Source: Planobispora longispora
Lineage (GTDB): Bacteria > Actinomycetota > Actinomycetes > Streptosporangiales > Streptosporangiaceae
Assembly: GCF_016863135.1 (NCBI RefSeq)
Contig: NZ_BOOH01000062.1
Location: 1 to 64,000, forward strand
Length of the DNA stretch: 64,000 nt
Reading direction: 5' to 3'
In this document: positions 1-64,000 of the stretch, piece after piece
Layout: the number at the start of each line of letters is the position of its first letter
Numbering within the stretch: position 1 is the first letter of the stretch
Program-made: the position numbers and the translations under genes
Notes under the pieces: generated by a model
Database searches by the model: none
Told to the model about the DNA's origin: nothing
What the model saw: only the letters and a program-made list of their open reading frames with translations

Positions 1-9
1 GGGTCGATG

Positions 10-26
10 GCCGTGCTGCGCACGGC
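10..26 (-). terminator. Short hairpin after sodN
   Basis: A 7-bp perfect stem (GCCGTGC, loop TGC, GCACGGC) lies just past the sodN stop codon at the left window edge. It has no U-tract, so it is only a weak terminator candidate. Confidence 0.35.
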
Positions 27-35
27 GGCCGGGGG

Positions 36-437
36 TCAGGCGGCCTTGGTCTCCCAGAAGATCTTGGAGATCTCCTCGATCTTGCCGAGGAGCTCTTCGG
101 CCTTGACGACGTCCACGGTGCCCTTGGCGCCGGCGGCGCCCGCGAGCTTGGTGGCGTCCCAGAAGAGCTGGTGCAGCTGCGGGTAGGCCTCCAGGTGCGG
201 GGGCTTGAAGTAGTCGGTCCACAGCACCCACAGGTGGTGCTTGACGAGCTCGGCCCGCTCCTCCTTGATGGTAAGCGCGCGGGAGCGGAAGACCGGGTCC
301 TCGTTGGCGGCGTACTTCTCCATGATGGCCTTGACCGACTCGGCCTCGATGCGAGCCTGGGCGGGGTCGTAGACCCCACAGGGCAGGTCGCAGTGGGCCG
401 AGGCGACGTGCCTGGGGCGCAGGAGTCGTGCGAGCAT
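36..437 (-). CDS. sodN: Nickel superoxide dismutase precursor
   Basis: This cytoplasmic enzyme disproportionates superoxide to oxygen and hydrogen peroxide at a nickel centre. The 133-residue precursor has a 14-residue leader followed by the diagnostic nickel hook HCDLPCGVY (residues 15-23). In the known family His1, Cys2 and Cys6 of the mature protein bind Ni once the leader is removed. The remainder is the expected four-helix-bundle sequence with the DPAQARIEAESVKAI segment. Length and leader are normal for Streptomyces SodN. The divergent neighbour is the maturation protease, the usual pairing. The start is an ATG. In Streptomyces sodN is nickel-induced and Nur controls the Fe-SOD reciprocally; I could not recognise a Nur box here. 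Confidence 0.97.
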   Translation of the reverse strand: MLARLLRPRHVASAHCDLPCGVYDPAQARIEAESVKAIMEKYAANEDPVFRSRALTIKEERAELVKHHLWVLWTDYFKPPHLEAYPQLHQLFWDATKLAGAAGAKGTVDVVKAEELLGKIEEISKIFWETKAA

Positions 438-530
438 CGGAAAATCCTTCCTTGATGCCGGAGATCAGCATGGTCCATGACCGACCTTACTCGTCTTCGG
501 GCGGCCGTATTCAAAGGGGGCCAGCGCTCT

Positions 531-839
531 ATGAGAGTCCGTGTCGAAGGGGAATCCATGCTCCCCGCGCTCCGTCCCGACGACTGGCTCTGGGTACGGC
601 GCGGCGCCCGGATCCGCCCCGGTGACCTCGTCGTCGCCCGCCTCCCCTCCGACCCGGGCACGCTGATCGTCAAGCGCGCCCGGTGGCGTGACGGCGACGC
701 CTGGTGGCTGGAGAGCGACAACCAGCGCGCCTCCGGCCGCCGGGACAGCTGGGACTTCGGCCCCGTCCCCGTGACGGGCCGGGTGGTCCTGCGCTATCGC
801 CCGCTGCGAGCCTGGTCGCTCTTCTTGCGGGCCCGGTAG
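531..839 (+). CDS. sodX: Ni-SOD maturation protease (S26-like)
   Basis: This small soluble signal-peptidase-like protease is expected to remove the SodN leader so that the nickel hook can form. The protein shows the S26 Ser motif VEGESMLP near the N-terminus and the Lys motif LIVKRA about 45 residues later, which make up the Ser-Lys dyad. I chose the ATG at 531 because the in-frame ATG at 477 leaves only 39 bp between the divergent sodN and sodX starts, too little for two promoters. The longer form would add 18 residues. It is divergent from sodN, which is the standard arrangement. Its 3' end overlaps the convergent CGNR gene by 46 bp. Confidence 0.88.
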   Translation: MRVRVEGESMLPALRPDDWLWVRRGARIRPGDLVVARLPSDPGTLIVKRARWRDGDAWWLESDNQRASGRRDSWDFGPVPVTGRVVLRYRPLRAWSLFLRAR

Positions 840-1339
840 GCGGCGACGTTCGCCCGGCTGGCGCACCGCTCGGAGCAGTAGCGGCGCGACCGGTTGGAGG
901 AGGTGTCGAGATAGGCCCGGCGGCACGGCGACGCCTGGCAGAGGCCGAGGCGGTCCACGCCGAGGCCGGTGACGATGGCGGCCAGGCCCATCACCGCGCC
1001 CACGATGTACTGGTCGGAGAAGCGGCCGCCCTCGGTGAGGTGCATGTGCCACGGCTCGCCGTCGTGGGCGGAGATCTGCGGGTGGACCGGGTGGCGCCGG
1101 AGCAGCGCGTTGAGCCGGTCGACCACCTCGCGCTCGTGCCCCTCCGCGGCGGCCTCGAACACGGCCACCAGTTCCTCGCGCAGGTCGCGCAGGGCGCCGA
1201 GGTCGTCCCGGTCCAGATGGCCGGCCTGCTCCGCCCGCCCGCTCTCCTCCAGCAGCGCCCGCAGCCCCGCCAGGCCGGCCAGGCGGTCGGGGCTGTTGAC
1301 GAGCAGGACGGCCAGCTCGGCGTAGGTGGTCAGATCCAC
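794..1339 (-). CDS. CGNR zinc-finger regulator (ABATE domain)
   Basis: The 181-residue protein has an N-terminal stress-linked ABATE-like helical region (about 1-125) and a C-terminal CGNR zinc finger. The finger runs from LGLCQASPCRRAYLD through SNRSRRYCSERCASR, with four Cys as zinc ligands. The family is thought to contain DNA-binding regulators, but targets are mostly unknown. The start is a GTG with no convincing Shine-Dalgarno sequence, so the exact N-terminus is uncertain. It is convergent with and overlaps the end of sodX, and is divergent from the malic enzyme gene across a 280-bp promoter region. Confidence 0.85.
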   Translation of the reverse strand: MDLTTYAELAVLLVNSPDRLAGLAGLRALLEESGRAEQAGHLDRDDLGALRDLREELVAVFEAAAEGHEREVVDRLNALLRRHPVHPQISAHDGEPWHMHLTEGGRFSDQYIVGAVMGLAAIVTGLGVDRLGLCQASPCRRAYLDTSSNRSRRYCSERCASRANVAAYRARKKSDQARSGR

Positions 1340-1619
1340 AGGGAGGTCCGGTTCCGGGGAGGCGATGTAAGCGACGGGAGGCGACTCCGAGTATTACACG
1401 AGTGACGTGATTAACAGGATGTCAATGAAAGTGCGCAACCTCTGTCAACCATCTCAGTCTCAGCATGTGGCACAATCGAGCAACGGGTGACCCCCGTACC
1501 CCCTCCAGACGTCCGCTCCCGCGTAGTAAGACCCGAGCGGCTACCGAAGCCGGGCCACGCTCCCCGCGGCGTCTGCACGAAGGAACATCCGTCTGTCTGA
1601 CTGAACTACAGGGGTCGCT

Positions 1620-2810
1620 GTGGCCGTCACGCCATCCTCCATTTCCCTCGAATCCCTCGATCTCGATCCGGCCTTCGCCCTGCACCGCGGGGGCAAGCTG
1701 GAAGTCCGCTCGACCGTCCCCGTCCGCGACGCCGACGACCTGTCCCTCGCCTACACCCCCGGCGTGGCCAAGGTCTGCACCGCGATCGCCGAGGAGCCCG
1801 AGCTCGTCAACGACTACACGTGGGTCTCCAACGTCGTGGCCGTCGTCTCCGACGGCACCGCCGTGCTCGGTCTCGGCGACATCGGGCCCGCCGCCGCCAT
1901 GCCGGTCATGGAGGGCAAGGCCCTGCTGTTCAAGCAGTTCGCCAACGTCGACGCCGTGCCGATCTGCCTCGACTGCACCGACGTCGACGCCCTGGTCGAG
2001 ACCGTGGCGCGACTGGCCCCCTCCTTCGGCGGCATCAACCTCGAGGACATCAGCGCCCCCCGCTGCTTCGAGGTCGAGGACCGGCTGCGCGAGCTGCTGG
2101 ACATCCCGGTCTTCCACGACGACCAGCACGGCACCGCGATCGTCGCGCTGGCCGCGCTGAAGAACGCGGCCCGGCTGACCGGCCGCCCGCTGGGCGGGCT
2201 GCGGGCCGTGGTCGCGGGCGCCGGGGCCTCCGGTGTCGCGGTCAGCCGCATCCTGCTGGGCGCCGGCATCGGCGACATCGCGGTCTCCGACTCGCGGGGG
2301 ATCATCTACGAGGGCCGCGCGGGGCTCAACCCGGTGAAGGAGGCCCTGGCCCGCGACACCAACAGGGCGGGCCTGCGGGGCGGCACCGAGGAGGCCCTGG
2401 CCGGGGCGGACGTGTTCATCGGCCTGTCCGGTTCGACGGTCTCGGAGGAGGCCATCGCGTCGATGGCGCCCGGTGCGATCGTCTTCGCGCTGTCCAACCC
2501 GACGCCCGAGGTCCACCCGGAGGTCGCCAGGAGGCACGCCGCGGTGGTCGCCACCGGCCGCTCCGACTTCCCCAACCAGATCAACAACGTGCTGGCCTTC
2601 CCCGGCGTCTTCCGGGGCGCCCTCGACGTCCGCGCCACCACCATCACCGAGAACATGAAGGTGGCCGCCGCCGAGGCCCTGGCCGCGGTGGTCGGCGACG
2701 ACCTCTCGGCCGACTACGTGATCCCGAGCCCGTTCGACGCGCGCGTCGCCCCCGCGGTGACCGCCGCGGTCGCCGCCCAGGCCCGCCTCGACGGGGTCGC
2801 CCGTCTCTGA
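1620..2810 (+). CDS. NAD-type malic enzyme
   Basis: This enzyme oxidatively decarboxylates malate to pyruvate, linking the TCA cycle to gluconeogenesis and acetyl-CoA supply. The 396-residue protein has the N-terminal malic domain (YTPGVAKVC near residue 45; the metal/substrate loop DDQHGTAI near 165) and a C-terminal Rossmann domain beginning at [14 protein letters not shown] (about 200). Its length fits the short bacterial malic enzymes that lack a phosphotransacetylase domain. The GTG start at 1620 is preceded by AGGGG with normal spacing. It is monocistronic, with a strong hairpin 116 bp after the stop. NAD versus NADP preference cannot be settled by eye. Confidence 0.95.
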
Positions 2811-3129
2811 GCCGCGGCCCCGGCCCGCAGAGGCCGGCTCCCAGCCTGGATCCGTGACTCCGACCCGTGCACGGATCCGCGGACGCGATCCGTCGCCGCC
2901 ACCCGCGCGACGGTGACGTCATGCGGACGCCCTCGCCGACCGGCGAGGGCGTCTTACTTTCCGGAGAGTTCTATCTCACGGAAACGTAAAGTCCTGTTAC
3001 TGAACGTGCTATAAAGGAAGCTCTCCGTTATCTTCTCGGGCTGGGCGCGCACGAGGGACGGATGTGCGCGCAGAGGACGCCGGATGCGTCCTCATGCGCT
3101 CCCCGCGTTTCCTATCTGCGAGGAGAGCG
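2811..3129. other. Intergenic region after the malic enzyme
   Basis: This stretch of 319 bp contains one clear element, the hairpin at 2926-2953, and then an AT-richer segment (about 2955-3020) that probably carries the promoter of the downstream regulator. An AGGAGAG ribosome-binding site at 3121-3127 sets that gene's start. I see no small gene. Confidence 0.6.
2926..2953 (+). terminator. Terminator of the malic enzyme gene
   Basis: A perfect 12-bp stem (GACGCCCTCGCC / GGCGAGGGCGTC) with a GACC loop is followed by TTACTTT. It is a good intrinsic terminator by actinobacterial standards. Confidence 0.8.
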
Positions 3130-4488
3130 ATGCAACGCGAGCCCAACCGGCTGCTCAGCAGGCTCATGACCGAGGCCGGCCTCACCCGTAAGGAACTGGC
3201 CCGCAAGCTCAACGATCTCGGCACCGCCTGGGGCGTGCCCGGGTTGAGATACGACCACAGTTCGATCGGCCGCTGGCTCAGCGGCCGGCGGCCGAAGGAC
3301 CCCGCACCCGAGCTGCTCGCCGGGGTCTTCGCCCGCCGCCTCGGCCGGACGGTGGGCTCGGAGGAATTAGGACTGCCCGCAGTGTCCGCCCCCCTCGACC
3401 TCGGGCAGGGCATCACCCATACCTGGCATGAGGGGGTTGCAACCGTGACAGCACTCTGGCGAGCGGATGTGGAGAGGCGCAAATTCCTGCTCGACTCCAC
3501 CTTCGTGATCGGAGCCGGTTCCGTCGGCGCTCTGCGATGGCCGATCCTGCCCATGGAGGCCCGCCCGGTCGCCGGCGGTCCCCGACGGGTGGGCAAGGCC
3601 GACATCGCCGCGATCCGGGAGGTGACCCGGTCCTTCGGTGAGCTGGACAACAGGTTCGGCGGCGGCCGGATCCGCTCGGCGGTCGTGAAATATCTGGACA
3701 CGGCGGTCGCGCCGCTGCTCAACGACGGTTCGTACGCCGAGGCCACCGGCAAGGAGCTCGCCGCGGCCGCCGCGGAGCTGACCAGGCTGGCCGGCTGGAT
3801 GGCCTACGACCTGGAGCACCACGGCGTGGCCCAGCGCTACCTGGTCCAGGCGCTCCGCCTGGCCAGGGGAGCGGGCGACCACGGGCTCAGCGGGGAGATC
3901 CTCGCCGGGATGAGCCACCAGGCCATCTACATCGGCCAGCCGGCCCACGCCCTCGACCTGGCCCGCGCCGCCCAGCTCTCCGCCCAGCGCGCGGGGGTCT
4001 TCTCCCTGCTCGCCGAGGCGCTCGTGCTGGAGGCGCACGCCCACGCGCTGCTGGACGACCGCCCGGCCTGCGCCGACGCGCTGCACCGGGCGGAGGTGGC
4101 CTTCGACCGCAGGAAGACCGCGGACGAACCCGACTGGATCACCTACTTCGACGAGGCCTACCTCTCGGCGAAGTTCGCCCACTGCTTCCGCGACCTGGGG
4201 GACGGCCCGCAGGCCGTACGGCACGCGCGGCGGTCGCTGGAGATGGACGGGCGGTTCGTGCGCGGGCGCATGTTCAACCTGTCGCTGCTGGCCGCGGGGC
4301 TGGTGCGGAGCGGGGAGGTGGAGGAGGCCTGCGCGGTGGCGGGCGAGGCGCTGGACCTGGCCGGCGGCCTCCAGTCGGCCCGGACCCGCTCCTACATGAC
4401 CGACCTGCGCCACCGCCTGAAGCCGTACGCCACGGAGCCGGAGGTGGCCGAGCTGGACCGGCGGATCGGAGAGCTCGTCCCCGCCTGA
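3130..4488 (+). CDS. Helix-turn-helix/TPR transcriptional regulator
   Basis: The 452-residue cytoplasmic regulator resembles the NsdA-type actinobacterial family. An N-terminal XRE-like helix-turn-helix is visible (NRLLSRLMTEAGLTRKELA, then the recognition region HSSIGRWLSGRRPKD). After a linker come alpha-helical TPR-like repeats (about residues 180-440) rich in A/L/R pairs such as AQRYLVQALRLARGAGD. Family members affect differentiation and antibiotic production. I chose the ATG at 3130 because AGGAGAG lies just upstream; an in-frame start at 3064 would add 22 unlikely residues. It stands alone between terminators. The ligand or partner is unknown. Confidence 0.85.
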   Translation: MQREPNRLLSRLMTEAGLTRKELARKLNDLGTAWGVPGLRYDHSSIGRWLSGRRPKDPAPELLAGVFARRLGRTVGSEELGLPAVSAPLDLGQGITHTWHEGVATVTALWRADVERRKFLLDSTFVIGAGSVGALRWPILPMEARPVAGGPRRVGKADIAAIREVTRSFGELDNRFGGGRIRSAVVKYLDTAVAPLLNDGSYAEATGKELAAAAAELTRLAGWMAYDLEHHGVAQRYLVQALRLARGAGDHGLSGEILAGMSHQAIYIGQPAHALDLARAAQLSAQRAGVFSLLAEALVLEAHAHALLDDRPACADALHRAEVAFDRRKTADEPDWITYFDEAYLSAKFAHCFRDLGDGPQAVRHARRSLEMDGRFVRGRMFNLSLLAAGLVRSGEVEEACAVAGEALDLAGGLQSARTRSYMTDLRHRLKPYATEPEVAELDRRIGELVPA

Positions 4489-4530
4489 CGGCCTGACGGG
4501 ACCGTCTTTGCGGGAACCCGCAGGAAAAGG

Positions 4531-4563
4531 CCGAGGGGCCCGGCACGAAGCCGAGCCCCTCGG
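4531..4563 (-). terminator. Bidirectional terminator
   Basis: The stem CCGAGGGGC / GCCCCTCGG has an inner CGGC/GCCG stem in its loop. On the minus strand it is followed by CCTTTTCC, so it probably ends the peptidase mRNA. It can also stop read-through from the plus-strand regulator gene. Confidence 0.75.
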
Positions 4564-4616
4564 GTGAAGCAGGTGAGTCCGGGGTTTGGACCCCCGAGCT
4601 CAGGTGATCGTCAGAA

Positions 4617-6125
4617 CTACTTGACGATCGAGCCGGACCACACGTTGGCAGCCTTGGCGTAGATCGCGGCGGTCTCGCCGTCGAAGTAAGCCGAGGTGTT
4701 GTAGTCCCAGCGGCCGTTGCCGTCCTGGTCAACGAAGGTGCTGGTGACACCGTTGACGTAGCCGAGGCGCTTGGCGTTGCTGTACTTGATGAGCCACGGA
4801 GCGCCGTCGGCGCCCTGGGTCATCGCGCACTTGATCGCAACGTGCTCCTCGATCTTGTAGGAGGCGTTGGTGTAGACCTTGCCGGAGGTCTTGCCGTAGC
4901 ACCACTTGGGGGTGATGCCGGTGTACGGCTTGTTGCCGTCCGGGTGGGTCAGGGCCGGGTAACCGAAGACGAACACGTTCTGGCCGGTCTTCTGGTTCCA
5001 GGCGAAGCCCTGGCCGCCGACCACGTCGCCGAGGCGACCGGCGTCACGGATCCAGCCCTCGACGATGATGAAGGTGTCCTTCAGGTACTTCGTCGTGCTG
5101 CTCTTCTTCACGAACTTCTTCACGTAGTAGTGAGTGATCGTGAAGTTGCCGTTGGCGTCGATCTTGCGGTAGCCGGGACCGGTGTAGTTCTTGTACTCGG
5201 TCTCGGTGACGTTCTCGGTGACCTCGTAGTCCTTGGCACCCTGAACGTTGCCGGCCGGAGCCGCGGCGTAGGCCTCCTTGGAGACCTCCTCCTTCACCTG
5301 AACGGCGTCGGCGTGGTCGGGACCGACGAGCTCCTGGGTCTCGGACGTCTTGGCGTAGCAGTCCGAGGTCTCCTTGCCGTTGAAGTCACGGCACTTCTCG
5401 TACTCGGCCTGGGAGATCTCAGTGGTCTTGACACCCTTGAGACCGTCGTACTTGTCGAAGACGTCCTTGGTGACGACCTTGGGAGCGCCGCCGCCCACGC
5501 GGATGCCGTTGTACACGGTCACGAACGCGTAGTCGCGGTCGCGGTCCTCGTACACGGCGAAGTCGTAGTGGGTGTAGGCGGTCTTACCGACGTAGACACC
5601 GTAAGGAGCCTTGCCCTGGTAGTAGCCCGGGACGAAGATCCAGTTGTCCATGACGCTGCCGTTCTGGGCCTCGTCGTAGACACAGTGACCGGCGGTGGCG
5701 ACCAGGTTGCGGTACTTGGCCTGGATGGAGGTGGCCGAGCACCAGCGCGGGTTGCCGTTGTCGTCGACGAAGAACACCTTGCCGATGGTCTTCGGCAGGT
5801 TGATGTTCTTGACCTTGGCCGTGGTCTTCTTCTCCTCGCCGATCGGCGCGGCGAAGCCGGGCTTGCCGTCGGCCACGTAGCCGCCACCGACGCTCAGCGT
5901 CGAGCTGGGCTTGGTCTCCCAGTTGTAGGCGGTGGCGGCGGCGAGGCGCTGAGCCTCACCGTTGTGGCCCAGCCAGTACTCGGCAACGTCGACGGCGGCC
6001 GGAGCGTCCTTGGCCATCGTGTCGTACTCCCAGCGCGGGTCGGCGCTGGCGGTGCCGGCCAGGCCGGCGGCGAGCAGACCGGTGGCGATGATGGCGCCGC
6101 CGGCGGGGATGAGAATGCGCTTCAA
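4617..6125 (-). CDS. Secreted trypsin-like protein, catalytic Ser replaced by Asp (paralog A)
   Basis: The 502-residue protein starts at TTG (AAGGAG six bases upstream) with a Sec signal ending near ASA-D (about 29). It is a chymotrypsin-fold S1-type protein. The His motif is ATAGHC (His147) and the Asp motif is RDRDYAF (Asp198). The Ser motif, GASGGP in its three neighbours, reads GADGAP here, so residue 440 is Asp (codon GAC, 4806-4808). Peptidase activity by the usual mechanism should therefore be lost. Residues about 209-360 are an insert absent from paralogs B and D, ending in a GPGYRKID...ITHYY block shared with paralog C. A DQDGNGRWD loop near the C-terminus looks calcium-binding. It may be a decoy, a binding protein or a regulator of the paralogs. 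Confidence 0.9.
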   Translation of the reverse strand: MKRILIPAGGAIIATGLLAAGLAGTASADPRWEYDTMAKDAPAAVDVAEYWLGHNGEAQRLAAATAYNWETKPSSTLSVGGGYVADGKPGFAAPIGEEKKTTAKVKNINLPKTIGKVFFVDDNGNPRWCSATSIQAKYRNLVATAGHCVYDEAQNGSVMDNWIFVPGYYQGKAPYGVYVGKTAYTHYDFAVYEDRDRDYAFVTVYNGIRVGGGAPKVVTKDVFDKYDGLKGVKTTEISQAEYEKCRDFNGKETSDCYAKTSETQELVGPDHADAVQVKEEVSKEAYAAAPAGNVQGAKDYEVTENVTETEYKNYTGPGYRKIDANGNFTITHYYVKKFVKKSSTTKYLKDTFIIVEGWIRDAGRLGDVVGGQGFAWNQKTGQNVFVFGYPALTHPDGNKPYTGITPKWCYGKTSGKVYTNASYKIEEHVAIKCAMTQGADGAPWLIKYSNAKRLGYVNGVTSTFVDQDGNGRWDYNTSAYFDGETAAIYAKAANVWSGSIVK

Positions 6126-6402
6126 GGGAAACTCCTTGGTCTGTCGTGGAACGCATCTTGCGTCCCATGCGTCAGTAAAGGGATAACCAGGAACATACAG
6201 TGCTGATCTTGAGAAGTGGAAGTCGATCCGAGGGCTCAGATGAAACCTCTGGGGCTCGTGACCTTCTCGTGACCCAATCGGAGGTTTGGGGTCACAGTCG
6301 TCACATCCGTCGCTCTGCCGCGTTTCCGCAGATCACCGTAAGATTGGTGTAAGTGGTGCCGATGTGGCGTGAGTAGCCGTATGCGGACAGTAGCCATCTC
6401 TG

Positions 6403-6418
6403 TGTGACGCAGATCACA
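6403..6418. promoter_or_regulatory. CRP-type palindrome
   Basis: The sequence TGTGACGCAGATCACA is an exact TGTGA-N6-TCACA site. Actinobacterial Crp proteins bind GTG-N6-CAC-type sites. It lies about 280 bp upstream of the start of peptidase paralog A, far for direct promoter control. Confidence 0.55.
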
Positions 6419-6516
6419 TGGAACCGATGGCACCGATCCGGGCTCCGCCACGTCTAACGCGCACGATCCGCTGCCGGGGCATAGGCACGCGGGTGCGGAA
6501 ACCCCGGAAAAGCGGA

Positions 6517-6542
6517 CGGGACCCGGCACGTGCCGGGTCCCG
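6517..6542 (-). terminator. Terminator of peptidase paralog B
   Basis: A 13-bp perfect self-complementary arm (CGGGACCCGGCAC and its complement) has almost no loop. On the minus strand it is followed by a TTTT-containing stretch. It lies 34 bp past the paralog B stop codon. Confidence 0.75.
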
Positions 6543-6575
6543 CGAGGTGAGAGGGATCGTTCGGAGCGGCTCCGC

Positions 6576-7745
6576 CTAGGAGGGCGCCCGCTGGCTGCCG
6601 GCCCAGTGATAGACCACGTAGGTCGAGGCGATGAAGTACGGCGAGGAGATCAGGTCGTACTTGCGGTCGACGTCGGTGTCCCAGGCGAAGCTGTTGACGC
6701 CGTTGAGGTAGCCGAGGGCGGTCTTGGGGTCGTAGTCGACCAGCCAGGGGCCGCCGCTGGCCCCCGCGGTGAACGGGCACTTCAGCGCGATGCCGTGCTC
6801 CACGAGGCGGGCGGGGGCGATCTGCTTGCGGGTGCGCCCGCCGCAGTACTTCAGGCTCTGCCCGTCGTACGGCCTGCTCCCGTCGTTGTGGGGGGCGGCC
6901 GGGTAGCCGAAGGCGTAGGTGAGCAGGTTGGTGCCGCGCCTGATCGCCAGTCCCTGACCGCCGACGTTGTCCTCCAGGCTGCCGACGGCCTCCATCTGGT
7001 AGGAGCCGGCGGTCTTGCCCGGCTTCCACCGGAACCCGCCGTGGACGGAGATGAAGGCGTAGTCGTAGTCGTAGTCACCCCAGCTGACGAAGCGCTCGTG
7101 CAGGTTGACGGAGTGCCCGACGTAGATCCCGTACGGCGTGGCGCCCCTGTCGTAGCCCGGAATGAAGATCCAGTACTCGGCGGGCCTGCCCGTCTTGGCG
7201 TCGTAGGCGCAGTGCGCCGCCGTCGCGACCAGGTTGTCGTTGGCGGAGGCGATCGAGGACGCCGAACACCAGTAGTCCTTGTCCCCGATCCGGAAGAACA
7301 CCTTCCCGACGGTGATCGGAGAGGTGCCGGTGGCGGGCTGCCGCTTCTTCGGGAGTGTCGGCCTGACCGCTTGAGGCGTGGCGGTCTTGGCCGGGGTGGT
7401 GGTCGTCGTGGTGTTCTCCCCGCCCGAGGCCGTGGTGGCGGTCGCCTCGCCGCTGGGCGTGGGCGAGGCGGACGTCGGGGCCGACGAGGGCGTGCCCTCG
7501 CTGGGCTTGACCTCGGGGGTCGCGGGGTTGTTGTCCTGAGCCTGCTTGAGCCGGGCCGGATTCCAGTACTCCGCGATCCGCTTCATGTCCGCGCTGCTCT
7601 TGGTCAGTATGAGGGAGGTGACGCTGCCCGGCACCGACTCGAAGGGGGTGGCCGCGGCGCTCCCGGGGAGAGCGGATGTCGCCGTCACGCAGGCAGCGAC
7701 CAGGGCGCCCAGAGTGGTCGCGAGCCGCCGTGCGCGGGGGGACAT
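6576..7745 (-). CDS. Secreted trypsin-like serine peptidase (paralog B)
   Basis: The 389-residue protein begins at an ATG behind GGAAGG with a Sec signal (cleavage near AAA-TP, about 32). A Ser/Thr/Pro/Glu-rich linker (about 80-135) separates a short conserved N-terminal segment (IAEYWNPARLKQAQ) from the peptidase domain. The triad is intact: His178 in ATAAHC, Asp228 in YDYDYAF and Ser330 in GASGGPW. There is no insert between Asp and Ser. The C-terminal NGVNSFAWDTDVDRKYD segment matches the other paralogs. The protein is probably extracellular; the natural substrate is unknown. Confidence 0.9.
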   Translation of the reverse strand: MSPRARRLATTLGALVAACVTATSALPGSAAATPFESVPGSVTSLILTKSSADMKRIAEYWNPARLKQAQDNNPATPEVKPSEGTPSSAPTSASPTPSGEATATTASGGENTTTTTTPAKTATPQAVRPTLPKKRQPATGTSPITVGKVFFRIGDKDYWCSASSIASANDNLVATAAHCAYDAKTGRPAEYWIFIPGYDRGATPYGIYVGHSVNLHERFVSWGDYDYDYAFISVHGGFRWKPGKTAGSYQMEAVGSLEDNVGGQGLAIRRGTNLLTYAFGYPAAPHNDGSRPYDGQSLKYCGGRTRKQIAPARLVEHGIALKCPFTAGASGGPWLVDYDPKTALGYLNGVNSFAWDTDVDRKYDLISSPYFIASTYVVYHWAGSQRAPS

Positions 7746-7958
7746 GGGGACGGTCCTTCCGGTCCAGGGAGCTACAAGAGGTAGTTAAAGACTGATTTTT
7801 CCAGATCCACTTGGTTTTACGCAGCCAGCTGGGTCGAGCCGGTCTTCCCCGGCCATTCGGCAATCCTGCCGACGGATGCGTAAGCACCATGTGAAGTGCC
7901 GGAAGGGACCCGGGTATGTCCCGGGCCCCTCGTGGTTCGCGGCCGTGCGGATCCCTGA

Positions 7959-8000
7959 TGCTCCCCGGGCGGGCCTCGGTGAGGGCCGTGCCGGGGAGCA
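7959..8000 (-). terminator. Terminator-like hairpin after paralog C
   Basis: A 10-bp outer stem (TGCTCCCCGG / CCGGGGAGCA) encloses an imperfect inner stem, located 13 bp past the paralog C stop codon. An additional CCCGGG-rich hairpin lies at about 7905-7928. No clear U-tract is seen. Confidence 0.5.
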
Positions 8001-8012
8001 CCGGGACAGGAA

Positions 8013-9569
8013 CTAGGAGAGCGGGAGCTTCCCGGTCCAGAGGTTGGCGGCGTACCGGTAGATGCCGTAGGTCTCGCCGTCGAAGTACGGCGTGGTGACC
8101 CGGTCGTAGCGGTCGTTGCCGTCGCTGTCGATCGTGAGGCTCACGACGCCGTTGAGGTAACCGGTCCGCTTGCTGTTCTTGTACTGCAGCAGGAACGGGC
8201 CGCCGCTGGCGCCGGGGGTGAAGGCGCACTTGATGGCCTGGTGCTCCTCGGCCTTGTACGCCGGGACGTCGGGGGCGTTGCCGGTCGTCCCATAGCACCA
8301 CTTCATGGTGTGGCCGGTGTAGACCTTGTTGCCGTCCAGGTGCGCGGAGGCCGGGTAACCGAAGGCGAAGACCTTCTTGCCGGTCCTCTGGTTCCAGGCG
8401 AAGCCCTGGCCGCCGACGTTGTCGCCCAGCCGGCCGGCGTCGGCGATGGCGGTGATGTAGTGACGGAAGATCACATACTTCACGGAGGAGGTCTTCTTGA
8501 TGTACTTCACCACGTAGTAGTGGGTGATGGTGTAGTTGCCCCGGTCATCGATCTTGCGGTAGCCCGGGCCCTTGTAGGCCTCGTACTCAGCTTTGGTGAC
8601 GTTCTCAGTGCGGGTCTCGAGCTTGGAACCGCTCTTCGGCCAGTCCTTCTGGTCCAGCACCTTGCCGTCGCGGGTGACCTTGTCGTCCTTCAGCCCGTAG
8701 ACGTCACCGGAGGCCTTGTCCCAGTCCCACTTCTCAGCTTCGACCGCGACGGCGATGGCGCCGTTGTACTGCGGGCCGACCTGGTCCTCGGAGGAGACGT
8801 TCTCGACCTTGCCGATGCCGCCCTTCTGGGTCCACCGGTCGTAGGTCTCGAAGTCGACGGTCCTGGGCTCCTCGCGCCCCACACCGCCCTTGTCGACATG
8901 CGCCTTGAAGGTCTTGTAGTCGACTTCCTTCTCCGGCTGCTGCTTTATGCCGTTGTAGACGTTGACGAAGGCGTAGTCCCGGTCGTAGTCCTCATAGACG
9001 TCGAAGTCGTAGTGCATGTTGACCTTGGCGCCGACGTAGATGCCCCAGGGCGCCTTGCCCTGGTGGTAGCCGGGGATGAACACGAAGTTGTTGTACGGCT
9101 TGTTCGTGTCGGTGTCGTAGACGCAGTGGCCCGCGGTGGCGACCAGGTTGCGGTACTTCGACTGCACCGAGGAGCCGGAGCACCAGCGCTCCCGGCCCTT
9201 GTCGTCGATGAAGAAGACCTTGCCCACGGTGATGGGCAGGTTGACGTTCCGGGAGCGGCCCGCGGACTTGCCCTCCTCGCCGATCGGCGCGACGGTGCCG
9301 GCCCTGCCGTCGGCGGAGGCGCGGGAGCCGCCCACCTTCAGGCGGCCGGAGGCGGTGCTCTCGGCGACGTAGGTCGTGGCGGACTTCAGCTTCGAGGGGG
9401 TCCAGTAGCCCGCGATGGCCTTCGCGTTACCGGATGAGGCGAGAGTGACCGTCTTGCGGTCGGGCGCGGCGGCCTGGGCGGTGCCGGCGGCGAGGGTGAC
9501 GCCGATCATGGACGTGGCCGCCAGGGCTCCGCCGAGGGGCAGGGCAAGGCGCTTGGCTCGGGGGTTCAC
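8013..9569 (-). CDS. Secreted trypsin-like serine peptidase with insert (paralog C)
   Basis: The 518-residue protein starts at GTG (AAGGAG five bases upstream) with a Sec signal ending near AQA-AAP (about 33). The triad is intact: His148 in ATAGHC, Asp198 in YDRDYAF and Ser455 in GASGGPF. Between Asp and Ser an insert of about 165 residues (209-376) shares its last third with paralog A (NVTKAEYEAYKGPGYRKID, then ITHYY). Its first part has degenerate repeats ending in KGGVG, KGGIG and KGPG. A DSDGNDRYD loop near the C-terminus suggests calcium binding. This is the intact counterpart of the Ser-less paralog A. Confidence 0.9.
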   Translation of the reverse strand: MNPRAKRLALPLGGALAATSMIGVTLAAGTAQAAAPDRKTVTLASSGNAKAIAGYWTPSKLKSATTYVAESTASGRLKVGGSRASADGRAGTVAPIGEEGKSAGRSRNVNLPITVGKVFFIDDKGRERWCSGSSVQSKYRNLVATAGHCVYDTDTNKPYNNFVFIPGYHQGKAPWGIYVGAKVNMHYDFDVYEDYDRDYAFVNVYNGIKQQPEKEVDYKTFKAHVDKGGVGREEPRTVDFETYDRWTQKGGIGKVENVSSEDQVGPQYNGAIAVAVEAEKWDWDKASGDVYGLKDDKVTRDGKVLDQKDWPKSGSKLETRTENVTKAEYEAYKGPGYRKIDDRGNYTITHYYVVKYIKKTSSVKYVIFRHYITAIADAGRLGDNVGGQGFAWNQRTGKKVFAFGYPASAHLDGNKVYTGHTMKWCYGTTGNAPDVPAYKAEEHQAIKCAFTPGASGGPFLLQYKNSKRTGYLNGVVSLTIDSDGNDRYDRVTTPYFDGETYGIYRYAANLWTGKLPLS

Positions 9570-9886
9570 AGAAGCTCCTTCTTTGTCATGAGCCTCTCGG
9601 GACTCGGCTCACGCATGCGTAAAGAGACAAGACGAGACCGTAGCCGGTAAAGAAGCCTTAAAGAGGCATAAATCAGACATCAATGGAGACCGTTACGTTG
9701 TTGTTACGCAACCGACGGAACCGAAACCGTCAGGCCGACGTCTGATCTACCTCTTCTTGATCTACTCGGCGTGCTCCCGCCGTATCACCGTGCTGATCTG
9801 CTGAAACGCCGGGCCGGGTGGTTGCCAGGCCGGACGCCCCCGGAGACGATTGGAACGATCGACGTCATGCGCAATCGGGGGGTTCC
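9570..9886. other. Divergent promoter region, paralog C and inhibitor
   Basis: This stretch of 317 bp separates the divergent peptidase C and inhibitor genes and includes an AT-rich segment (9640-9700). On the minus strand a CTTTACGCATG motif (9614-9624) lies about 50 bp before the peptidase start. GTTACG occurs twice (9692-9697, 9703-9708) and GTTG-N5-CAAC forms an inverted repeat at 9700-9712. No small gene is seen. Confidence 0.5.
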
Positions 9887-10294
9887 ATGCGACGTCTTCT
9901 CGTTCTGGCCGCGGCCACGCCTCTCCTGCTCTCCGGTACGGCCTCCGCCGCCACGCCGTCCTCGCCGCACCGCGCGCCCGCTCCGGACAGGGCGTTCATG
10001 CTGGCCGTCGCCGACGACAACCAGGACCTGCTCACCGGTCGGTACGCGGTGCTCCAGTGCGACCCGCCGGGCGGCACGCACCGCAAGGGGACCAAGTCGT
10101 GCGAGGCGCTGGAGAAGGCCCGCGGCAACCCGGCCGCCATCGCCCGGGACCGGAACCGGTCGTGCACCACGGAGTACAAGCCGGTCAAGGCGTTCGCGGT
10201 CGGCACCTGGGACGGCGAGAACATCATCTTCGAGCACACCTACGGCAACTTCTGCGCGATGCTCGCCGCCACCGGCCCGCTCTTCGACTTCTAG
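9887..10294 (+). CDS. Secreted subtilisin-inhibitor-like (SSI) protein
   Basis: The 135-residue exported protein has a clear signal peptide (MRRLLVLAAATPLLLSGTASA) and the SSI architecture. Four Cys (58, 72, 93, 123) are placed for the two family disulfides. Other marks are a CDPPGGTH segment, the PV(x)nGTWDGE strand and a C-terminus GPLFDF like the SSI ending. By alignment with SSI, the reactive loop after the third Cys is CTTEYKPV, so P1 would be Thr95 rather than the Met or Lys/Arg of known SSIs. The ATG at 9887 follows a G-rich ribosome-binding site. Its position among four secreted peptidases suggests it restrains one of them, which is inference. Confidence 0.88.
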   Translation: MRRLLVLAAATPLLLSGTASAATPSSPHRAPAPDRAFMLAVADDNQDLLTGRYAVLQCDPPGGTHRKGTKSCEALEKARGNPAAIARDRNRSCTTEYKPVKAFAVGTWDGENIIFEHTYGNFCAMLAATGPLFDF

Positions 10295-10312
10295 CCGCCC
10301 GGTCCCGTACGG

Positions 10313-10370
10313 CGGCCGGGGCGTCACCCCGGCCGCGGGCGTGCTGCGGCCCGATCGGGGATCGGGCCGC
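10313..10370. terminator. Two tandem hairpins between convergent genes
   Basis: Hairpin 1 is CGGCCGGGG-N5-CCCCGGCCG (10313-10335). Hairpin 2 is GCGGCCCGATC-GGG-GATCGGGCCGC (10346-10370). They lie between the inhibitor gene (+) and the nuclease gene (-) and probably end both transcripts. Confidence 0.7.
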
Positions 10371-10381
10371 GGCGGACGCGC

Positions 10382-13201
10382 TCACTTATGCACTTGCACG
10401 TTTCCTCCGGAGACGTCCTGAGGTTGAGCGGCGTCCAGGTCGAACCCCGCGGTCCGCCGGTTGTCGTAGGTCGGTGTGCCGCCGGGGACCGGGCCGTCGC
10501 TGAGCGGCCAGACCACGAGCCGCAGTTTGTCGGGGTCGTCGTAGCCGTACAGGACGAAGCCGTACCCGGTCCGGCCGGACACGGTGGCCTCGCCCTTCAC
10601 AGCCGCCCTGCCGTGCCGGGTGACGACCAGCCATTCGAGCTCGGTCGCGTCCAGGTCGAAATCGGTTCCGGCGAGGCGGAAGCTCACTTTGCCCCCGCCC
10701 GGGGCCGGGCCCTCGTCGTGCGGCCGGTACTTGGGATTGAACTGGAAGGAGCCGCGGCCGGTGTGGCCGGGATCGCCGGTCAGCGCCCCGGTCGGCGAGT
10801 CGATGCGCGCGCCGCTGGTGACGAACCCGGCATCCGGGTCGTAGACCACCACCATGACCTCGGCGGCGCCTGATCCGCCGTCGTCATCGGTGACGGTCAG
10901 CTTGATCGTGTACATCCCCGCGGAGGCGAAGGTGTGGGTCCGGTCGCAGGCCTGCCGCGCGGCGGCGTAGGAGTCGGAGGCGCCGTCGTCCCATTCGACT
11001 TCGCAGGTGTGGGTGTCGTTGGCACCGGGATCGGTGAAGCCGGCGGCGAGGCGGACCGGCGTGCCCGCGCGATGGACCGACCACGGCTGGGGGCCCGTGA
11101 TGGCGGGGCGGGGCGGCAGATTGCGCAAGCGGATCCGCGCGGTGTCGCCGACCGGGGCGTTCACCCCGTCGTCCGCCGTCAGGGTCACGAGGAAGGTGCC
11201 GTCGTCGGTGCAGCTGAACGTGGTGGACTCGGCGTGCGCGTTCTCGAACGAGCAGGTGGTTCCCGGATCCACGTCGTCACCGGCGGTGAAGCTCCAGGCG
11301 ACGGTGGGAGTGCTCTCGGGGTCGTTGGCAGAGCCGGCCAGCCGCAGCCGCTGCCCCTCGGCGCCGGACAGGTCGGGCCCGGCGGACACGCTGGGCGGCA
11401 GATTCTGTCCCGGGGGCGGTCCGGGCGTCGGCGGCGGCGGCGCGCCGTCACCGCCGGTCAGCGTCGCCCACCCCCGCAGCGGGACGTGACTCGAGACCGA
11501 CGTTCGTGTGGCGTCGCCGTCCAGTGCGGCGAAATCGTCGCTGACGAAGACGTAGTCGAGCTTGTACTGCAGGGCCACGGGGACGGGATAGGTGCCCTCG
11601 CCGGTACGGCACCTGCGGTCGTCGACCGGGCAGCTGTACTCGGGACTGGCGAAGTACTGCGTGTCGGTCTCGTCGACCTCGTGCAGCTTGCCGGTCCCGC
11701 CGTGATGGGAGTACAGCGGTGTGAGGGCCGCGTCCCAGGGGCGGGCCTGGAAGTCGCCGCCGAGGATCACCGGGAAGCCGCCGCCGATGTGGCCGTCGAT
11801 CCGCTGGGCGACGGCCTCGGCCTGGGCCGGCCGGGCCTCGGCCACGCTGCTCAGCTGTGTCACACACGCCTTCACCGCTCGTTCGCGCAGGGTGACGCCC
11901 GCGCAGGTGAGGCTGTACGAATCCGGTCCCGCGCCGCCGGGCAGCGCGGTGGTCTCCGCGTCGCTCAGCGGTGTGCGGCTGATGAGGGCGTTGCCCCGTT
12001 CCCCGGAACCGCGGCACGCGGACTCCGGAGCGCGCGTCACGGTGAACTGGCCGTGCAGGGCGTGACCGTTGGCGCCCGTGATCCGCAGCACCTCGTCGTA
12101 CTGCTCGCGGCACACCTCGTTGAGGGTGACGACGTCCGGGCGGAAGTCGAGGATCGACGAGGCCACCGCGGGGGCCGCGGAGCCCACCGCCCCGCCGGCA
12201 CAGGCCGGTACGGGCACCTGCCTGGCTCCGCACATGTTGAACTGGAAGATCCGGACGGGTTCGTTGACGCGCAGCCGCGCCTCTCCCCACAGGATGTCGT
12301 GGTCGGAGCAGCGGGCGTCGTCCGGCTTGGGATCTCCCGATCCGACCTGGCAGTCGCCTTCGTTCTCCACGCGGCCGGACACCTCGCGGTCGAAATGGGC
12401 GGCGCTCACGAAGATGTAGTCGATCTTCCCTTCACCGGGATGGGTGGGGGCGCCGCCCGGCCGCGGAGGGCACCCCGGGCAGTCATCGGGGAACTGGTCC
12501 ACCTCCCAGTAGTCTCCGGTGCCGCCGGCCTGCGGTGCGTACATCATGGCCACGGCCGGGTCCTCGGGCGAGGGCCACGTCGGGGTCACGTTGAAGTCAC
12601 CGGCGAGGATGAACGGCATCCGCCGGACGGAGGGCGGGAACAGGTCCGTCGCCATCTCCTTGATCTCTTTGGCCGCGTCCTCGTCCTTCGGCGTGCCGTG
12701 CAGGGAGCACACGCGCGTCCAGACCTCGAACTCCGCCGTCACGCATCCGCCGCCGCGGTCTGTCGACCTGAACTCGAAGTCGGCGGCGTCGCGGATGGCG
12801 GCACGCACGTAGATCGCGTTGCCGGCGCTGTACGGCAGGAGGGTGCCGCAGTCCGGCGCGGGGAGCAACCGGCTCGACGAGAAGTACGAGCGCATGCCGT
12901 ACCCGGCGTCGTCGAGCAGGTCCTGGAGTCTTCCGGCCTGGTCCCGGCAGGTCTCCTGCAGTGTGACGATGTCGGGCCGCTCCGCCTGGATCTTGCGGAA
13001 GACCATGTCCACCACCGCGAAGTCCCCTCCGTTGCAGGAGGCTCCGCACAGGTTGTAGTTCATGATCTTCAATGGGCGGACCGCCGGGGCCGCCGCCGGG
13101 GCCGACGCCCGGGACTCCGCGGGGGGCGGCACCGTCAGTATCGCCGCGATCATGGCGAGGACGGTCAGGACTAATCGGGTGGGTTCGCCGAGGGCGCGCA
13201 A
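10382..13201 (-). CDS. Secreted protein with two nuclease-like EEP domains and PKD repeats
   Basis: The 939-residue exported protein starts at TTG 13201, because GGAGG (13208-13212) sits six bases upstream and a signal peptide follows directly (LVLTVLAMIAAILTV, then ESRASA). Residues about 44-310 form an endonuclease/exonuclease/phosphatase domain with NYNLCG, LQETCR, GDFNV, DYIFVS and SDHD motifs. Residues about 315-582 are a second such domain (FNMCG, LNEVCR, DYVFVS), but GDFN is GDFQ and SDH is SSH, so it may be inactive. Two PKD-like domains (about 603-690 and 705-793) and a C-terminal beta-rich region follow. It could be an extracellular DNase or phosphodiesterase; the substrate is unknown. 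Confidence 0.88.
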   Translation of the reverse strand: MRALGEPTRLVLTVLAMIAAILTVPPPAESRASAPAAAPAVRPLKIMNYNLCGASCNGGDFAVVDMVFRKIQAERPDIVTLQETCRDQAGRLQDLLDDAGYGMRSYFSSSRLLPAPDCGTLLPYSAGNAIYVRAAIRDAADFEFRSTDRGGGCVTAEFEVWTRVCSLHGTPKDEDAAKEIKEMATDLFPPSVRRMPFILAGDFNVTPTWPSPEDPAVAMMYAPQAGGTGDYWEVDQFPDDCPGCPPRPGGAPTHPGEGKIDYIFVSAAHFDREVSGRVENEGDCQVGSGDPKPDDARCSDHDILWGEARLRVNEPVRIFQFNMCGARQVPVPACAGGAVGSAAPAVASSILDFRPDVVTLNEVCREQYDEVLRITGANGHALHGQFTVTRAPESACRGSGERGNALISRTPLSDAETTALPGGAGPDSYSLTCAGVTLRERAVKACVTQLSSVAEARPAQAEAVAQRIDGHIGGGFPVILGGDFQARPWDAALTPLYSHHGGTGKLHEVDETDTQYFASPEYSCPVDDRRCRTGEGTYPVPVALQYKLDYVFVSDDFAALDGDATRTSVSSHVPLRGWATLTGGDGAPPPPTPGPPPGQNLPPSVSAGPDLSGAEGQRLRLAGSANDPESTPTVAWSFTAGDDVDPGTTCSFENAHAESTTFSCTDDGTFLVTLTADDGVNAPVGDTARIRLRNLPPRPAITGPQPWSVHRAGTPVRLAAGFTDPGANDTHTCEVEWDDGASDSYAAARQACDRTHTFASAGMYTIKLTVTDDDGGSGAAEVMVVVYDPDAGFVTSGARIDSPTGALTGDPGHTGRGSFQFNPKYRPHDEGPAPGGGKVSFRLAGTDFDLDATELEWLVVTRHGRAAVKGEATVSGRTGYGFVLYGYDDPDKLRLVVWPLSDGPVPGGTPTYDNRRTAGFDLDAAQPQDVSGGNVQVHK

Positions 13202-13564
13202 GGATGACCTCCGGACCTGGTGCGGCTGCCGCCTCGGCCCGGAGCGGGCTGATCCGTGACGCCGCTGACGGCGTTCCCCGGTGAGCGCGGCTTCGATGAC
13301 TGCCGCCGACTTTACGAGATCGTATTTAATAGTCAATGTCTCCAGGTCAAAATGTTTTCCTTCGCGGTGAGGCGCACCGACATAAGTGATGTTTTAGGTC
13401 TGCTGGAAATTCAGGGGGACACCGCGCGGATACGGATCGTGGGTTCCGGAGGGAAAACCGTCCTGGCGGTTTCCCGCCCACGACAAGGGCCCGATCCGGG
13501 ATGGATCGGGCCCTTTCAGGTCTGGAGCCGGCCGAATGGCCTGACGGCCGGCTCGGTTGCGTCG
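13202..13564. other. Intergenic region between nuclease and peptidase paralog D
   Basis: This stretch of 363 bp contains the upstream region of the nuclease gene (AT-rich at 13310-13400) and the peptidase D terminator at 13485-13516. An in-frame extension of the nuclease to a TTG at 13336 is open, but it lacks a ribosome-binding site and would precede the signal peptide by 45 residues. Confidence 0.5.
13485..13516 (-). terminator. Terminator of peptidase paralog D
   Basis: The perfect 11-bp stem GGGCCCGATCC / GGATCGGGCCC has a GGGAT loop, flanked by AA and TTT. It lies 49 bp past the paralog D stop codon. Confidence 0.8.
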
Positions 13565-14677
13565 CTACTTGGTCCAGCGGTTGGCCGCGACCTTGTAGAC
13601 CTTGTAGGTGTCGCTGTTGAAGTACGGCGAGGAGATGTGGTCGTACCGGTCGTTCTTGTCGGTGTCCCAGGCGACGCTGTTGACGCCGACGAGGTAGCCG
13701 GTACGGCTGGAGTTCTTGTACTTCAGCAGCCAGGGGCCGCCGCTGGCGCCGGCGGTGAAGGCGCACCGGAAGCCGATGTGCTCCTGGATGTTGTACCGCG
13801 GGGCGGCCGGCATGGCGCCGGTGGTGCCGTAGCACCACTTCATGGTGCGGCCGGTGTAGGGCTTGTCACCGTCGGGGTGCGGGCCGGCCGGGTAGCCGAA
13901 GGAGAAGACCTTGCTCTTGACCTTCTGGTTCCAGGCGAAGCCCTGGCCGCCGACGTTGTCGCCGAGCCGGCCGACGTTGGTGATGACCGGGACCCACTTG
14001 CCGTTCTTCTTCTCCCACTTCACCTTGAAGCCGGAGTGGACGTTGACGAAGGCGTAGTCGAAGTCGTAGTCCTCCTTGACGACGAAGTCGTCGTGGGCGT
14101 GGAAGGTGTGGGCGGCGTAGATGCCGTAGGGGTTCTTGCCCTCCCACGCCTGGTCGCCGTCCCAGTAGGACGGGATGAAGACCCAGTTGTCGTAGAACTG
14201 GTTGGTCTTCACGTCGTACACGCAGTGCGCCGAGGTGGCGACCACGTTGCGGTACTTGCCCTGGATCGAGCTGCCGGAGCAGTACTTCCAGCTCTTCGGG
14301 TCCATCGGGTTGGCCTTGGGCAGGGTGAAGAAGACCCGGCCGACGGTGTTGGGCAGGTTGACGTGCTTGCTCTTGGGCGACTTGCCGCCCTCCTGGCCGA
14401 TCGGCGGGACCGACCCGGGCTTGCCGTCGGGGCCGGCGGCCGTGGAGGCCCTGCCCTTGCCGGCCAGGTCGATGTCGCCGGTGGCGTCGGAGGCCTTGCG
14501 CATGCGGTCGGGCGACCAGAAGGAGGTGGCCTGGGAGGCCGACTCCGAGGCGGCCGAGGTGACCACGTCGCCGGGGGCGGCCGTGGCGCCCGCGCCGGTG
14601 CTGGTGGCGCCCATCGCTCCGGCGACCATGAGGAGGCCGGTGAGGGGGATCGCGAGGCGCCGTGCTCGGGAAATCAA
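13565..14677 (-). CDS. Secreted trypsin-like serine peptidase (paralog D)
   Basis: The 370-residue exported protein starts at TTG (AAAGGAG five bases upstream) with a Sec signal ending near ATA-AP (about 33). It contains the shared N-terminal FWSPDRM segment and a peptidase domain with an intact triad: His151 in ATSAHC, Asp207 in YDFDYAF and Ser312 in GASGGPW. There is no large insert. The stretch between Asp and Ser is only KVKWEKKNGKWVPVI, then the common GRLGDNVGGQGFAWNQ block. The C-terminal DTDKNDRYD loop again looks metal-binding. It is separated from paralogs A-C by the inhibitor and nuclease genes. Confidence 0.9.
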   Translation of the reverse strand: MISRARRLAIPLTGLLMVAGAMGATSTGAGATAAPGDVVTSAASESASQATSFWSPDRMRKASDATGDIDLAGKGRASTAAGPDGKPGSVPPIGQEGGKSPKSKHVNLPNTVGRVFFTLPKANPMDPKSWKYCSGSSIQGKYRNVVATSAHCVYDVKTNQFYDNWVFIPSYWDGDQAWEGKNPYGIYAAHTFHAHDDFVVKEDYDFDYAFVNVHSGFKVKWEKKNGKWVPVITNVGRLGDNVGGQGFAWNQKVKSKVFSFGYPAGPHPDGDKPYTGRTMKWCYGTTGAMPAAPRYNIQEHIGFRCAFTAGASGGPWLLKYKNSSRTGYLVGVNSVAWDTDKNDRYDHISSPYFNSDTYKVYKVAANRWTK

Positions 14678-14995
14678 TGGAGCTCCTTTCGTCCTCGGCG
14701 GCGGGCGGGACTTCCCGTCGCCAGGAAAACGATCGGAACGCTACTGAATGGATCAAGCGCTCGGCCAGAAATTGACGCGAAAAAGTCTGGGACGGTTCCC
14801 TTCGATGCCATGTCGTTATTGATATGCCGCGTGGTTATGATTTAACGAAAAAGCATCCTCGCAGCTCACCTGGGTCGAACCGCGTGCATCGGAGTATCGC
14901 TGGCACCACTCGCAACAAACGCCATAAAGGTTTTCCCGAATAACTTTGAGAACTTCGGACTAGCAAACCGAATGACGTTCTGGTTGCATGTCCAC
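14678..14995. other. Divergent promoter region, paralog D and TLP1
   Basis: This stretch of 318 bp is unusually AT-rich for the window (especially 14800-14850 and 14915-14970) and must hold two divergent promoters. It ends with the motif at 14970-14986 that recurs upstream of the methyltransferase at 46.7 kb. No gene is seen. Confidence 0.5.
14970..14986 (+). promoter_or_regulatory. Shared 17-bp motif, copy 1
   Basis: GAATGACGTTCTGGTTG differs by one base from the copy at 46634-46650. It contains an inverted repeat GAATG-N-CGTTC (GAAyG arms), typical of a TetR-type operator. It ends nine bases before the ATG at 14996. Confidence 0.45.
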
Positions 14996-16486
14996 ATGAG
15001 CGTGGACCCTCGAACTCCCTGCCTCGTCGGCGTCGCCCAGCACACCGTCCGCGACCAGCCCGGCCCCGAGCCCCTGGACCTGTGGGAGCTGGCCGCCCGC
15101 CGCGCCGAGGCCGACGCCGGAGCCCCCGGCCTGCTGGAACGCCTCGACTCGATCCAGGTCGTCTACACCGAGTCCTGGCAGTACGACGACCCGGTGGGGC
15201 GGCTCGCCGAGCGCCTCAAGGCCGAGCCCCGTCACCGCGTCTACTCCATGGTGAGCGGTACGGCCCCGCAGACACTCCTGGGCGCGGCCGCCGCCGCGAT
15301 CGCGGCCGGGGAGATGGACGCGGCGCTGATCGCCGGGGCCGAGGCGCTCGCCACCCGCAGGGCGCTGCGCCGGGCCGGGGAGTATCCGGCCTGGAGCCAC
15401 CGCGCCGACCCCCGGCGCCCCTACGGCTGGGAACGCCCTCCGCACCCCGCCGAGCTGGCCCACGGGCTGGTCCTGCCCGTGCACACCTACCCGATCATGG
15501 AGACCGCGCGCCGCGCCGCCGCGGGGGAGGGCATCGAGGAGGAGATGCGCGACCGGGGGCGGATGATGGCCCCGATGACCGGCGTCGCCGCCGCCAACCC
15601 CCATGCCTGGCAGCGGACCGTGCGCACCCCGGAGGAGCTCGTCACGCCCGCGCCGGACAACCGGTTCGTGGGCTGGCCGTACACCCGCAGGACCGTCGCG
15701 CTCGCCGAGGTCGACCAGGCCGCAGCCGTGATCATGGTCAGCGCCGGGCTCGCCGACCGGCTGGGCATCGCCCCGGAACGGCGTATCCACCTGCGCGGCT
15801 GGGCCTACGCCGAGGACACCTGGGAGGTCGCCGCCCGGCCGGTGCTGGGCGCGTCCCCGGCGATGGAGGCCGCGGCACGGCACGCCCTCGCGCGGGCGGG
15901 GACAGGGCTGGACGACATCGGGGCGCTGGACCTCTACAGCTGCTTCGCGGTCGCGCTCCGCGCGGCCTGCGCCGCGACCGGCATCGACCCGCTGGACCCG
16001 CGGGGGCTGACGGTCACCGGTGGCCTGCCGTACGCCGGGGCGCCGGTCAGCGTCTACGTCCTGCACTCGACCGCGGCGATGGCCGAGCGCCTGCGTGCCG
16101 AGCCGGGTCCCGGACCGAGCCACGGCCTGGTCACCGGGGTCGGGATGCACCTGACCAAGCACACCTACGCGATCTGGTCCACCGAGCCGGGCGGCGGCGC
16201 GGGGCTCGCCGGGCTGAGGGACGCGGCCGCCCCGGTGCACACCGCCGAGCCCGTCCCGATCACCGTCACCCACGAGGGGACGGCGACCGTCGCCGGATAC
16301 ACCGTCGCCCACGGGCGGGACGGCGCGGCCGAGCACGGGATCCTCGTCGTGGACCTGCCGGACGGGAGCCGTGCCCACGCCCACGTCCGGCACCCCGGCC
16401 TGATCGCCGAGGCCGAGAACGCCGAGCTCGTCGGCCGCGAGGTTCACCTGACCCCCGACGCGCAGGTGAATGTCGCGACCTGGTGA
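14996..16486 (+). CDS. Thiolase-like protein type 1 (TLP1 family)
   Basis: The 496-residue protein has a thiolase fold (about 1-385) plus a C-terminal beta domain (about 395-496, VPITVTHEGTATVAGYTV...) like the extra domain of mycobacterial TLP1 proteins. At the place of the thiolase nucleophile (CGS-type motif) the sequence is SGTAPQT, so the catalytic Cys is missing. The later motifs are LYSCFAVA and GVGMHLTKH. It probably binds CoA thioesters, possibly fatty or steroid acyl-CoA, but classical thiolysis is not expected. I took the ATG at 14996, just after the shared operator-like motif; an ATG at 14972 is also in frame. Neither has a Shine-Dalgarno, so the mRNA may be leaderless. Confidence 0.82.
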   Translation: MSVDPRTPCLVGVAQHTVRDQPGPEPLDLWELAARRAEADAGAPGLLERLDSIQVVYTESWQYDDPVGRLAERLKAEPRHRVYSMVSGTAPQTLLGAAAAAIAAGEMDAALIAGAEALATRRALRRAGEYPAWSHRADPRRPYGWERPPHPAELAHGLVLPVHTYPIMETARRAAAGEGIEEEMRDRGRMMAPMTGVAAANPHAWQRTVRTPEELVTPAPDNRFVGWPYTRRTVALAEVDQAAAVIMVSAGLADRLGIAPERRIHLRGWAYAEDTWEVAARPVLGASPAMEAAARHALARAGTGLDDIGALDLYSCFAVALRAACAATGIDPLDPRGLTVTGGLPYAGAPVSVYVLHSTAAMAERLRAEPGPGPSHGLVTGVGMHLTKHTYAIWSTEPGGGAGLAGLRDAAAPVHTAEPVPITVTHEGTATVAGYTVAHGRDGAAEHGILVVDLPDGSRAHAHVRHPGLIAEAENAELVGREVHLTPDAQVNVATW

Positions 16487-16546
16487 CGGACCGATCCGAA
16501 TTCGTGACCGGCCGGGCATGGCCTCCGCGCGCCCGGAGAGCCGAAG

Positions 16547-17482
16547 ATGGGCGAAAGTCCACTCCCCGGCGAGGCGGGTGGAGGCGTGGTCGGCGGCGGT
16601 CGGTACGACATCATCGAGGCACAGGAGCCGCGGGGTCCCCGGCGATGGATCGGGGCCGCGATCCTGGCCGCGCTCCTGGCCGTCCCGGTGGTCGGCATGG
16701 TGGCCAGCCGGGAGCCGGCCGGGCTCCCGCCGCCCCCGGCCCCGACGTCCGCCCCGGCGCCGAGCGTCACGTTCGACGAGCGGAGCCCCAACATCCTCCA
16801 CCCGGAGGTACGGCGCCGCGACGGCAGGGAGATCATCGACGTCGTGTTCCCCGACGGGAGCGGGGCCGAGGTCGACTACCCACCCGATCTCAGGCTCGCC
16901 GCCCTCGGGGTGCGCCCGGCTCACACCGGCTGGCTGGACGGTTACCACAACCTCGTCCGCCGGCTGACCGCGCCGTCCGGCGGGGCGGCCGAGATCGCCC
17001 GGGAGCGTCCGATGCTCCGGACCATGGGCAGGCGGGTCACGCTCTGGAAGGCCTCCGGCCGCGACGACGGCCAGCTCCTGCTGTTCGACTTCGGCCCCTG
17101 GTCCCTGACGCTGTCCGACGTCCCGACCCCGATGACCTTCGAGCAGCGCATGCTCTGGGCGGAGAGCCTGCGGGGCAGGGTGACCGAGGACGGCTACCTC
17201 GTGCTCAGCGCCAAGCCCCCGCTCGTGCTCGGGCGGCCGGGCCAGGCGCTCCGGGGCGAACAGGCCGGACCGCAGCTCTGGTTCGGCGGCGGCCGGGAGG
17301 CGCTGGTGGTGCTCATGCCGGTGCCGGGCTGCGACGCGGGGCAGATCCGGCTCCCCGTGATCGAGGAGCGCCGCCGCTACTACTACGGCGTCTGCCGGAA
17401 CGGGTTCTACCTCGCCGCCTCGGGGACCGAGGCGTACGTGCGACGGATCATCAACGGCGTCCGGATCACACCGGAGCCCTGA
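16547..17482 (+). CDS. Hypothetical membrane-anchored protein
   Basis: I do not recognise a family for this 311-residue protein. It has a short cytoplasmic N-terminus, one transmembrane segment (WIGAAILAALLAVPVVGMV, about 34-52), a Pro/Ala-rich spacer (58-72) and then an external region of about 235 residues. The topology (N-in, C-out) is predicted from the basic residues before the helix. It starts at ATG 16547 behind GGAGAG and lies 60 bp after the thiolase-like gene, so co-transcription is possible. The stop codon falls at the junction of a 17-bp tandem duplication. Confidence 0.6.
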   Translation: MGESPLPGEAGGGVVGGGRYDIIEAQEPRGPRRWIGAAILAALLAVPVVGMVASREPAGLPPPPAPTSAPAPSVTFDERSPNILHPEVRRRDGREIIDVVFPDGSGAEVDYPPDLRLAALGVRPAHTGWLDGYHNLVRRLTAPSGGAAEIARERPMLRTMGRRVTLWKASGRDDGQLLLFDFGPWSLTLSDVPTPMTFEQRMLWAESLRGRVTEDGYLVLSAKPPLVLGRPGQALRGEQAGPQLWFGGGREALVVLMPVPGCDAGQIRLPVIEERRRYYYGVCRNGFYLAASGTEAYVRRIINGVRITPEP

Positions 17483-17497
17483 TCACACCGGAGCCCT
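17464..17497 (+). repeat. 17-bp tandem duplication at a stop codon
   Basis: GATCACACCGGAGCCCT occurs twice back to back (17464-17480, 17481-17497). The TGA stop of the preceding gene is formed at the junction. It looks like a slippage duplication. Confidence 0.85.
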
Positions 17498-17567
17498 GAC
17501 CGCGCCGTCGCGGGCGTCGGCGGGTCCGGTCGGGGGGAGGGCGGAGGCGGGGGCGTAGGGTGCGGCC

Positions 17568-18524
17568 ATGTTCGCCGTAACCGCAACGCAGACCGATCCC
17601 GACAACCCCCTCGCCGGGCTGACGCTCGGTGAGCACCCCGAACCCAAGACGCCCGACGGCTGGACCACCGTCACGGTGAAGGCCGCCGCGCTCAACCACC
17701 ACGACCTGTGGACCCTCAAGGGCGTGGGGATCCGCCAGGACCGGCTCCCCATCGTGCTCGGCTGCGACGCCGCCGGGCTCGACGAGGACGGCAACGAGGT
17801 CATCGTGCACTCGGTGATCGGCACGGGGGCCGACGAGACGCTCGACCCGAAGCGGTCCCTGCTCTCGGAGACGCATGACGGCACCTTCGCCGAGCGGGTG
17901 GCGGTGCCCCGGCGCAACCTCGTGCCCAAGCCCGCCGCGCTCAGCTTCGAGGAGGCCGCGTGCCTGCCGACGGCGTGGCTGACCGCCTACCGGATGCTGT
18001 TCGAGAAGGCGGGGGCGGAGCCCGGCTCCACCGTGCTGGTCCAGGGGGCGGGCGGCGGGGTGGCCACCGCGCTGATCGCGCTGGGCCGGGCCGCCGGCTA
18101 CCGCGTCTGGGCCACCAGCCGGTCGGAGGAGAAGCGGGCGCGGGCCCTGGAGCTCGGCGCCGACCAGGTCTTCCCCAGCGGCGCCCGGCTGCCCGAGCGG
18201 GTGGACGCGGTGCTGGAGACCGTCGGCCAGGCCACCTGGGACCACTCGCTCAAGTCACTGCGGCCCGGCGGCCGGATCGTGGTCTCCGGGGCGACCAGCG
18301 GCGCGGTGCCCCCGGCCGATCTGAACCGGGTCTTCTTCCTCCAGCTCTCGGTGGTCGGCTCGACCATGGGCACCCGGGACCAGCTGGCCAGGCTGGCCCG
18401 CTTCCTGGAGCAGACCGGCGTCCGGCCGGTCGTCGACCGGACGCTCCCGCTGACCGACGCCCGGGAGGGGTTCGCCGCCATGCACGGGGGCGACGTCTTC
18501 GGGAAGATCGTCTTCACCGTGTGA
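17568..18524 (+). CDS. Zinc-independent MDR oxidoreductase (quinone reductase-like)
   Basis: The 318-residue protein belongs to the medium-chain dehydrogenase/reductase superfamily. It has an N-terminal GroES-like domain (ALNHHDLW, GCDAAGL) and a Rossmann domain with VLVQGAGGGVATALI (about 155-169). It lacks the structural-zinc Cys cluster of classical alcohol dehydrogenases, pointing to an NADPH-dependent quinone or enone reductase. The C-terminal TLPLTDAREGFAAMHGGDVFGKIV is typical. It starts at ATG 17568 behind an AGGG-containing leader. It appears monocistronic; the substrate is unknown. Confidence 0.85.
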   Translation: MFAVTATQTDPDNPLAGLTLGEHPEPKTPDGWTTVTVKAAALNHHDLWTLKGVGIRQDRLPIVLGCDAAGLDEDGNEVIVHSVIGTGADETLDPKRSLLSETHDGTFAERVAVPRRNLVPKPAALSFEEAACLPTAWLTAYRMLFEKAGAEPGSTVLVQGAGGGVATALIALGRAAGYRVWATSRSEEKRARALELGADQVFPSGARLPERVDAVLETVGQATWDHSLKSLRPGGRIVVSGATSGAVPPADLNRVFFLQLSVVGSTMGTRDQLARLARFLEQTGVRPVVDRTLPLTDAREGFAAMHGGDVFGKIVFTV

Positions 18525-18688
18525 GCCGTGCGCGGCCGCGCCGTACGGGGGTGGCGGGGTCCTCCGCCCGGCGGGCACGGCCTGTCCGGGCGCGGGGGGT
18601 TCCGCCCCCGGCCCGGTGGAGCACCGGGCGGACGGCCGGGACCCGGGCCCGGACCGGAGCAGGGGCGGGCGGGGCCCGTACAGGAGGA

Positions 18689-19420
18689 TCACCGCAGCGC
18701 GTCCCGGATGCGGCGGGCGGCGTCGTAGAGCGCGTCCTGCGCGGTGGCCAGGGTCTCCTCGGTCACCCGCCCCTCCGCCGCGTCCCGGCGGACCTCCTCG
18801 ACGAACTCGGCCAGCATCTGCCCGAGCCGGGTGTCGCCCTCGGCGGACCAGTCACCGGTGAAGCCGGAGGCCCAGATGCGCTTCCACTCCTGCTTCCAGC
18901 GGTCGGTCTCGTGCTTCCACTCGGCCTGGTGCCGCTTCCACTCGGCCTTGTGCTCCCGCCAGGCCTCGCGCTGCTCGTCCTTGACCCGCCGGAACTCCTC
19001 GCGCGTGTCGTGGTCGCCCTGCCGGGCCCCCTGGCGCACCTCCCGGGCCATCTGGGTGAGCTCCTCGCGCAGCGACCTGACCGTGTCGCGCACGTCCTCC
19101 TTGACCTCGCGCGCGATGTCGCGGACGGAGTCGGAGATCTCCTGCTCCAGCTCGGCCAGCTCGTCCATCCGGGCGTTCAGCTCGGCGCGGCCCTGGTCGG
19201 TGAGGGTGAAGACCTTCTTGCCCTCCTTGACCTCGTGGGTGACCAGGCCCTCCTCCTCCAGCCGGGCCAGGCGGGGGTAGATCGTGCCAGGCGAGGGGGA
19301 GTAGACGCCCAGGAAGCGGTCCTGGAGCAGCCGGATGACCTCGTAACCGTGGCGCGGGCTCTCCTCGAGCAGCTTCAGGAGGTAGAGGCGGAGCCGTCCG
19401 TGGGCGAAGACGGGACTCAT
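18689..19420 (-). CDS. PadR-family regulator with Trp-rich coiled coil
   Basis: The 243-residue protein has an N-terminal PadR winged helix (LRLYLLKLLEESPRHGYEV...GTIYPRLARLEEEGLV). A long charged helical region (about 90-190) follows, in which Trp recurs every seven residues: EAW, AEW, AEW and DRW, then KQEWKRIW. The ATG at 19420 has GGGAGG upstream; an upstream GTG at 19483 would add 21 unlikely residues. It lies 67 bp downstream of the DUF4097 gene on the same strand, a common actinobacterial pair in which PadR is thought to repress the operon. The inverted repeat at 20308-20350 is the likely operator. The Trp heptads suggest dimerisation or ligand stacking. Confidence 0.88.
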   Translation of the reverse strand: MSPVFAHGRLRLYLLKLLEESPRHGYEVIRLLQDRFLGVYSPSPGTIYPRLARLEEEGLVTHEVKEGKKVFTLTDQGRAELNARMDELAELEQEISDSVRDIAREVKEDVRDTVRSLREELTQMAREVRQGARQGDHDTREEFRRVKDEQREAWREHKAEWKRHQAEWKHETDRWKQEWKRIWASGFTGDWSAEGDTRLGQMLAEFVEEVRRDAAEGRVTEETLATAQDALYDAARRIRDALR

Positions 19421-19487
19421 GACGCCTCCCCGCCCGTTCGTCCGGCCCGGCGCGCGCCGGGGAGTCTGCTGCTGCCGGTGCACTGGT

Positions 19488-20285
19488 TCACGCCGGCCCT
19501 CCCTTCAGAATCGTGATGTCGCCGGAGACGCTGGTGGCCGACAGGGAGGCCATGCCGCCTCCGAGCCGCCCGCTCAGCGTCCGCATGCCGGGCTGGCCGG
19601 CGTGGGCGAGCTCGGGGAAGCCCGTGCTGATCCGGCCGGAGGTGGAGCGGAGGGTGACGTCGCTCTGCGCCGTGTGCGGGAGCCGTACCACGATCTCGCC
19701 CGAGACGCTGTTCATCGTCACGTGACCGGTCGGCGGGAGCTCCAGGTCGGCGGTGATCCGGCCGGAGACGGTGGTGGCCTTCAGCCGGCGGGGAGTGCCC
19801 CGGGCCACGGTCAGCTCGCCCGAGACGCTCTTGAAGGACAGGTCGCCGACCAGGCCGCGGGTCTCCACGGCGCCGGAGACGGTGTCGGCGTGGGTCTCGC
19901 CGCTGACCCCGTCGAGGACGATCTCACCGGAGACGCTCTTGACGGAGGTGCGGGCCTCGAACCCGGCGACGACGGCGGAGGCGGAGACGACCCCGGCCCT
20001 GACCGGGCAGTCCTTGGGCACGGTCAGCGTGAGCGTGGCGTGCCGGCGGGTGGGGCGCAGCCAGTTCAGGATGTTGTTCCAGGTCAGATCCTCGTAGGCC
20101 ACGGTGAGCGTGCCGTCCTCCTCGTAGGTCACGATGAGGGGTGAGTCTCCGACGTCGGCGACGTCGAGGGCGGGCGGGCCCTCGCTGGCGAGCACCGCGA
20201 GCCTTCCCGCCACGATCCGCACGTTCAGCCTGCTCACCGCGTCGAACGTGAGCTGCTCGGGTTTCTCGATGGTCCATTGACGCAT
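19488..20285 (-). CDS. DUF4097 beta-strand repeat protein
   Basis: This 265-residue protein is built largely of repeating strands of the form xSVSGxIxxxxxxG (for example KSVSGEIVLDGVSGETHADTVSGAVETRGL), predicted to fold as a beta-helix. No signal peptide or transmembrane segment is visible, so it is probably cytoplasmic. DUF4097 proteins are widely paired with PadR regulators in envelope-stress-like operons, but no biochemical role is established. The ATG has GGGAGG eight bases upstream. It is the first gene of a two-gene operon with padR. Confidence 0.88.
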   Translation of the reverse strand: MRQWTIEKPEQLTFDAVSRLNVRIVAGRLAVLASEGPPALDVADVGDSPLIVTYEEDGTLTVAYEDLTWNNILNWLRPTRRHATLTLTVPKDCPVRAGVVSASAVVAGFEARTSVKSVSGEIVLDGVSGETHADTVSGAVETRGLVGDLSFKSVSGELTVARGTPRRLKATTVSGRITADLELPPTGHVTMNSVSGEIVVRLPHTAQSDVTLRSTSGRISTGFPELAHAGQPGMRTLSGRLGGGMASLSATSVSGDITILKGGPA

Positions 20286-20307
20286 AGGTGTGACCTCCCT
20301 CTGGAAA

Positions 20308-20350
20308 ACACGATATGTCGCGTCATGCGGGAGGTCAAGATATATCGTGT
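20308..20350. promoter_or_regulatory. Inverted repeat before the DUF4097-padR operon
   Basis: ACACGATAT (20308-20316) and ATATCGTGT (20342-20350) are perfect 9-bp inverted arms 25 bp apart, followed by TGTCGCGACA, itself a palindrome. It lies 23-65 bp upstream of the DUF4097 start and is the probable PadR operator and promoter. Confidence 0.6.
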
Positions 20351-20402
20351 CGCGACATTCCGGCCGGGGCCGTCCGTCCGGCCCCTCGGGCCGCCCGGGG
20401 GG

Positions 20403-20579
20403 CTACTCGTCCTCGTCGTCCAGCCGGGCCAGCCAGGTGGCCAGCCGCTCCACGGGGGTCTCGAACTCGGGGTTCAGGTCGACGAACTCGCGCAGCCGCT
20501 CGGCGAGCCAGGTCATGGTGACCTCCTCCTCGCCGCGGCGGGTGACCAGTTCCTCGATGCCCCGATCGGTGAAGTACAT
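20403..20579 (-). CDS. DUF6104 small conserved protein
   Basis: The protein is only 58 residues long, beginning MYFTDRGIEELVTRRGEEEV and ending in an acidic WLARLDDEDE tail. This is the conserved actinobacterial DUF6104 family, typically encoded right beside kgd. AAGGAG precedes the ATG at 20579; an upstream start at 20615 is unlikely. It is soluble with predicted helices; function unknown. It lies 103 bp downstream of kgd on the same strand, with a 15-bp-stem hairpin in between. Confidence 0.88.
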   Translation of the reverse strand: MYFTDRGIEELVTRRGEEEVTMTWLAERLREFVDLNPEFETPVERLATWLARLDDEDE

Positions 20580-20596
20580 CGTTCTCCTTACGACGA

Positions 20597-20632
20597 GGAA
20601 GTCCCCCACGGGCACTGCCGTGGGGGACTTCC
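20597..20632 (-). terminator. Strong hairpin between kgd and DUF6104
   Basis: A perfect 15-bp stem (GGAAGTCCCCCACGG and its complement) has a six-base loop but no U-tract. It ends 17 bases before the DUF6104 start codon, so it may be a kgd terminator, a partial terminator or an mRNA-processing/stability element. Confidence 0.65.
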
Positions 20633-20682
20633 GAGGTGGTGCTCAGCGCGCCCGGCGCCCGGAGCCGGGCGCCCGGTGCGGG

Positions 20683-23600
20683 TCAGCTGCCGTAGACCTC
20701 GTCCAGCATCTGGCGCAGCTCGACCTCGTGGGTCGCGTGCGAGCCGGTGGCCGGGGACGAGTTGGCCTTGCGGGAGACCCGCTTGACCGGCCGTCCGCCG
20801 AACACGTCGGGCGTCTCGGCCATCTTGAGCGTCAGGAACGGCCACGGACCCATGTTGGCCGGCTCGTCCTGCGCCCAGATCAGCTGGATGTCGCCGTAGC
20901 GGGCCAGCTCGGTCGCGAGCGGGTTCGTCGGGAACGGGTAGAGCCGCTCCAGCCGGATGACCGCCACGTCGGTACGGCCCTGCGCGTCGCGGGCCGCGGC
21001 CAGGTCGTAGTAGATCTTGCCCGAGCAGAGCACGACCTTGCGGACCCCGGCCGGGTCCACCGTGGTGTCGCCGATCACCGGCTTGAACGCGCCCGAGGTG
21101 AAGTCCGCGACCGGCGAGACGGCCGCCTTGTGCCGCAGCAGCGACTTGGGCGTGAAGACGACCAGCGGGCGGTGCCGGTTGGACTTCGTCTGCCAGCGCA
21201 GCAGGTGGAAGTAGTTCGCCGGCAGGGTCGGCTGGGCCACGGTCATGTTGTCCTGGGCGCACATCTGCAGGAAGCGCTCGATGCGGGCCGAGGAGTGGTC
21301 GGGGCCCTGACCCTCGTAGCCGTGCGGCAGCAGCAGGGTCACGCCGGAGCGCTGGCCCCACTTCTGCTCGCCCGCGGTGATGTACTCGTCGATGACGGAC
21401 TGGGCGCCGTTGACGAAGTCGCCGAACTGCGCCTCCCAGCAGACCAGGGCGTCGGGGCGCTCCACGCTGTAGCCGTACTCGAAGCCGAGCGCGGCGTACT
21501 CGCTGAGCAGCGAGTCGTAGACGTAGAACTTCGTGGTGCCCTGGTTGAACGTCTTCAGCGGGGTGTGCTCGGCGCCGGTGACCCGGTCGACCAGCACCGC
21601 GTGCCGCTGGACGAAGGTGCCGCGCCGGGAGTCCTGGCCGACCAGGCGGACCGGGTGGCCGTCGATCAGCAGCGAGCCGAAGGCGAGGGTCTCGCCCATG
21701 CCCCAGTCGACGCGGTCCTCGGTGACCATCTGGCCGCGGCGCTGGATGACCGGGAGCAGACGCGGGTGGACGGTGAAGCCCTCCGGCAGGTTGAGCTGGG
21801 TCTCCACGATCCGCTTGACGGTCTCCTCGGAGATGCCCGTCGGCGTGTCCTCGTGCGACCAGGGGACGACCTCGGGGTCGGCCGGGCGGTGGAACTCGCC
21901 GGTCGGCTCCCTGAGCGCCTCGCGGGTCTCGGCGAAGGCGTTCTCCAGCTTGGCCTGGTAGTCGCGGAGCGCGCTCTCGGCCTCCTCGACCGTGATGTCG
22001 CCCCGGCCGATCAGCGCCTCGGTGTAGAGCTTGCGGGTGGACCGCTTGGCGTCGATCAGGTCGTACATCAGCGGCTGGGTGAAGCTGGGGTTGTCGGCCT
22101 CGTTGTGCCCGCGGCGGCGGTAGCAGATCAGGTCGATCACGACGTCCTTGCGGAACGCCTGGCGGTACTCGAAGGCCAGGCGGCCGACCCGGACCACGGC
22201 CTCGGGGTCGTCCCCGTTGACGTGGAAGATCGGGGCCTGGATCATCCGGGCCACGTCGGTGGCGTAGACGGAGCTCCGCGACGAGGCCGGAGAGGTGGTG
22301 AAGCCGACCTGGTTGTTGACCACGATGTGCACGGTGCCGCCGGTGCGGTAGCCGCGCAGCTGCGACAGGTTCAGCGTCTCGGCCACCACGCCCTGGCCGG
22401 CGAAGGCCGCGTCGCCGTGGATGAGCACCGGCAGGACCGAGAAGCCCTCCTCGCCGCGCTCCAGGAGGTCCTGCTTGGCGCGGACCACGCCCTCCAGGAC
22501 CGGGTCGACCGTCTCCAGGTGGGAGGGGTTGGCCACGACCGATGCCTTGATCTTGGACCCGCTGGGCGAGACGAAGTCGCCGGTGGCGCCCAGGTGGTAC
22601 TTCACGTCGCCGGAGCCGTGCGCCGTGCGCGGGTCGATGTTGCCCTCGAACTCGCCGAAGATCTGGCCGTAGGACTTGCCCACGATGTTGGCCAGCACGT
22701 TGAGGCGGCCGCGGTGGGCCATGCCGATGACGGCCTCGTCGAGCTGGTCCTCGGCGGCGGCGCAGAGCACCGAGTCGACCAGCGGGATCAGCGACTCGCC
22801 GCCCTCCAGGGAGAAGCGCTTCTGGCCGACGAACTTGGTCTGCAGGAACGTCTCGAACGCCTCGGCGGTGTTGAGCCGCTCCAGGATCCGCAGCTGCTCC
22901 TCGCGGTCGGGCTTGACGTGCGGGCGCTCCACCCGCGCCTGGATCCAGGCCCGCTCCTCGGGGTTCTGGATGTGCATGTACTCCACGCCGATGGTGCGGC
23001 AGTAGGAGTCGCGCAGCACGCCCAGGATCTCGCGCAGCTTCATCAGCGGGCGCCCGCCGAAGCCGCCGGTGGCGAACTCGCGCTCCAGGTCCCACAGGGT
23101 CAGCCCGTGCGACTTGATGTCGAGGTCGGGGTGCTTGCGCTGCTTGTACTCCAGCGGGTCGGTGTCGGCCATCAGGTGGCCGCGGACCCGGTAGGCGTGG
23201 ATCAGCTCGATGACGCGGGCGGACTTGGCCACGTCGTCGTCGTGGGTGGTCGAGATGTCCTGGACCCAGCGGACCGGCTCGTACGGGATCCGGAGCGCCT
23301 CGAAGATCTCGTCGTAGAAGCCGTCCTCGCCCAGCAGCAGCTGGTGGATCCGGCGCAGGAAGTCGCCCGACTGGGCGCCCTGGATGATCCGGTGGTCGTA
23401 GGTGCTGGTGAGCGTCATGACCTTGCTCACCGCCAGGCGGGAGAGCGTGTCGGGGGAGGCGCCCTGGTACTCCGCGGGGTACTCCATCGCGCCGACGCCG
23501 ATGATCGCGCCCTGGCCCGGCATCAGGCGCGGCACCGAGTGCACGGTGCCGATGGTGCCGGGGTTGGTCAGCGAGATCGTGGTGCCGGCGAAGTCGTCGA

Positions 23601-24345
23601 CGCCGAGCTTGCCTCCCCTGGCCTTGCGCACGATCTCCTCGTACGCCATCCAGAACTGGCGGAAGTCCATCTCCTCGGCGCCCTTGATCGAGGGCACCAG
23701 GAGCTGACGGGTGTCGCCCTTCTGGATGTCGATGGCCAGGCCGAGGTTGACGTGCTCGGGCTTGACCAGCGCCGGCTTGCCGTCGATCTCGGCGTAGGAG
23801 AAGTTCATCTCCGGCATGACCCGGGCGGCCTTGACGATCGCGAAGCCGATGAGGTGCGTGAACGACACCTTGCCGCCGCGCCCGCGCGACAGGTGGTTGT
23901 TGATCACGATGCGGTTGTCGATGAGCAGCTTCGCCGGGACGGCGCGCACGCTGGTCGCCGTGGGCACCACGAGGCTGGCCTCCATGTTGGCGGCCGTTCG
24001 GGCGGCCGCGCCACGGAGTCGGACTTCCTCGGCACCGGCGGGCAACTGCGGCTCCTGCTTGGGCTTGTCCGCCTGGGCAGCCTCGGCCTTCGGCGCTGTG
24101 GGGGTAGTCGTCGCGGCGGCCGGGGTTGCCGGGGCCGTGGCGGGTGTCGGGGGAGCGGCGGTGGCCGCCCCCTGGGCCGCGGCCTTGCCGGACCCGGAAT
24201 CAGGGGTGTAGTCAGCGAAGAAGTTCCACCAGGCCCGGTCGACGGACTCGGGATCCTGGAGGTACTTCTGGTACAGCTCGTCGACAAGCCATTCGTTTTG
24301 ACCAAAGGCTGCCAGCGGGTTTGTCCGCGACGACTCAGACGACAC
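20683..24345 (-). CDS. kgd: Multifunctional 2-oxoglutarate dehydrogenase/decarboxylase (E1-E2 fusion)
   Basis: This is the actinobacterial TCA-cycle KGD protein, which fuses an acyltransferase (E2o-like) domain to a thiamine-diphosphate E1o. The N-terminus carries the conserved [16 protein letters not shown] segment. An Ala/Pro/Thr-rich linker follows (about 53-100), then the E2-like domain (about 110-355, with [10 protein letters not shown], His318) and the E1 domain (about 365-1220, with GDAAFAGQG and [11 protein letters not shown] for ThDP-Mg binding). I chose the GTG at 24345 (1220 residues) because homologues begin just before the FG(Q/A)NEWL motif. ATGs at 24411 and 24423 are in frame. 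GarA/FHA-type control is known for mycobacterial KGD. DUF6104 follows downstream. Confidence 0.96.
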
Positions 24346-24575
24346 GGCGGAAATCGCCCTCTTCCGCAGATCGGCGTTGATGATGGAGAACCTGTCCAAG
24401 GCTACTCTCATGGACCCGGCCATGCGTCCGCCTGGTCCCAGCTCCCCGCCCGATCTTCCCAGAAGCACTCAAAAGGGTCGCCTTTGGTGGCCTATCTCAC
24501 GGTAATCGGCGCGGCCACGGCGCTCGGGGCGGTCAGGCCGGGCCGACGCGGGGTCATGCCGGGCGGGCGCGGGGC

Positions 24576-24618
24576 CAGGCGGGGCCGACGAGGCGGTCAG
24601 GCGGGGCCGACGAGGCGG
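24576..24618 (+). repeat. 21-bp tandem repeat at the end of the B3/4 gene
   Basis: A 21-bp unit starting CAGGCGGGGCCGACG and ending AGGCGG is present twice (24576-24596 and 24598-24618), one base apart. The second copy encodes the last residues of the B3/4-domain protein and the first lies just beyond its stop. It resembles the duplication at 17464. Confidence 0.85.
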
Positions 24619-25262
24619 GACTCGATCCGGACGCCGGGCGTGATCTCCTCCAGCAGCGCGGCCAGCTCGCTCCCGGCCGCCCGCAGCTCCTCCGGGGACA
24701 TCGGCGCCAGCCGCTCCAGCAGGAACAGCGCGTCCACGGTCTCCTCGGTGATCCGGGTCCGCACGCACTGCCGCCAGTTCCACCTGCGGCAGGTGACGCC
24801 GCGGTCGTCCCGCCAGACGACCTCGCCGATCTCGGGGTGATCGATCGCGGGCTCGCCCTTCTCGATCACGTCGAAGGGTTCGTCCCCGGCCGCCCGGACC
24901 AGCCTGGCCGTCCCCTCGTAGTGGGCCAGGTCCTCGCCGCCGATCGGCAGCCCGTGCCGGACGCTGATCGTGTTGTAGGCGTCGACCACCAGGTTGATCT
25001 CCGGCAGCGGCATCCGCCGCACCAGCGCGTCCACCGAGGGCCTGGTCCGCTGCGGCTTGGCGCCGAAGGACCGGTAGGCCTCCCGCCACGCCTCGACCTT
25101 CGGATCCTCGGCCGTCACCGCGTCCTGCGCCGCCGCCGCCAGCCAGGCGCGGGACCGGTCGTCGGTGGGGCCGTTGCGCAGGCCGTACGCGCCCACGGCG
25201 AGCACGGCGAAGTCCGGCCGCAGTTCGGCGACGGCGGGGTCGATCCAGATGTCCTCGATCAC
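24597..25262 (-). CDS. B3/B4 (PheRS beta-like) domain protein
   Basis: This 221-residue soluble protein matches the free-standing B3/4 domain found in phenylalanyl-tRNA synthetase beta subunits. Conserved features are the segment RPSVDALVRRM (about 75-85), INLVVDAYNTISVRHGLPIGGEDL and a late VVWRDDRGVTCRRWNWRQC stretch. Stand-alone members are thought to edit mischarged tRNA or bind amino acids; no reaction is proven. It begins at ATG 25262, ten bases after the end of the upstream membrane-protein gene on the same strand, suggesting a small operon. Confidence 0.85.
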   Translation of the reverse strand: MIEDIWIDPAVAELRPDFAVLAVGAYGLRNGPTDDRSRAWLAAAAQDAVTAEDPKVEAWREAYRSFGAKPQRTRPSVDALVRRMPLPEINLVVDAYNTISVRHGLPIGGEDLAHYEGTARLVRAAGDEPFDVIEKGEPAIDHPEIGEVVWRDDRGVTCRRWNWRQCVRTRITEETVDALFLLERLAPMSPEELRAAGSELAALLEEITPGVRIESRLVGPA

Positions 25263-25272
25263 GGGTGCCAGT

Positions 25273-25716
25273 TTATGGCTCCCGCGGGCCGGCGAGGCGG
25301 CGTGCCGCGTACTGCGCGAGCCACCCGTGGGCCGCCACCGTCACCGCGAACGCCACGATCACCCCTGCGATGACCGCCAGCCGGCTCTCGTCCGCCAGCA
25401 GCAGCACCTTGGCGTCGCTGAGGCCGGTTCGCGCGGAGCCCCATCCGGTCACGGCCGTCGTCGCCCACCGTCCCGCGTGCCTGATCGCGGGACGGGCGGC
25501 CGCGGTCGCGGCGGCCGGTACGGCGAGCACGGTGAAGACGATGAGAACCCCCGCCGTTCCCCCCGCCGAGAAGGAGGTCGGCATGCCGGCGGCGAACAGG
25601 ATTCCGCTCATCAGCAGCCGGGCCACGACGCCGACGACCACTCCCGCGACCAGCGCCCCGCCCAGCACGGCCGCGATCAGCCGTACGGTTCTGCGGAGCT
25701 GCTTGCTTTCCTGCAT
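25273..25716 (-). CDS. Small membrane protein of unknown function
   Basis: I do not recognise a family for this 147-residue protein. Three hydrophobic segments are visible: about 12-35 (LIAAVLGGALVAGVVVGVVA), 50-70 (GVLIVFTVLAVPAAATAAA) and 112-130 (LAVIAGVIVAFAVTVAAHG). The N-terminus is basic. The ATG at 25716 is preceded by an AGGGGG stretch. It is probably the first gene of a pair with the B3/4 protein. Confidence 0.6.
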   Translation of the reverse strand: MQESKQLRRTVRLIAAVLGGALVAGVVVGVVARLLMSGILFAAGMPTSFSAGGTAGVLIVFTVLAVPAAATAAARPAIRHAGRWATTAVTGWGSARTGLSDAKVLLLADESRLAVIAGVIVAFAVTVAAHGWLAQYAARRLAGPREP

Positions 25717-25824
25717 GAAATCCCCCTGATTGTCACTAAAAGGGGGTTATAGAGGTCTATGTCCATCCAGAGCAACAGCGGAAGCACCCCGGGACCCACT
25801 CGTTACCCCGAGCCGGGAAAGAGC

Positions 25825-25855
25825 AGGGCGGCCGCCGGAGGAATGCGGCCGCCCT
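25825..25855 (-). terminator. Terminator of the GH9 cellulase gene
   Basis: A perfect 11-bp stem (AGGGCGGCCGC / GCGGCCGCCCT) has a nine-base loop and CTTTC beyond it on the minus strand. It lies 37 bp past the cellulase stop codon. Confidence 0.75.
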
Positions 25856-25892
25856 GGTCGGGGGGGTGACGGCGGGGTGCGCCGTCACGGGC

Positions 25893-28433
25893 TCAGCGGC
25901 AGAGGGCGCCGTTGAGGAGGAAGCGCTCCGGCTTGGGGTTGGGGCCGGAGGAGTCGGCCCCGAGGAAGCCGAAGGTGACCGATTCACCGGGCTCGATGAC
26001 GCGGTTCCAGCGCAGGTTCTTCGCGGTGACGGTCGCGCCGTCCTGGGACAGCTCGGTGTTCCAGTGCCGGCGCACCTTCTGCCCGCCGAGGAAGGCCCAC
26101 TTCAGCGTCCAGCCCTCGACGGCCTTCTTCCCGGTGTTGGTGATGGTGACCTGGGTGTTGAACCCGTCAGGCCACTGGCCGTGGTTGGTGTAGGTGATCT
26201 TGCAGTCGTCCGCCGGCGCGGGGTCGGCGAGGAAGGACGCGATCCAGGACAGCGGGGAGTTCCAGTTGATGGTCAGCTCGTTGGTGGACCACGACTCGAT
26301 GTCGTCGATGTAGCAGAACTGGGGCTTGCAGCCGCGGAGCTTGGCCTGGGCCACCGGGTCCTGGATGGCGGAGTTGGGGCCGCCGGACAGGGTGCCCCTC
26401 GGCGGGTTCGGCAGGGACGGGTCGAGCTGGCGGGCGTACCAGCGGCTGTGCTGGTTCTTGGACGCCACCTCGCCGTAGCCGGTCACGTAGGACTGGTTGA
26501 GCGCGTTGCGGCCGAGGATGTAGTCCATGCCCTCCAGCACGCCGTCGCGGTACTCGGCCCGGCCGCTGATGTCGTGGGCCACCGCCATCACGACCATGTT
26601 GTTCAGGATCAGGTTGTTGGAGCCCCAGTCGAAGTCCGGCGGGTTGTACGGCAGGCCGTACGCGTGGGCCTTCTGGATCGCCAGGTACTTGTCCGCGCCC
26701 TCCAGCACGGACTGCCGCACCCGGGCCCGGTCGGGCAGGGCGTTGGGTACGGTGGCGAGCTGGATCCGGCCGAGCTGGGCGGTGTTGCCCCAGTCGAAGC
26801 CCCGCTCGCGCCAGATGTCGGCGGTGTGGTGCGGGGAGGCCAGGACGTAGTCCCTGAACTCCTTCTCGCCGGTGGTGATGTAGAGCTCGGCGGCGGCCCA
26901 GTAGAACTCGTCGGTCACGTCGCCGTCGGGGTAGGCGCCGCCGCCGACGCCGTCGGCCGGGTCGGCGTAGCGCGCCGGGTCGGCCTCGGCCGCCGCCCAC
27001 GCCTTCCTGGCCGCGGCCAGGTTCCGCTTGGCGAACTCGGGGTCGTACGGCGCGAACAGCCGGGCCGCCTGGGCGGCGGTGGCGGCCAGGTTGAGGGTGG
27101 CGGCGGTGGACGGCGGGTGCAGCTCGCGCTTCTGCGGGTCGAGGTGCGGCATGAGCGGCAGGCCGGTCCACGCGGCGTCATGGATCTTGTGGTGGGCCAT
27201 CCCGGCGTGCGGCTTGCCGTCGGGGACCTGCATGCTCAGCAGGAACTCCTGCTCCCAGCGGGCCTCGTCGAGGATGTCGGGCACGCCGTTGCCGCTCTCG
27301 GGGATGTTCAGCTCCCCGTCTTTGTGCGTGCCGTCGGCCTTGACGCGCTCGAAGGTGGACATGATCTGATGGACGGAGATGCCGCCGTTGACGACGTACT
27401 TGCCGTGGTCGCCCGCGTCGTACCAGCCGCCCTTGACGTTGAGCGTGTAGTCGCAGACGCCGGGCTGGCAGGGCACCTCGACGTCACCCTGGTTGGGCGC
27501 GATCCCGGCGTGCCCGGCGGGCCTGCCGTACCCGGGGCGCAGGCTGTCGAGGATCTCGATGCCGCTGCGCTGGGTGTAGTAGAACTTCAGCGCGTCGGTC
27601 CTGAGCTCGTCGTAGAGGTCGGCGCCGATGTCGAAGGGACGGCTGGTCTCGCCGTCGGCGGTGAGCGTGTACCCGGTCCCGGGGGTCTTGACCGAGCCGA
27701 AGTCGATCGTGTGCACGTTCTGGCCGGAGCTGGCGTCCACGCCGCGCGGGACGGTCTCGCCCTCGGCGACGGTCCGCCCGTCGCGCTCCAGCTTCCAGGC
27801 CACGGGCTCGGTCTTCTCGGTGACCACGGTGGCGTTCTTCGGGCCGGTCGGCAGGTAGCCGACCATGTTCACCCGGACGCGGGGGCCGGTGTCGGGGACG
27901 TAGACGTCGGGATCGGCGCCCCCCTTGAGGGAGACGTTGTCCACGCAGAACCTCCAGGGAGTCGCGCTCCCGCCGACCTGGAAGGCCACCTGGGCGTTCG
28001 GCAGGTCCACGGGAGAGGTGAAGGTGTACGAGTAATCGTTGCCGGACACGCTCAGCTCGGGGTTGACGGCGAGGAACTGGGTCCAGGGATCCACCGGGAG
28101 CTGGATCAGCGCCTTGACGACCCGGCCGGGGTTCGCGACGCCGAAGAAGGAGAACTCGTAGGTCTCGTCCTTGACCAGGGCGATGTCGTTCTGGCCGACG
28201 ATGACGTCCCAGGGGTTGGCGGTGCCGCCGGGGATGTCGGCGCAGAGCCGTCCTTCGGCGACTTCCAGGGTGGTGTTGGCGGTGCTCCACCAGGGAGCCG
28301 TACCGGTGTCGAAGGTGCCGTTGACGATCTGCTCGGGGCCGTCGGCGGCGGCCGAGGAGGGGGTCAGCATGACCACGCCGGCGGAGACGGCGGTGGCCAC
28401 GGTCAGGGTGAGCCAGGTGGGGGGTCTGATCAC
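25893..28433 (-). CDS. Secreted GH9 cellulase with CBM4/9, Ig-like and CBM2 domains
   Basis: The 846-residue exported glycoside hydrolase cleaves beta-1,4-glucan. Domains in order are: signal peptide (about 1-30), CBM4/9 (about 33-172, [11 protein letters not shown]...CVDNVSL), Ig-like CelD_N (about 185-272, [14 protein letters not shown]), GH9 catalytic domain (about 275-735) and C-terminal CBM2 (about 743-846, with the CKITY...ALC disulfide pair). Catalytic residues are visible: Asp339/Asp342 in YDAGDHGKY and Glu719 in STNELTINW. The order resembles Thermobifida Cel9B-type enzymes. I chose GTG 28433 (AAGGA upstream) over the longer reading from 28478, which would run through the operator at 28464-28477. 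Confidence 0.95.
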
Positions 28434-28463
28434 GGGGGATTCCTTCGGGGTGACACGACCGCG

Positions 28464-28477
28464 TGGGAGCGCTCCCA
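28464..28477. promoter_or_regulatory. CelR/CebR-type operator
   Basis: TGGGAGCGCTCCCA is an exact match to the 14-bp palindrome bound by CelR, the LacI-family cellobiose-responsive repressor of Thermobifida cellulase genes (CebR in Streptomyces). It sits 31 bp upstream of the GH9 start, so cellobiose induction is the expected control. No celR gene lies in this window. Confidence 0.93.
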
Positions 28478-28704
28478 CTGAGAGGATTCGTCGATTGTTC
28501 CCAGCGCGCCGTCCCCCGTCAACGGGCCGGTCGCCGAGCGCGGGGGCCGACCGGCCCGGTGTCCGATTTGTCGGATGAAACTTTCACGCACCCGCCTGCC
28601 GGTCTCCTCTTTTCTCCTGTTCATTGCCGACAGCGGACCCGGCCCTTGGCTGCCGTTCCCGGCCAGCGGGCAGAGAGAGTCAAGACGGAAAGGGGAGGCG
28701 GCCG

Positions 28705-30387
28705 ATGCTGGGCGCGGAATGGGAAGCGGCGCTGGTGGAGCTCCTCGACCGCGTCTCGGCGACGGTCGCCGCGAGCGACGATCCGGAATTCGCGGCCCGG
28801 GCGGCGCTGGAGGCGGTGTGCGAGACGATCGGCTGGCCGGTCGGCCACCTCTACGTGCCGGAGGACGCCGGCGGCCGGTTCGTCTCGTCGGGGATCTGGG
28901 CGGGAGAGGCCGAGGAGTTCCCGGCCCTGCGCGAGGCGACCGCCCTGACCGCGATCCCCTTCGGAGCGGACCTCGTCGGCCGGGCGGCGGAGGCCGGCCG
29001 CCCGCTGTGGTCGCGGGACGCCGGCCGCGATCCGGCCTTCGCGCGTGCCCGGCGGGGCGCGGACCTGGGCGTCGGGGCGGTGCTGGCGCTCCCGGTCGTG
29101 ACCGCCGACGGTGTGGCCGGCGTGCTGGAGTTCTTCTCGCGTGAGGAGGGAGAGCCGGACGCCTCCCTGGTGCGGGCGATGGCCGCCCTCGGCCGGCAAC
29201 TGGGCCAGCTGGTCGACCGGTGGCGCGCCCAGCGGGAGATGGAGCGCACCCGGCGCCGGATGGAACGGCTCATCGAGACCTCGGTGGAGGCGTTCGTGGC
29301 CATCGACGCCGAAGGGCGCGTCATCGGGTGGAACGCCGGAGCCGAGCGCATGTTCGGGCTCCCGCGCGAGCAGGCCGTCGGGCGGCTGATGAACCAGATG
29401 ATCGTGCCGCCCCGCTACCGGGAGGCCGACCAGGCGGGCCGGGACCGGTTCCTGGCCACCGGGCGGTCGCGGGTGCTGGGGCGGCGCCTGGAGCTGACCG
29501 CGCTGCGCGCGGACGGCAGCGAGTTCCCCGTCGAGCTGGTCGTCTGGGCCAACCGCAACGGCGGCGCCTGGACGTTCAACGCCTTCGTCCACGACGTCAC
29601 CGACCGCCACCAGGCCGAACGGGCGCTGAGGGAGGCCCACGTCCAGAAACAGGTCACCGTCGCCCGGCTGGAGGAGCTGAGCCGGGCGCAGGACGACTTC
29701 GTCTCCACCGTCAGCCACGAACTGCGCACCCCGCTGACCACCATCGTCGGATACCTGGAGATCCTCGCCGAGAACGACGAGCTGTCCGCCGACGAGCGCG
29801 ACCGGATGGTGGGCACCATGAGCCACAACGCGATGCGGCTGCAGAAGCTGATCGAGGACCTGCTGGCGGTCAGCACCATCACCGCCGACCGGCTCGCCCT
29901 CGACCCCGCCCCGGTGACGATGGGCGAGATCCTTCAGGACGCGGTCCGGGCGACCGCCGCCGAGACCTCGTGCGGGTCGCATCCGGTCCAGGTTCACGTC
30001 GACCCCGGCGTCCCCCGCGTCCACGCCGACCGCCGCCTGCTGGTGCAGGCGGTGAGCGCGATGGTGTCGAACGCGGCCAAGTTCTCCGCGACCGGAGCGC
30101 CGATCGTCGCGCGCGCCTTCGGTTCCGGGACGAGCACGTCGATCGAGGTCGTCGACCGGGGCGCCGGCATCGCCCCCGAGGAACTGCCGTACGTGTTCGA
30201 CCGGTTCGCCCGTACCCGCTCCAGCCGGGACGGAGCGGTCCAGGGCATCGGGCTGGGGCTGACCATCGCCAAGGCCATCGCCGAGGCCCACGGCGGCGCC
30301 GTCACCGCCGTCAGCGTCCCGGGCGAGGGTTCGACCTTCACCCTCACCCTGCCCGTCCCGGACACGACCGCCCCTCGCGAGGGGTGA
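28705..30387 (+). CDS. Sensor histidine kinase (GAF-PAS-HisKA-HATPase)
   Basis: The 560-residue soluble kinase has an N-terminal GAF domain (about 20-165), a PAS domain (about 190-300, SVEAFVAIDAEGRVIGWN...), a HisKA dimer-phosphoacceptor with the H-box TVSHELRTPLT, and an HATPase domain with N-box MVSNAAKF, VVDRGAGI and GIGLGLTIAK. No transmembrane segment is seen, so it senses an intracellular signal. The ATG at 28705 follows GGGGAGG. No response regulator gene is adjacent, making it an orphan kinase. It ends six bases before the convergent glutathione-transferase-like gene. Confidence 0.92.
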   Translation: MLGAEWEAALVELLDRVSATVAASDDPEFAARAALEAVCETIGWPVGHLYVPEDAGGRFVSSGIWAGEAEEFPALREATALTAIPFGADLVGRAAEAGRPLWSRDAGRDPAFARARRGADLGVGAVLALPVVTADGVAGVLEFFSREEGEPDASLVRAMAALGRQLGQLVDRWRAQREMERTRRRMERLIETSVEAFVAIDAEGRVIGWNAGAERMFGLPREQAVGRLMNQMIVPPRYREADQAGRDRFLATGRSRVLGRRLELTALRADGSEFPVELVVWANRNGGAWTFNAFVHDVTDRHQAERALREAHVQKQVTVARLEELSRAQDDFVSTVSHELRTPLTTIVGYLEILAENDELSADERDRMVGTMSHNAMRLQKLIEDLLAVSTITADRLALDPAPVTMGEILQDAVRATAAETSCGSHPVQVHVDPGVPRVHADRRLLVQAVSAMVSNAAKFSATGAPIVARAFGSGTSTSIEVVDRGAGIAPEELPYVFDRFARTRSSRDGAVQGIGLGLTIAKAIAEAHGGAVTAVSVPGEGSTFTLTLPVPDTTAPREG

Positions 30388-30393
30388 GCCGGT

Positions 30394-31290
30394 TCAGGAA
30401 GCGGCGGTCCAGTCGATCTCCGGGCCCTTCGGGACGATCCGCGTCGGGTTGATGTTCGTCTGGGTGATGAAGTAGTGCCGCTTGATCTGGTCGAAGTCGG
30501 TGGTGTCGCGGAAGGCGGGGATCGCGTGGAGGCGGCGGGCGTAGGCCCACAGCGCCGGATAGTCGACCAGGCGGCGGATCGCGCACTTGAAGTGCGAGTG
30601 GTAGACCGCGTCGAACCGGGCGAGGGTGGTGTAGATCCTGACGTCGCTCTCGGTGAGCGCGTCACCGTGCAGGTAGGTCCGGGTGGCGAGCCGCTCCTCC
30701 AGCGTGCCGAGCGTCTCGAAGACCTTGACGACCGCCTCGTCGTAGGCCTCCTGCGAGGTGGCGAAGCCGGCCTTGTAGACGCCGTTGTTGAGCCCGTGGT
30801 AGATCACGTCGTTCAGCGCGTCGATCTCCTCGCGGAGCGCGGCGGGATAGAGGTCGGGGGCGCCCTCGGCGTGCCAGGGGGCGAAGGCGGTCTCCATGGT
30901 GAGCGTGATCTGGAAGTAGTCGTTGGTGGCCAGGCGCCCGGCGGTGCGGTCCCAGACGCAGGGCACGGTGTAGCGGCCCTGGAAGCCCGCCTCGGTCGCG
31001 TGGTAGAGCTCCGAGAGGTACTCGACGCCGGTGACCGGGTCGCCGCCGGGGATCCGCCAGCCCTTCTCGTCCCTGATCGGGTCCACGATCGTCACGCCGA
31101 TCACGTCCTGGAGCCCGAGCAGCTCGCGGACGATGAGCGAGCGCTGGGCCCACGGGCAGGCGTAGGAGGCGTAGAGCTGATAGCGGCCCGGCTCGGGCGG
31201 GTGCTCGCCGCCCTCCTCGATCCGGGCGGTGAACCGGTTGGGCTGGCGGACGAAGCGCCCGTCGCCCGCGATCTCGTTTCCCAGCTTCAT
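30394..31290 (-). CDS. Xi-class glutathione-transferase-like (glutathionyl-hydroquinone reductase family)
   Basis: The 298-residue soluble protein matches the YqjG/ECM4 family. The thioredoxin-like half has the catalytic motif SYACPWAQRS (Cys near residue 44) and a helical C-terminal half contains TYLHGDALTESDVRIYTTL. In proteobacteria these enzymes reduce glutathionyl-hydroquinones. Actinomycetes make mycothiol instead, so the physiological thiol here is probably mycothiol or free thiol; that is inference. The ATG at 31290 has GGTGAGG upstream. It is divergent from the MBL gene and convergent with the histidine kinase. Confidence 0.88.
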   Translation of the reverse strand: MKLGNEIAGDGRFVRQPNRFTARIEEGGEHPPEPGRYQLYASYACPWAQRSLIVRELLGLQDVIGVTIVDPIRDEKGWRIPGGDPVTGVEYLSELYHATEAGFQGRYTVPCVWDRTAGRLATNDYFQITLTMETAFAPWHAEGAPDLYPAALREEIDALNDVIYHGLNNGVYKAGFATSQEAYDEAVVKVFETLGTLEERLATRTYLHGDALTESDVRIYTTLARFDAVYHSHFKCAIRRLVDYPALWAYARRLHAIPAFRDTTDFDQIKRHYFITQTNINPTRIVPKGPEIDWTAAS

Positions 31291-31357
31291 GGCCTCACCG
31301 TACGACGCCCGGCTGCGATCCCGCCGTCCCGTGCGGGGGCCGTACGGCGCCCCCGAG

Positions 31358-31371
31358 TAGAACATAATTCG
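31358..31371 (+). promoter_or_regulatory. TAGAAC-N3-ATTC motif before MBL gene
   Basis: TAGAACATAATTCG shares TAGAAC-N3-ATTC with the site before the SDR gene (35291-35304). It resembles a KstR half-site with altered spacing. It lies 42 bp upstream of the MBL start. Confidence 0.35.
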
Positions 31372-31412
31372 GTGCAGGGGGCAGAATCGGGGGCGTCGAA
31401 GGGAGATCGGGG

Positions 31413-32465
31413 ATGAGTGTGGTGACGCCGGCCAGCGAGGCGCAGCGAGAGGCGTGGCGGAGCGGAGGGTTCCCGGAGGTGGAACGGGTCCGGCCGGGAC
31501 TGTGGTCGATCCCGGTGCCGCTGCCCGCCATCCCGCTGCGCTACGTGCTGGTCTACGCCCTCGAACTGCCCGACGGGGTGGCGATCGTCGACGCCGGCTG
31601 GAACACCGACGAGGCGTACGACGCGCTGGCCGCCGGCCTGAAGGTCGCCGGATTCGAGATGACCGACGTCAAGGCGGTCCTGGTCACCCACATCCACCCC
31701 GACCACTACGGGCTCGCCGGGCGGATCCGCGAGGTGTCCGGAGCCTGGATCGGACTGCACCCGGCGGACTCCCGCCTGCTGCGCGACCGCTACGACGACG
31801 ACGCGGTGGACACCCTGGTGGCGCAGGAGCGCACGCTGCTGTTGCGGTCGGGCGTGCCGCAGGCGACGCTGGACGAGCTGGCCGGGGCCTCGATGATGAT
31901 CCGGCACTACGTGACCATGGCCAAGCCCGACCGGCTGATCGAGGACGGCGACCGCCTCGGCCTGCCCGGCTGGGACCTCCAGGCGATCTGGACGCCCGGA
32001 CACTCCCCGGGTCACCTCTGCTTCGTCGAGCGGGAGCGGCGGCTGCTGTTCTCCGGCGACCACGTGCTCGCGAAGATCACTCCGATCGTGGCGGTGCACC
32101 CGCAGTCCGCGCCCAACCCGCTGGCCGACTACCTCGACGCGCTGGCGGCGGTGCGGAAGTTCGACGTGGAGGAGGTGCTGCCCGCGCACGAGTACCGGTT
32201 CCTGGAGCTGGCCGAGCGGGTGGACCACGTGATGGCCCACCACGAGGAGCGGCTGGCCGAGATCGAGGCGGCGGTCGCCGCGGCCGGCGGGATCACCTGC
32301 TGGGACACCGCGACCGGGCTGACGTGGTCGCGTCCCTGGGAGACGATCCCGTCGTTCATGCGCCGGGCGGCCAACAACGAGACCCTGGCCCACCTGGTCT
32401 GGCTGGAGGCCCGTGACCGCCTGCGCCGCGTCCCCGGCGAGCCCGACCTCTGGTACCCGGCCTGA
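31413..32465 (+). CDS. MBL-fold metallohydrolase
   Basis: The 350-residue cytoplasmic metallo-beta-lactamase-fold hydrolase has the metal motif THIHPDHYG (about 90-98), the later metal His in TPGHSPGHL and Asp in FSGDHVL, and AHEY. The C-terminal about 70 residues form a winged-helix-like tail (ITCWDTATGLTWSRPW...). Such proteins often hydrolyse thioesters, lactones or glutathione-type adducts. A paralog lies at 58414-59433 beside the steroid genes. It starts at ATG 31413 behind GGGAGATCGGGG. The substrate is unknown. Confidence 0.88.
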   Translation: MSVVTPASEAQREAWRSGGFPEVERVRPGLWSIPVPLPAIPLRYVLVYALELPDGVAIVDAGWNTDEAYDALAAGLKVAGFEMTDVKAVLVTHIHPDHYGLAGRIREVSGAWIGLHPADSRLLRDRYDDDAVDTLVAQERTLLLRSGVPQATLDELAGASMMIRHYVTMAKPDRLIEDGDRLGLPGWDLQAIWTPGHSPGHLCFVERERRLLFSGDHVLAKITPIVAVHPQSAPNPLADYLDALAAVRKFDVEEVLPAHEYRFLELAERVDHVMAHHEERLAEIEAAVAAAGGITCWDTATGLTWSRPWETIPSFMRRAANNETLAHLVWLEARDRLRRVPGEPDLWYPA

Positions 32466-32507
32466 CCCGGTGACCGGGACGGCGCAGCCGGTGCGGGGCG
32501 GCGCCCG

Positions 32508-32559
32508 GCGTGACACGGTTCCCGGCGTGAGGCGCTGCCGGGCGTGACACGGTTCCCGG
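32508..32559 (+). repeat. 18-bp direct repeat
   Basis: GCGTGACACGGTTCCCGG occurs at 32508-32525 and again at 32542-32559 (34-bp period), between the MBL gene and the second histidine kinase gene. Role unknown. Confidence 0.8.
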
Positions 32560-32734
32560 TGTGATCCTCGAGGGCTCTCCCGCCGCCTCGCGGACACACC
32601 GGGGGACGCGCCGGAGAACGGGAGCCCTCTGGCATACCCTGTCCCTGAGCTGGCATGTCGTGGGGAGCACGCCCGCTGACGCCGGTCGGGGGTCCCGGCG
32701 CCGGACGAGCGCCGGGAGAACGAGGGGAGGCGCG

Positions 32735-33979
32735 ATGGCGGGGATGCCGATACCCTCCGACGAGGCGGAGCGGCTGCACGATCTGGAGGAGCTGGAAGCG
32801 CTTGAGCTCCCGGTGGAACCCGACTTCGAGGCCATCGCGCTGCTGGCCGCGCACCTCTGCGACGTCCCGATCGCGCTGGTCAACCTGATCGACGCCACCC
32901 ACCAGCACTTCCGCGGCCGGGCGGGCGTCACCTGGACCAGCGCCGACCGTGAGAGCGGATACTGCAAGTACACCGTCTGCGGAAGCGACCTGCTGGAGAT
33001 CCACGACATCCTCGCCGACGAGCGCTACCGCGACGAGGCCGTGGCCGCGGGCGAGCCGTACGTCCGCTACTACGCGGGCGTGCCGCTGCTCAGCAGCCGC
33101 GGGCACGCCCTGGGCACCGTGTGCGTGCTGGACCACCGCCCGCGCCGGTTGACCTCCGACCAGCGCGCGACCCTGTTCGCCCTCGCCCGCAGCGTCACCA
33201 CGCTGCTGGAGCTCCACCACCACGCCCGCCGCACCGGCCGGGCCATCCCGCGCCTGCGCGAGCTGGAAAGGCTCAAGGAGCAGTTCCTGACCAGCATCAA
33301 CCACGAGCTGCGCACCCCGATGACCTCGATCCGCAGCGCCCTGCAGCTCCTGCAGGAGGGCGGGCTCGACGAGGAGACCGAGCGCCGGTTCCTGGCGGTG
33401 ATGGAGCGCAACAACGAGCGTCTGATGGTGCTGCTGGACGAGCTGCTCCTGCTGGCCAGCCTCAACGCCGGGACCGCCGCCTTCGCTCCGGAGCGGATCG
33501 ACCTCTCCGAGGTCGTCCGCCGGGTGGTGGGCGAGGTCGCCGAACGGGCGGAGCAGAAGGAGCACGCCGTGCGCCTGAACGCGTCGCCGGGGGTGGAGGT
33601 CCGGGGCGACGCCGGGTACCTCGGGATCGCGCTGCGGCACGTGCTGGACAACGCGATCAAGTTCACCCCGTCCGGTGGTGTGATCGATGTCAGGGTCGCC
33701 GCCGAGCCGGAGCCCGTGGTGGAGATCCGCGACACGGGGACGGGCATCGAGGCCCGGGACCTGCCCCACGTCCTGGAGGACTTCTACCGTGCCTCGGAGA
33801 TGGAGGAGCAGGCCGTCGCGGGCACCGGGGTGGGGCTGGCCATCGCCGAAAAGATCGTCAAGTTGCACGGGGGCGCCGTGCGGCTGGAGAGCGAGCCGGG
33901 CGAGGGGACCTGCGTGCGGCTCTCCTTCCCGAACCCGGACCGGGATCCGGGCCCCGCCCGGAGGGGAACCGTCCGCTGA
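32735..33979 (+). CDS. Sensor histidine kinase (GAF-HisKA-HATPase)
   Basis: The 414-residue soluble kinase has an N-terminal GAF domain (about 25-165, with the Cys-containing YCKYTVCGSDLLEI typical of this GAF group). A HisKA H-box (SINHELRTPMTSI) and HATPase motifs HVLDNAIKFTP, IRDTGTGI and GTGVGLAIAEKI follow. The ATG at 32735 follows GGGGAGG. It is an orphan without an adjacent response regulator, like the other kinase 4 kb upstream. It is convergent with the dehydrogenase at 34001. Confidence 0.92.
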   Translation: MAGMPIPSDEAERLHDLEELEALELPVEPDFEAIALLAAHLCDVPIALVNLIDATHQHFRGRAGVTWTSADRESGYCKYTVCGSDLLEIHDILADERYRDEAVAAGEPYVRYYAGVPLLSSRGHALGTVCVLDHRPRRLTSDQRATLFALARSVTTLLELHHHARRTGRAIPRLRELERLKEQFLTSINHELRTPMTSIRSALQLLQEGGLDEETERRFLAVMERNNERLMVLLDELLLLASLNAGTAAFAPERIDLSEVVRRVVGEVAERAEQKEHAVRLNASPGVEVRGDAGYLGIALRHVLDNAIKFTPSGGVIDVRVAAEPEPVVEIRDTGTGIEARDLPHVLEDFYRASEMEEQAVAGTGVGLAIAEKIVKLHGGAVRLESEPGEGTCVRLSFPNPDRDPGPARRGTVR

Positions 33980-34000
33980 ACGCGCCCCCCCGGTTCCGGC

Positions 34001-35059
34001 TCAGGCCAGGCGGACGGTGCCGCGGCCGGTGGCGAGGGGGAGGTCGAGGAGGGTGCGGACGCCGGGCGGAGCGGCGCAGACGGCGGCGATGGCGTTGACG
34101 GCGTGGGAGGCGGCGCCGGACAGACCGTGGGAGATCTCCTCGACGCTGACCATGATCTCGGGAACCCCCTCGATGTGGATGGCGGAGCCGGGGGCCGTCC
34201 AGCGCCGGACCCGGGTGGCGTCGGCCTTGTAGACGCACTCCACGGTCATGAAGGGACGGCCCCGGACCAGGCCGGAGAACGTCCAGCGGGACGCGCACAC
34301 GGTCCCGGGGCGGACCGTGCCGGCGGCGATCTCGAACTCCTCCGAGGAGGTCTCGAACTCGTCGCTCTCCTCCACCTCGTCGAGCGTGACGCCGAGGACG
34401 TCGGCCACGAACTGCACGCTCTCGGCGAAGAGCGCGCGCTGGAAGGCCCGGAACGGGCGCACCGCGGTCGCGTAGTCCTTGGCCGAGCGGGTGAAGCCGT
34501 ACAGGTCGACGACGATCTGCCGGGACGGGTGGCCGCGGAAGTCGGAGGTCTCGCGGACGTAGATGTGGTCGATCCGGCTGGACAGGCCGGTGAGCGCCAG
34601 GGGGAGCAGGTCGCTGATGAACCCGGGGTTGATGCCGGTGCCGTGCAGGGACGTGCCGCCCGCGCGGCAGGCGGCCTCCAGGCGTTCCATCACGCCGGGG
34701 CCGTAGCACCGGGGGTAGACGAACCCGGTGGTGGTGATCACGTTCTTGCCCGAGGCGAGCAGGGCGCAGATCGTCTCGACGTCGCTGGCGTGGTCGTTCC
34801 CGAAGTAGGAGGCGGGCAGGGACATGTGCAGCACGCAGTCGGCGTCCAGGGCGAGGATCCGCTCGACGTCGTCGGTGCAGGCGACTCCGGTGTCGGGCAG
34901 TCCGACGATCTCGCCGGCGTCCTTGCCCACCTTGGCCGGGTCGTAGACGAGCACGCCGGCGAGCTCGAACTCGGGGCGGGTGATCAGAGCGCGGAGCGAG
35001 GATCTGCCGACGGCGCCCGTGGCCCACTGAACCACGCGGAGGGGCGGCGAAGAGGGCAT
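34001..35059 (-). CDS. Dihydrodipicolinate-reductase-like NAD(P) dehydrogenase
   Basis: The 352-residue protein has an N-terminal Rossmann fold (LRVVQWATGAVGRSSLRAL, residues 7-25) and the C-terminal region of the 2,4-diaminopentanoate dehydrogenase/DapB-like family common in mycobacteria and other lipid-degrading actinomycetes. The substrate is unknown, and true lysine-pathway DapB is unlikely given the length and divergence. The ATG at 35059 has GGAGG upstream. It is divergent from the SDR gene across 270 bp, and co-occurrence with steroid or fatty-acid genes is frequent. Confidence 0.78.
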   Translation of the reverse strand: MPSSPPLRVVQWATGAVGRSSLRALITRPEFELAGVLVYDPAKVGKDAGEIVGLPDTGVACTDDVERILALDADCVLHMSLPASYFGNDHASDVETICALLASGKNVITTTGFVYPRCYGPGVMERLEAACRAGGTSLHGTGINPGFISDLLPLALTGLSSRIDHIYVRETSDFRGHPSRQIVVDLYGFTRSAKDYATAVRPFRAFQRALFAESVQFVADVLGVTLDEVEESDEFETSSEEFEIAAGTVRPGTVCASRWTFSGLVRGRPFMTVECVYKADATRVRRWTAPGSAIHIEGVPEIMVSVEEISHGLSGAASHAVNAIAAVCAAPPGVRTLLDLPLATGRGTVRLA

Positions 35060-35290
35060 GCGGGGGCCTCCAGCCCGGAAGCTGTGGGCGGGGGCCGGGC
35101 CGGGATGTGTGTCGTCTTCGACCCACGCCAGGTGCGGAGCAGAAATTTTAGCAGAAAGCTATATGGAGGACACTATCCGCGACCTCCCGCTCTCCCTGCG
35201 CATCCTGTTTCCGTCGCGCTTCTCCCGTCTCCCGCCGCGGGGGCCCGGTCATGGCCTCGCGGGGGCGGGCGCGTTATCCTTCAGCAGGAC

Positions 35291-35304
35291 TAGAACTTTA
35301 TTCT
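35291..35304 (+). promoter_or_regulatory. TAGAAC-N3-ATTC motif before SDR gene
   Basis: TAGAACTTTATTCT is a near-palindrome (AGAAC / ATTCT arms, 3-bp spacer) located 27 bp before the SDR start. It shares TAGAAC-N3-ATTC with the MBL upstream site. It is a possible variant of the KstR box, which has a 2-bp spacer. Confidence 0.4.
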
Positions 35305-35331
35305 CGTGAATTCTCCTGGGAGGGGTCGCTG

Positions 35332-36228
35332 ATGTCAGAGCTGCGGTTCGACGGCAAGGTCGCGGTCGTCACCGGCGCCGGGCACGGTCTCGGCCGGGCG
35401 CACGCGCTGTCGCTGGCCGAGCGTGGCGCCAAGGTGGTCGTCAACGACCTCGGCGGCGCCCTGGACGGCACCGGGGCCTCCGCCGGCCCCGCCGCCGAGG
35501 TGGTAGAGCTGATCACCAAGAACGGCGGCGAGGCGGTCGCCAACGCCGACAACGTCGCCACCCCCGAGGGCGCCAAGGCGGTCGTGCAGGCCGCGGTCGA
35601 CGGCTTCGGCCGGGTGGACATCGTCGTCAACAACGCGGGCATCCTGCGCGACAAGTCGTTCGGCAAGATGACGGTCGAGGAGTTCGACGCGGTCCTCGCC
35701 GTCCACGTCCGGGGTTCGTTCCTGGTCAGCCACGCGGCCTTCCCCTACCTCAAGGAGCAGGGGTACGGCCGGATCGTCAACACCTCCTCGCCGGCCGGCC
35801 TGTTCGGCAACTTCGGCCAGGCCAACTACTCCACCGCCAAGATGGGCCTGGTCGGCCTGACCAAGACCCTCGCCATCGAGGGCGCCCGGGCGGGCATCAA
35901 GGCCAACGCCATCGCCCCGATCGCCTGGACCCGGATGACCGAGGCGCTGCTCCCGGCCGAGTTCGAGGCCAAGTTCACCGCCGAGCGGGTCAGCACCCTG
36001 GTGACGTTCCTGGCGCACGAGTCGTGCGAGACCAGCGGCGAGGTCTTCAGCGTCGGCGGCGGCCGGATCGCCCGGGTGTTCGTGGCGGAGGGCCCCGGCT
36101 GGAGGCAGGACGACCACACGGTCGAGGACATCAGGGACAACTGGGAGGCCATCATGGCCGAGCAGCCCTACCTGACCCCGACCACCATCGGGCAGCAGGC
36201 GGGCGCCTCCATGAAGGCCATGCTCTAG
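35332..36228 (+). CDS. SDR-family 3-hydroxyacyl-CoA dehydrogenase (Hsd4A/17beta-HSD4-like)
   Basis: The 298-residue short-chain dehydrogenase has the cofactor motif VVTGAGHGLGRAHAL (residues 12-26), VVNDLGGALDG, NNAGILRD and the catalytic Ser-Tyr-Lys set (NTSSPAG, NYSTAKMG). The C-terminal extension with RVFVAEGPGW matches the peroxisomal multifunctional-enzyme type 2 dehydrogenase module. Mycobacterial Hsd4A (Rv3502c) oxidises beta-hydroxyacyl-CoA intermediates of the steroid side chain and is KstR-controlled. A steroid role here is inference, supported by the rest of the window. The ATG has GGGAGGGG upstream. A terminator follows at 36301. Confidence 0.88.
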   Translation: MSELRFDGKVAVVTGAGHGLGRAHALSLAERGAKVVVNDLGGALDGTGASAGPAAEVVELITKNGGEAVANADNVATPEGAKAVVQAAVDGFGRVDIVVNNAGILRDKSFGKMTVEEFDAVLAVHVRGSFLVSHAAFPYLKEQGYGRIVNTSSPAGLFGNFGQANYSTAKMGLVGLTKTLAIEGARAGIKANAIAPIAWTRMTEALLPAEFEAKFTAERVSTLVTFLAHESCETSGEVFSVGGGRIARVFVAEGPGWRQDDHTVEDIRDNWEAIMAEQPYLTPTTIGQQAGASMKAML

Positions 36229-36300
36229 CCGGAAATCGCAGTCCCGGTCGTAGACCGCAGCTCTCGCCGTACCGGGCCCGCCCGGCCCGCAACCCCCGGA

Positions 36301-36327
36301 GCCCCTCGCCGCACCGCGGCGGGGGGC
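36301..36327 (+). terminator. Terminator of the SDR gene
   Basis: A 12-bp stem (GCCCCTCGCCGC / GCGGCGGGGGGC, one T-G wobble) with an ACC loop is followed by TTCTTTC. Confidence 0.8.
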
Positions 36328-36353
36328 TTCTTTCATGGCTCCCCTGCGGCCAG

Positions 36354-36379
36354 GACTTTTGCAGAAATCAGCGAAAGTC
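36354..36379. promoter_or_regulatory. Inverted repeat before the sugar ABC operon
   Basis: GACTTTTGC-N8-GCGAAAGTC has 9-bp arms with one mismatch, 98 bp before the ATPase start. It is a likely operator for an unlinked LacI/ROK/GntR-type regulator; no regulator gene is adjacent. Confidence 0.5.
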
Positions 36380-36476
36380 TGTCGGATTACGGCCAAAGGG
36401 TCTTCACAAGCCGCCGGAACGGGATTAGCTTCTGCATCACCAGCTCCAAACCTGGACGGTGCGAGACGGAGGTCCC

Positions 36477-37985
36477 GTGTCCGCAGACGCCCCCCTTCTG
36501 CTCATGCGGGGGATCGTGAAGCAGTTCCCCGGCGTCCGCGCCCTCGACGGGGTCGACCTGGAGGTCCGGCGCGGGGAGGTGCACTGCCTGCTCGGCCAGA
36601 ACGGCGCGGGGAAGTCCACGCTCATCAAGATCCTGTCGGGGGCGCACCAGCCCGACGAGGGCGCCATCGTCTTCGACGGCGACGAGGTGCGCCTGGCCAG
36701 CCCGACCGCCGCGATCCGGCAGGGCATCTCCACGATCTACCAGGAGCTCGACCTGGTCGACGGGCTGAGCGTGGCCGAGAACATCTTCCTGGGCCACGAG
36801 CGGGCCAGGTTCGGCTTCGTCCGCTCCGCCGAGGCCAACCGGGCCACCCGCGAGCTGCTCGCCCGGCTCGGGCACCCCGAGATCCGCCCGTCCGTCGAGG
36901 TCGGCCGCCTCTCGCCGGCCGCCAAGCAGGTCGTCAGCATGGCCAGGGCCCTCTCCCACGACACCCGCCTGATCATCATGGACGAGCCGTCGGCGGCCCT
37001 GGCCCACGACGAGGTCGCCAACCTCTTCCGGATCGTGCGGGAGCTGACCGCCGAGGGGGTCGCGGTCGTCTACATCTCCCACCGGCTGGAGGAGATCCGC
37101 GAGATCGGCGACCGGGTCACCGTGCTGAAGGACGGCCGGGCCGCCGCCGTGGGCCTCCCGGCGAAGAGCACGCCCACCTCGGAGATCGTCTCCCTGATGA
37201 CCGGCCGCAACGTCGAGTACGTCTTCCCGCCGCGCCGCCCCCGCCGAGAGTCCGGGCCCGAGGTGCTGCGGGTGGAGGGGCTGACCGTGCCGGGGGTCTT
37301 CGCCGACGTCTCCTTCACGGTCGGGGCGGGCGAGATCGTCGGCCTGGCCGGGCTGGTCGGCTCGGGACGCTCGGAGATCATCGAGGCGGTGTACGGCGCG
37401 CGCAGGGCCTCGGGCGCCGTCATCCTGGAAGGCCGCCCGGTACGGCGCGGCGGCACCGCGACCACCGTCCGGCTCGGCATGGGCCTGGCCCCGGAGGAGC
37501 GCAAGGCCCAGGCGCTGCTGCTGGACCAGAGCGTGGCCCACAACATCACGCTGGCCGGGCTCGGCGGCTACTCCCGGCTCGGCTGGATCGACCGCCGCGG
37601 CGAGGGGGCGCGGGCGCGGGATCTGATCGAGACCCTCGACATCCGGCCCGGCGATCCGGACCGGCCGATCAGGACCCTGTCGGGCGGCAACCAGCAGAAG
37701 GCGGTGCTGGCCCGGTGGCTGGTCGGCACGCGGAGGCTGCTCCTGCTGGACGAGCCCACCCGCGGCGTGGACGTCGGCGCCCGGGCGGAGCTGTACGCCG
37801 TCATCCGGAAGCTCGCCGACGAGGGGATCGGCGTGCTGCTGGTCTCCAGCGAGGTGCCCGAGGTCCTCGGCCTCGCCGACCGGGTGCTGGTGGTCCGCGA
37901 GGGCCGGATCATCCACCGGGCCGACGCCCGCGACCTGGACGAAGGCCGGGTCCTCGACATGATCATGGAAGGGAGCGCGCTGTGA
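36477..37985 (+). CDS. Sugar ABC importer ATPase (RbsA/MglA type)
   Basis: The 502-residue cytoplasmic ATPase has two fused nucleotide-binding domains. The first has Walker A GQNGAGKST, a diverged signature LSPAAKQ and Walker B LIIMDEP. The second has the degenerate Walker A GLVGSGRS, the signature LSGGNQQK and Walker B LLLLDEPTRGVD, the asymmetry usual for monosaccharide importers. I chose GTG 36477 (GGAGG four bases upstream) over GTG 36459. The stop overlaps the permease start by four bases (GTGA). It is the first gene of a five-gene operon. Confidence 0.95.
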   Translation: MSADAPLLLMRGIVKQFPGVRALDGVDLEVRRGEVHCLLGQNGAGKSTLIKILSGAHQPDEGAIVFDGDEVRLASPTAAIRQGISTIYQELDLVDGLSVAENIFLGHERARFGFVRSAEANRATRELLARLGHPEIRPSVEVGRLSPAAKQVVSMARALSHDTRLIIMDEPSAALAHDEVANLFRIVRELTAEGVAVVYISHRLEEIREIGDRVTVLKDGRAAAVGLPAKSTPTSEIVSLMTGRNVEYVFPPRRPRRESGPEVLRVEGLTVPGVFADVSFTVGAGEIVGLAGLVGSGRSEIIEAVYGARRASGAVILEGRPVRRGGTATTVRLGMGLAPEERKAQALLLDQSVAHNITLAGLGGYSRLGWIDRRGEGARARDLIETLDIRPGDPDRPIRTLSGGNQQKAVLARWLVGTRRLLLLDEPTRGVDVGARAELYAVIRKLADEGIGVLLVSSEVPEVLGLADRVLVVREGRIIHRADARDLDEGRVLDMIMEGSAL

Positions 37986-39100
37986 CCGAGTCCCGCGGTC
38001 CGCAGGCCGAGAAGGCGCCGCAGGCCGAGAAGGCGCCGCAGGCCGAGAACGCGCCGTCGCCCGGGAACGCGCCGGAGGCTGAGAAGGCGCCGCCCGCCGA
38101 CGAGCACGCGCGGGTCGAGGCGCAGGCCCGCAAGCCCGTCGCGCGGCCGGGGCCGCTGGCCCGGCTCGGGGAGGCCCGGCACCTCGGCCTGCTGGCGGCG
38201 CTGGCGCTGCTGGTGGTCGTCGGCCTGGTGACCCGGCCGGAGAACTTCGCCACCGCCTCCAATCTGGTCAGCATCCTGTCGCTGGCCGCCACCATCGGCG
38301 TGATCACCGTCGGCATGACATTCGTGATCATCGGTGGCGGCATCGACCTGTCCGTCGGCTCGATCATGGCGCTGGCCTCGGTCTGGGCCACCACGCTGGC
38401 CACGCAGTCGTACGGGCCGTTCGTGATGATCGTCTGCGCGGTCCTGGTCGGCGCCGGGGCGGGCCTGGTCAACGGCCTGCTGATCTCCTACGGGCGGATG
38501 GTGCCGTTCATCGCCACGCTGGCCATGTTCGTCGCCGCGCGCGGCCTGGCCGAGCGGATGTCCGACCGGAAGACCCAGCTGGTGCAGCAGGACAACCAGA
38601 TGATCGTGGAGCTGTCCACCACCCGGGTGCTCGGGCTGCCCCTGCTGGTGTTCGTCTTCGCCCTGGTGGTGGCCGCGGGCTGGGTCCTGCTCAACCGGAC
38701 CACCTTCGGCCGCCGCACCTACGCGGTCGGCGGCAACCCGGAGGCGGCCCGCCTGGCCGGCATCGACGTGCGGCGGCACACCGTGCTGCTGTACGCGCTG
38801 TCCGGGCTGTGCTGCGGCATCGCGGCCGTGCTCATCATGGCCAGGACCACCACCGGCTCCTCCACCCACGGGCAGCTCTACGAGCTGGACGCGATCGCCG
38901 CCGTCATCATCGGCGGCACGCTCCTCGCCGGCGGGCGCGGCACGATCATGGGCTCGATCCTCGGCCTGCTGATCTTCACTCTGATCACCAACCTCTTCAT
39001 CCTCAACGGCCTCAACACCAGCGACCAGCTGATCGCCAAGGGGCTGATCATCGTCGTGGCGGTGCTGCTCCAGCGGCGCGGCCTCGAATCCCGGACGTGA
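37982..39100 (+). CDS. Sugar ABC importer permease (RbsC type)
   Basis: The 372-residue integral membrane permease has about ten hydrophobic segments from residue 72 on and the conserved IGGGIDLSVGSIMAL segment of the BPD_transp_2 family. An unusual cytoplasmic N-terminal tail of about 60 residues consists of near-repeats PQAEKA, PQAEKA, PQAENA and PEAEKA. It starts with GTG overlapping the ATPase stop by four bases, implying translational coupling, and the substrate-binding gene follows 16 bp on. It probably imports a monosaccharide or polyol. Confidence 0.94.
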   Translation: MTESRGPQAEKAPQAEKAPQAENAPSPGNAPEAEKAPPADEHARVEAQARKPVARPGPLARLGEARHLGLLAALALLVVVGLVTRPENFATASNLVSILSLAATIGVITVGMTFVIIGGGIDLSVGSIMALASVWATTLATQSYGPFVMIVCAVLVGAGAGLVNGLLISYGRMVPFIATLAMFVAARGLAERMSDRKTQLVQQDNQMIVELSTTRVLGLPLLVFVFALVVAAGWVLLNRTTFGRRTYAVGGNPEAARLAGIDVRRHTVLLYALSGLCCGIAAVLIMARTTTGSSTHGQLYELDAIAAVIIGGTLLAGGRGTIMGSILGLLIFTLITNLFILNGLNTSDQLIAKGLIIVVAVLLQRRGLESRT

Positions 39101-39116
39101 GACAAGGAGCACGGTC

Positions 39117-40184
39117 ATGTCCAACCCACTCGCCCGGCGGGGGTTCCTCGTCGGCGGGGCGGTCATCGGGGCGGGAGCCCTGGCCACCGCCTGCACGAGC
39201 AACGAGCCCGCCGCCCAGCCCAGCCCCGCCGGGTCCCAGCCCGCGGGCACCCCGGCCGGCGGCACCGACAACGACCAGCCGGGCAAGCAGGTCGTCATCG
39301 GCTTCTCCGCGCCGGCGGCCGACCACGGCTGGATCGCCGCGATCGCCAAGAACGCCCAGGCCGCCGCCGGGCAGTACAGCGACGTGGAGTTCAAGCCGGT
39401 CGAGCCGACCAACGACATCAACGCGCAGATCTCGGCGGTCGAGTCGCTGATCGCCGCCAAGGTCTCGGTGCTGGTGCTCCTGCCCAACGACGGCCAGCAG
39501 CTCAACCAGATCGCCCGTCAGGCCACCGACGCGGGCATCCCCGTGGTCAACCTCGACCGGATCTTCCCCGACAAGCTCTCCTACCGGACCTGGATCGGCG
39601 GGGACAACTACGGCATGGGAGTGGCAGCAGGGCACTACGTCGGCAAGAAACTCAAGGACAAGGGCGTGGCGAACCCGGTGATCGTGGAGATCCAGGGCAT
39701 CGCGACGCTCCCGCTCACCCAGGACCGGAGCAAGGGCTTCGCCGACGCGCTGAAGACCTACGGCTTCAGCGTGACGGCCCAGCAGGGCGCCCAGTTCACC
39801 GTGCAGAGCGGCAACGAGGTGGCCACCAACCTGCTCCAGGCGCACAAGAAGATCGACGCGCTCTGGAACCACGACGACGACCAGGGCGTCGGCGTGCTGG
39901 CCGCGATCAAGGAGGCGAGCCGGAACGAGTTCTTCATGGTCGGCGGGGCGGGCTCGGCCAACGCGATGCGCGAGATCCAGTCCGGCAACAGCGTGCTGGA
40001 GGCCACCGTGACCTACAGCCCGACGATGGCCTCCTCGGCGATCAAACTCGCCCGGCTGATCGCGCAGGGCAAGGGCATGAGCGACCTGGTGGAGAACCAG
40101 GTGCCGCAGTCGATCACACTGGCCTCGGAGACCATCACCAAGGAGAACGTCGCCCAGTACATGCCGCTGGGGTTCGAGTCGTGA
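39117..40184 (+). CDS. Sugar-binding lipoprotein of the ABC importer
   Basis: The 355-residue periplasmic-binding-protein-4-type receptor carries a twin-arginine-like start (LARRGFLVGG) and lipobox ATAC (Cys26), so it is probably a Tat-exported lipoprotein. A Pro/Gly/Ser/Ala spacer (32-55) leads into the two-lobed binding domain (VVIGFSAPAADHGWIAAI...). Residue patterns resemble ribose, galactose or inositol binders, but specificity cannot be read. AAGGAGC precedes the ATG. The Gfo/Idh/MocA gene overlaps its stop by four bases (GTGA). Confidence 0.93.
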   Translation: MSNPLARRGFLVGGAVIGAGALATACTSNEPAAQPSPAGSQPAGTPAGGTDNDQPGKQVVIGFSAPAADHGWIAAIAKNAQAAAGQYSDVEFKPVEPTNDINAQISAVESLIAAKVSVLVLLPNDGQQLNQIARQATDAGIPVVNLDRIFPDKLSYRTWIGGDNYGMGVAAGHYVGKKLKDKGVANPVIVEIQGIATLPLTQDRSKGFADALKTYGFSVTAQQGAQFTVQSGNEVATNLLQAHKKIDALWNHDDDQGVGVLAAIKEASRNEFFMVGGAGSANAMREIQSGNSVLEATVTYSPTMASSAIKLARLIAQGKGMSDLVENQVPQSITLASETITKENVAQYMPLGFES

Positions 40185-41350
40185 AGCCGGTCATCGGGGT
40201 GGGCATGGTCGGGCACGCGTTCATGGGACGCGCGCACTCCCAGGCCTGGCGGAGCGTCGCCGCGTTCTTCGACCTGCCCGTCGTGCCGTCCATGGCGGTG
40301 CTGTGCGGGCGCTCGCCGGAACGTACGGCGGCCGCCGCCGAAGCGCTCGGCTGGGCCGCGACCGAGACCGACTGGAAGCAGCTCATCAAGCGGGACGACG
40401 TGCAGATCGTGGACATCTGCACGCCCGGCGACTCGCACGCCGAGATCGCGATCGCCGCGCTGGCCGCCGGCAAGCACGTGCTGTGCGAGAAGCCGCTGGC
40501 CAACACCGTCGCCGAGGCCGAGGCGATGGCCGCGGCGGCGCGCGAGGCGGCGGCGCGGGGCGTGCGGTCCATGGTCGCCTTCAACTACCGCCGGGTCCCG
40601 GCGGTGGCGCTCGCCCGGCGGCTGGTGGCCGAGGGGCGGCTGGGCGAACTGCGCCACGTGCGGGCGCAGTACCTCCAGGACTGGATCGTGGACCCGGAGT
40701 TCCCGCTGGTCTGGCGGCTCCAGAAGGAGCACGCGGGCTCGGGCGCGCTGGGCGACATCGGGGCGCACATCATCGACACCGCCCAGTTCGTCACCGGGCA
40801 GAACCTGACGGGCGTCTCGGGCCTCACCGAGACGTTCGTCAAGGAGCGCCCCCTGGCGGAGGGGTCGGAGGGGCTCGCGGGCGGGAGCCGTACCGGGGCG
40901 AGGGGGACGGTGGACGTCGACGACGCCGCGCTGTTCATCGGGCGGCTGGAAGGCGGGGCGCTGGCCTCCTTCGAGGCCACCCGGTTCGCCTCCGGGCGCA
41001 AGAACGCGCTGCGGATCGAGGTCAACGGCTCCAGGGGGAGCCTGGCCTTCGACTTCGAGGCGATGAACGAGCTGTGGTTCCACGACCAGACGCTCGCCGG
41101 GGCCGAGGCGGGTTTCCGGCGGATCGTGGTCACCGAGCCGGACCACCCGTACGCGGGGGCCTGGTGGCCGCCGGGACACGGGCTGGGCTACGAGCACACC
41201 TTCGCCCACGAGGTGAAGGACTTCCTGCAGGCGGTGGCCGCCGGGACCGACCCGGAGCCGTCCTTCGCCGACGGCCTGCGGGTGCAGCGGGTCCTGGCGG
41301 CGGTCGAGGCGAGCGCGGCCGGCGAGAGCCGCTGGACGGCGGTGGAGTGA
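40181..41350 (+). CDS. Gfo/Idh/MocA-family sugar dehydrogenase
   Basis: The 389-residue NAD(P)-dependent oxidoreductase has an N-terminal Rossmann fold (VIGVGMVGHAFMGRAHSQAW, residues 4-23), the EKPLANT motif containing the usual catalytic Lys, and the C-terminal alpha/beta domain with AHIIDTAQFV. It likely oxidises the imported sugar or polyol (myo-inositol dehydrogenase-like or a 3-keto-sugar route). Translation is coupled to the upstream gene. Its neighbour is a TIM-barrel isomerase, a common pairing. Confidence 0.92.
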   Translation: MKPVIGVGMVGHAFMGRAHSQAWRSVAAFFDLPVVPSMAVLCGRSPERTAAAAEALGWAATETDWKQLIKRDDVQIVDICTPGDSHAEIAIAALAAGKHVLCEKPLANTVAEAEAMAAAAREAAARGVRSMVAFNYRRVPAVALARRLVAEGRLGELRHVRAQYLQDWIVDPEFPLVWRLQKEHAGSGALGDIGAHIIDTAQFVTGQNLTGVSGLTETFVKERPLAEGSEGLAGGSRTGARGTVDVDDAALFIGRLEGGALASFEATRFASGRKNALRIEVNGSRGSLAFDFEAMNELWFHDQTLAGAEAGFRRIVVTEPDHPYAGAWWPPGHGLGYEHTFAHEVKDFLQAVAAGTDPEPSFADGLRVQRVLAAVEASAAGESRWTAVE

Positions 41351-41387
41351 TGGGACGGTGCGCTGAGGTGATGAAGGCGGTGGCGAG

Positions 41388-42395
41388 ATGAGCAGGCCGG
41401 TCACGTTGTTCACCGGCCAGTGGGCAGACCTCCCGTTCGAGGAGGTCTGCCGGCTGGCCGCCGAGTGGGGCTACGACGGCCTGGAGATCGCCTGCTGGGG
41501 CGACCACTTCGAGGTGGACAAGGCCCTGGCCGACGACTCCTACGTGGAGCGGAAGCTGGAGGTGCTGGCCAAGCACAACCTGAAGGTGTGGACGATCTCC
41601 AACCACCTCGTCGGGCAGGCGGTCTGCGACCACCCGATCGACGAGCGGCACAAGGCGATCCTGCCCGCGCGGATCTGGGGATCGGGCGATCCGGAGGAGG
41701 TGCGGCGGGCCGCGGCCGAGGAGATGAAGGACACCGCGCGGGCCGCGGCGAAGCTCGGCGTGCGCACGGTCGTGGGCTTCACCGGGTCGTCGATCTGGCA
41801 CACGGTCGCGATGTTCCCGCCGGTTCCCGCGTCGATGATCGAGGCGGGCTACCGGGACTTCGCCGACCGGTGGAACCCGATCCTCGACGTGTTCGACGAG
41901 GTGGGCGTCAAGTTCGCGCACGAGGTGCACCCGAGCGAGATCGCCTACGACTACCACACGACGGCGCGGACGCTGGAGGCGATCGGGCGCAGGGAGGCGT
42001 TCGGCCTGAACTGGGACCCCTCCCACATGGTCTGGCAGGACCTCGACCCGGTCGGGTTCATCCTCGACTTCGCCGACCGGATCTACCACGTGGACTGCAA
42101 GGACGCCAAGGTCAGGTGCGGAGACGGGCGACGGGGGCGGCTCGCCTCCCACCTGCCCTGGGCGGACATGCGGCGCGGCTGGGACTTCGTCTCGACGGGG
42201 CACGGCGACGTGCCGTGGGAGGACTGCTTCCGAGCGCTGAACTCCATCGGCTACGACGGCCCGATCTCCATCGAGTGGGAGGACGCGGGCATGGACCGCC
42301 TCGACGGAGCCCCGGAGGCGCTGGGGTTCGTCAGGCGGTTGAACGCCATCACGCCGCCGGCCGCAGCTTTCGACGCCGCGTTCGGCGGGGAGTGA
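41388..42395 (+). CDS. Sugar phosphate isomerase/epimerase (TIM barrel)
   Basis: The 335-residue protein is of the AP_endonuc_2/xylose-isomerase-like TIM-barrel family. Putative metal ligands are visible in [28 protein letters not shown] and [11 protein letters not shown]. Members isomerise, epimerise or dehydrate keto-sugars after a Gfo/Idh/MocA oxidation. It is the last gene of the sugar operon, 37 bp after the dehydrogenase, and is followed by two strong hairpins. Confidence 0.92.
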
Positions 42396-42430
42396 CCGCC
42401 CACCGGCCTCGAGACCCCCGGCGGGGGACA

Positions 42431-42559
42431 CCGGGACCCGCCGTCCGGCGCACGGGCCGGACGGCGGGTCCCGGCCTCGCCGCCGACCGGCGCGCATGCG
42501 GGCGGCGAGGGGCGCCGGCCCGCCGCCGTCCGATGCGTGTGCGGGCGGCGGCGGGCCGG
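42431..42559. terminator. Two long GC hairpins between convergent genes
   Basis: Hairpin 1 is a perfect 19-bp stem (42431-42449 with 42456-42474) with a six-base loop. Hairpin 2 is a perfect 14-bp stem (CCGGCCCGCCGCCG, 42515-42528, with 42546-42559). There is no U-tract. They separate the sugar operon from the convergent dioxygenase gene. Confidence 0.75.
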
Positions 42560-42585
42560 TGCTGCACGGGCGGCGGACCGGCGGG

Positions 42586-43440
42586 TCAGACGCGCTGCCA
42601 CAGGGCCGGGACGTTCGGCGGTTCCCAGCCCGCCATGGCCGTGTGCGCCTGCAGGCACCGGTAGGTCGCGCCGCCGTAGGTGACCTGGACCCCGGCCGCG
42701 TAGTAGGTCCCGACCCGCCAGGTGCCGCCGCCCGTGGGCGTCACGGTCGGGCTCGGGGACGGCGAGCCCGTGCCGGCGACGTTGAGCACGAAGTCGAACG
42801 TCGCCTCCCGCCCGGAGCCGACCGTCCGCACGTTCATCAGCAGCGACGGATCGTAGATCGTGTCGGTGTTGTTGCGCGGCTCGCCCGGGAAGTAGAGCTG
42901 CGTGGTCAGGATCTGCGGCTGGCCCGGGGCCTGGAGCTTGACGTGGATGTGCCGGGTCCGGCCCGGGTAGAGGCCCGGGACGACGGTGGTCAGCCGGTAG
43001 ACGCCGTTGGCGTCGGTGTACAGGTGGCCGCGGAGCCGGTAGCCGGCGTTGTCGTAGGCGCCCATCGTGTCGGCCTGCCAGAAGTCCAGCAGCACCCGCG
43101 CGAGGGGCTGGCAGGCGCGGTTGAAGACGTGGCCGGTGACGACCAGGCGGGTGCCGGACGTCCCCGGGGTGAGGTCGTCGCGCTGGGGAGAGTTGGGCTT
43201 GAAGTACGGCCCCTCCGTCTGCGCGATGGTCGTCCTGCCGGGGGTGCAGGCCAGCAGCTCGTTCTCCGGCGGGGCCGAGGCGGCGCCCGCGGTGGCCGCG
43301 GCGGCCCCCACCACGGCCGGGACGGTCAGGGCGCCCACGCCGACCGCGGTGATGAACTGCTTGCGGCTGAGACCGGACTCCTCGCCGGTCGCCTTGTCTC
43401 CGGCCGTCATATCTCCGGTCACGTGAGGGTTCTCGGACAT
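42586..43440 (-). CDS. Secreted intradiol ring-cleavage dioxygenase with CBM5/12
   Basis: The 284-residue exported Fe(III) dioxygenase would open catechol-type rings between the hydroxyls. The N-terminus has a Tat-like LSRKQFITAVGVGAL. The dioxygenase core (about 65-220) shows GPYFKP and NAGYRLRG (Tyr ligands) and RTRHIHVKL (His ligands). A Pro/Ser/Thr linker leads to a C-terminal CBM5/12 (about 238-284) with the Trp/Tyr pattern TWRVGTYYAAGVQVTYGG...YRCLQAHT. The same fusion is known from a cellulolytic Streptomyces (SACTE_2871) acting on lignin-related catechols. AAGGAG precedes the ATG. It is divergent from an AraC regulator. Confidence 0.93.
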   Translation of the reverse strand: MSENPHVTGDMTAGDKATGEESGLSRKQFITAVGVGALTVPAVVGAAAATAGAASAPPENELLACTPGRTTIAQTEGPYFKPNSPQRDDLTPGTSGTRLVVTGHVFNRACQPLARVLLDFWQADTMGAYDNAGYRLRGHLYTDANGVYRLTTVVPGLYPGRTRHIHVKLQAPGQPQILTTQLYFPGEPRNNTDTIYDPSLLMNVRTVGSGREATFDFVLNVAGTGSPSPSPTVTPTGGGTWRVGTYYAAGVQVTYGGATYRCLQAHTAMAGWEPPNVPALWQRV

Positions 43441-43549
43441 GAGTGTGCTCTCCTTCGGACAGCGGCGGCCGGCCGTGCTGGGGGGTGGGCACGGCCCGTT
43501 CCGTCCTGACGTGTATATCCACGCCCCCGGCCGGAGATCTGACTGTGCG

Positions 43550-43580
43550 CGCCAGGCTGCCGGCGGAGAGCGCCAGGCTG
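43550..43580. promoter_or_regulatory. Phased direct repeats upstream of the dioxygenase
   Basis: CGCCAGGCTG occurs at 43550-43559 and 43571-43580, exactly 21 bp (two helical turns) apart, in the divergent region between the dioxygenase and the AraC regulator. The arrangement suits paired AraC-family half-sites. Confidence 0.55.
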
Positions 43581-43732
43581 TCCGCCGTGGGCGGCGCCGG
43601 GGAGCGAGTGCGGCGGGGTGGGCGCGGCGGGGTGGGCGCGGCGGGCATAACACGGTGCTGGAACGGTGATGGGATTTCCGCCCGGCCGGAGCGGGGAGGA
43701 GGCTGGGGCCGTCACATGCCGAGGAGACGGCC

Positions 43733-44728
43733 ATGCCCATGTTCGTCAGCACCGCCGACCGGCCGGTCGAGGACCGGGCCGCGTTCTGGCGGCACACCGT
43801 GTCCCAGGCGTTCGGCCCGCTGGAACTGCAGGCCGAGGCCCGGGAGGGGTTCGACGGCCGGATCGTCGGCCACACGTTCGGCCCGGTCCAGATGAGCGAC
43901 GTGCGCGCCGTCGCCCACGTGGTCAGCCGCGCCGGACGGCACGTCCTGCCGGGCGGCCCTGACCACTACAAGCTCTCCCTGCTGCTGCGCGGCTCGGGAG
44001 TGGTCGAGCAGGCGGGCAGGCACGTCGTGGTCGGCCCCGGCGACCTGGTTCTCTACGACCTGGCCCGGCCGGTCCGGTTCGCGCTCGAGGCCCACCACCT
44101 GCTGGCGCTGACCATTCCCCGGTCGGCGATCCCGCTGTCCCCGGCCCACGTGGCGAGCCTGTCCGGCACGCTGCTGGCCAGCCGGAACGGGCCGGGACGG
44201 CTGACCGTGTCGTTCCTGACCGCGCTGGCCGCCGACGGTGAGGCGGCGGAGGGGCCGTACGGCGTGCACGTGGGGGAGGCCCTGGTGAACGTGGTGACCG
44301 GCGCGATACGGGAGCGCCTGGACGGCGCGCCCCCGGCGGGAGGCGCGCACGCGGAGCTGTTCGAGCGGATCACGGAGTGGATCGAGCGGAACCTGCACCG
44401 GCCCGGCCTGTCCCCGGAGGCCGTCGCCCGGGCCCACCACGTCTCGGTGCGCCAGCTCCACCGGATCTTCCAGGCGGCGGGCACCACGGTGGCCGCGCAC
44501 GTACGGGCACGCCGCCTGGATCACTGCCGCCGCGAGCTGGTGTCGGGGGACCCTCGGGCGGACCGGGTGAGCGTGATCGCCGCGCGCTGGGGGTTCTCCG
44601 ACCCGACCTCCTTCAGCCGGGCGTTCCGCCGGGCGTACGGGGTCGCGCCGCGCGACTACCGGGCCGACCGCCGGGAGTGCGAGGTCGCGCCGGGTGAGTG
44701 CCGGGCGTACGGGGGGCGCGCCGGGTGA
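43733..44728 (+). CDS. AraC-family transcriptional regulator
   Basis: The 331-residue regulator has an N-terminal cupin-like sensing domain (about 1-180, AraC-binding-like domain 2 with a YKLSLLLRGSGVVEQ strand pair). A C-terminal double helix-turn-helix follows (about 205-310: LSPEAVARAHHVSVRQLHRIF and IAARWGFSDPTSFSRAFRRAYGV). GAGGAG precedes the ATG at 43733. It is divergent from the intradiol dioxygenase with phased direct repeats between them, so control of that gene is likely. The inducer is unknown. Confidence 0.9.
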   Translation: MPMFVSTADRPVEDRAAFWRHTVSQAFGPLELQAEAREGFDGRIVGHTFGPVQMSDVRAVAHVVSRAGRHVLPGGPDHYKLSLLLRGSGVVEQAGRHVVVGPGDLVLYDLARPVRFALEAHHLLALTIPRSAIPLSPAHVASLSGTLLASRNGPGRLTVSFLTALAADGEAAEGPYGVHVGEALVNVVTGAIRERLDGAPPAGGAHAELFERITEWIERNLHRPGLSPEAVARAHHVSVRQLHRIFQAAGTTVAAHVRARRLDHCRRELVSGDPRADRVSVIAARWGFSDPTSFSRAFRRAYGVAPRDYRADRRECEVAPGECRAYGGRAG

Positions 44729-44734
44729 TCGCCG

Positions 44735-44782
44735 GGCCTGACGGGGGCGCGGCCGGCCTCGCGGCCGCGCCCCCGTCAGGCC
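44735..44782. terminator. 21-bp perfect hairpin between convergent genes
   Basis: Arms 44735-44755 and 44762-44782 are perfectly complementary (starting GGCCTGACGGGG) around a six-base loop. It starts 6 bp after the AraC stop and ends 10 bp before the ADH stop. There is no U-tract. It is the strongest hairpin in the window. Confidence 0.8.
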
Positions 44783-44791
44783 GGTGCCCGG

Positions 44792-45877
44792 TCAGTCCAG
44801 GACGACGACCTGGCGCAGGACCTCGCCGCCCCGCAGCGCCGCCACGGCGTCGTTGAGGTCGGTGAGCTTGATCCGTGCGCTGATCATGCTCTCCAGGTCG
44901 AGCTTGCCCGCCTTGTAGAGCCCGGCGAAGAACGGGAAGTCCCGGCGGACGTCGGACCCGCCGTACAGCGAGCTGAGGATGTTCTTGCCCTCGAAGAGCA
45001 GGTTGAACGCGGTCAGCGGTACGGTGTCGTCCATCGCGCCCGCGCCCACGACGACCACGTCGCCGCCGCGCCGGGTCGCCTGCCAGGCGGTCATGATGGC
45101 GGCGGACTTGCCGACGGCCTCGAAGCCGTAGTCGAAGCCCTGGCCGCCGGTCAGCGTGCCGAGCGCGTCCGGGAGCTGGTCGGGCGTGATCGCGTGGGTG
45201 GCGCCGACCTTCTTGGCCAGTTCGTGCTTGGACTCCAGCGGGTCGATCGCCAGGATCGTGGTCGCTCCGGAGATCCGGGCACCCTGGATGATCGACAGGC
45301 CGATGCCGCCGGCGCCGACCACGGCCACGGTCGAGCCCGCGCGCACCTTGGCGGTGTTGAGCGCCGCGCCGACGCCGGTGGTGATGCCGCAGCCGATCAG
45401 CGCCGCCGCCTCGAACGGCACCTCCGGATCGACCTTGATCGCGCCCTGCCAGGGCACGATGATCTCCTCGGACCAGGTGCCGCACCCGGCCATGCCGAAG
45501 GCGGGGGTGTCGCCGCCGTAGCGGAAGCGGGCGTTGACGAAGCTGTCCATGACGTAGGTCATGCACAGGAACGGCTGGCCGACCAGGCAGTTCGGGCAGG
45601 TGCCGCAGGCCGGGGTCCAGTTGACGATGACGTGGTCACCGGGCTGGAGACCGGTCACGTGGTCCCCGACCTCGACGACCTCGCCCGCGCCCTCGTGGCC
45701 GGGGATGACCGGGAGCGGCATGGGCAGCACGCCGCTGATCACCGACAGGTCGGAGTGACAGACGCCGGTCGCCCTGACCTTGATCCGGACGTCCGTGGGG
45801 CCCATGGGGGCAAGGGTGAAATCATCGCGGATGTCGAGCTTGTCGTCACCGACGGCATGCAGAAGCGCACCACGCAT
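44792..45877 (-). CDS. Zinc-dependent alcohol dehydrogenase (class III/AdhX-like)
   Basis: The 361-residue MDR dehydrogenase has catalytic-zinc residues (ATGVCHSDL, PGHEGAG), the four-Cys structural zinc site CGTCPNCLVGQPFLC, and the NAD fold VAVVGAGGIGLSII. It resembles the mycobacterial AdhB/AdhX type, which often requires a tightly held cofactor or a dedicated electron carrier. It is the last gene of a three-gene operon after PPOX and a ferredoxin, 16 bp from the ferredoxin. The operon sits behind a KstR-type box, suggesting a sterol or side-chain alcohol substrate. That is inference. Confidence 0.92.
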   Translation of the reverse strand: MRGALLHAVGDDKLDIRDDFTLAPMGPTDVRIKVRATGVCHSDLSVISGVLPMPLPVIPGHEGAGEVVEVGDHVTGLQPGDHVIVNWTPACGTCPNCLVGQPFLCMTYVMDSFVNARFRYGGDTPAFGMAGCGTWSEEIIVPWQGAIKVDPEVPFEAAALIGCGITTGVGAALNTAKVRAGSTVAVVGAGGIGLSIIQGARISGATTILAIDPLESKHELAKKVGATHAITPDQLPDALGTLTGGQGFDYGFEAVGKSAAIMTAWQATRRGGDVVVVGAGAMDDTVPLTAFNLLFEGKNILSSLYGGSDVRRDFPFFAGLYKAGKLDLESMISARIKLTDLNDAVAALRGGEVLRQVVVLD

Positions 45878-45893
45878 GGGGGGATCCCTCCTG

Positions 45894-46085
45894 TTACTCC
45901 TCTAGGGAGAGGGCGGCTTTGGGGCAGGACCGCACGGCGTGCCGGACGCGGTCCGTCATCTCCGGCGGCGGCTCAGGCAGCAGCAGGTGCAGCTGGTCGT
46001 CGTCGTCGAGCTCGAAGACCTCCGGAGCGAGTCCTGTGCAGACCGCGTTGGCCTCGCAGACCAGATAGTCGACTTTGACCTTCAT
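45894..46085 (-). CDS. [3Fe-4S] ferredoxin
   Basis: The 63-residue ferredoxin has three conserved Cys (C10, C16 and C54 in SCPKAAL), the pattern of single-[3Fe-4S] ferredoxins that feed actinobacterial P450s. It has the acidic surface EVFELDDDDQ. It lies between PPOX (37 bp upstream) and the alcohol dehydrogenase (16 bp downstream). A likely client in this window is the CYP124/125-like P450 10 kb away; this is inference from known adhB-ferredoxin-P450 neighbourhoods in mycobacteria. Confidence 0.93.
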   Translation of the reverse strand: MKVKVDYLVCEANAVCTGLAPEVFELDDDDQLHLLLPEPPPEMTDRVRHAVRSCPKAALSLEE

Positions 46086-46122
46086 GGGAGCCTCCTCAAC
46101 CGGGCTGTGCCGCTCGACCGTG

Positions 46123-46587
46123 CTATACCGCGCCGGCGAGCTTACGGTGATCCCAGGAGATCACCCGGGTGGGCTCCACCACGAAGGCGACACGCTTGCG
46201 GCCGGTGTAGGCGACGTACTCCGTCAGGAGCTCCTCGGCCTCCGGCATCCCGGCCATCCGTCTGGCCACGTTCATGCCGACGTCGAGGATGCCCTCGGGG
46301 TCGTCGATCCTGCGGGCCACGCCGTACACCAGGACTCCGCGCAGGTCGGAGTACTCGTCTCCGGCCTCGATCAGGCAGCTCACCCGGGCGTCCCGCTCGA
46401 TGTTCCGCGTCTTCTGGGCCTTGCCGTAGGTCCAGAAGGAGATCTGGCCGGCGGTCAGCCCGTAGAACATGGTCACCAGGTGCGGTGTGCCGTCCGGGTT
46501 GATCGTGCCGAGCTGGAGCTTGCGTGCCTCGGCGATGAAGGCGGTGACCTCGTCGTCGGACATCACGATGCGGGCGCGCTGGTTCAC
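46123..46587 (-). CDS. PPOX-class (flavin/F420-dependent) family protein
   Basis: The 154-residue protein has the split-barrel flavin-binding fold of the pyridoxamine-phosphate-oxidase-like family. The typical beginning is MSDDEVTAFIAEARKLQLGT and core strands are TPHLVTMFYGL, ISFWTYGKAQKTRNI and GVLVYGVARRI. Actinobacterial members use FMN or F420 for reductions; no substrate can be assigned. I chose GTG 46587 because family members begin a few residues before the DDEV segment and because an upstream ATG (46611) would place the KstR-type box inside the coding region. It is the first gene of the PPOX-ferredoxin-ADH operon. Confidence 0.82.
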   Translation of the reverse strand: MNQRARIVMSDDEVTAFIAEARKLQLGTINPDGTPHLVTMFYGLTAGQISFWTYGKAQKTRNIERDARVSCLIEAGDEYSDLRGVLVYGVARRIDDPEGILDVGMNVARRMAGMPEAEELLTEYVAYTGRKRVAFVVEPTRVISWDHRKLAGAV

Positions 46588-46596
46588 GGTGCAAAG

Positions 46597-46610
46597 TAGA
46601 ACACGTTCCA
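46597..46610. promoter_or_regulatory. KstR-type box before PPOX-ferredoxin-ADH operon
   Basis: TAGAACACGTTCCA matches TnnAACnnGTTnnA at every fixed position. It lies nine bases before the PPOX GTG start and 80 bp before the divergent methyltransferase start. Confidence 0.72.
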
Positions 46611-46633
46611 TGGAGGTGGGCAAGAGCCCAACG

Positions 46634-46650
46634 GAATGTCGTTCTGGTTG
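46634..46650 (+). promoter_or_regulatory. Shared 17-bp motif, copy 2
   Basis: GAATGTCGTTCTGGTTG is identical except for one base to the site at 14970-14986. It lies 40 bp before the methyltransferase start. Confidence 0.45.
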
Positions 46651-46690
46651 TGCGCTTCGCCCTTTCGCCTGGTCTGTGTACCCTGCTTCG

Positions 46691-47347
46691 ATGAGCGACA
46701 CCGCCCCGCCCCCGATGCCCCCCGACTTGCTGGGCGCCGCGCAGCGCGCCAAGGGGTTCATGCCGCACGCCGAGGGCCTCGCCCTGTTCGAGACCGCGGT
46801 CGCGTACGGCCCGCTCGGACCGATCTGCGAGATCGGCACCTACTGCGGCAAGTCCGCGGTCTATCTCGGCGCGGGCGCCCGCCAGGCGGGCTCCGTCGTC
46901 CTCACCGTGGACCACCACCGGGGCTCGGAGGAGATCCAGCCGGGCTGGGCGCACCACGACCCCACCCTGGTGGACCCGCGCTTCGGCAAGATGGACTCGC
47001 TGCCCACCTTCCGCGCCACGATCGCCTCCGCAGGGCTGGAGGAGGAGGTCATCGCGATCGTCGGCAGGTCCGAGCGGGTCGCGGGGCTCTGGAACACCCC
47101 GCTGGCGATGCTGTTCATCGACGGCGGCCACTCGGAGGAGCCGGTGACCGCCGACTACGAGGGCTGGGCCCCGCACGTCATGATCGGTGGCGCGCTGGTC
47201 TTCCACGACATCTACCCCGATCCGGCCGCGGGCGGGCAGGCGCCGTACCGGGTCTACCAGCGGGTCCTCGCCTCAGGGGCGTTCAAGGAGGTCCGGCAGG
47301 AGGGCTCGCTCCGGGTGCTGGAGCGCGTCGGCCCCGGCATCGGCTGA
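46691..47347 (+). CDS. Class I SAM-dependent methyltransferase
   Basis: The 218-residue protein of the Methyltransf_24/cephalosporin-hydroxylase-like group has a SAM-binding loop EIGTYCGKSAVYLGAG (about 38-53) and the acidic end-of-strand motif LTVDHHRGSEE. Putative metal or catalytic residues lie in LFIDGGHSEEPV and VFHDIYPDP. The ATG at 46691 is preceded by the shared 17-bp motif and the KstR-type box rather than a clear Shine-Dalgarno. It is divergent from the PPOX operon. The substrate is unknown. Confidence 0.82.
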   Translation: MSDTAPPPMPPDLLGAAQRAKGFMPHAEGLALFETAVAYGPLGPICEIGTYCGKSAVYLGAGARQAGSVVLTVDHHRGSEEIQPGWAHHDPTLVDPRFGKMDSLPTFRATIASAGLEEEVIAIVGRSERVAGLWNTPLAMLFIDGGHSEEPVTADYEGWAPHVMIGGALVFHDIYPDPAAGGQAPYRVYQRVLASGAFKEVRQEGSLRVLERVGPGIG

Positions 47348-47441
47348 GCTCCGGATCGATCTTCCCTGTCGCGGCCTGATCTCCCGGTCGCGGCCCGGTC
47401 CCTCGGTCGCGGTCCGGCCTCGCGGCGCGGGTCCCGGCCCT

Positions 47442-48668
47442 TCAGGCGGGCGCCTGGACCTCCCGGCAGCGGCGTGTCCACGCCTTGCGGACTCCCGCGC
47501 GCCAGGCCTGGTAGTGCTCGCCGCTGTAGGCGTTGTGGCCCAGGGCGATGAGCGCGGTGTCGGTCCATCCGGCGGCCTCGTCCGCCTCGGCCCCGCACAG
47601 CACGGGAGCCGCCGCGGCGGTGTGTCCCGGGACGATCCCGGAGATCAGGCGGGCGGCGCAGCCGAACGCGGCGCCCTGGGCGAGGTGGGCGTGGAACCCG
47701 CTCTCGGCCGCCGCCCCGGCCAGGCGCTCCAGGTCGTCCGGGGTCGCGCCCCCGGTGTACGCGGCGGCCATGCCGACGCCGCTCCACAGGTCGGCGCGGC
47801 GGCCCGCGGGGAACTCGGCCAGGCGCAGCACGAGGTCCTCCGCCCCGGCGCACTCGTGGAACCAGAGCGCCCGGCCGAGGCCCTGATCGAAGATCGCCCA
47901 CCGGGTCCGGTCCATCAGCCGGGGCGTGCGCCGGCGCCCGACGGTCCGGTCGGCGGCGAACACGCCCCGGTGGAAGCCGAAGCCGTCGAAGGCCAGCCAG
48001 CGCAGCAGCGGGTGGACCGCCCGGACGCCCCACATCGGGCGCAGCCGCATCCGGGCGTAGGCGCAGCCCACGCCAGAGTGGATCATGTGCGGGTACCGGA
48101 CGCCCCGCCCGCTGAGCAGCGCCCGGATCCGGTGTCCGCCGGTCAGGGTGAGCACGTCCAGCGTCGCGCAGGCCATGCCCGCGCCCTCGTAGGCGAACCC
48201 GCGCACGTCCTCGCCGAGGTCGTCGATCCGCTCCGTCTCGCCCGCGACCACCGCGTTGAAGCCGGCCGCGAACGACAGGGCGGCGGCCTCCAGATGCCCG
48301 CGTGCCGGGCCCAGGCGGAAGCGGAGCCTGCCGAAGTCCCCCTGCCCCGGATCCTGGCGGAGCAGCCCCCTCAGCGCCCTCAGGGCCCCCGCCCGGCCCG
48401 CCCCGGGGGCCTCCGTCGCGCTCCCGGACGGTGCGGCTTCGGACGGTGCGGCTGCGGGCGGTACTGCTCCGGACGGCGCGGTTCCGGACGGCCGGTGATG
48501 CGGCCCGGACGGCGGGTGCTCCGCCTCGGGTGACGGGTGCTCCGCCTCGGACGGCCGGGGCGGCGCGTGCTCCGGCGCGGACGCGGTGTGCCCCGGACCG
48601 GAGACGTCCGGCGCCCACGTGCCGTCGTCGCGCTGAGCGACTGTCTGGATGCCCTCCGCGTTGCTCAC
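47442..48668 (-). CDS. DUF1702 family protein
   Basis: The 408-residue protein has a low-complexity Pro/Ala/Glu/Ser N-terminus (about 20-95, with near-repeats SEAEHPSPEAEHPP) and then a conserved DUF1702 domain from about residue 105 (FGRLRFRLGPARGHLEAAALSFAAGFNAV). DUF1702 occurs in enediyne clusters and elsewhere and has no proven activity. The domain is rich in His, Trp and Gly (RGFAYEGAGMACA, MIHSGVGCAYAR). The GTG at 48668 is my choice, but there is no clear ribosome-binding site. It is not obviously in an operon. Confidence 0.75.
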   Translation of the reverse strand: MSNAEGIQTVAQRDDGTWAPDVSGPGHTASAPEHAPPRPSEAEHPSPEAEHPPSGPHHRPSGTAPSGAVPPAAAPSEAAPSGSATEAPGAGRAGALRALRGLLRQDPGQGDFGRLRFRLGPARGHLEAAALSFAAGFNAVVAGETERIDDLGEDVRGFAYEGAGMACATLDVLTLTGGHRIRALLSGRGVRYPHMIHSGVGCAYARMRLRPMWGVRAVHPLLRWLAFDGFGFHRGVFAADRTVGRRRTPRLMDRTRWAIFDQGLGRALWFHECAGAEDLVLRLAEFPAGRRADLWSGVGMAAAYTGGATPDDLERLAGAAAESGFHAHLAQGAAFGCAARLISGIVPGHTAAAAPVLCGAEADEAAGWTDTALIALGHNAYSGEHYQAWRAGVRKAWTRRCREVQAPA

Positions 48669-48759
48669 GGGCCGACCGTAGCCAGCCGGGGTCCGCCCCT
48701 CAAGCACCGGATCCGATGGTCCGGGCAAAGAAAGGGTCAGCGGAATCCGCGCGGGACGG

Positions 48760-49869
48760 TCAGCGGGAGTGGGCGTGGCTGCAGCCGCAGGCGGCCGTGG
48801 GGCGGTCCGTCGCGTGCGCGCCCGCGTCGCGGAAGACGCCCGCGCCCGCCGTACGGCCGAGCAGGGCGTCGGCGGCGAGCACGACGGCGGCCGCGGTGTA
48901 GGCCGAGCGCTCGTACGGGAACCACTTCTCGTTCACGAACTGCCAGCCGGTCCAGTAGGAGCCGTCGTCGTGCCGCAGGTGCTGCATGTCGGCGAAGAGC
49001 TTCAGCGCCCGCTCCCGCTCGCCCAGGGCGTCCAGCGCCAGCACCAGCTCGCACGACTCCGCGCCGGTCACCCAGGGCTGGTCGGAGACGCAGCGGATGC
49101 CCAGGCCCGGCTCGACGAACGTCTCCCACTCCTCGGCCAGCCGGGCGTGGGCCGCCGGGCCGCGCAGCGCGCCGCCGAGGATCGGGTAGTACCAGTCCAT
49201 CGAGAAGCGGCTCTTGTCGGCGAACGCCTCCGGGTGGGCGGCCAGCACGTGGCCGAGCTGGTCGGCGGCGAGCTCCCAGTCGGGCTGGGGGTCGCCCAGG
49301 TGCTCGCCGAGCAGCACGCCGCAGCGCAGGCCCTGGTAGATCGAGGAGCAGCCGGTCAGCAGGGCGTACGGCGCCGGCCGGCCGTCGGCCGCGCGCTCCC
49401 AGACGATCTCGCCCCGGGTGGTCTGCAGCCCGACCACGAAGTCCAGGGCGGCGCGCACGACGGGCCACATCTCCCGGGCGAAGCGCTCGTCCCCGGTGAC
49501 CCGCAGCTCGTGCCAGACGCCGACCGCGACGTAGGCCGCGTGGTTGGACTCCCCGCCCTTCTCGACCGCCTCGCCCTTGACGAGCTTCATCGGCCAGGAC
49601 CCGTCGGCCCGCTGGGTGCGCGCCAGCCAGTCGTAGCCCCTGCGGGCCGGCCCGGTCAGCCCGGCCACGGTCATCGCCATCAGGCACTCGACGTGGTTCC
49701 AGGCGTCCACGTGACCCTCCGGCCAGGGCACGCCGCCGTCGGGCTCCTGCACGGCCGCGATGCTCCGGGCGGTCTCGACGACCTGCTCCCACGTCAGGGG
49801 AAAGCCCGCGGGATCCTCCTCACCGGAGGATCTCGCGGCGTCGCCGTACCCGGGGGCCTGCTCGGTCAC
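48760..49869 (-). CDS. Terpenoid-cyclase/prenyltransferase-fold protein
   Basis: The 369-residue protein has helical QW-like repeats of an (alpha/alpha)6 barrel (ARTQRADGSWPMK, DWYYPILGGALRG, MQHLRHDDGSYWTGWQF). It is annotated in relatives as prenyltransferase or squalene-oxidase-repeat protein, but the fold is shared with glycan-processing enzymes. Its GTG start overlaps the methyltransferase stop by four bases. It is the third gene of a glycosyltransferase-methyltransferase-cyclase-fold operon common in actinomycetes. The C-terminus ends in a Cys/His patch (CGCSHAHSR), a possible metal site. Substrate not known. Confidence 0.82.
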   Translation of the reverse strand: MTEQAPGYGDAARSSGEEDPAGFPLTWEQVVETARSIAAVQEPDGGVPWPEGHVDAWNHVECLMAMTVAGLTGPARRGYDWLARTQRADGSWPMKLVKGEAVEKGGESNHAAYVAVGVWHELRVTGDERFAREMWPVVRAALDFVVGLQTTRGEIVWERAADGRPAPYALLTGCSSIYQGLRCGVLLGEHLGDPQPDWELAADQLGHVLAAHPEAFADKSRFSMDWYYPILGGALRGPAAHARLAEEWETFVEPGLGIRCVSDQPWVTGAESCELVLALDALGERERALKLFADMQHLRHDDGSYWTGWQFVNEKWFPYERSAYTAAAVVLAADALLGRTAGAGVFRDAGAHATDRPTAACGCSHAHSR

Positions 49870-50579
49870 GAGGGCTTCCGGACGTAGAGCACCACGCTCT
49901 TGCCGATGAGCGGGTTGAGCAGGGCCTCGGCGATGCGGGTGGCGGCCGGGCGCTTCATGATGTCCCAGACCAGGATCTCGTGGTACGCCTTGGCGAGCGG
50001 GTGATCGTCGTTGTTGACGCCGACCGCGCACTTGATCCACCAGTACGGCGCGTGCAGGCCGTGGGCGTGGTGGTGCGGGCCGATGCGGAAGCCGGTGGCC
50101 TTCAGCTTGGCGCTGAGCTCGGCGAGCGTGTAGATCCGCACGTGCCCGCCGGGGGCGGTGTGGTAGTCCTCGTCCAGCGCCCAGCAGATCCGCTCGGGCA
50201 GGAAGCTCGGCACCGTGATCGCGGCGTGGCCGCCGGGCTTGAGCACCCGGAAGATCTCCCGCATCGCCGCCATGTCGTCGGGGATGTGCTCCAGCACCTC
50301 CGCGGCGATCACCCGGTCGAAGCTGGCGTCCTCGAACGGCATGTCCAGCGCGTCGCCGGTCACGGTCTCGGCCGTCGCGCCCGGGGGCACCTCGCCGCCC
50401 TTGTCCATCGCGGCGAACATGCTCGCCACGCCTTCCAGCTCCGCCGCGTCCATGTCGAAGGCGACCACGTCGGCGCCGCGGCGCAGCACCTCGAACGCGT
50501 GCCGCCCGCCGCCGCAGCCCAGGTCGAGAACTCGGGTGCCGGGCCCGACGGGCAACCGGTCGAAGTCGACAGTCAGCAC
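49866..50579 (-). CDS. SAM-dependent methyltransferase (Methyltransf_11 type)
   Basis: The 237-residue class I methyltransferase has motif I LDLGCGGGRHAFEVL (about 16-30), an acidic motif VVAFDMD, VTGDALDMPF and EVLEHIPDD. The GTG at 50579 is supported by AAGGAG six bases upstream. The reading frame continues open into the glycosyltransferase region, but that part is not this gene. It overlaps the downstream cyclase-fold gene by four bases and follows the glycosyltransferase by 29 bp. It probably methylates a sugar or lipid-linked intermediate made by the operon; that is inference. Confidence 0.88.
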   Translation of the reverse strand: MLTVDFDRLPVGPGTRVLDLGCGGGRHAFEVLRRGADVVAFDMDAAELEGVASMFAAMDKGGEVPPGATAETVTGDALDMPFEDASFDRVIAAEVLEHIPDDMAAMREIFRVLKPGGHAAITVPSFLPERICWALDEDYHTAPGGHVRIYTLAELSAKLKATGFRIGPHHHAHGLHAPYWWIKCAVGVNNDDHPLAKAYHEILVWDIMKRPAATRIAEALLNPLIGKSVVLYVRKPS

Positions 50580-50608
50580 TTGCCGCTCCTTGCAGGGGAT
50601 GGTGATGA

Positions 50609-51853
50609 TTACTTCGCGCGCCGGGCCGCGATGGCCTCGCGGTAGGCCTCCACGGTCCGCTGCGCGACGACGTTCCAGGTGAAGCGCTCCATGACCCGGT
50701 CGTAGCCCTTCCTGCCGACCGCGGCCCGCTCCTCGGGGGAGTCGTGCAGGCGGCGCAGCACGGCGGCCAGCTCCTCCGGGTCGCCCGGGGCGACCTGGAT
50801 GGCCGCGTCGCCGACCACCTCGGGCAGCGCGCCGGTCCGCGAGGCGACCAGCGGGGTCCCGCAGGCCATGTGCTCGACGGCGGGGAGCGAGAAGCCCTCG
50901 TAGAGCGAGGGGACGACCGAGATCTCCGAGGTGGCGATCAGCTCGCCCAGCTCGTCGTCGGAGATGCCGTGCACGAACCGGACGCGGTCCCGCAGGGAGA
51001 GCTCGGCGACGAGTTTCTCGGTGGGGCCGCCCGCGGTCGGCTTGCTGACCACGGTCAGGTTCACGTCGCGCTCGGTGGCGAGCTTGGCGACCGCGCGCAG
51101 CAGCGTCGCCACGCCCTTCATCGGGGAGTCGGCGCTGGCCACCGCGACGATCGAGCCGGGCCGCTTGGGCAGCTCCGGGCGCGGGTGGAAGTAGCGGGTG
51201 TCCACGCCCAGCGGGATGAGCCGCATGTTGGCCTGGGGCACGTTGAAGTCGCGGTGGATGTCGGCGAGGGAGGACTCGCTGACGGTGAGGATCGGGTTCA
51301 GCCGGGGGGCGACCTTGGCCTGCATCCGCACGAAGCCGTACCACCGCCGCAGCGAGAACTGCTTGCGCAGCGGGGCGGCCTTCAGCTCGATCCGCCGGTC
51401 CACGCTGATCGGGTGGTGGATGGTGCCGACCACCGGGAACAGCTTCTGGATGCCGAGCAGGCCGTACCCGAGCGTCTGGTTGTCCTGGACCACGTCGAAG
51501 TCGCCGACGCGCTTGGCCAGCTCGCGGCGGGCGCGCAGGGTGAAGGTCAGCGGCTCGGGGAACCCGGCCGTCCACATGGTCGCGACCTCGAGCCAGTCGA
51601 TCCAGTCGCGGAACTCGCCCAGGCCGGGCGTGCGGAAGGGATCGTCGTCGCGGTACAGGTCCAGGCTGGGGACCTTGTTGAGGATGACGCCCTCGTCCAG
51701 CTCGGGGTACGGCTGGCCGGAGAAGACCTCGACGTGATGCCCGAGCGCGACGAGTTCACGGCTGAGATGACGCAGGTAGACACCCTGGCCACCGCAGGTC
51801 GGCTTGCTGCGGTAGGACAACAGCGCGACCCGCAGCGAATCACCATCCGGCAC
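50609..51853 (-). CDS. Family 4 glycosyltransferase
   Basis: The 414-residue retaining GT-B glycosyltransferase has an N-terminal Gly-rich acceptor loop (SKPTCGGQGVYLRHL) and a C-terminal domain with the GT4 signature PSLYEGFSLPAVEHMACGTPLVAS (in pieces, about 305-330). It likely uses a nucleotide-sugar, possibly GDP-mannose-derived given the divergent dehydratase gene. The ATG start is at 51853. It is the first gene of a three-gene operon with a methyltransferase and a cyclase-fold protein. Confidence 0.92.
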   Translation of the reverse strand: MPDGDSLRVALLSYRSKPTCGGQGVYLRHLSRELVALGHHVEVFSGQPYPELDEGVILNKVPSLDLYRDDDPFRTPGLGEFRDWIDWLEVATMWTAGFPEPLTFTLRARRELAKRVGDFDVVQDNQTLGYGLLGIQKLFPVVGTIHHPISVDRRIELKAAPLRKQFSLRRWYGFVRMQAKVAPRLNPILTVSESSLADIHRDFNVPQANMRLIPLGVDTRYFHPRPELPKRPGSIVAVASADSPMKGVATLLRAVAKLATERDVNLTVVSKPTAGGPTEKLVAELSLRDRVRFVHGISDDELGELIATSEISVVPSLYEGFSLPAVEHMACGTPLVASRTGALPEVVGDAAIQVAPGDPEELAAVLRRLHDSPEERAAVGRKGYDRVMERFTWNVVAQRTVEAYREAIAARRAK

Positions 51854-52160
51854 GGCAACCCCTTCCTCACCCTGTCCGAGCGAGGACAGGTACCGTGAAA
51901 GATGACCTTAGACCTCGGACCATACCATTCGATAGTCCTGGCCTGCTTAATGTGGAATTGTGTCCAACAACACCCTCACCAGGCACGAGCTGCGATGTTA
52001 GCCTGACCGAATCCGGCTCAGTGGAACGTGTTCTAGATGCGATGTGATCGATGAGGTGCTCACATCGGAGCAGAGCGGTACATTCGCCAGTCAACACCAC
52101 ACTGTTCGGGCGAGAAGACGGTCCGGGCGAGAGCCCTGCCCGACGAGCAAGGAGGACGCG
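51854..52160. other. Divergent promoter region, GT4 operon and GDP-mannose dehydratase
   Basis: This stretch of 307 bp has AT-rich segments at 51900-51960, a perfect KstR-consensus 14-mer at 52022-52035 and an AAGGAGG ribosome-binding site at 52149-52155. No small gene is evident. Confidence 0.5.
52022..52035. promoter_or_regulatory. KstR-consensus site before the GDP-mannose dehydratase
   Basis: TGGAACGTGTTCTA matches TnnAACnnGTTnnA at every fixed position, 125 bp before the TTG start. The gene context (sugar nucleotide) is unexpected for KstR, so it may be a chance match or an extension of the regulon. Confidence 0.5.
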
Positions 52161-53186
52161 TTGGCCAGGCGCGCGCTGATCACCGGCATCACCGGACAGG
52201 ACGGTTCCTACCTGGCCGAGCATCTGCTCAGTGAGGGCTACGAGGTCTGGGGCCTCGTCCGGGGGCAGGCCAACCCCCGGGTCTCCCGGGTGCGCAAGCT
52301 CCTGCAGGACGTCCAGCTCGTCCGGGGCGACCTGCTCGACCAGGGCTCGCTGATCTCGGCGGTGGAGAAGGTCCGGCCGGACGAGGTCTACAACTTGGGC
52401 GCGATCTCGTTCGTGCCGATGTCGTGGGAGCAGGCGGAGCTGACCGCCGAGGTCACCGGCATGGGCGTGCTGCGCATGCTGGAGGCCATCCGGGTCTGCT
52501 CGGGCATCTCCTCGCGGACCGCCGCGGGCTCCGACCAGATCCGCTTCTACCAGGCGTCGTCCTCGGAGATGTTCGGCCAGGTCCGCGAGACCCCGCAGGC
52601 CGAGACGACCCCCTTCCACCCGCGCTCGCCGTACGGCGTGGCCAAGGCCTACGGCCACTTCCTGACCCAGAACTACCGCGAGTCCTACGGCATGTTCGCC
52701 GTCTCCGGGATCCTGTTCAACCACGAGTCCCCGCGCCGCGGCGCCGAGTTCGTCACCCGGAAGGTCTCCCTGGGCGTGGCCCGCATCAAGCTCGGCCTGG
52801 CCTCCGAGCTGCGCCTGGGCAACCTGGAGGCCCGCCGCGACTGGGGCTACGCGGGCGACTACGTCCGCGCGATGCACATGATGCTCCAGGCCGAGGCCCC
52901 CGAGGACTACGTGATCGGCACCGGCCGCACCCAGTCGGTGCGCGAGCTGGTCGAGGCGGCCTTCAGCGCCGCGGGCCTCGACTGGGAGCAGTACGTGGTC
53001 TGCGACCAGGCCCTGCACCGCCCGGCCGAGGTCGACCTGCTCTGCGCCGACCCGAAGAAGGCCCGCGTCCAGCTCGGCTGGGAGCCGTCGGTCTCCTTCG
53101 AGGAACTGGTGGCGACGATGGTCGAGGCCGACATCAAGCTCCTGTCCGAGGGCGGCGACCCCGACCAGGACTCCTCCTGGCCCTGA
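52161..53186 (+). CDS. gmd: GDP-mannose 4,6-dehydratase-like SDR
   Basis: This 341-residue extended SDR probably converts GDP-mannose to GDP-4-keto-6-deoxymannose. Visible motifs are the nucleotide fold RRALITGITGQDGSYLAEHLL (in parts, residues 3-23), the catalytic ASSSEMFG, the YGVAKAYGH Tyr-Lys pair and FNHESPRRGAEFVTRK. The TTG at 52161 is supported by AAGGAGG six bases upstream. It is divergent from the GT4-methyltransferase operon, fitting synthesis of a deoxysugar-containing glycan. Confidence 0.92.
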   Translation: MARRALITGITGQDGSYLAEHLLSEGYEVWGLVRGQANPRVSRVRKLLQDVQLVRGDLLDQGSLISAVEKVRPDEVYNLGAISFVPMSWEQAELTAEVTGMGVLRMLEAIRVCSGISSRTAAGSDQIRFYQASSSEMFGQVRETPQAETTPFHPRSPYGVAKAYGHFLTQNYRESYGMFAVSGILFNHESPRRGAEFVTRKVSLGVARIKLGLASELRLGNLEARRDWGYAGDYVRAMHMMLQAEAPEDYVIGTGRTQSVRELVEAAFSAAGLDWEQYVVCDQALHRPAEVDLLCADPKKARVQLGWEPSVSFEELVATMVEADIKLLSEGGDPDQDSSWP

Positions 53187-53273
53187 CCCCGCAGGCCGCA
53201 GATCAGGCGGATCTCGCCACGGCCGGTGGAACCTGGCGGTGGCTCCCCGTGTCCCCGGCTCTGAAGGGGATGG

Positions 53274-53954
53274 TCAGGAGCCGAGGATCAGGCCGGTGCA
53301 GGAGGTCAGGAGGGCCAGGGCCGAGACCGCGAACGCGCCGATCATCGCGGCTCTGCGGCCGCGCCGGATGCCGAAGCCGTACAGCACCATGACGGGGATG
53401 AAGGCCACGCAGAGCGGGACGAGGGCGAGCAGGCCCACCGAGGCCCAGACGCCCCGCTCGCCCGTGGGCACGACCCGGTCGCCCTCGGGGGTGAGGGCGG
53501 CGGGGAAGACCTCGCCCGCCTCCGCGTCCGGCACGGTGTCGATGACGATCGGCTCGCGCGCCGGGTCGTCGAAGGTGAACCGGGCGTCGCAGTCGTAGCG
53601 CCCCTCGCCGAGGTCCTCGCACGACAGGACCTCGGCGGTGCCCGGCGTGCCCCTGTCGCCGAGCGCGATCTCCAGGCCGGGACGGGTCGTGTCGACGACG
53701 ACGTAGGCCAGCAGCAGCATCAGGCCGATCAGGAAGAGCATCGTCACCGGCCCGGCGACCGGTCCGGTGAGCCCTCGTTCCCGGGCGGGAACGCGCGCCT
53801 TGCCGGACGGCGTTCCGGGGCGGGCCCGGCCGCCGGCGGCTCCGGCCCCGCCGGCCGCGCGCTCGGAGGGCCGCCGGGCGGGCTTCTTCCCGGACCGGGG
53901 CTTCCGTCTGGCGTCTGGCATGCGCGTCATGTTCCCGAGCGTGGCGGATGGCAC
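53274..53954 (-). CDS. DUF3592-like membrane protein
   Basis: The protein is up to 226 residues long, with a basic Ala/Gly/Arg/Pro-rich N-terminus (about 10-65). A transmembrane segment follows (MLFLIGLMLLLAYVVVDT), then an extracytoplasmic domain of about 80 residues with the paired Cys CEDLGEGRYDCDA, and two further hydrophobic segments. The pattern fits DUF3592-type proteins of unknown function. The start could be the ATG at 53954, 53930 or slightly later. It stands alone. Confidence 0.65.
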   Translation of the reverse strand: MPSATLGNMTRMPDARRKPRSGKKPARRPSERAAGGAGAAGGRARPGTPSGKARVPARERGLTGPVAGPVTMLFLIGLMLLLAYVVVDTTRPGLEIALGDRGTPGTAEVLSCEDLGEGRYDCDARFTFDDPAREPIVIDTVPDAEAGEVFPAALTPEGDRVVPTGERGVWASVGLLALVPLCVAFIPVMVLYGFGIRRGRRAAMIGAFAVSALALLTSCTGLILGS

Positions 53955-54182
53955 TTGAGGATCGGCTGCAGTCTATTGACGGGCGGGTGGTGCCCGGGAC
54001 CGCGCCGGCGTTCGGAGCGGTACGGAAGGGCAGGTCAGGGCCGCTCGCCGCGGGCTCTCAGCGTCCGCTCAGCATGGCTCAGCGTGGGCACAGGATCGCC
54101 GGGGCACCGTGGAGGCGATCTTTCACACGGTTTGATCCCCATCGCCCGCCACCTCACGGGGCCTGTCACAGAGGAGTCCGTC

Positions 54183-55181
54183 ATGCTGGTCCACGCCACA
54201 GGTCCGGGGCACCGGACGCACCCGGAAGACCTCCTCAACGGCCCGGTCCTCTCCGCCGGGCTGCACCGGGTGGAGAAGCGCCTGAACAGTCTGAGCAACT
54301 CCTCCCGGCTGCCCCTCATCAACCGCGCGGCCGGGCGGATCACCGGTGCGGGCGGCAAGCGGCTGCGGCCCGCGCTGACCCTGGCCACCGCGCTCGCGCT
54401 GGGCGGGCGGATCGACCGGCGGACGGTGACCGCGGCGGCGTGCGTGGAGCTGATCCACGCGGGGTCGCTGGTCCACGACGATCTGATGGACAACGCCGCG
54501 GAACGGCGCGGCGTGCGGACCGTCAACGCCGAGCTGGGTAACGGCGGAGCGCTGGTCGTGGGCGACTTCATGGTGGCCAGGGCCTGGCTCGCCGCGTTGT
54601 CGTCGACCTCCAGGGCGGTGGCCGAGACGCTGGCCACCACGCTGGTCGAGCTGGCCGAGGGCCAGTTCCAGGAGACCGCCGACCTCTTCGACGCCGGCCG
54701 TACCCCCGCCGACGCCCTGGAGTCGGTCCGCCGCAAGACCGCCTCGCTGTTCCGGACGAGCTGCGTGGTCGCGCACCGGGACGGACAGGCCATGGCGGAG
54801 TACGGCGAGCGGTTCGGGACGCTGTTCCAGATCCTCGACGACCTGCTCGACCTGGCCTCCACCGCGGAACTGCTCGGCAAGTCGGTGGGCAACGACCTGA
54901 GGCAGGGCGTCTACAGCTTCCCGCTGCTGACCGCGCTGGAGCGGGACTGCGGGGACCTGCGCCCGTTCCTGGGGCGGAGGCTGACCGAGGACGAGATCAC
55001 GGTCGTCCTCGCCCGGCTGCGGAACAGCTCCATGGCCGGGGAGACGATCGCGCACTGCCGCGCTCTGGCCGCCGACGCGCTCGCCGCGCTCCCCGGCATC
55101 GCCGACCCGGAGGCCGCCGCCTTCCTGCGCGGCCTGCCGTCCGCCTACGTCGACCGGGCGGAGGCGTCGCTCGCCGGGTGA
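54183..55181 (+). CDS. Polyprenyl diphosphate synthase
   Basis: The 332-residue trans-prenyltransferase condenses isopentenyl diphosphate with allylic diphosphates. Both Asp-rich motifs are present: DDLMD (residues 99-103) and DDLLD (219-223), with the usual GGKRLRP (57-63). The residues five and four before the first motif (SL) are small, which allows long products such as nona- or decaprenyl for menaquinone; product length is inference. The ATG at 54183 is preceded by AGAGGAG. It is convergent with the P450 gene. Confidence 0.93.
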   Translation: MLVHATGPGHRTHPEDLLNGPVLSAGLHRVEKRLNSLSNSSRLPLINRAAGRITGAGGKRLRPALTLATALALGGRIDRRTVTAAACVELIHAGSLVHDDLMDNAAERRGVRTVNAELGNGGALVVGDFMVARAWLAALSSTSRAVAETLATTLVELAEGQFQETADLFDAGRTPADALESVRRKTASLFRTSCVVAHRDGQAMAEYGERFGTLFQILDDLLDLASTAELLGKSVGNDLRQGVYSFPLLTALERDCGDLRPFLGRRLTEDEITVVLARLRNSSMAGETIAHCRALAADALAALPGIADPEAAAFLRGLPSAYVDRAEASLAG

Positions 55182-55209
55182 GCGGGCGGCCGGGTCGCGG
55201 GCGGCGCGT

Positions 55210-56415
55210 TCAGGTGAGCGTGACCGGCAGCTCCTTGATGCCGTTGATGAAGTAGGAGCGCAGGCGGCGGACCGGACCGGCCTGGGCGAGCTTGGGCAGC
55301 CGGTCGGCCAGGACCTCCAGCATCACCCGGAGTTCGAGCTTGGCCAGGTGGTTGCCGAGGCAGAAGTGGGCCCCGCCGCCGCCGAAGCCGATGTGCGGGT
55401 TGGGGTCGCGGCCGATGTCGAAGACGCCGGGCGAGTCGAACACGTCCTCGTCGCGGTTGGCCGAGCTGTAGAACACCACGATCTTGTCGCCCTCGCGGAC
55501 CGGCTGGCCGCCGATCACCGTGTCGGCGGTCGCCGTACGGCGGAAGAGGTTGACCGGGGAGGCCCAGCGGACGATCTCGTCGGCCGCGGTGCCGGCCAGG
55601 GAGGGGTCGGCCACCAGCCGGGCCCACTGGTCGGGGTGCTCGAAGAGGGCGAGCATGCCGCCGGAGGCCCCGTTGCGGGTGGTCTCGTTGCCCGCGACGA
55701 GCAGCAGCAGCACGAACAGGTCGAACTCGTCCTCGCTGAGCGCCTCGCCGTTCTCGGCGGGCTGCAGGAGCTTGGTGATGATGTCGTCGCGGGGCTCCGC
55801 GCGCCGCTGGGCCGCCAGCTCGTTGGCGTAGGCGTAGACCTCCATGGCGGCGGCGTGCCCCTCGGCGGGGTCGGCGGCGTAGTCGGGGTCCTCGGCGCCG
55901 ATCATCCGGTTGGACCAGGAGAAGATCTTCTGCCGGTCCTCGACGGGCGCGCCGAGCAGCTCGCAGATCACGTACAGCGGGAGCGGGGCGGCGATGTCCC
56001 GGACGAAGTCGACCGAGGGGCGGCCCTTGGCCTCGTCCACCAGGTCGTGGCAGATGTCGCGGATGTGCTGCTCCAGCTGCCCGATGATCCGCGGAGTGAA
56101 GCCCCGGTTGACCAGGGAACGGCGCCGGGTGTGCTCCGGCGGGTCCTGGTTGAGCATCATCAGCCGCTGCATCTCGCGCTCGGCCTCGGGGATCTCGTTG
56201 AACAGGGCGAGCTTGCGGCTGGAGGAGAACAGCTCCGAATGGCGGGAGACATGGACGACGTCGGCGTGCTTGGTCACCGCCCAGAAGGGGGGCCAGTCCC
56301 GCGCGTCGTCGCCGTGGTGGCGGTAGACGGGGGCGTTGGCCCGCAACCAGGCGAGCTGCTCATGCGGTGGCCCGTGCTGCGCGTAGAGATCCTGATCGAC
56401 GAGGTCGATGTCCAT
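55210..56415 (-). CDS. Cytochrome P450 (CYP124/125-like)
   Basis: The 401-residue soluble P450 has the I-helix LLLVAGNETTRNG (AGNETTRN is characteristic of mycobacterial CYP124 and CYP125), ExxR in DEIVRW, the perf region and the heme loop FGGGGAHFCLG with Cys352. It ends NGIKELPVTLT like CYP124. These enzymes oxidise the terminal carbon of cholesterol or branched-lipid side chains. The ATG at 56415 is supported by AGGAGG four bases upstream. Upstream lie two KstR2-like sites and a KstR box. Electrons may come from the ferredoxin at 45894. CYP124 versus CYP125 cannot be decided by eye. Confidence 0.93.
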   Translation of the reverse strand: MDIDLVDQDLYAQHGPPHEQLAWLRANAPVYRHHGDDARDWPPFWAVTKHADVVHVSRHSELFSSSRKLALFNEIPEAEREMQRLMMLNQDPPEHTRRRSLVNRGFTPRIIGQLEQHIRDICHDLVDEAKGRPSVDFVRDIAAPLPLYVICELLGAPVEDRQKIFSWSNRMIGAEDPDYAADPAEGHAAAMEVYAYANELAAQRRAEPRDDIITKLLQPAENGEALSEDEFDLFVLLLLVAGNETTRNGASGGMLALFEHPDQWARLVADPSLAGTAADEIVRWASPVNLFRRTATADTVIGGQPVREGDKIVVFYSSANRDEDVFDSPGVFDIGRDPNPHIGFGGGGAHFCLGNHLAKLELRVMLEVLADRLPKLAQAGPVRRLRSYFINGIKELPVTLT

Positions 56416-56474
56416 GTGCCCTCCTGGAAAGGCGTACGTGCAGGGAAGCACGGAGCATGCGGGCGCGGCCCGGC

Positions 56475-56500
56475 GCCAAGCACTTGATCAAGCGCTTGGT
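56475..56500. promoter_or_regulatory. Paired KstR2-like sites before the P450
   Basis: CAAGCACTTG and CAAGCGCTTG occur back to back in a 24-bp near-palindrome. The second (56487-56500, ATCAAGCGCTTGGT) matches the KstR2 consensus AnCAAGnnCTTGnT exactly; the first differs at one outer base. KstR2 controls sterol-ring degradation in mycobacteria. The pair lies 60-85 bp before the P450 start. Confidence 0.6.
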
Positions 56501-56512
56501 CGGACTATTTTC

Positions 56513-56526
56513 TGAAACGTGTTCTA
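56513..56526. promoter_or_regulatory. KstR-type box before the P450
   Basis: TGAAACGTGTTCTA fits TnnAACnnGTTnnA at all fixed positions, 98 bp upstream of the P450 ATG and 13 bp from the KstR2-like pair. Confidence 0.72.
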
Positions 56527-56641
56527 TTACGCCGCGCGGGAAGAGTCAAGGGCCGGCGGTGTGACGGCCGCCTGCCGGACGTGTGACAGTCGTCTGCCGG
56601 GCACGGGACGGCCGCCCCGGGCCCCGGCGGCCGCGCGGTCC

Positions 56642-57475
56642 CTATCGGCGCAGCCGGACCAGGCAGGGAGTCGTCGAGAGCAGCTCGCGCGCCAGCTCCC
56701 GATCCCCCCTGACGACCGCCCCGACCGCCTCCGGGTCGCGGCGGTCGGCGAACAGGAAGCAGAACTCGATGACGTCCATGACGATCGTCGACTCCGGCCC
56801 CCCGGCGTCCTCGCCCAGACGGATCAGCCAGGTGCCGCCCCCGGGGCCGGTGAGGACCAGCTCGGCCACGCCCGTCACCGATCCGCCGCCGGCGCGGTGC
56901 GACAGGGGCAGGGAGCGGCATCCCATGTCCGCCATCGCGTACACGTGGTCGAACACCGGCTCCGGCAGGAGGATTCCCGTGACATTGCATATGTCCGTGC
57001 AATGCACCCAGGTCTCGAAGGCGCGGTTGGTGAGGTGATCCCTGGCCCGCAGCCGCAGCCCGCTCGCGACGATCTTCTCGTCGGCCAGGCCCGGCTCCGC
57101 CGCGCTCAGGAGCTCGCAGAGCGCGGCGGCCTGGGCCCGCCACCGCGCGAGCACCTCGTCGCGGCCCAGGCCCGCCGCGAGCACCTCGTCGGTGTACGCC
57201 TCCGGATCGTCGCTCGACGGCGGCCCTCCCGGCAGCGACGCGCCCAGCGCCGCGGCCAGCAGCCGGTCGGAGGCCATGAGATGGGCGATGACCTCATGGG
57301 CCATCCATCCGTGGATTACCGGCGCAGACCACGCCTCATCGGTCAGTTCAGGGAGTAACGCCTCCAGCGCCGCCACTCTGGCGGCGTACGGAGCCGCGTA
57401 CGCGGGAACGGGATGGGCGGGTCTGCGCCGTGCCAGTGCGGCTCTCAGAACGTCGTCACGGGTCACGTCCCTCAT
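56642..57475 (-). CDS. Maleylpyruvate-isomerase/DinB-like mycothiol-dependent family protein
   Basis: The 277-residue soluble protein has an N-terminal helical-bundle domain with the family's His pattern (HGWMAHEVIAHLMASDRLL, about 55-73, and FETWVHCTDI) and a C-terminal alpha/beta domain. Such proteins are putative mycothiol-dependent metalloenzymes; the reaction here is unknown. The ATG at 57475 has no strong ribosome-binding site, though the frame remains open upstream without recognisable homology. It lies between the P450 and a FadR-like regulator. Confidence 0.78.
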   Translation of the reverse strand: MRDVTRDDVLRAALARRRPAHPVPAYAAPYAARVAALEALLPELTDEAWSAPVIHGWMAHEVIAHLMASDRLLAAALGASLPGGPPSSDDPEAYTDEVLAAGLGRDEVLARWRAQAAALCELLSAAEPGLADEKIVASGLRLRARDHLTNRAFETWVHCTDICNVTGILLPEPVFDHVYAMADMGCRSLPLSHRAGGGSVTGVAELVLTGPGGGTWLIRLGEDAGGPESTIVMDVIEFCFLFADRRDPEAVGAVVRGDRELARELLSTTPCLVRLRR

Positions 57476-57552
57476 TCGACGAGCCGTCCCGTTAAGATCA
57501 CATCGCGATCTTCCTTTCCGGGCCGGACCGCATGATTTCCGGGTCCCGGGAG

Positions 57553-58227
57553 TCAGTCCGGGACCCGGCGGAGCCACTCCTCGACGTCGGCGACGTGCAC
57601 CGTGGCCCAGGCGCGGGCGACCTCGGGGCGGCGGGAGGCGATGGCCTCGCAGATCGCGGCGTGCTGCTCGCGGGTCCTCTCCAGGGCGTTCTCCCGCACG
57701 AGGCCCTCCCAGACGCGGGCGCGGGTGTTCGGGCCGGACAGGCACCCCAGGAGGGAGCAGAGCACCGCGTTCCCCGAGCCCTCCGCGATGCGCCGGTGGA
57801 AGCGCAGGTCGTTGTCGACGAGCTCGGCCACGCTGGGGTTCTCGGGCAGCGAGGCGAGGATCTCCCGCAGTTCGGCGATCTCGGCGTCGGTCATCTCCGT
57901 CGCGGCCATCGCGGTGGCCGCGGGCTCCAGGATCCGGCGGACCTGGAAGAACTGGAGCACGGTGTCGTCCCGCTGGAAGTCGACCACGAACGCCATGGCG
58001 TCCAGCAGGAGGTTCGGCTCCAGGCTGGTCACGTAGGTGCCGTCCCCCTGGCGCACGTCCAGCACGTTGATCAGCGTCAGGGCGCGCACCGCCTCGCGCA
58101 GGGAGTTGCGGGACAGCCCCAGCCGCCCGGCGAGGTCGGCCTCCTTCGGGAGTCTGCTGCCCGGCGCGAGCTCGCCGGACAGGATCATCTGCTTGATCCT
58201 GTCGATGGCGGCGTCGGTGACCGCCAC
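57553..58227 (-). CDS. GntR-family (FCD/FadR-type) regulator
   Basis: The 224-residue regulator has an N-terminal winged helix (LSGELAPGSRLPKEADLAGRLGLSRNSLREAV in pieces, about 16-47) and a C-terminal all-helical FCD ligand domain (about 75-215) with the metal-binding pattern DLRFHRRIAEGSGN...EQHAAI. FCD regulators respond to organic acids or acyl-CoA-type ligands. The GTG at 58227 has GGGAGG six bases upstream. An AGAC-type inverted repeat at 58252-58266 is a likely autoregulatory operator. Its targets may include the flanking genes. Confidence 0.92.
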   Translation of the reverse strand: MAVTDAAIDRIKQMILSGELAPGSRLPKEADLAGRLGLSRNSLREAVRALTLINVLDVRQGDGTYVTSLEPNLLLDAMAFVVDFQRDDTVLQFFQVRRILEPAATAMAATEMTDAEIAELREILASLPENPSVAELVDNDLRFHRRIAEGSGNAVLCSLLGCLSGPNTRARVWEGLVRENALERTREQHAAICEAIASRRPEVARAWATVHVADVEEWLRRVPD

Positions 58228-58251
58228 GCTTCACCTCCCGGAGACTCGCCC

Positions 58252-58266
58252 AGACGTCCGATGTCT
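58252..58266. promoter_or_regulatory. Inverted repeat before the FCD regulator
   Basis: AGACGTCCGATGTCT has 7-bp arms (AGACGTC / GATGTCT) with a single mismatch around one central base, 25 bp before the start. It is a candidate GntR/FCD operator. Confidence 0.5.
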
Positions 58267-58413
58267 AGGAGTGTATGGCGGGCGGTGGATGGTGCGGACC
58301 TTCCCCCGTGCCGGGGTTCTTCCCGCGCATCGGAGTCCCTTCTCCGCGCCGGGTTCCTTCCTGAGCGCCGGGGTCCTCCGCGCGCGCCGGAGTTCCCGGT
58401 CGCGCCGGGGCGA

Positions 58414-59433
58414 TCAGGGGCGCAGGGCGAACCGGACGCGGTCGGGGCCCGCCGTACGGCGGACCACCCCGCGCACCTCCAGCGCCCGCAGGTGCGCGGC
58501 CGCCTCCCCGGCGGCCATACCGCGCATCGTCGGCGACAGCTCCGCCCAGGGGCGGTTCCAGGTCATCCGCCCGGCGACCTCCCAGATGGTGAGCGGCTCG
58601 TGCTCCCGCGCCAGCAGGGAGGCGAGGGCCAGCAGCTTCTCCTCGTGGTGCGCGTGGATCTCCATCGCCCGGTCCGCCGAGCCGGGGAAGGTCCATTCGT
58701 GCGCGGGCAGGGTCTCCAGCTCGCCCAGCTCCGCCACCTTCTCCAGGGAGGCCATGAAGTCGCCGAGCGGATCGACGTCGTCGCGGTCGTAGGGGTAGAC
58801 GCCGACGTGCGGGGTGATCCCCGGCAGCACGTGGTCGCCGGTGAAGAGCCGGTCGGCGTCCCGCAGGTGGAGGCAGACGTGACCGGGGGTGTGGCCGGGC
58901 GTCCAGACCACCCGGAGCTCGCGGCCGGGCAGGTCGACCAGGTCCCCGTCGTGCAGTTCCCGGTCGGGCGGGGCGGGCGGCCGGGGCCGCTGCGCGGTCA
59001 CCTCCTCCACCTCGGACGCGTCGGCCCCCGCGCGTCTGAGCATGTCGGCCTGGAAGCTGCGGTGCTCCCTGTCCTGGAGCTCGTTCATGAGCCTGACCAG
59101 GGCGGCGTCGGCCTCGTGCATGGCGATCCACGCCCCGGACTCCTCCCGGACCTGCCCGGCGAGCCCGGCGTGGTCCGGGTGGAAGTGGGTGACCACCACG
59201 CCCCGGACCTCGCGCACGCCGATGCCGGCCGAGTCGAGGCCGTCCCGGAGCGCCAGCCAGGCGTCGGGGTGGTTCCAGCCCGCGTCGACGAGGACCGGCC
59301 CGCCGGGGGACTCGATCGCGTAGACGAGCGTGTAGCCGAGCGGGTTGCCCGGGATGGGGACCGGGACGCTCCACACCCCGCCGCCGAGGTCGGTCGGGCG
59401 CTGCTCGCTGTACGGCCTGCGGCGGGTCTTCAA
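58414..59433 (-). CDS. MBL-fold metallohydrolase (paralog of 31413-32465)
   Basis: The 339-residue metallo-beta-lactamase-fold protein has THFHPDHAG, TPGHTPGHV and FTGDHVLPG metal motifs and the same C-terminal helical tail (IWEVAGRMTWNRPW) as the paralog at 31.4 kb. The TTG at 59433 is my preferred start because GGGAG lies eight bases upstream; the frame stays open further upstream but in the shadow of the thiolase gene. It lies between the FCD regulator and the FadA5-like thiolase, suggesting hydrolysis of a steroid-derived thioester or lactone, which is inference. Confidence 0.85.
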   Translation of the reverse strand: MKTRRRPYSEQRPTDLGGGVWSVPVPIPGNPLGYTLVYAIESPGGPVLVDAGWNHPDAWLALRDGLDSAGIGVREVRGVVVTHFHPDHAGLAGQVREESGAWIAMHEADAALVRLMNELQDREHRSFQADMLRRAGADASEVEEVTAQRPRPPAPPDRELHDGDLVDLPGRELRVVWTPGHTPGHVCLHLRDADRLFTGDHVLPGITPHVGVYPYDRDDVDPLGDFMASLEKVAELGELETLPAHEWTFPGSADRAMEIHAHHEEKLLALASLLAREHEPLTIWEVAGRMTWNRPWAELSPTMRGMAAGEAAAHLRALEVRGVVRRTAGPDRVRFALRP

Positions 59434-59543
59434 TGCGGACGCTCCCGGTTCGAAGGGTTGCTCGGTCGTTCCCCGCGAGGGGGCCCGCGGTGTCCTCGGA
59501 CGTTTCCGGCGGCGACCTCCGGAGGGGCGCTTCCGGGACGCCG

Positions 59544-60791
<1,248 letters not shown>

Positions 60792-60794
60792 GTT

Positions 60795-61508
60795 TCAGGC
60801 GGAAGGCGTGGCCGTGAAATCGGCGAGGAGGCGGGCGGCGGCGATCTCGACGCGGCGCTGGACCTGCTCGTGGGTGCGGCGCCCTCGCAACATCTCCAGC
60901 AGTTCGTGGACCCAGACGCTGGAGAGCGAGCCCGTGAGGGCGAACTGCTCCTCGGTGGCGGTCTCCGCGGTGAGCCCGTCCCCGGCGACGCGGAGAAGCA
61001 GGCCCGCCATGCGGTCGCCGAAGGGGGTCTCCACCTCGGCCATGATCAGCGAGCGGATGAGCGCGTCGGCCAGCTCGGGCTCGCGCATGAGGCCCCGGGT
61101 GGCCCGCATGAGGACGTCGACGGCGCGGCCGGAGGGCGTGACGGCGCTGGGCGGGCGGCGCTCGATGCTGTTCTCCAGCAGGTCGATCTCCTCGCCGACG
61201 ACGGCGACGACCAGATCCATCTTGGAGGGGAAGTAGCGGTAGAGCGTGCCGAGCGCCACGCCCGCGCGCTCGGCGACGGTGCGCATCTGCATGGCCTCGA
61301 CGCCGCCCCGCGAGGCGAGGGCGGCGGCGGCCTGCACGATCCGCTTGCGCCGCTGGTGCTGACTTCTCGTGCGGACGCCGGTGGATGCCGGTTCGCTGGC
61401 CACGCCGGGGGCCCCCTTGCCTGTGGACGGTCCGGCGGTGCTCGGTGCGGAGGTGCCGGTGGCGCGCGAGGTGGGCGCCGCCTCGATGGTCGCATGCGGA
61501 GTGCGCAT
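60795..61508 (-). CDS. kstR: TetR-family steroid regulator (KstR-like)
   Basis: The 237-residue TetR regulator has a DNA-binding domain (RRKRIVQAAAALASRGGVEA, then MRTVAERAGVALGTLYRYFPSK) closely like mycobacterial KstR (Rv3574), which represses cholesterol-catabolism genes until a 3-oxo-steroid-CoA binds. The ligand domain follows in the same register (TEEQFALTGSLSSVWVHELL). The N-terminal 45 residues are Thr/Ser/Pro-rich and absent from mycobacterial KstR. A GTG at 61403 with AAGGGGG upstream could be the true start. A half-perfect KstR box abuts the ATG, suggesting autoregulation and a leaderless mRNA. Confidence 0.88.
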   Translation of the reverse strand: MRTPHATIEAAPTSRATGTSAPSTAGPSTGKGAPGVASEPASTGVRTRSQHQRRKRIVQAAAALASRGGVEAMQMRTVAERAGVALGTLYRYFPSKMDLVVAVVGEEIDLLENSIERRPPSAVTPSGRAVDVLMRATRGLMREPELADALIRSLIMAEVETPFGDRMAGLLLRVAGDGLTAETATEEQFALTGSLSSVWVHELLEMLRGRRTHEQVQRRVEIAAARLLADFTATPSA

Positions 61509-61522
61509 AAGAACACGTTATC
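61509..61522. promoter_or_regulatory. Probable KstR autoregulatory site
   Basis: AAGAACACGTTATC keeps the AAC-N2-GTT core but not the outer T and A. It begins one base upstream of the kstR ATG at 61508. Confidence 0.55.
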
Positions 61523-61641
61523 TGACTTCTGTGTACTCCGGCTGGTTACTGGCCAGTCACAAGGATGCCGCAACTTACACGGCTTATGCCCCATAAGAGC
61601 ATGTTGTGTTTCTCCGTTATGGATAGCCTCTGGACAATTAA

Positions 61642-61655
61642 TAGAATCTGTTCTA
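61642..61655. promoter_or_regulatory. KstR-type box before fadD17
   Basis: TAGAATCTGTTCTA is a KstR box with one change (AAC to AAT), 40 bp before the ligase start. Confidence 0.62.
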
Positions 61656-61695
61656 CTTTTCGAGCGGCTGCCTGAGGACCCTCCCGGGAGGCGCG

Positions 61696-63276
61696 ATGTC
61701 AGGGGAAGCTGCCGGAGACACACTGGCGGAGCTGCTGGAACGGCGTGCCGGAGACGACCGGCCCGGCCTGCTCTTCGAGGAGCGGGTCTGGAGCTGGCGG
61801 GAGTACGTCGCCGAGTGCCGGGCCCGCGCGGCCCGGCTGGACGCCCGGGGCAAGGCCGTCCACGTGGGCGTCCTGTTCGACAACGTCCCCGAGTTGCTGT
61901 TCCTGCTGGGCGGCGCCGCGCTGTCCGGCCATGTGATCGTCGCCCTCAACCCGACCCGCGGCGCCGCCGAACTCGCCCAGGACGCCGACGCCACCCACGT
62001 GGACCTCATCCTCCACGACCCCGCCTACGCCGGCCTCGCCGACCGGGTCGCCGCCCTGCGGACGGCCGGGCCCGGCGGCGCCGACCGGGCCGGGGACGAC
62101 GGGCTGGTGATGCTGATCTTCACCTCGGGGACCTCGGGACGGCCCCGGGCGGTGCGCGTGACCCAGCGGAAGATCGCGGTGCCGGGCACGAGCCTGGCGG
62201 CGCTGCTCTCGCCGCAGGACGTCGTCTACTGCGCGATGCCGCTGTTCCACTCGGGGGCGATCATGGCCGCCTACGCGCCCGCCCTGGCCTCCGGGGCCGC
62301 CCTGGCGCTGCGCCGGAAGTTCTCCGCCTCGGGCCTCATGGCCGACGTCAGGCGGTACGGCGTGACCTACCTGCACTACGTCGGCAAGGCCCTGTCCTAC
62401 GTCCTGGCCACCCCCGAGGCCCCGGACGACCGGGACAACACCCTGAAGATCGCCTTCGGGAACGAGGGGAGCGCCACCGCCACCCGCCGGTTCGGCGAGC
62501 GCTTCGGCTGTCACGTCATCGACGCCTTCGGATCCACCGAGACCGCGATCGCGATCACCCCCGACCCGTCCGGCCCGCCCGGCAGCCTGGGCCGGCTCCC
62601 CGAGGGCATCGAGATCCGCGACCCCTCCGGCCGGAGATGCCCGCCGGCGGTCATCGAGAACGGCCGGCTGCTCAACGCGGACGAGGCCGTCGGGGAACTG
62701 GTCAACACCGGCGGGCTGGGCCTGTTCGACGGCTACTACAACGACCCCGACGCCGACCGCGAGCGCGTCCGCGACGGGGAGTTCTGGTCCGGGGACATGG
62801 CCTACGCCGACGGGAACGGCTACGTGTTCTTCGCCGGGCGCGGCACCGAACGGCTCCGCGTCGACGGGGAGAACCTCGCGGTCGCCCCGATCGAGGCGGT
62901 CGTCCGCGAGTTCCCCGGCGTGGTCGAGGCCGCCGTCTACCCGGTCCCCGACGCGGCGGCCGGGGACCAGGTCATGGCCGCCCTCGTCATGGAGGGCCCC
63001 TTCGACCCCGGCGCCTTCGCGGATTTCCTGGCCGGCCGCCCGGAGATCGGGGCCAAAGCCGTGCCCCGATACGTCCGCACGGCCGCGGAGCTGCCGCAGA
63101 CCCCGTCCAACAAGATCATCAAGCGGCTGCTCGCCGCGGAGGCGTGGCGGACCGGCGACCCCGTGTGGTGGCGCCCGCCCCGCGAGCCGGGCTGGCGGCG
63201 GCTGACCCCGCAGGACGTCACGGAGATCGAGCAGGAATTCGGCCGGCACGGCCGAGAGCACCTTCTGGAGCGCTAG
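61696..63276 (+). CDS. fadD17: Acyl-CoA synthetase (FadD17-like)
   Basis: The 526-residue ATP-dependent acyl-CoA ligase has the P-loop-like LIFTSGTSGRPRAV, the ADENYLATE motif region DAFGSTETAIAI and YVFFAGRGTERLRVDGENL of the hinge. The C-terminal catalytic Lys lies in SNKIIKRLL. Segments such as ALRRKFSAS, DVRRYGVTYLHYVGKALSYVLATPE (in parts) and FGNEG are close to Mycobacterium FadD17 (Rv3506), which activates C5 steroid side-chain acids. The ATG at 61696 has GGGAGG upstream. Its stop codon shares one base with the following dehydrogenase start (TAGTG), so the genes are coupled. Confidence 0.92.
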   Translation: MSGEAAGDTLAELLERRAGDDRPGLLFEERVWSWREYVAECRARAARLDARGKAVHVGVLFDNVPELLFLLGGAALSGHVIVALNPTRGAAELAQDADATHVDLILHDPAYAGLADRVAALRTAGPGGADRAGDDGLVMLIFTSGTSGRPRAVRVTQRKIAVPGTSLAALLSPQDVVYCAMPLFHSGAIMAAYAPALASGAALALRRKFSASGLMADVRRYGVTYLHYVGKALSYVLATPEAPDDRDNTLKIAFGNEGSATATRRFGERFGCHVIDAFGSTETAIAITPDPSGPPGSLGRLPEGIEIRDPSGRRCPPAVIENGRLLNADEAVGELVNTGGLGLFDGYYNDPDADRERVRDGEFWSGDMAYADGNGYVFFAGRGTERLRVDGENLAVAPIEAVVREFPGVVEAAVYPVPDAAAGDQVMAALVMEGPFDPGAFADFLAGRPEIGAKAVPRYVRTAAELPQTPSNKIIKRLLAAEAWRTGDPVWWRPPREPGWRRLTPQDVTEIEQEFGRHGREHLLER

Positions 63277-64000
63277 TGGACTTCAATCTTGACGAGACGC
63301 AGGAAGACCTGCGCAAACTCGCCGCGGAGCTGTTCGAAGGGGAAGCTCCCACCTCGCGGATCGAGGCGCACGAGGCGAGCGGCGCGCCGTACGACGCGGG
63401 ACTGTGGCGCTCCCTGGCCCAGGCGGGCCTGCTCGGCGCGTGCCTGCCCGAGGAGGCGGGCGGCGCGGGGCTCGGGCCGGTGGAGATGGCCGTGATCCTG
63501 CGCGAGACCGGCGCCCGCGTCGCGCCCGTCCCCGTCCTGCAGAGCCTGGTCACGGCGGCGACCATCGCCCGGTACGGCTCCCGCGAGCAGCGCGAGGCCC
63601 TCGCCCCGCTGGCCGAGGGGGAGATCGTCCTGGCCGCGGCGCCGCGCGAGTCCGGCCGCGCCCTGGGCGCCGCCCCGGCCGTCACGGCCCGGCGGGAGGG
63701 CGGGGGCTGGGTCCTGCGCGGGCGCACGGGCGCGGTGCCCTACGGAGCCGAGGCGGCGAAGGTCCTGGTGCCCGCCGCGACCGGCGCCGACGACGGGATC
63801 GGGCTGTTCCTGATCGAGCCGGGGGCCGCCGCGGCGACGCCCGTGCCGCTGTCCACCGGGGAACCGGGGGCCGTGTTCACCCTGGAGGACGTCCCCGGCG
63901 AGCCGGTCGGCGCCGCCGACGGCGCGGCCTTCGCCGGCCTCCGGCGGATGACGACGGCCGGGACCATCGCCACGGTCTCCGGCGTGCTGGCCGGGGCGCT
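63276..64000 (+). CDS. Acyl-CoA dehydrogenase, 3'-truncated by window end
   Basis: The first 241 residues of an acyl-CoA dehydrogenase are visible (start GTG 63276, MDFNLDETQEDLRKLAAELF). The N-terminal helical domain contains GLLGACLPEEAGGAGLGPVE and the middle beta domain begins around GEIVLAAAPRES. It resembles the steroid-type FadE27/FadE26 subunits that form alpha2beta2 heterotetramers in mycobacteria, where fadE26, fadE27 and fadD17 adjoin. A partner fadE gene would be expected just beyond the right edge. The catalytic Glu region is not in the window. Confidence 0.88.
   Translation, partial: MDFNLDETQEDLRKLAAELFEGEAPTSRIEAHEASGAPYDAGLWRSLAQAGLLGACLPEEAGGAGLGPVEMAVILRETGARVAPVPVLQSLVTAATIARYGSREQREALAPLAEGEIVLAAAPRESGRALGAAPAVTARREGGGWVLRGRTGAVPYGAEAAKVLVPAATGADDGIGLFLIEPGAAAATPVPLSTGEPGAVFTLEDVPGEPVGAADGAAFAGLRRMTTAGTIATVSGVLAGA

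Follow-up and report, generated by a model that had tools for sequence, protein, structure and literature searches.

A candidate KstR-type regulon linking steroid-type side-chain beta-oxidation genes with methylmannose polysaccharide genes in Planobispora longispora

Does an actinomycete outside Mycobacterium that carries steroid side-chain genes beside a KstR-like regulator degrade sterols, and which other genes might such a regulator control? We addressed this question in the soil actinomycete Planobispora longispora (GCF_016863135.1) using the window, a stretch of 64 kb comprising positions 1-64,000 of the forward strand of contig NZ_BOOH01000062.1. We take the mycobacterial genes Rv3545c/Rv3546 to be cyp125 and fadA5. 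KstR (Rv3574) of Mycobacterium is described as a TetR repressor with the operator TnnAACnnGTTnnA, a box at its own promoter and another at the Rv3545c/Rv3546 promoter (PMC1995591). The initial annotation of the Planobispora DNA proposed sterol degradation under the same regulator, and our sequence comparisons uphold its grouping of FadA5, FadE, CYP125-type P450, FadD and KstR-like TetR genes at one locus.

Side-chain enzymes and ring-degradation genes

The FadA5-type steroid 3-ketoacyl-CoA thiolase (59544..60752, minus strand; start at 60692 or 60701 according to our gene caller) retains its earlier assignment, as it passes the curated model NF005889 (642 bits, cut-off 515) and scores 535 bits against structure 4ubv. 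The cytochrome P450 (55210..56415, minus strand), previously termed CYP124/125-like, lies nearest to CYP125 structures (CYP125MRCA 523 bits, CYP125 entries 358-363, CYP124 324 and CYP142 247-254). An FadD acyl-CoA ligase (61696..63276, plus strand) forms the first gene of the side-chain operon and falls in the CasI/FadD1/FadD17 group, with scores that are all under cut-off: 529 bits for CasI, the steroid-22-oyl-CoA synthetase (NF052587, cut-off 900), 494 for FadD1 (800) and 490 for FadD17 (NF005897, 850). The initial annotation called this protein a FadD17-like ligase; its score is slightly higher for CasI than for FadD1 or FadD17.

The ligase gene overlaps by 1 nt with that of a first FadE subunit (63276..64000, full gene to contig position 64367, plus strand; 363 aa), whose best PDB match is Tcur3481 (6wy8, 225 bits). 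Past the window follow a second FadE (contig 64367-65521), ChsH2 (contig 65580-66593; 4wnb 178 bits, DUF35 6ok1_B), a ChsH1-type protein with a MaoC domain that is named by its position (contig 66593-67003) and Ltp2 (contig 67035-68207), which matches the aldolase chain 6ok1_A with 619 bits; structure 6ok1 is presumably from T. curvata. Judged by its genes, this FadD-FadE-FadE-ChsH2-ChsH1-Ltp2 operon is a predicted steroid side-chain module. The igr-type operon for the C22 side chain consists of FadE28-29/ChsH1-H2/Ltp2. Like that operon and its Thermomonospora counterpart, the present one has FadD, two FadE, ChsH2 (with a C-terminal zinc-ribbon/OB domain), MaoC-type ChsH1 and Ltp2 in a single run; unlike it, CYP125 and FadA5 form separate transcription units, and known nucleus-degradation genes were not found in the genome. 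Also within the locus are a GntR/FCD-family regulator (57553..58227, minus strand; Pfam FCD, GntR), with a relative in 68 of 80 related loci, and an MBL-fold hydrolase adjoining FadA5 (58414..59433, minus strand; Lactamase_B; NF053820 378 bits, below the cut-off of 525), with a relative in 46 of the 80.

KshA_C gave no match in the P. longispora genome, and the KshA search produced matches at E <= 1e-80 in 53 of 394 class genomes as a positive control. The best HsaC-type match reached 71 bits against a cut-off of 366 (positive control, 56/394 class genomes at E <= 1e-80), and NF009479 (PRK12845), which we take to be the KstD-type model and which had no positive control here, gave 20.5 bits against a cut-off of 793. 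With KshA unmatched and the HsaC- and KstD-type scores far under cut-off, it is unlikely that the known 9,10-seco route degrades sterols completely here; the genes would allow side-chain removal, and a ring pathway non-homologous to known genes may exist. The initial proposal, that sterols are degraded under control of the same regulator, is supported in part: the side-chain enzymes and conserved boxes favour it, the KstR score and the ring genes do not. Strong KshA and HsaC matches are likewise absent from 51 of the 104 FadA5-positive class genomes, including 11 of 16 in the family.

Operator-like boxes and the KstR-like regulator

Four boxes lie exactly where they had been annotated. TGAAACGTGTTCTA (56513..56526, upstream of CYP125) and TGTAACGAGTTCTA (60778..60791, upstream of FadA5) match exactly, TAGAATCTGTTCTA (61642..61655, upstream of FadD) has one mismatch, inside the core (AATnnGTT), and AAGAACACGTTATC (61509..61522, upstream of the KstR-like gene) matches in the core AACnnGTT only. 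Two further exact boxes, absent from the initial annotation, are TAGAACACGTTCCA (46597..46610, between MeT1 and PPOX) and TGGAACGTGTTCTA (52022..52035, between ManT and GDP-mannose dehydratase). As far as sequence goes, the TnnAACnnGTTnnA operator thus occurs at the promoters of the putative targets. The box set covers the steroid genes, as first described, but it also extends to methylmannose polysaccharide (MMP) and envelope genes that had gone unseen.

The window contains four exact boxes, compared with a mean of 0.055 and a maximum of one per run in 200 first-order Markov simulations, and eight boxes with at most one mismatch versus 2.6 +/- 1.3 in shuffles. Genome-wide, there are 42 exact sites versus 13 for the reversed pattern. 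As 24 of these 42 lie inside genes according to our gene caller, the 14-mer by itself makes a noisy marker within one genome. The check set by the initial annotation, genome-wide enrichment upstream of lipid genes, was weakly passed (18/42 exact sites intergenic). No genome-wide enrichment was detected for TAGAACnnGTTCTA at up to two mismatches (132 versus 254 reversed). A box is also present in this genome at an Rv3520c-type F420 oxidoreductase (C44:61943; TIGR03559 457 bits, above the cut-off of 335), and boxes also occur at PgfA-type (envelope) genes.

The convincing evidence for these predicted operators is their conservation across relatives. In 80 related Streptosporangiaceae loci, we found 100 exact sites in 0.209 Mb of non-coding DNA and none in 1.373 Mb of coding DNA, while the reversed pattern was found in neither. 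An exact box precedes FadA5 in 64/67 related loci and the core in 67/67, the other 13 of the 80 having no FadA5 inside the stretch covered. Of 16 CYP125-like genes that reach 45% identity or more, 13 have an upstream box and three lack one; the frequency was 0/7 for more distant P450 genes and 13/603 for other genes. Upstream of kstR, the core AACnnGTT occurs in all 80 loci and the full pattern in one; the 61509-type box is found in 60 of these regions and the TAGAAynnrTTCTA type represented by the 61642 box in 71, with the reversed sequence at 0/80 for both. Relatives that lack FadA5 also carry the 61509 type. The box in the promoter shared by ManT and GDP-mannose dehydratase (GMD) is present in 8/8 loci that reach that far, and the 46597-type box in 3/3. 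A 45 kb stretch of N. gerenzanensis has five sites, at the FadD, FadA5, CYP125, GMD/ManT and MeT1/PPOX promoters, and no site within genes.

The KstR-like TetR repressor gene (60795..61508, minus strand) encodes 237 aa if translation begins with the ATG at 61508; a GTG in the same frame, at 61403, is a plausible alternative start. Its product scores 142.5 bits with the KstR model NF033703, versus 50.6 for the next-best TetR in the genome, and does not reach the cut-off of 280 bits, which is exceeded in 34/394 class genomes, P. longispora not among them; the best PDB match is KstR 5ua2 (115 bits). Identity to one mycobacterium-like KstR is 66% in the DNA-binding domain and 23% in the ligand domain. 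The corresponding values are 64-70% and 20-28% for five KstR-like proteins of other families, and 43% and 17% for one unrelated TetR of the same genome; for three KstR proteins of families f4 and f26 the ligand domain is 23-28% identical. In a tree, the KstR-like proteins of the family form one clade (100) and those of f4 and f26 a separate one (98), with a weak root to other TetR proteins (78) and very long branches. The earlier description as KstR-like holds, with a score below the curated KstR cut-off.

The parallels with the KstR regulon, as described in PMC1995591, comprise a TetR repressor, TnnAACnnGTTnnA, an apparent own-promoter box (the core at 61509 and the one-change box at 61642), boxes at CYP125 and FadA5, and a boxed Rv3520c-type oxidoreductase. 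Unlike that regulon, the regulator here is below the KstR score and divergent from FadD, not fadE34, KshA is unmatched, HsaC- and KstD-type matches are far under cut-off, and boxes stand at MMP and PgfA-type genes. A FadE34-like 732-aa gene, labelled by length and similarity with no model passed, lies on contig C10.

The methylmannose polysaccharide cluster

Fatty acyl-CoA sequestration by MMP has been proposed in print, where the function is described as proposed only. Structure 6g7d, whose PDB name is only 'Methyltransferase domain protein', we take to be MeT1. It is matched with 254 bits by a MeT1-like sugar 1-O-methyltransferase (46691..47347, plus strand), in the gene order of PMC9883506. 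Family domains and synteny with that cluster alone identify a ManT-like GT4 mannosyltransferase (50609..51853, minus strand; GT4 Pfam domains) and a pMeT3-like methyltransferase, a putative 3-O-methyltransferase of MMP (49866..50579, minus strand; Methyltransf_11). The methylmannose polysaccharide hydrolase MmpH (48760..49869, minus strand) matches PDB 7qsj (466 bits, E 4.6e-139, alignment A1 profile) and has no match in Pfam or NCBIfam. Boxes 46597 and 52022 flank this cluster. Divergent from ManT is a GDP-mannose 4,6-dehydratase (52161..53186, plus strand; PF16363 420 bits), and at the other end a PPOX-class F420-type oxidoreductase (46123..46587, minus strand; TIGR03618 67 bits, cut-off 79; PNPOx_N) begins a run with a small ferredoxin (45894..46085, minus strand; Fer4_15 36 bits, cut-off 22.4) and a zinc alcohol dehydrogenase (44792..45877, minus strand; TIGR03989 302 bits, cut-off 440; ADH_N, ADH_zinc_N).

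ManT, pMeT3, MmpH and MeT1 share one neighbourhood, as in the nontuberculous mycobacterial cluster described in PMC9883506, and the ManT/pMeT3 region keeps its order, at 51-57% identity, in the MMP clusters of f4 genomes. Unlike that cluster, the genes here are flanked by KstR-type boxes near a KstR-like gene. An upstream box at ManT was found in 0/5 mycobacterium-like f4 genomes and, at up to two mismatches, in 1/4 f26 loci, so the link between MMP and the box is not universal. The regulator and ManT lie 160-543 bp apart in all 13 loci examined from two further families (9/9 f18 and 4/4 f26). An exact box occupies the KstR-ManT gap in 9/9 f18 loci (reversed 0/9), and at two mismatches the reversed control passes too in 6/9; in three of four f26 loci a box separates MeT1 from FadE34, and in the remaining one FadE34 is absent from that place. 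SCO2319 of Streptomyces coelicolor, given as a possible KstR orthologue with 32% identity and without synteny (PMC1995591), probably corresponds in kind to the KstR-like gene of f18; f18 loci show an adjacent ManT and an exact box, and the relevant part of PMC1995591 reports no targets for SCO2319. A limited literature search found no paper joining KstR-type regulation of side-chain beta-oxidation to MMP synthesis.

Possible regulation and rival explanations

We consider it moderately probable that a KstR-type repressor ties MMP synthesis to the beta-oxidation of steroid- or isoprenoid-type side chains, with no cleavage of the rings. The locus would then represent the core of such a regulon in Streptosporangiaceae. 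Through TnnAACnnGTTnnA operators near promoters, the TetR protein, whose DNA-binding domain resembles that of KstR, would repress its own gene and the promoters of FadA5, CYP125, the side-chain operon, the MMP genes (ManT-pMeT3-MmpH; MeT1) and the PPOX-ferredoxin-alcohol dehydrogenase run. Release would follow from an acyl-CoA of a steroid- or isoprenoid-like side chain, the mycobacterial ligands for comparison being 3-oxo-cholestenoic acid and its CoA derivatives. Shortening of the side chain would leave a 17-ketone and yield propionyl- and acetyl-CoA, and MMP would meanwhile hold hydrophobic CoA intermediates; in the absence of the known ring genes, the nucleus would not be opened.

Alternatively, the locus may perform ordinary side-chain degradation of cholesterol, phytosterol or bile acid and leave or excrete a 17-ketosteroid, with the MMP and envelope genes as co-regulated housekeeping that has no acyl-CoA role. 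This is possible, though less likely than not, given a FadA5 above cut-off, a CasI-like FadD, a Tcur3481-like FadE, the matches of ChsH2 and Ltp2 to 4wnb and 6ok1, and the growth of T. curvata on cholate described in PMC4810484. However, it leaves unexplained why the regulator and MMP operon also adjoin in genomes without a FadA5 match at E <= 1e-140 (L169-L173, L174-L178). A non-steroid polycyclic isoprenoid, such as a cyclic terpenoid side chain (hopanoid-like or other) or an endogenous lipid, could instead be the substrate and its acyl-CoA the signal sensed by the KstR-like protein. The ring-gene results, the low ligand-domain identity to KstR-like proteins of other families and the gene for a polyprenyl synthase next to that of the P450 (54183-55181) are consistent with such a substrate, which we nevertheless regard as unlikely, as FadA5 passes a steroid-specific equivalog model, Ltp2 is nearest to a steroid-pathway aldolase and no terpenoid substrate was identified. 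Finally, the lack of strong KshA and HsaC matches here and in most FadA5-positive genomes of the family might reflect chance retention of a decaying remnant of a formerly complete steroid pathway; intact long reading frames, and the persistence of operators and gene order in 80 loci from many genera, make this highly improbable.

Returning to the coupling of side-chain beta-oxidation to MMP synthesis, we tentatively suggest a broader scenario, itself rather doubtful, in which KstR did not start out as a regulator of ring degradation, its older and wider role being to link beta-oxidation of steroid- or isoprenoid-type side chains with MMP, as intracellular acyl-CoA carrier, and with PgfA-type envelope lipid-trafficking genes. 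Ring degradation would have been added later, for example in Mycobacteriales, and about half of the actinobacteria with FadA5 would remove side chains without ever opening the rings. Both the operator and a related regulator extend across Streptosporangiaceae and into two further families, and some of the genomes concerned have no strong ring-gene match. MMP would thereby gain a concrete, testable role. Our analysis also points to many actinobacteria in which degradation may by nature end at 17-ketosteroids, compounds for which industry uses engineered mycolicibacteria.

Genes and regulator of the side-chain locus

The window covers positions 1-64000 of contig C62, which is 79,929 bases long in a genome of 8.84 Mb. 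The initial annotation had described a steroid side-chain locus with a KstR-like TetR gene and a chain of KstR boxes; the genes and boxes it named were borne out by position and sequence, and exact boxes at 46597 and 52022, absent from it, also lie in the window. FadA5 scored 642 bits against a curated steroid-thiolase cut-off of 515, and the nearest structures to the P450 were CYP125. Six closely spaced genes run in the order FadD-FadE-FadE-ChsH2-ChsH1-Ltp2, with FadD entire and part of the first FadE within the window and the rest beyond its end; ChsH1 is a putative name, taken from a MaoC domain and position. FadD17 was dropped as a firm name for the FadD because the nearest models (CasI, FadD1 and FadD17) every one scored under cut-off.

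The TetR protein (60795..61508, minus strand), whose nearest named relative is from Planobispora rosea (94%), which places the genome in Streptosporangiaceae, is the sole strong KstR-like protein in the genome (143 bits; runner-up TetR 50.6) but falls below the 280-bit cut-off of the KstR model. Compared with KstR from a mycobacterium-like genome, it is 66% identical in the DNA-binding domain and 23% in the ligand domain; for another, unrelated TetR of this genome the values were 43% and 17%. A 63-row tree grouped the protein with other Streptosporangiaceae (100) and placed proteins of two other families of the class, f4 and f26, in another clade (98) and those of family f18 in a third (100); the root toward unrelated TetR proteins was weak (78), with very long branches there. 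Score, domain identities and tree therefore led us to retain the name KstR-like and not KstR.

KstR-type boxes within and across genomes

Enrichment of the 14-mer across the genome, which the initial annotation had proposed as a check, was found for exact sites (42 versus 13 for the reversed pattern), but 24 of these were intragenic and 18 between genes, and with two mismatches allowed there was no genome-wide enrichment; one-genome box counts were therefore dropped as the only evidence. The box signal is noisy within one genome and clean across species. In 80 loci fetched by TetR protein (the best 80 of 251 relatives), with coding regions from our own gene caller, there were 100 exact sites in 208,614 non-coding bases and none in 1,373,005 coding bases, and the reversed pattern had no site in either. 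An exact box lay upstream of FadA5 in 64/67 cases and of both GDP-mannose dehydratase and ManT in 8/8, only eight of the 80 stretches reaching these two genes. A box preceded 13 of 16 CYP125-like genes at or above 45% identity, a count that excludes seven P450 genes of 26-34% identity, and 13 of 603 genes with no match to those named in the window. The opuA-type gene promoter (contig box 70581) was dropped as a conserved target, at 3/58 close relatives.

At the kstR promoter itself the AACnnGTT core was present in 80/80 loci and the full pattern in 1/80. The two near-matches of the initial annotation, at 61509 and 61642, represent two recurrent operator-like types: GATAACnnGTTCTT-type in 60/80, TAGAAynnrTTCTA-type in 71/80 and both in 53/80, with the reversed sequence of either in 0/80. 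Both types, or near forms, also precede the regulator in FadA5-less relatives (loci L174-L178). The KstR-like gene of two f17, g79 loci (L180 and L181) neighbours a gene for a luciferase-type oxidoreductase, which has the box TAGAACCTGTTCTA; FadA5 was not matched at E <= 1e-140 in either genome.

Boxes elsewhere in the genome precede other genes. On contig C10, one stands before AftD, a second, with a single mismatch, separates an acyltransferase gene from one of PgfA type, and a third stands before a nitronate monooxygenase-type gene. Among 25 divergent acyltransferase/PgfA promoters from 30 fetched family loci (the best of matches in 96/120 genomes), 16 carried the exact pattern and 19 a site within two mismatches, compared with 0/25 and 1/25 for the reversed control. 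A perfect box at C44:61943 precedes an Rv3520c-type F420 oxidoreductase gene; the M. tuberculosis Rv3520c/Rv3521 site was gel-shift positive and the mycobacterial Rv0223c site negative (PMC1995591). No perfect TAGAACnnGTTCTA palindrome occurs in the genome other than that box (C44:61943-61956) and one at C63:59070-59083, before a 4HBT-domain thioesterase. An Rv3169-family gene (438 bits, cut-off 150) has TAGAACGTGTTCCC 24 bp upstream, at C15:49688-49701.

Methylmannose polysaccharide genes

Boxes 46597 and 52022 stand at either end of a four-gene set. The gene at 48760-49869 has no Pfam or NCBIfam match and matches MmpH (466 bits), for which reason 'prenyltransferase' was dropped; the second matches structure 6g7d (254 bits), which we take to be MeT1, and the remaining two encode a GT4 transferase and a methyltransferase. 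The set would then be ManT and pMeT3 (both putative, by family domains and synteny), MmpH and MeT1, the same four genes as in the methylmannose polysaccharide (MMP) cluster of PMC9883506, where neither 'regulat' nor KstR gave a hit. A DUF1702 protein is encoded between MmpH and MeT1 (47442-48251, minus strand), with a counterpart in some related clusters and none in others.

Within the class, MmpH relatives (E <= 1e-10) occur in 90/207 genomes. In f18 the KstR-like gene lies 219-543 bp from ManT (9/9) with an exact box in the gap (9/9; reversed 0/9); the exact pattern was used because the reversed control passed a two-mismatch test in 6/9, making that test uninformative. The nine include five genomes (L169-L173) in which FadA5 was not matched at E <= 1e-140. 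In f26 the KstR-like gene is 160-221 bp from ManT (4/4), with a box between MeT1 and FadE34 in 3/4 and, within two mismatches, upstream of ManT in 1/4. The MMP cluster is present in f4, with a ManT upstream box in 0/5; in one f4 locus (L251), two P450 genes and a few kb separate the cluster from a perfect box, TAGAACGTGTTCTA. A KstR site is listed at MSMEG_6475 (PMC1995591), near in number to the MMP genes MSMEG_6481-6484 (PMC9883506). Titles and shown abstracts among top-ranked literature matches yielded no link of KstR to Streptosporangiaceae or MMP, and the words methyltransferase and glycosyltransferase were absent from the main texts of two Nocardioides simplex studies.

Ring-degradation genes and the proposed regulon

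The genome, 99.96% complete, gave no match to the KshA_C model, a best HsaC-type score of 71 bits against a cut-off of 366, and 20.5 against 793 bits for a KstD-type model that had no positive control here. The KshA and HsaC models work in the class, because 53/394 genomes were positive for both (E <= 1e-80); all 53 KshA_C-positive genomes also had FadA5 over cut-off. Neither gene was matched in 51/104 FadA5-positive genomes, at a threshold (E <= 1e-80) that scores as absent weaker KshA_C matches (such as 1e-16 to 5e-39 in f14, f17 and f18) and HsaC matches such as 3.4e-77 (genome G018); at Pfam's own cut-off, KshA_C was matched in 88/394. By family, this absence was seen in 11/16 of f1 (the window's own), 27/28 of f18, 8/8 of f14, 0/33 of f4, 0/12 of f26 and 5/7 of other families; f4 appears to be Mycobacteriaceae-like and f18 Streptomyces-like. 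In one study, 55/57 Streptomyces genomes were reported to be without a steroid pathway and Thermomonospora curvata to grow on cholate (PMC4810484). An 11.85 Mb record of Nonomuraea gerenzanensis matched the KstR-like protein (81%), FadA5 (81%) and MmpH (76%), and in the plasmid collection this species was not among the best 60 of 395 KshA or the best 60 of 190 HsaC records. That record (NZ_LT559118.1), deposited as 'plasmid I' and with 10 annotated features in the copy used, looks like the chromosome.

Most economically, the locus is read as the regulon of a KstR-type repressor that serves side-chain beta-oxidation and drives MMP synthesis as well, with a sterol, a bile acid or another cyclic isoprenoid as candidate substrates. 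The repressor would control the side-chain beta-oxidation genes and MMP synthesis together. Sequestration and protection of fatty acyl-CoA is a role proposed for MMP in PMC9883506, and pairing it with these enzymes is sensible for that reason: a set making bulky acyl-CoAs may be functionally coupled to a polysaccharide that would sequester them.
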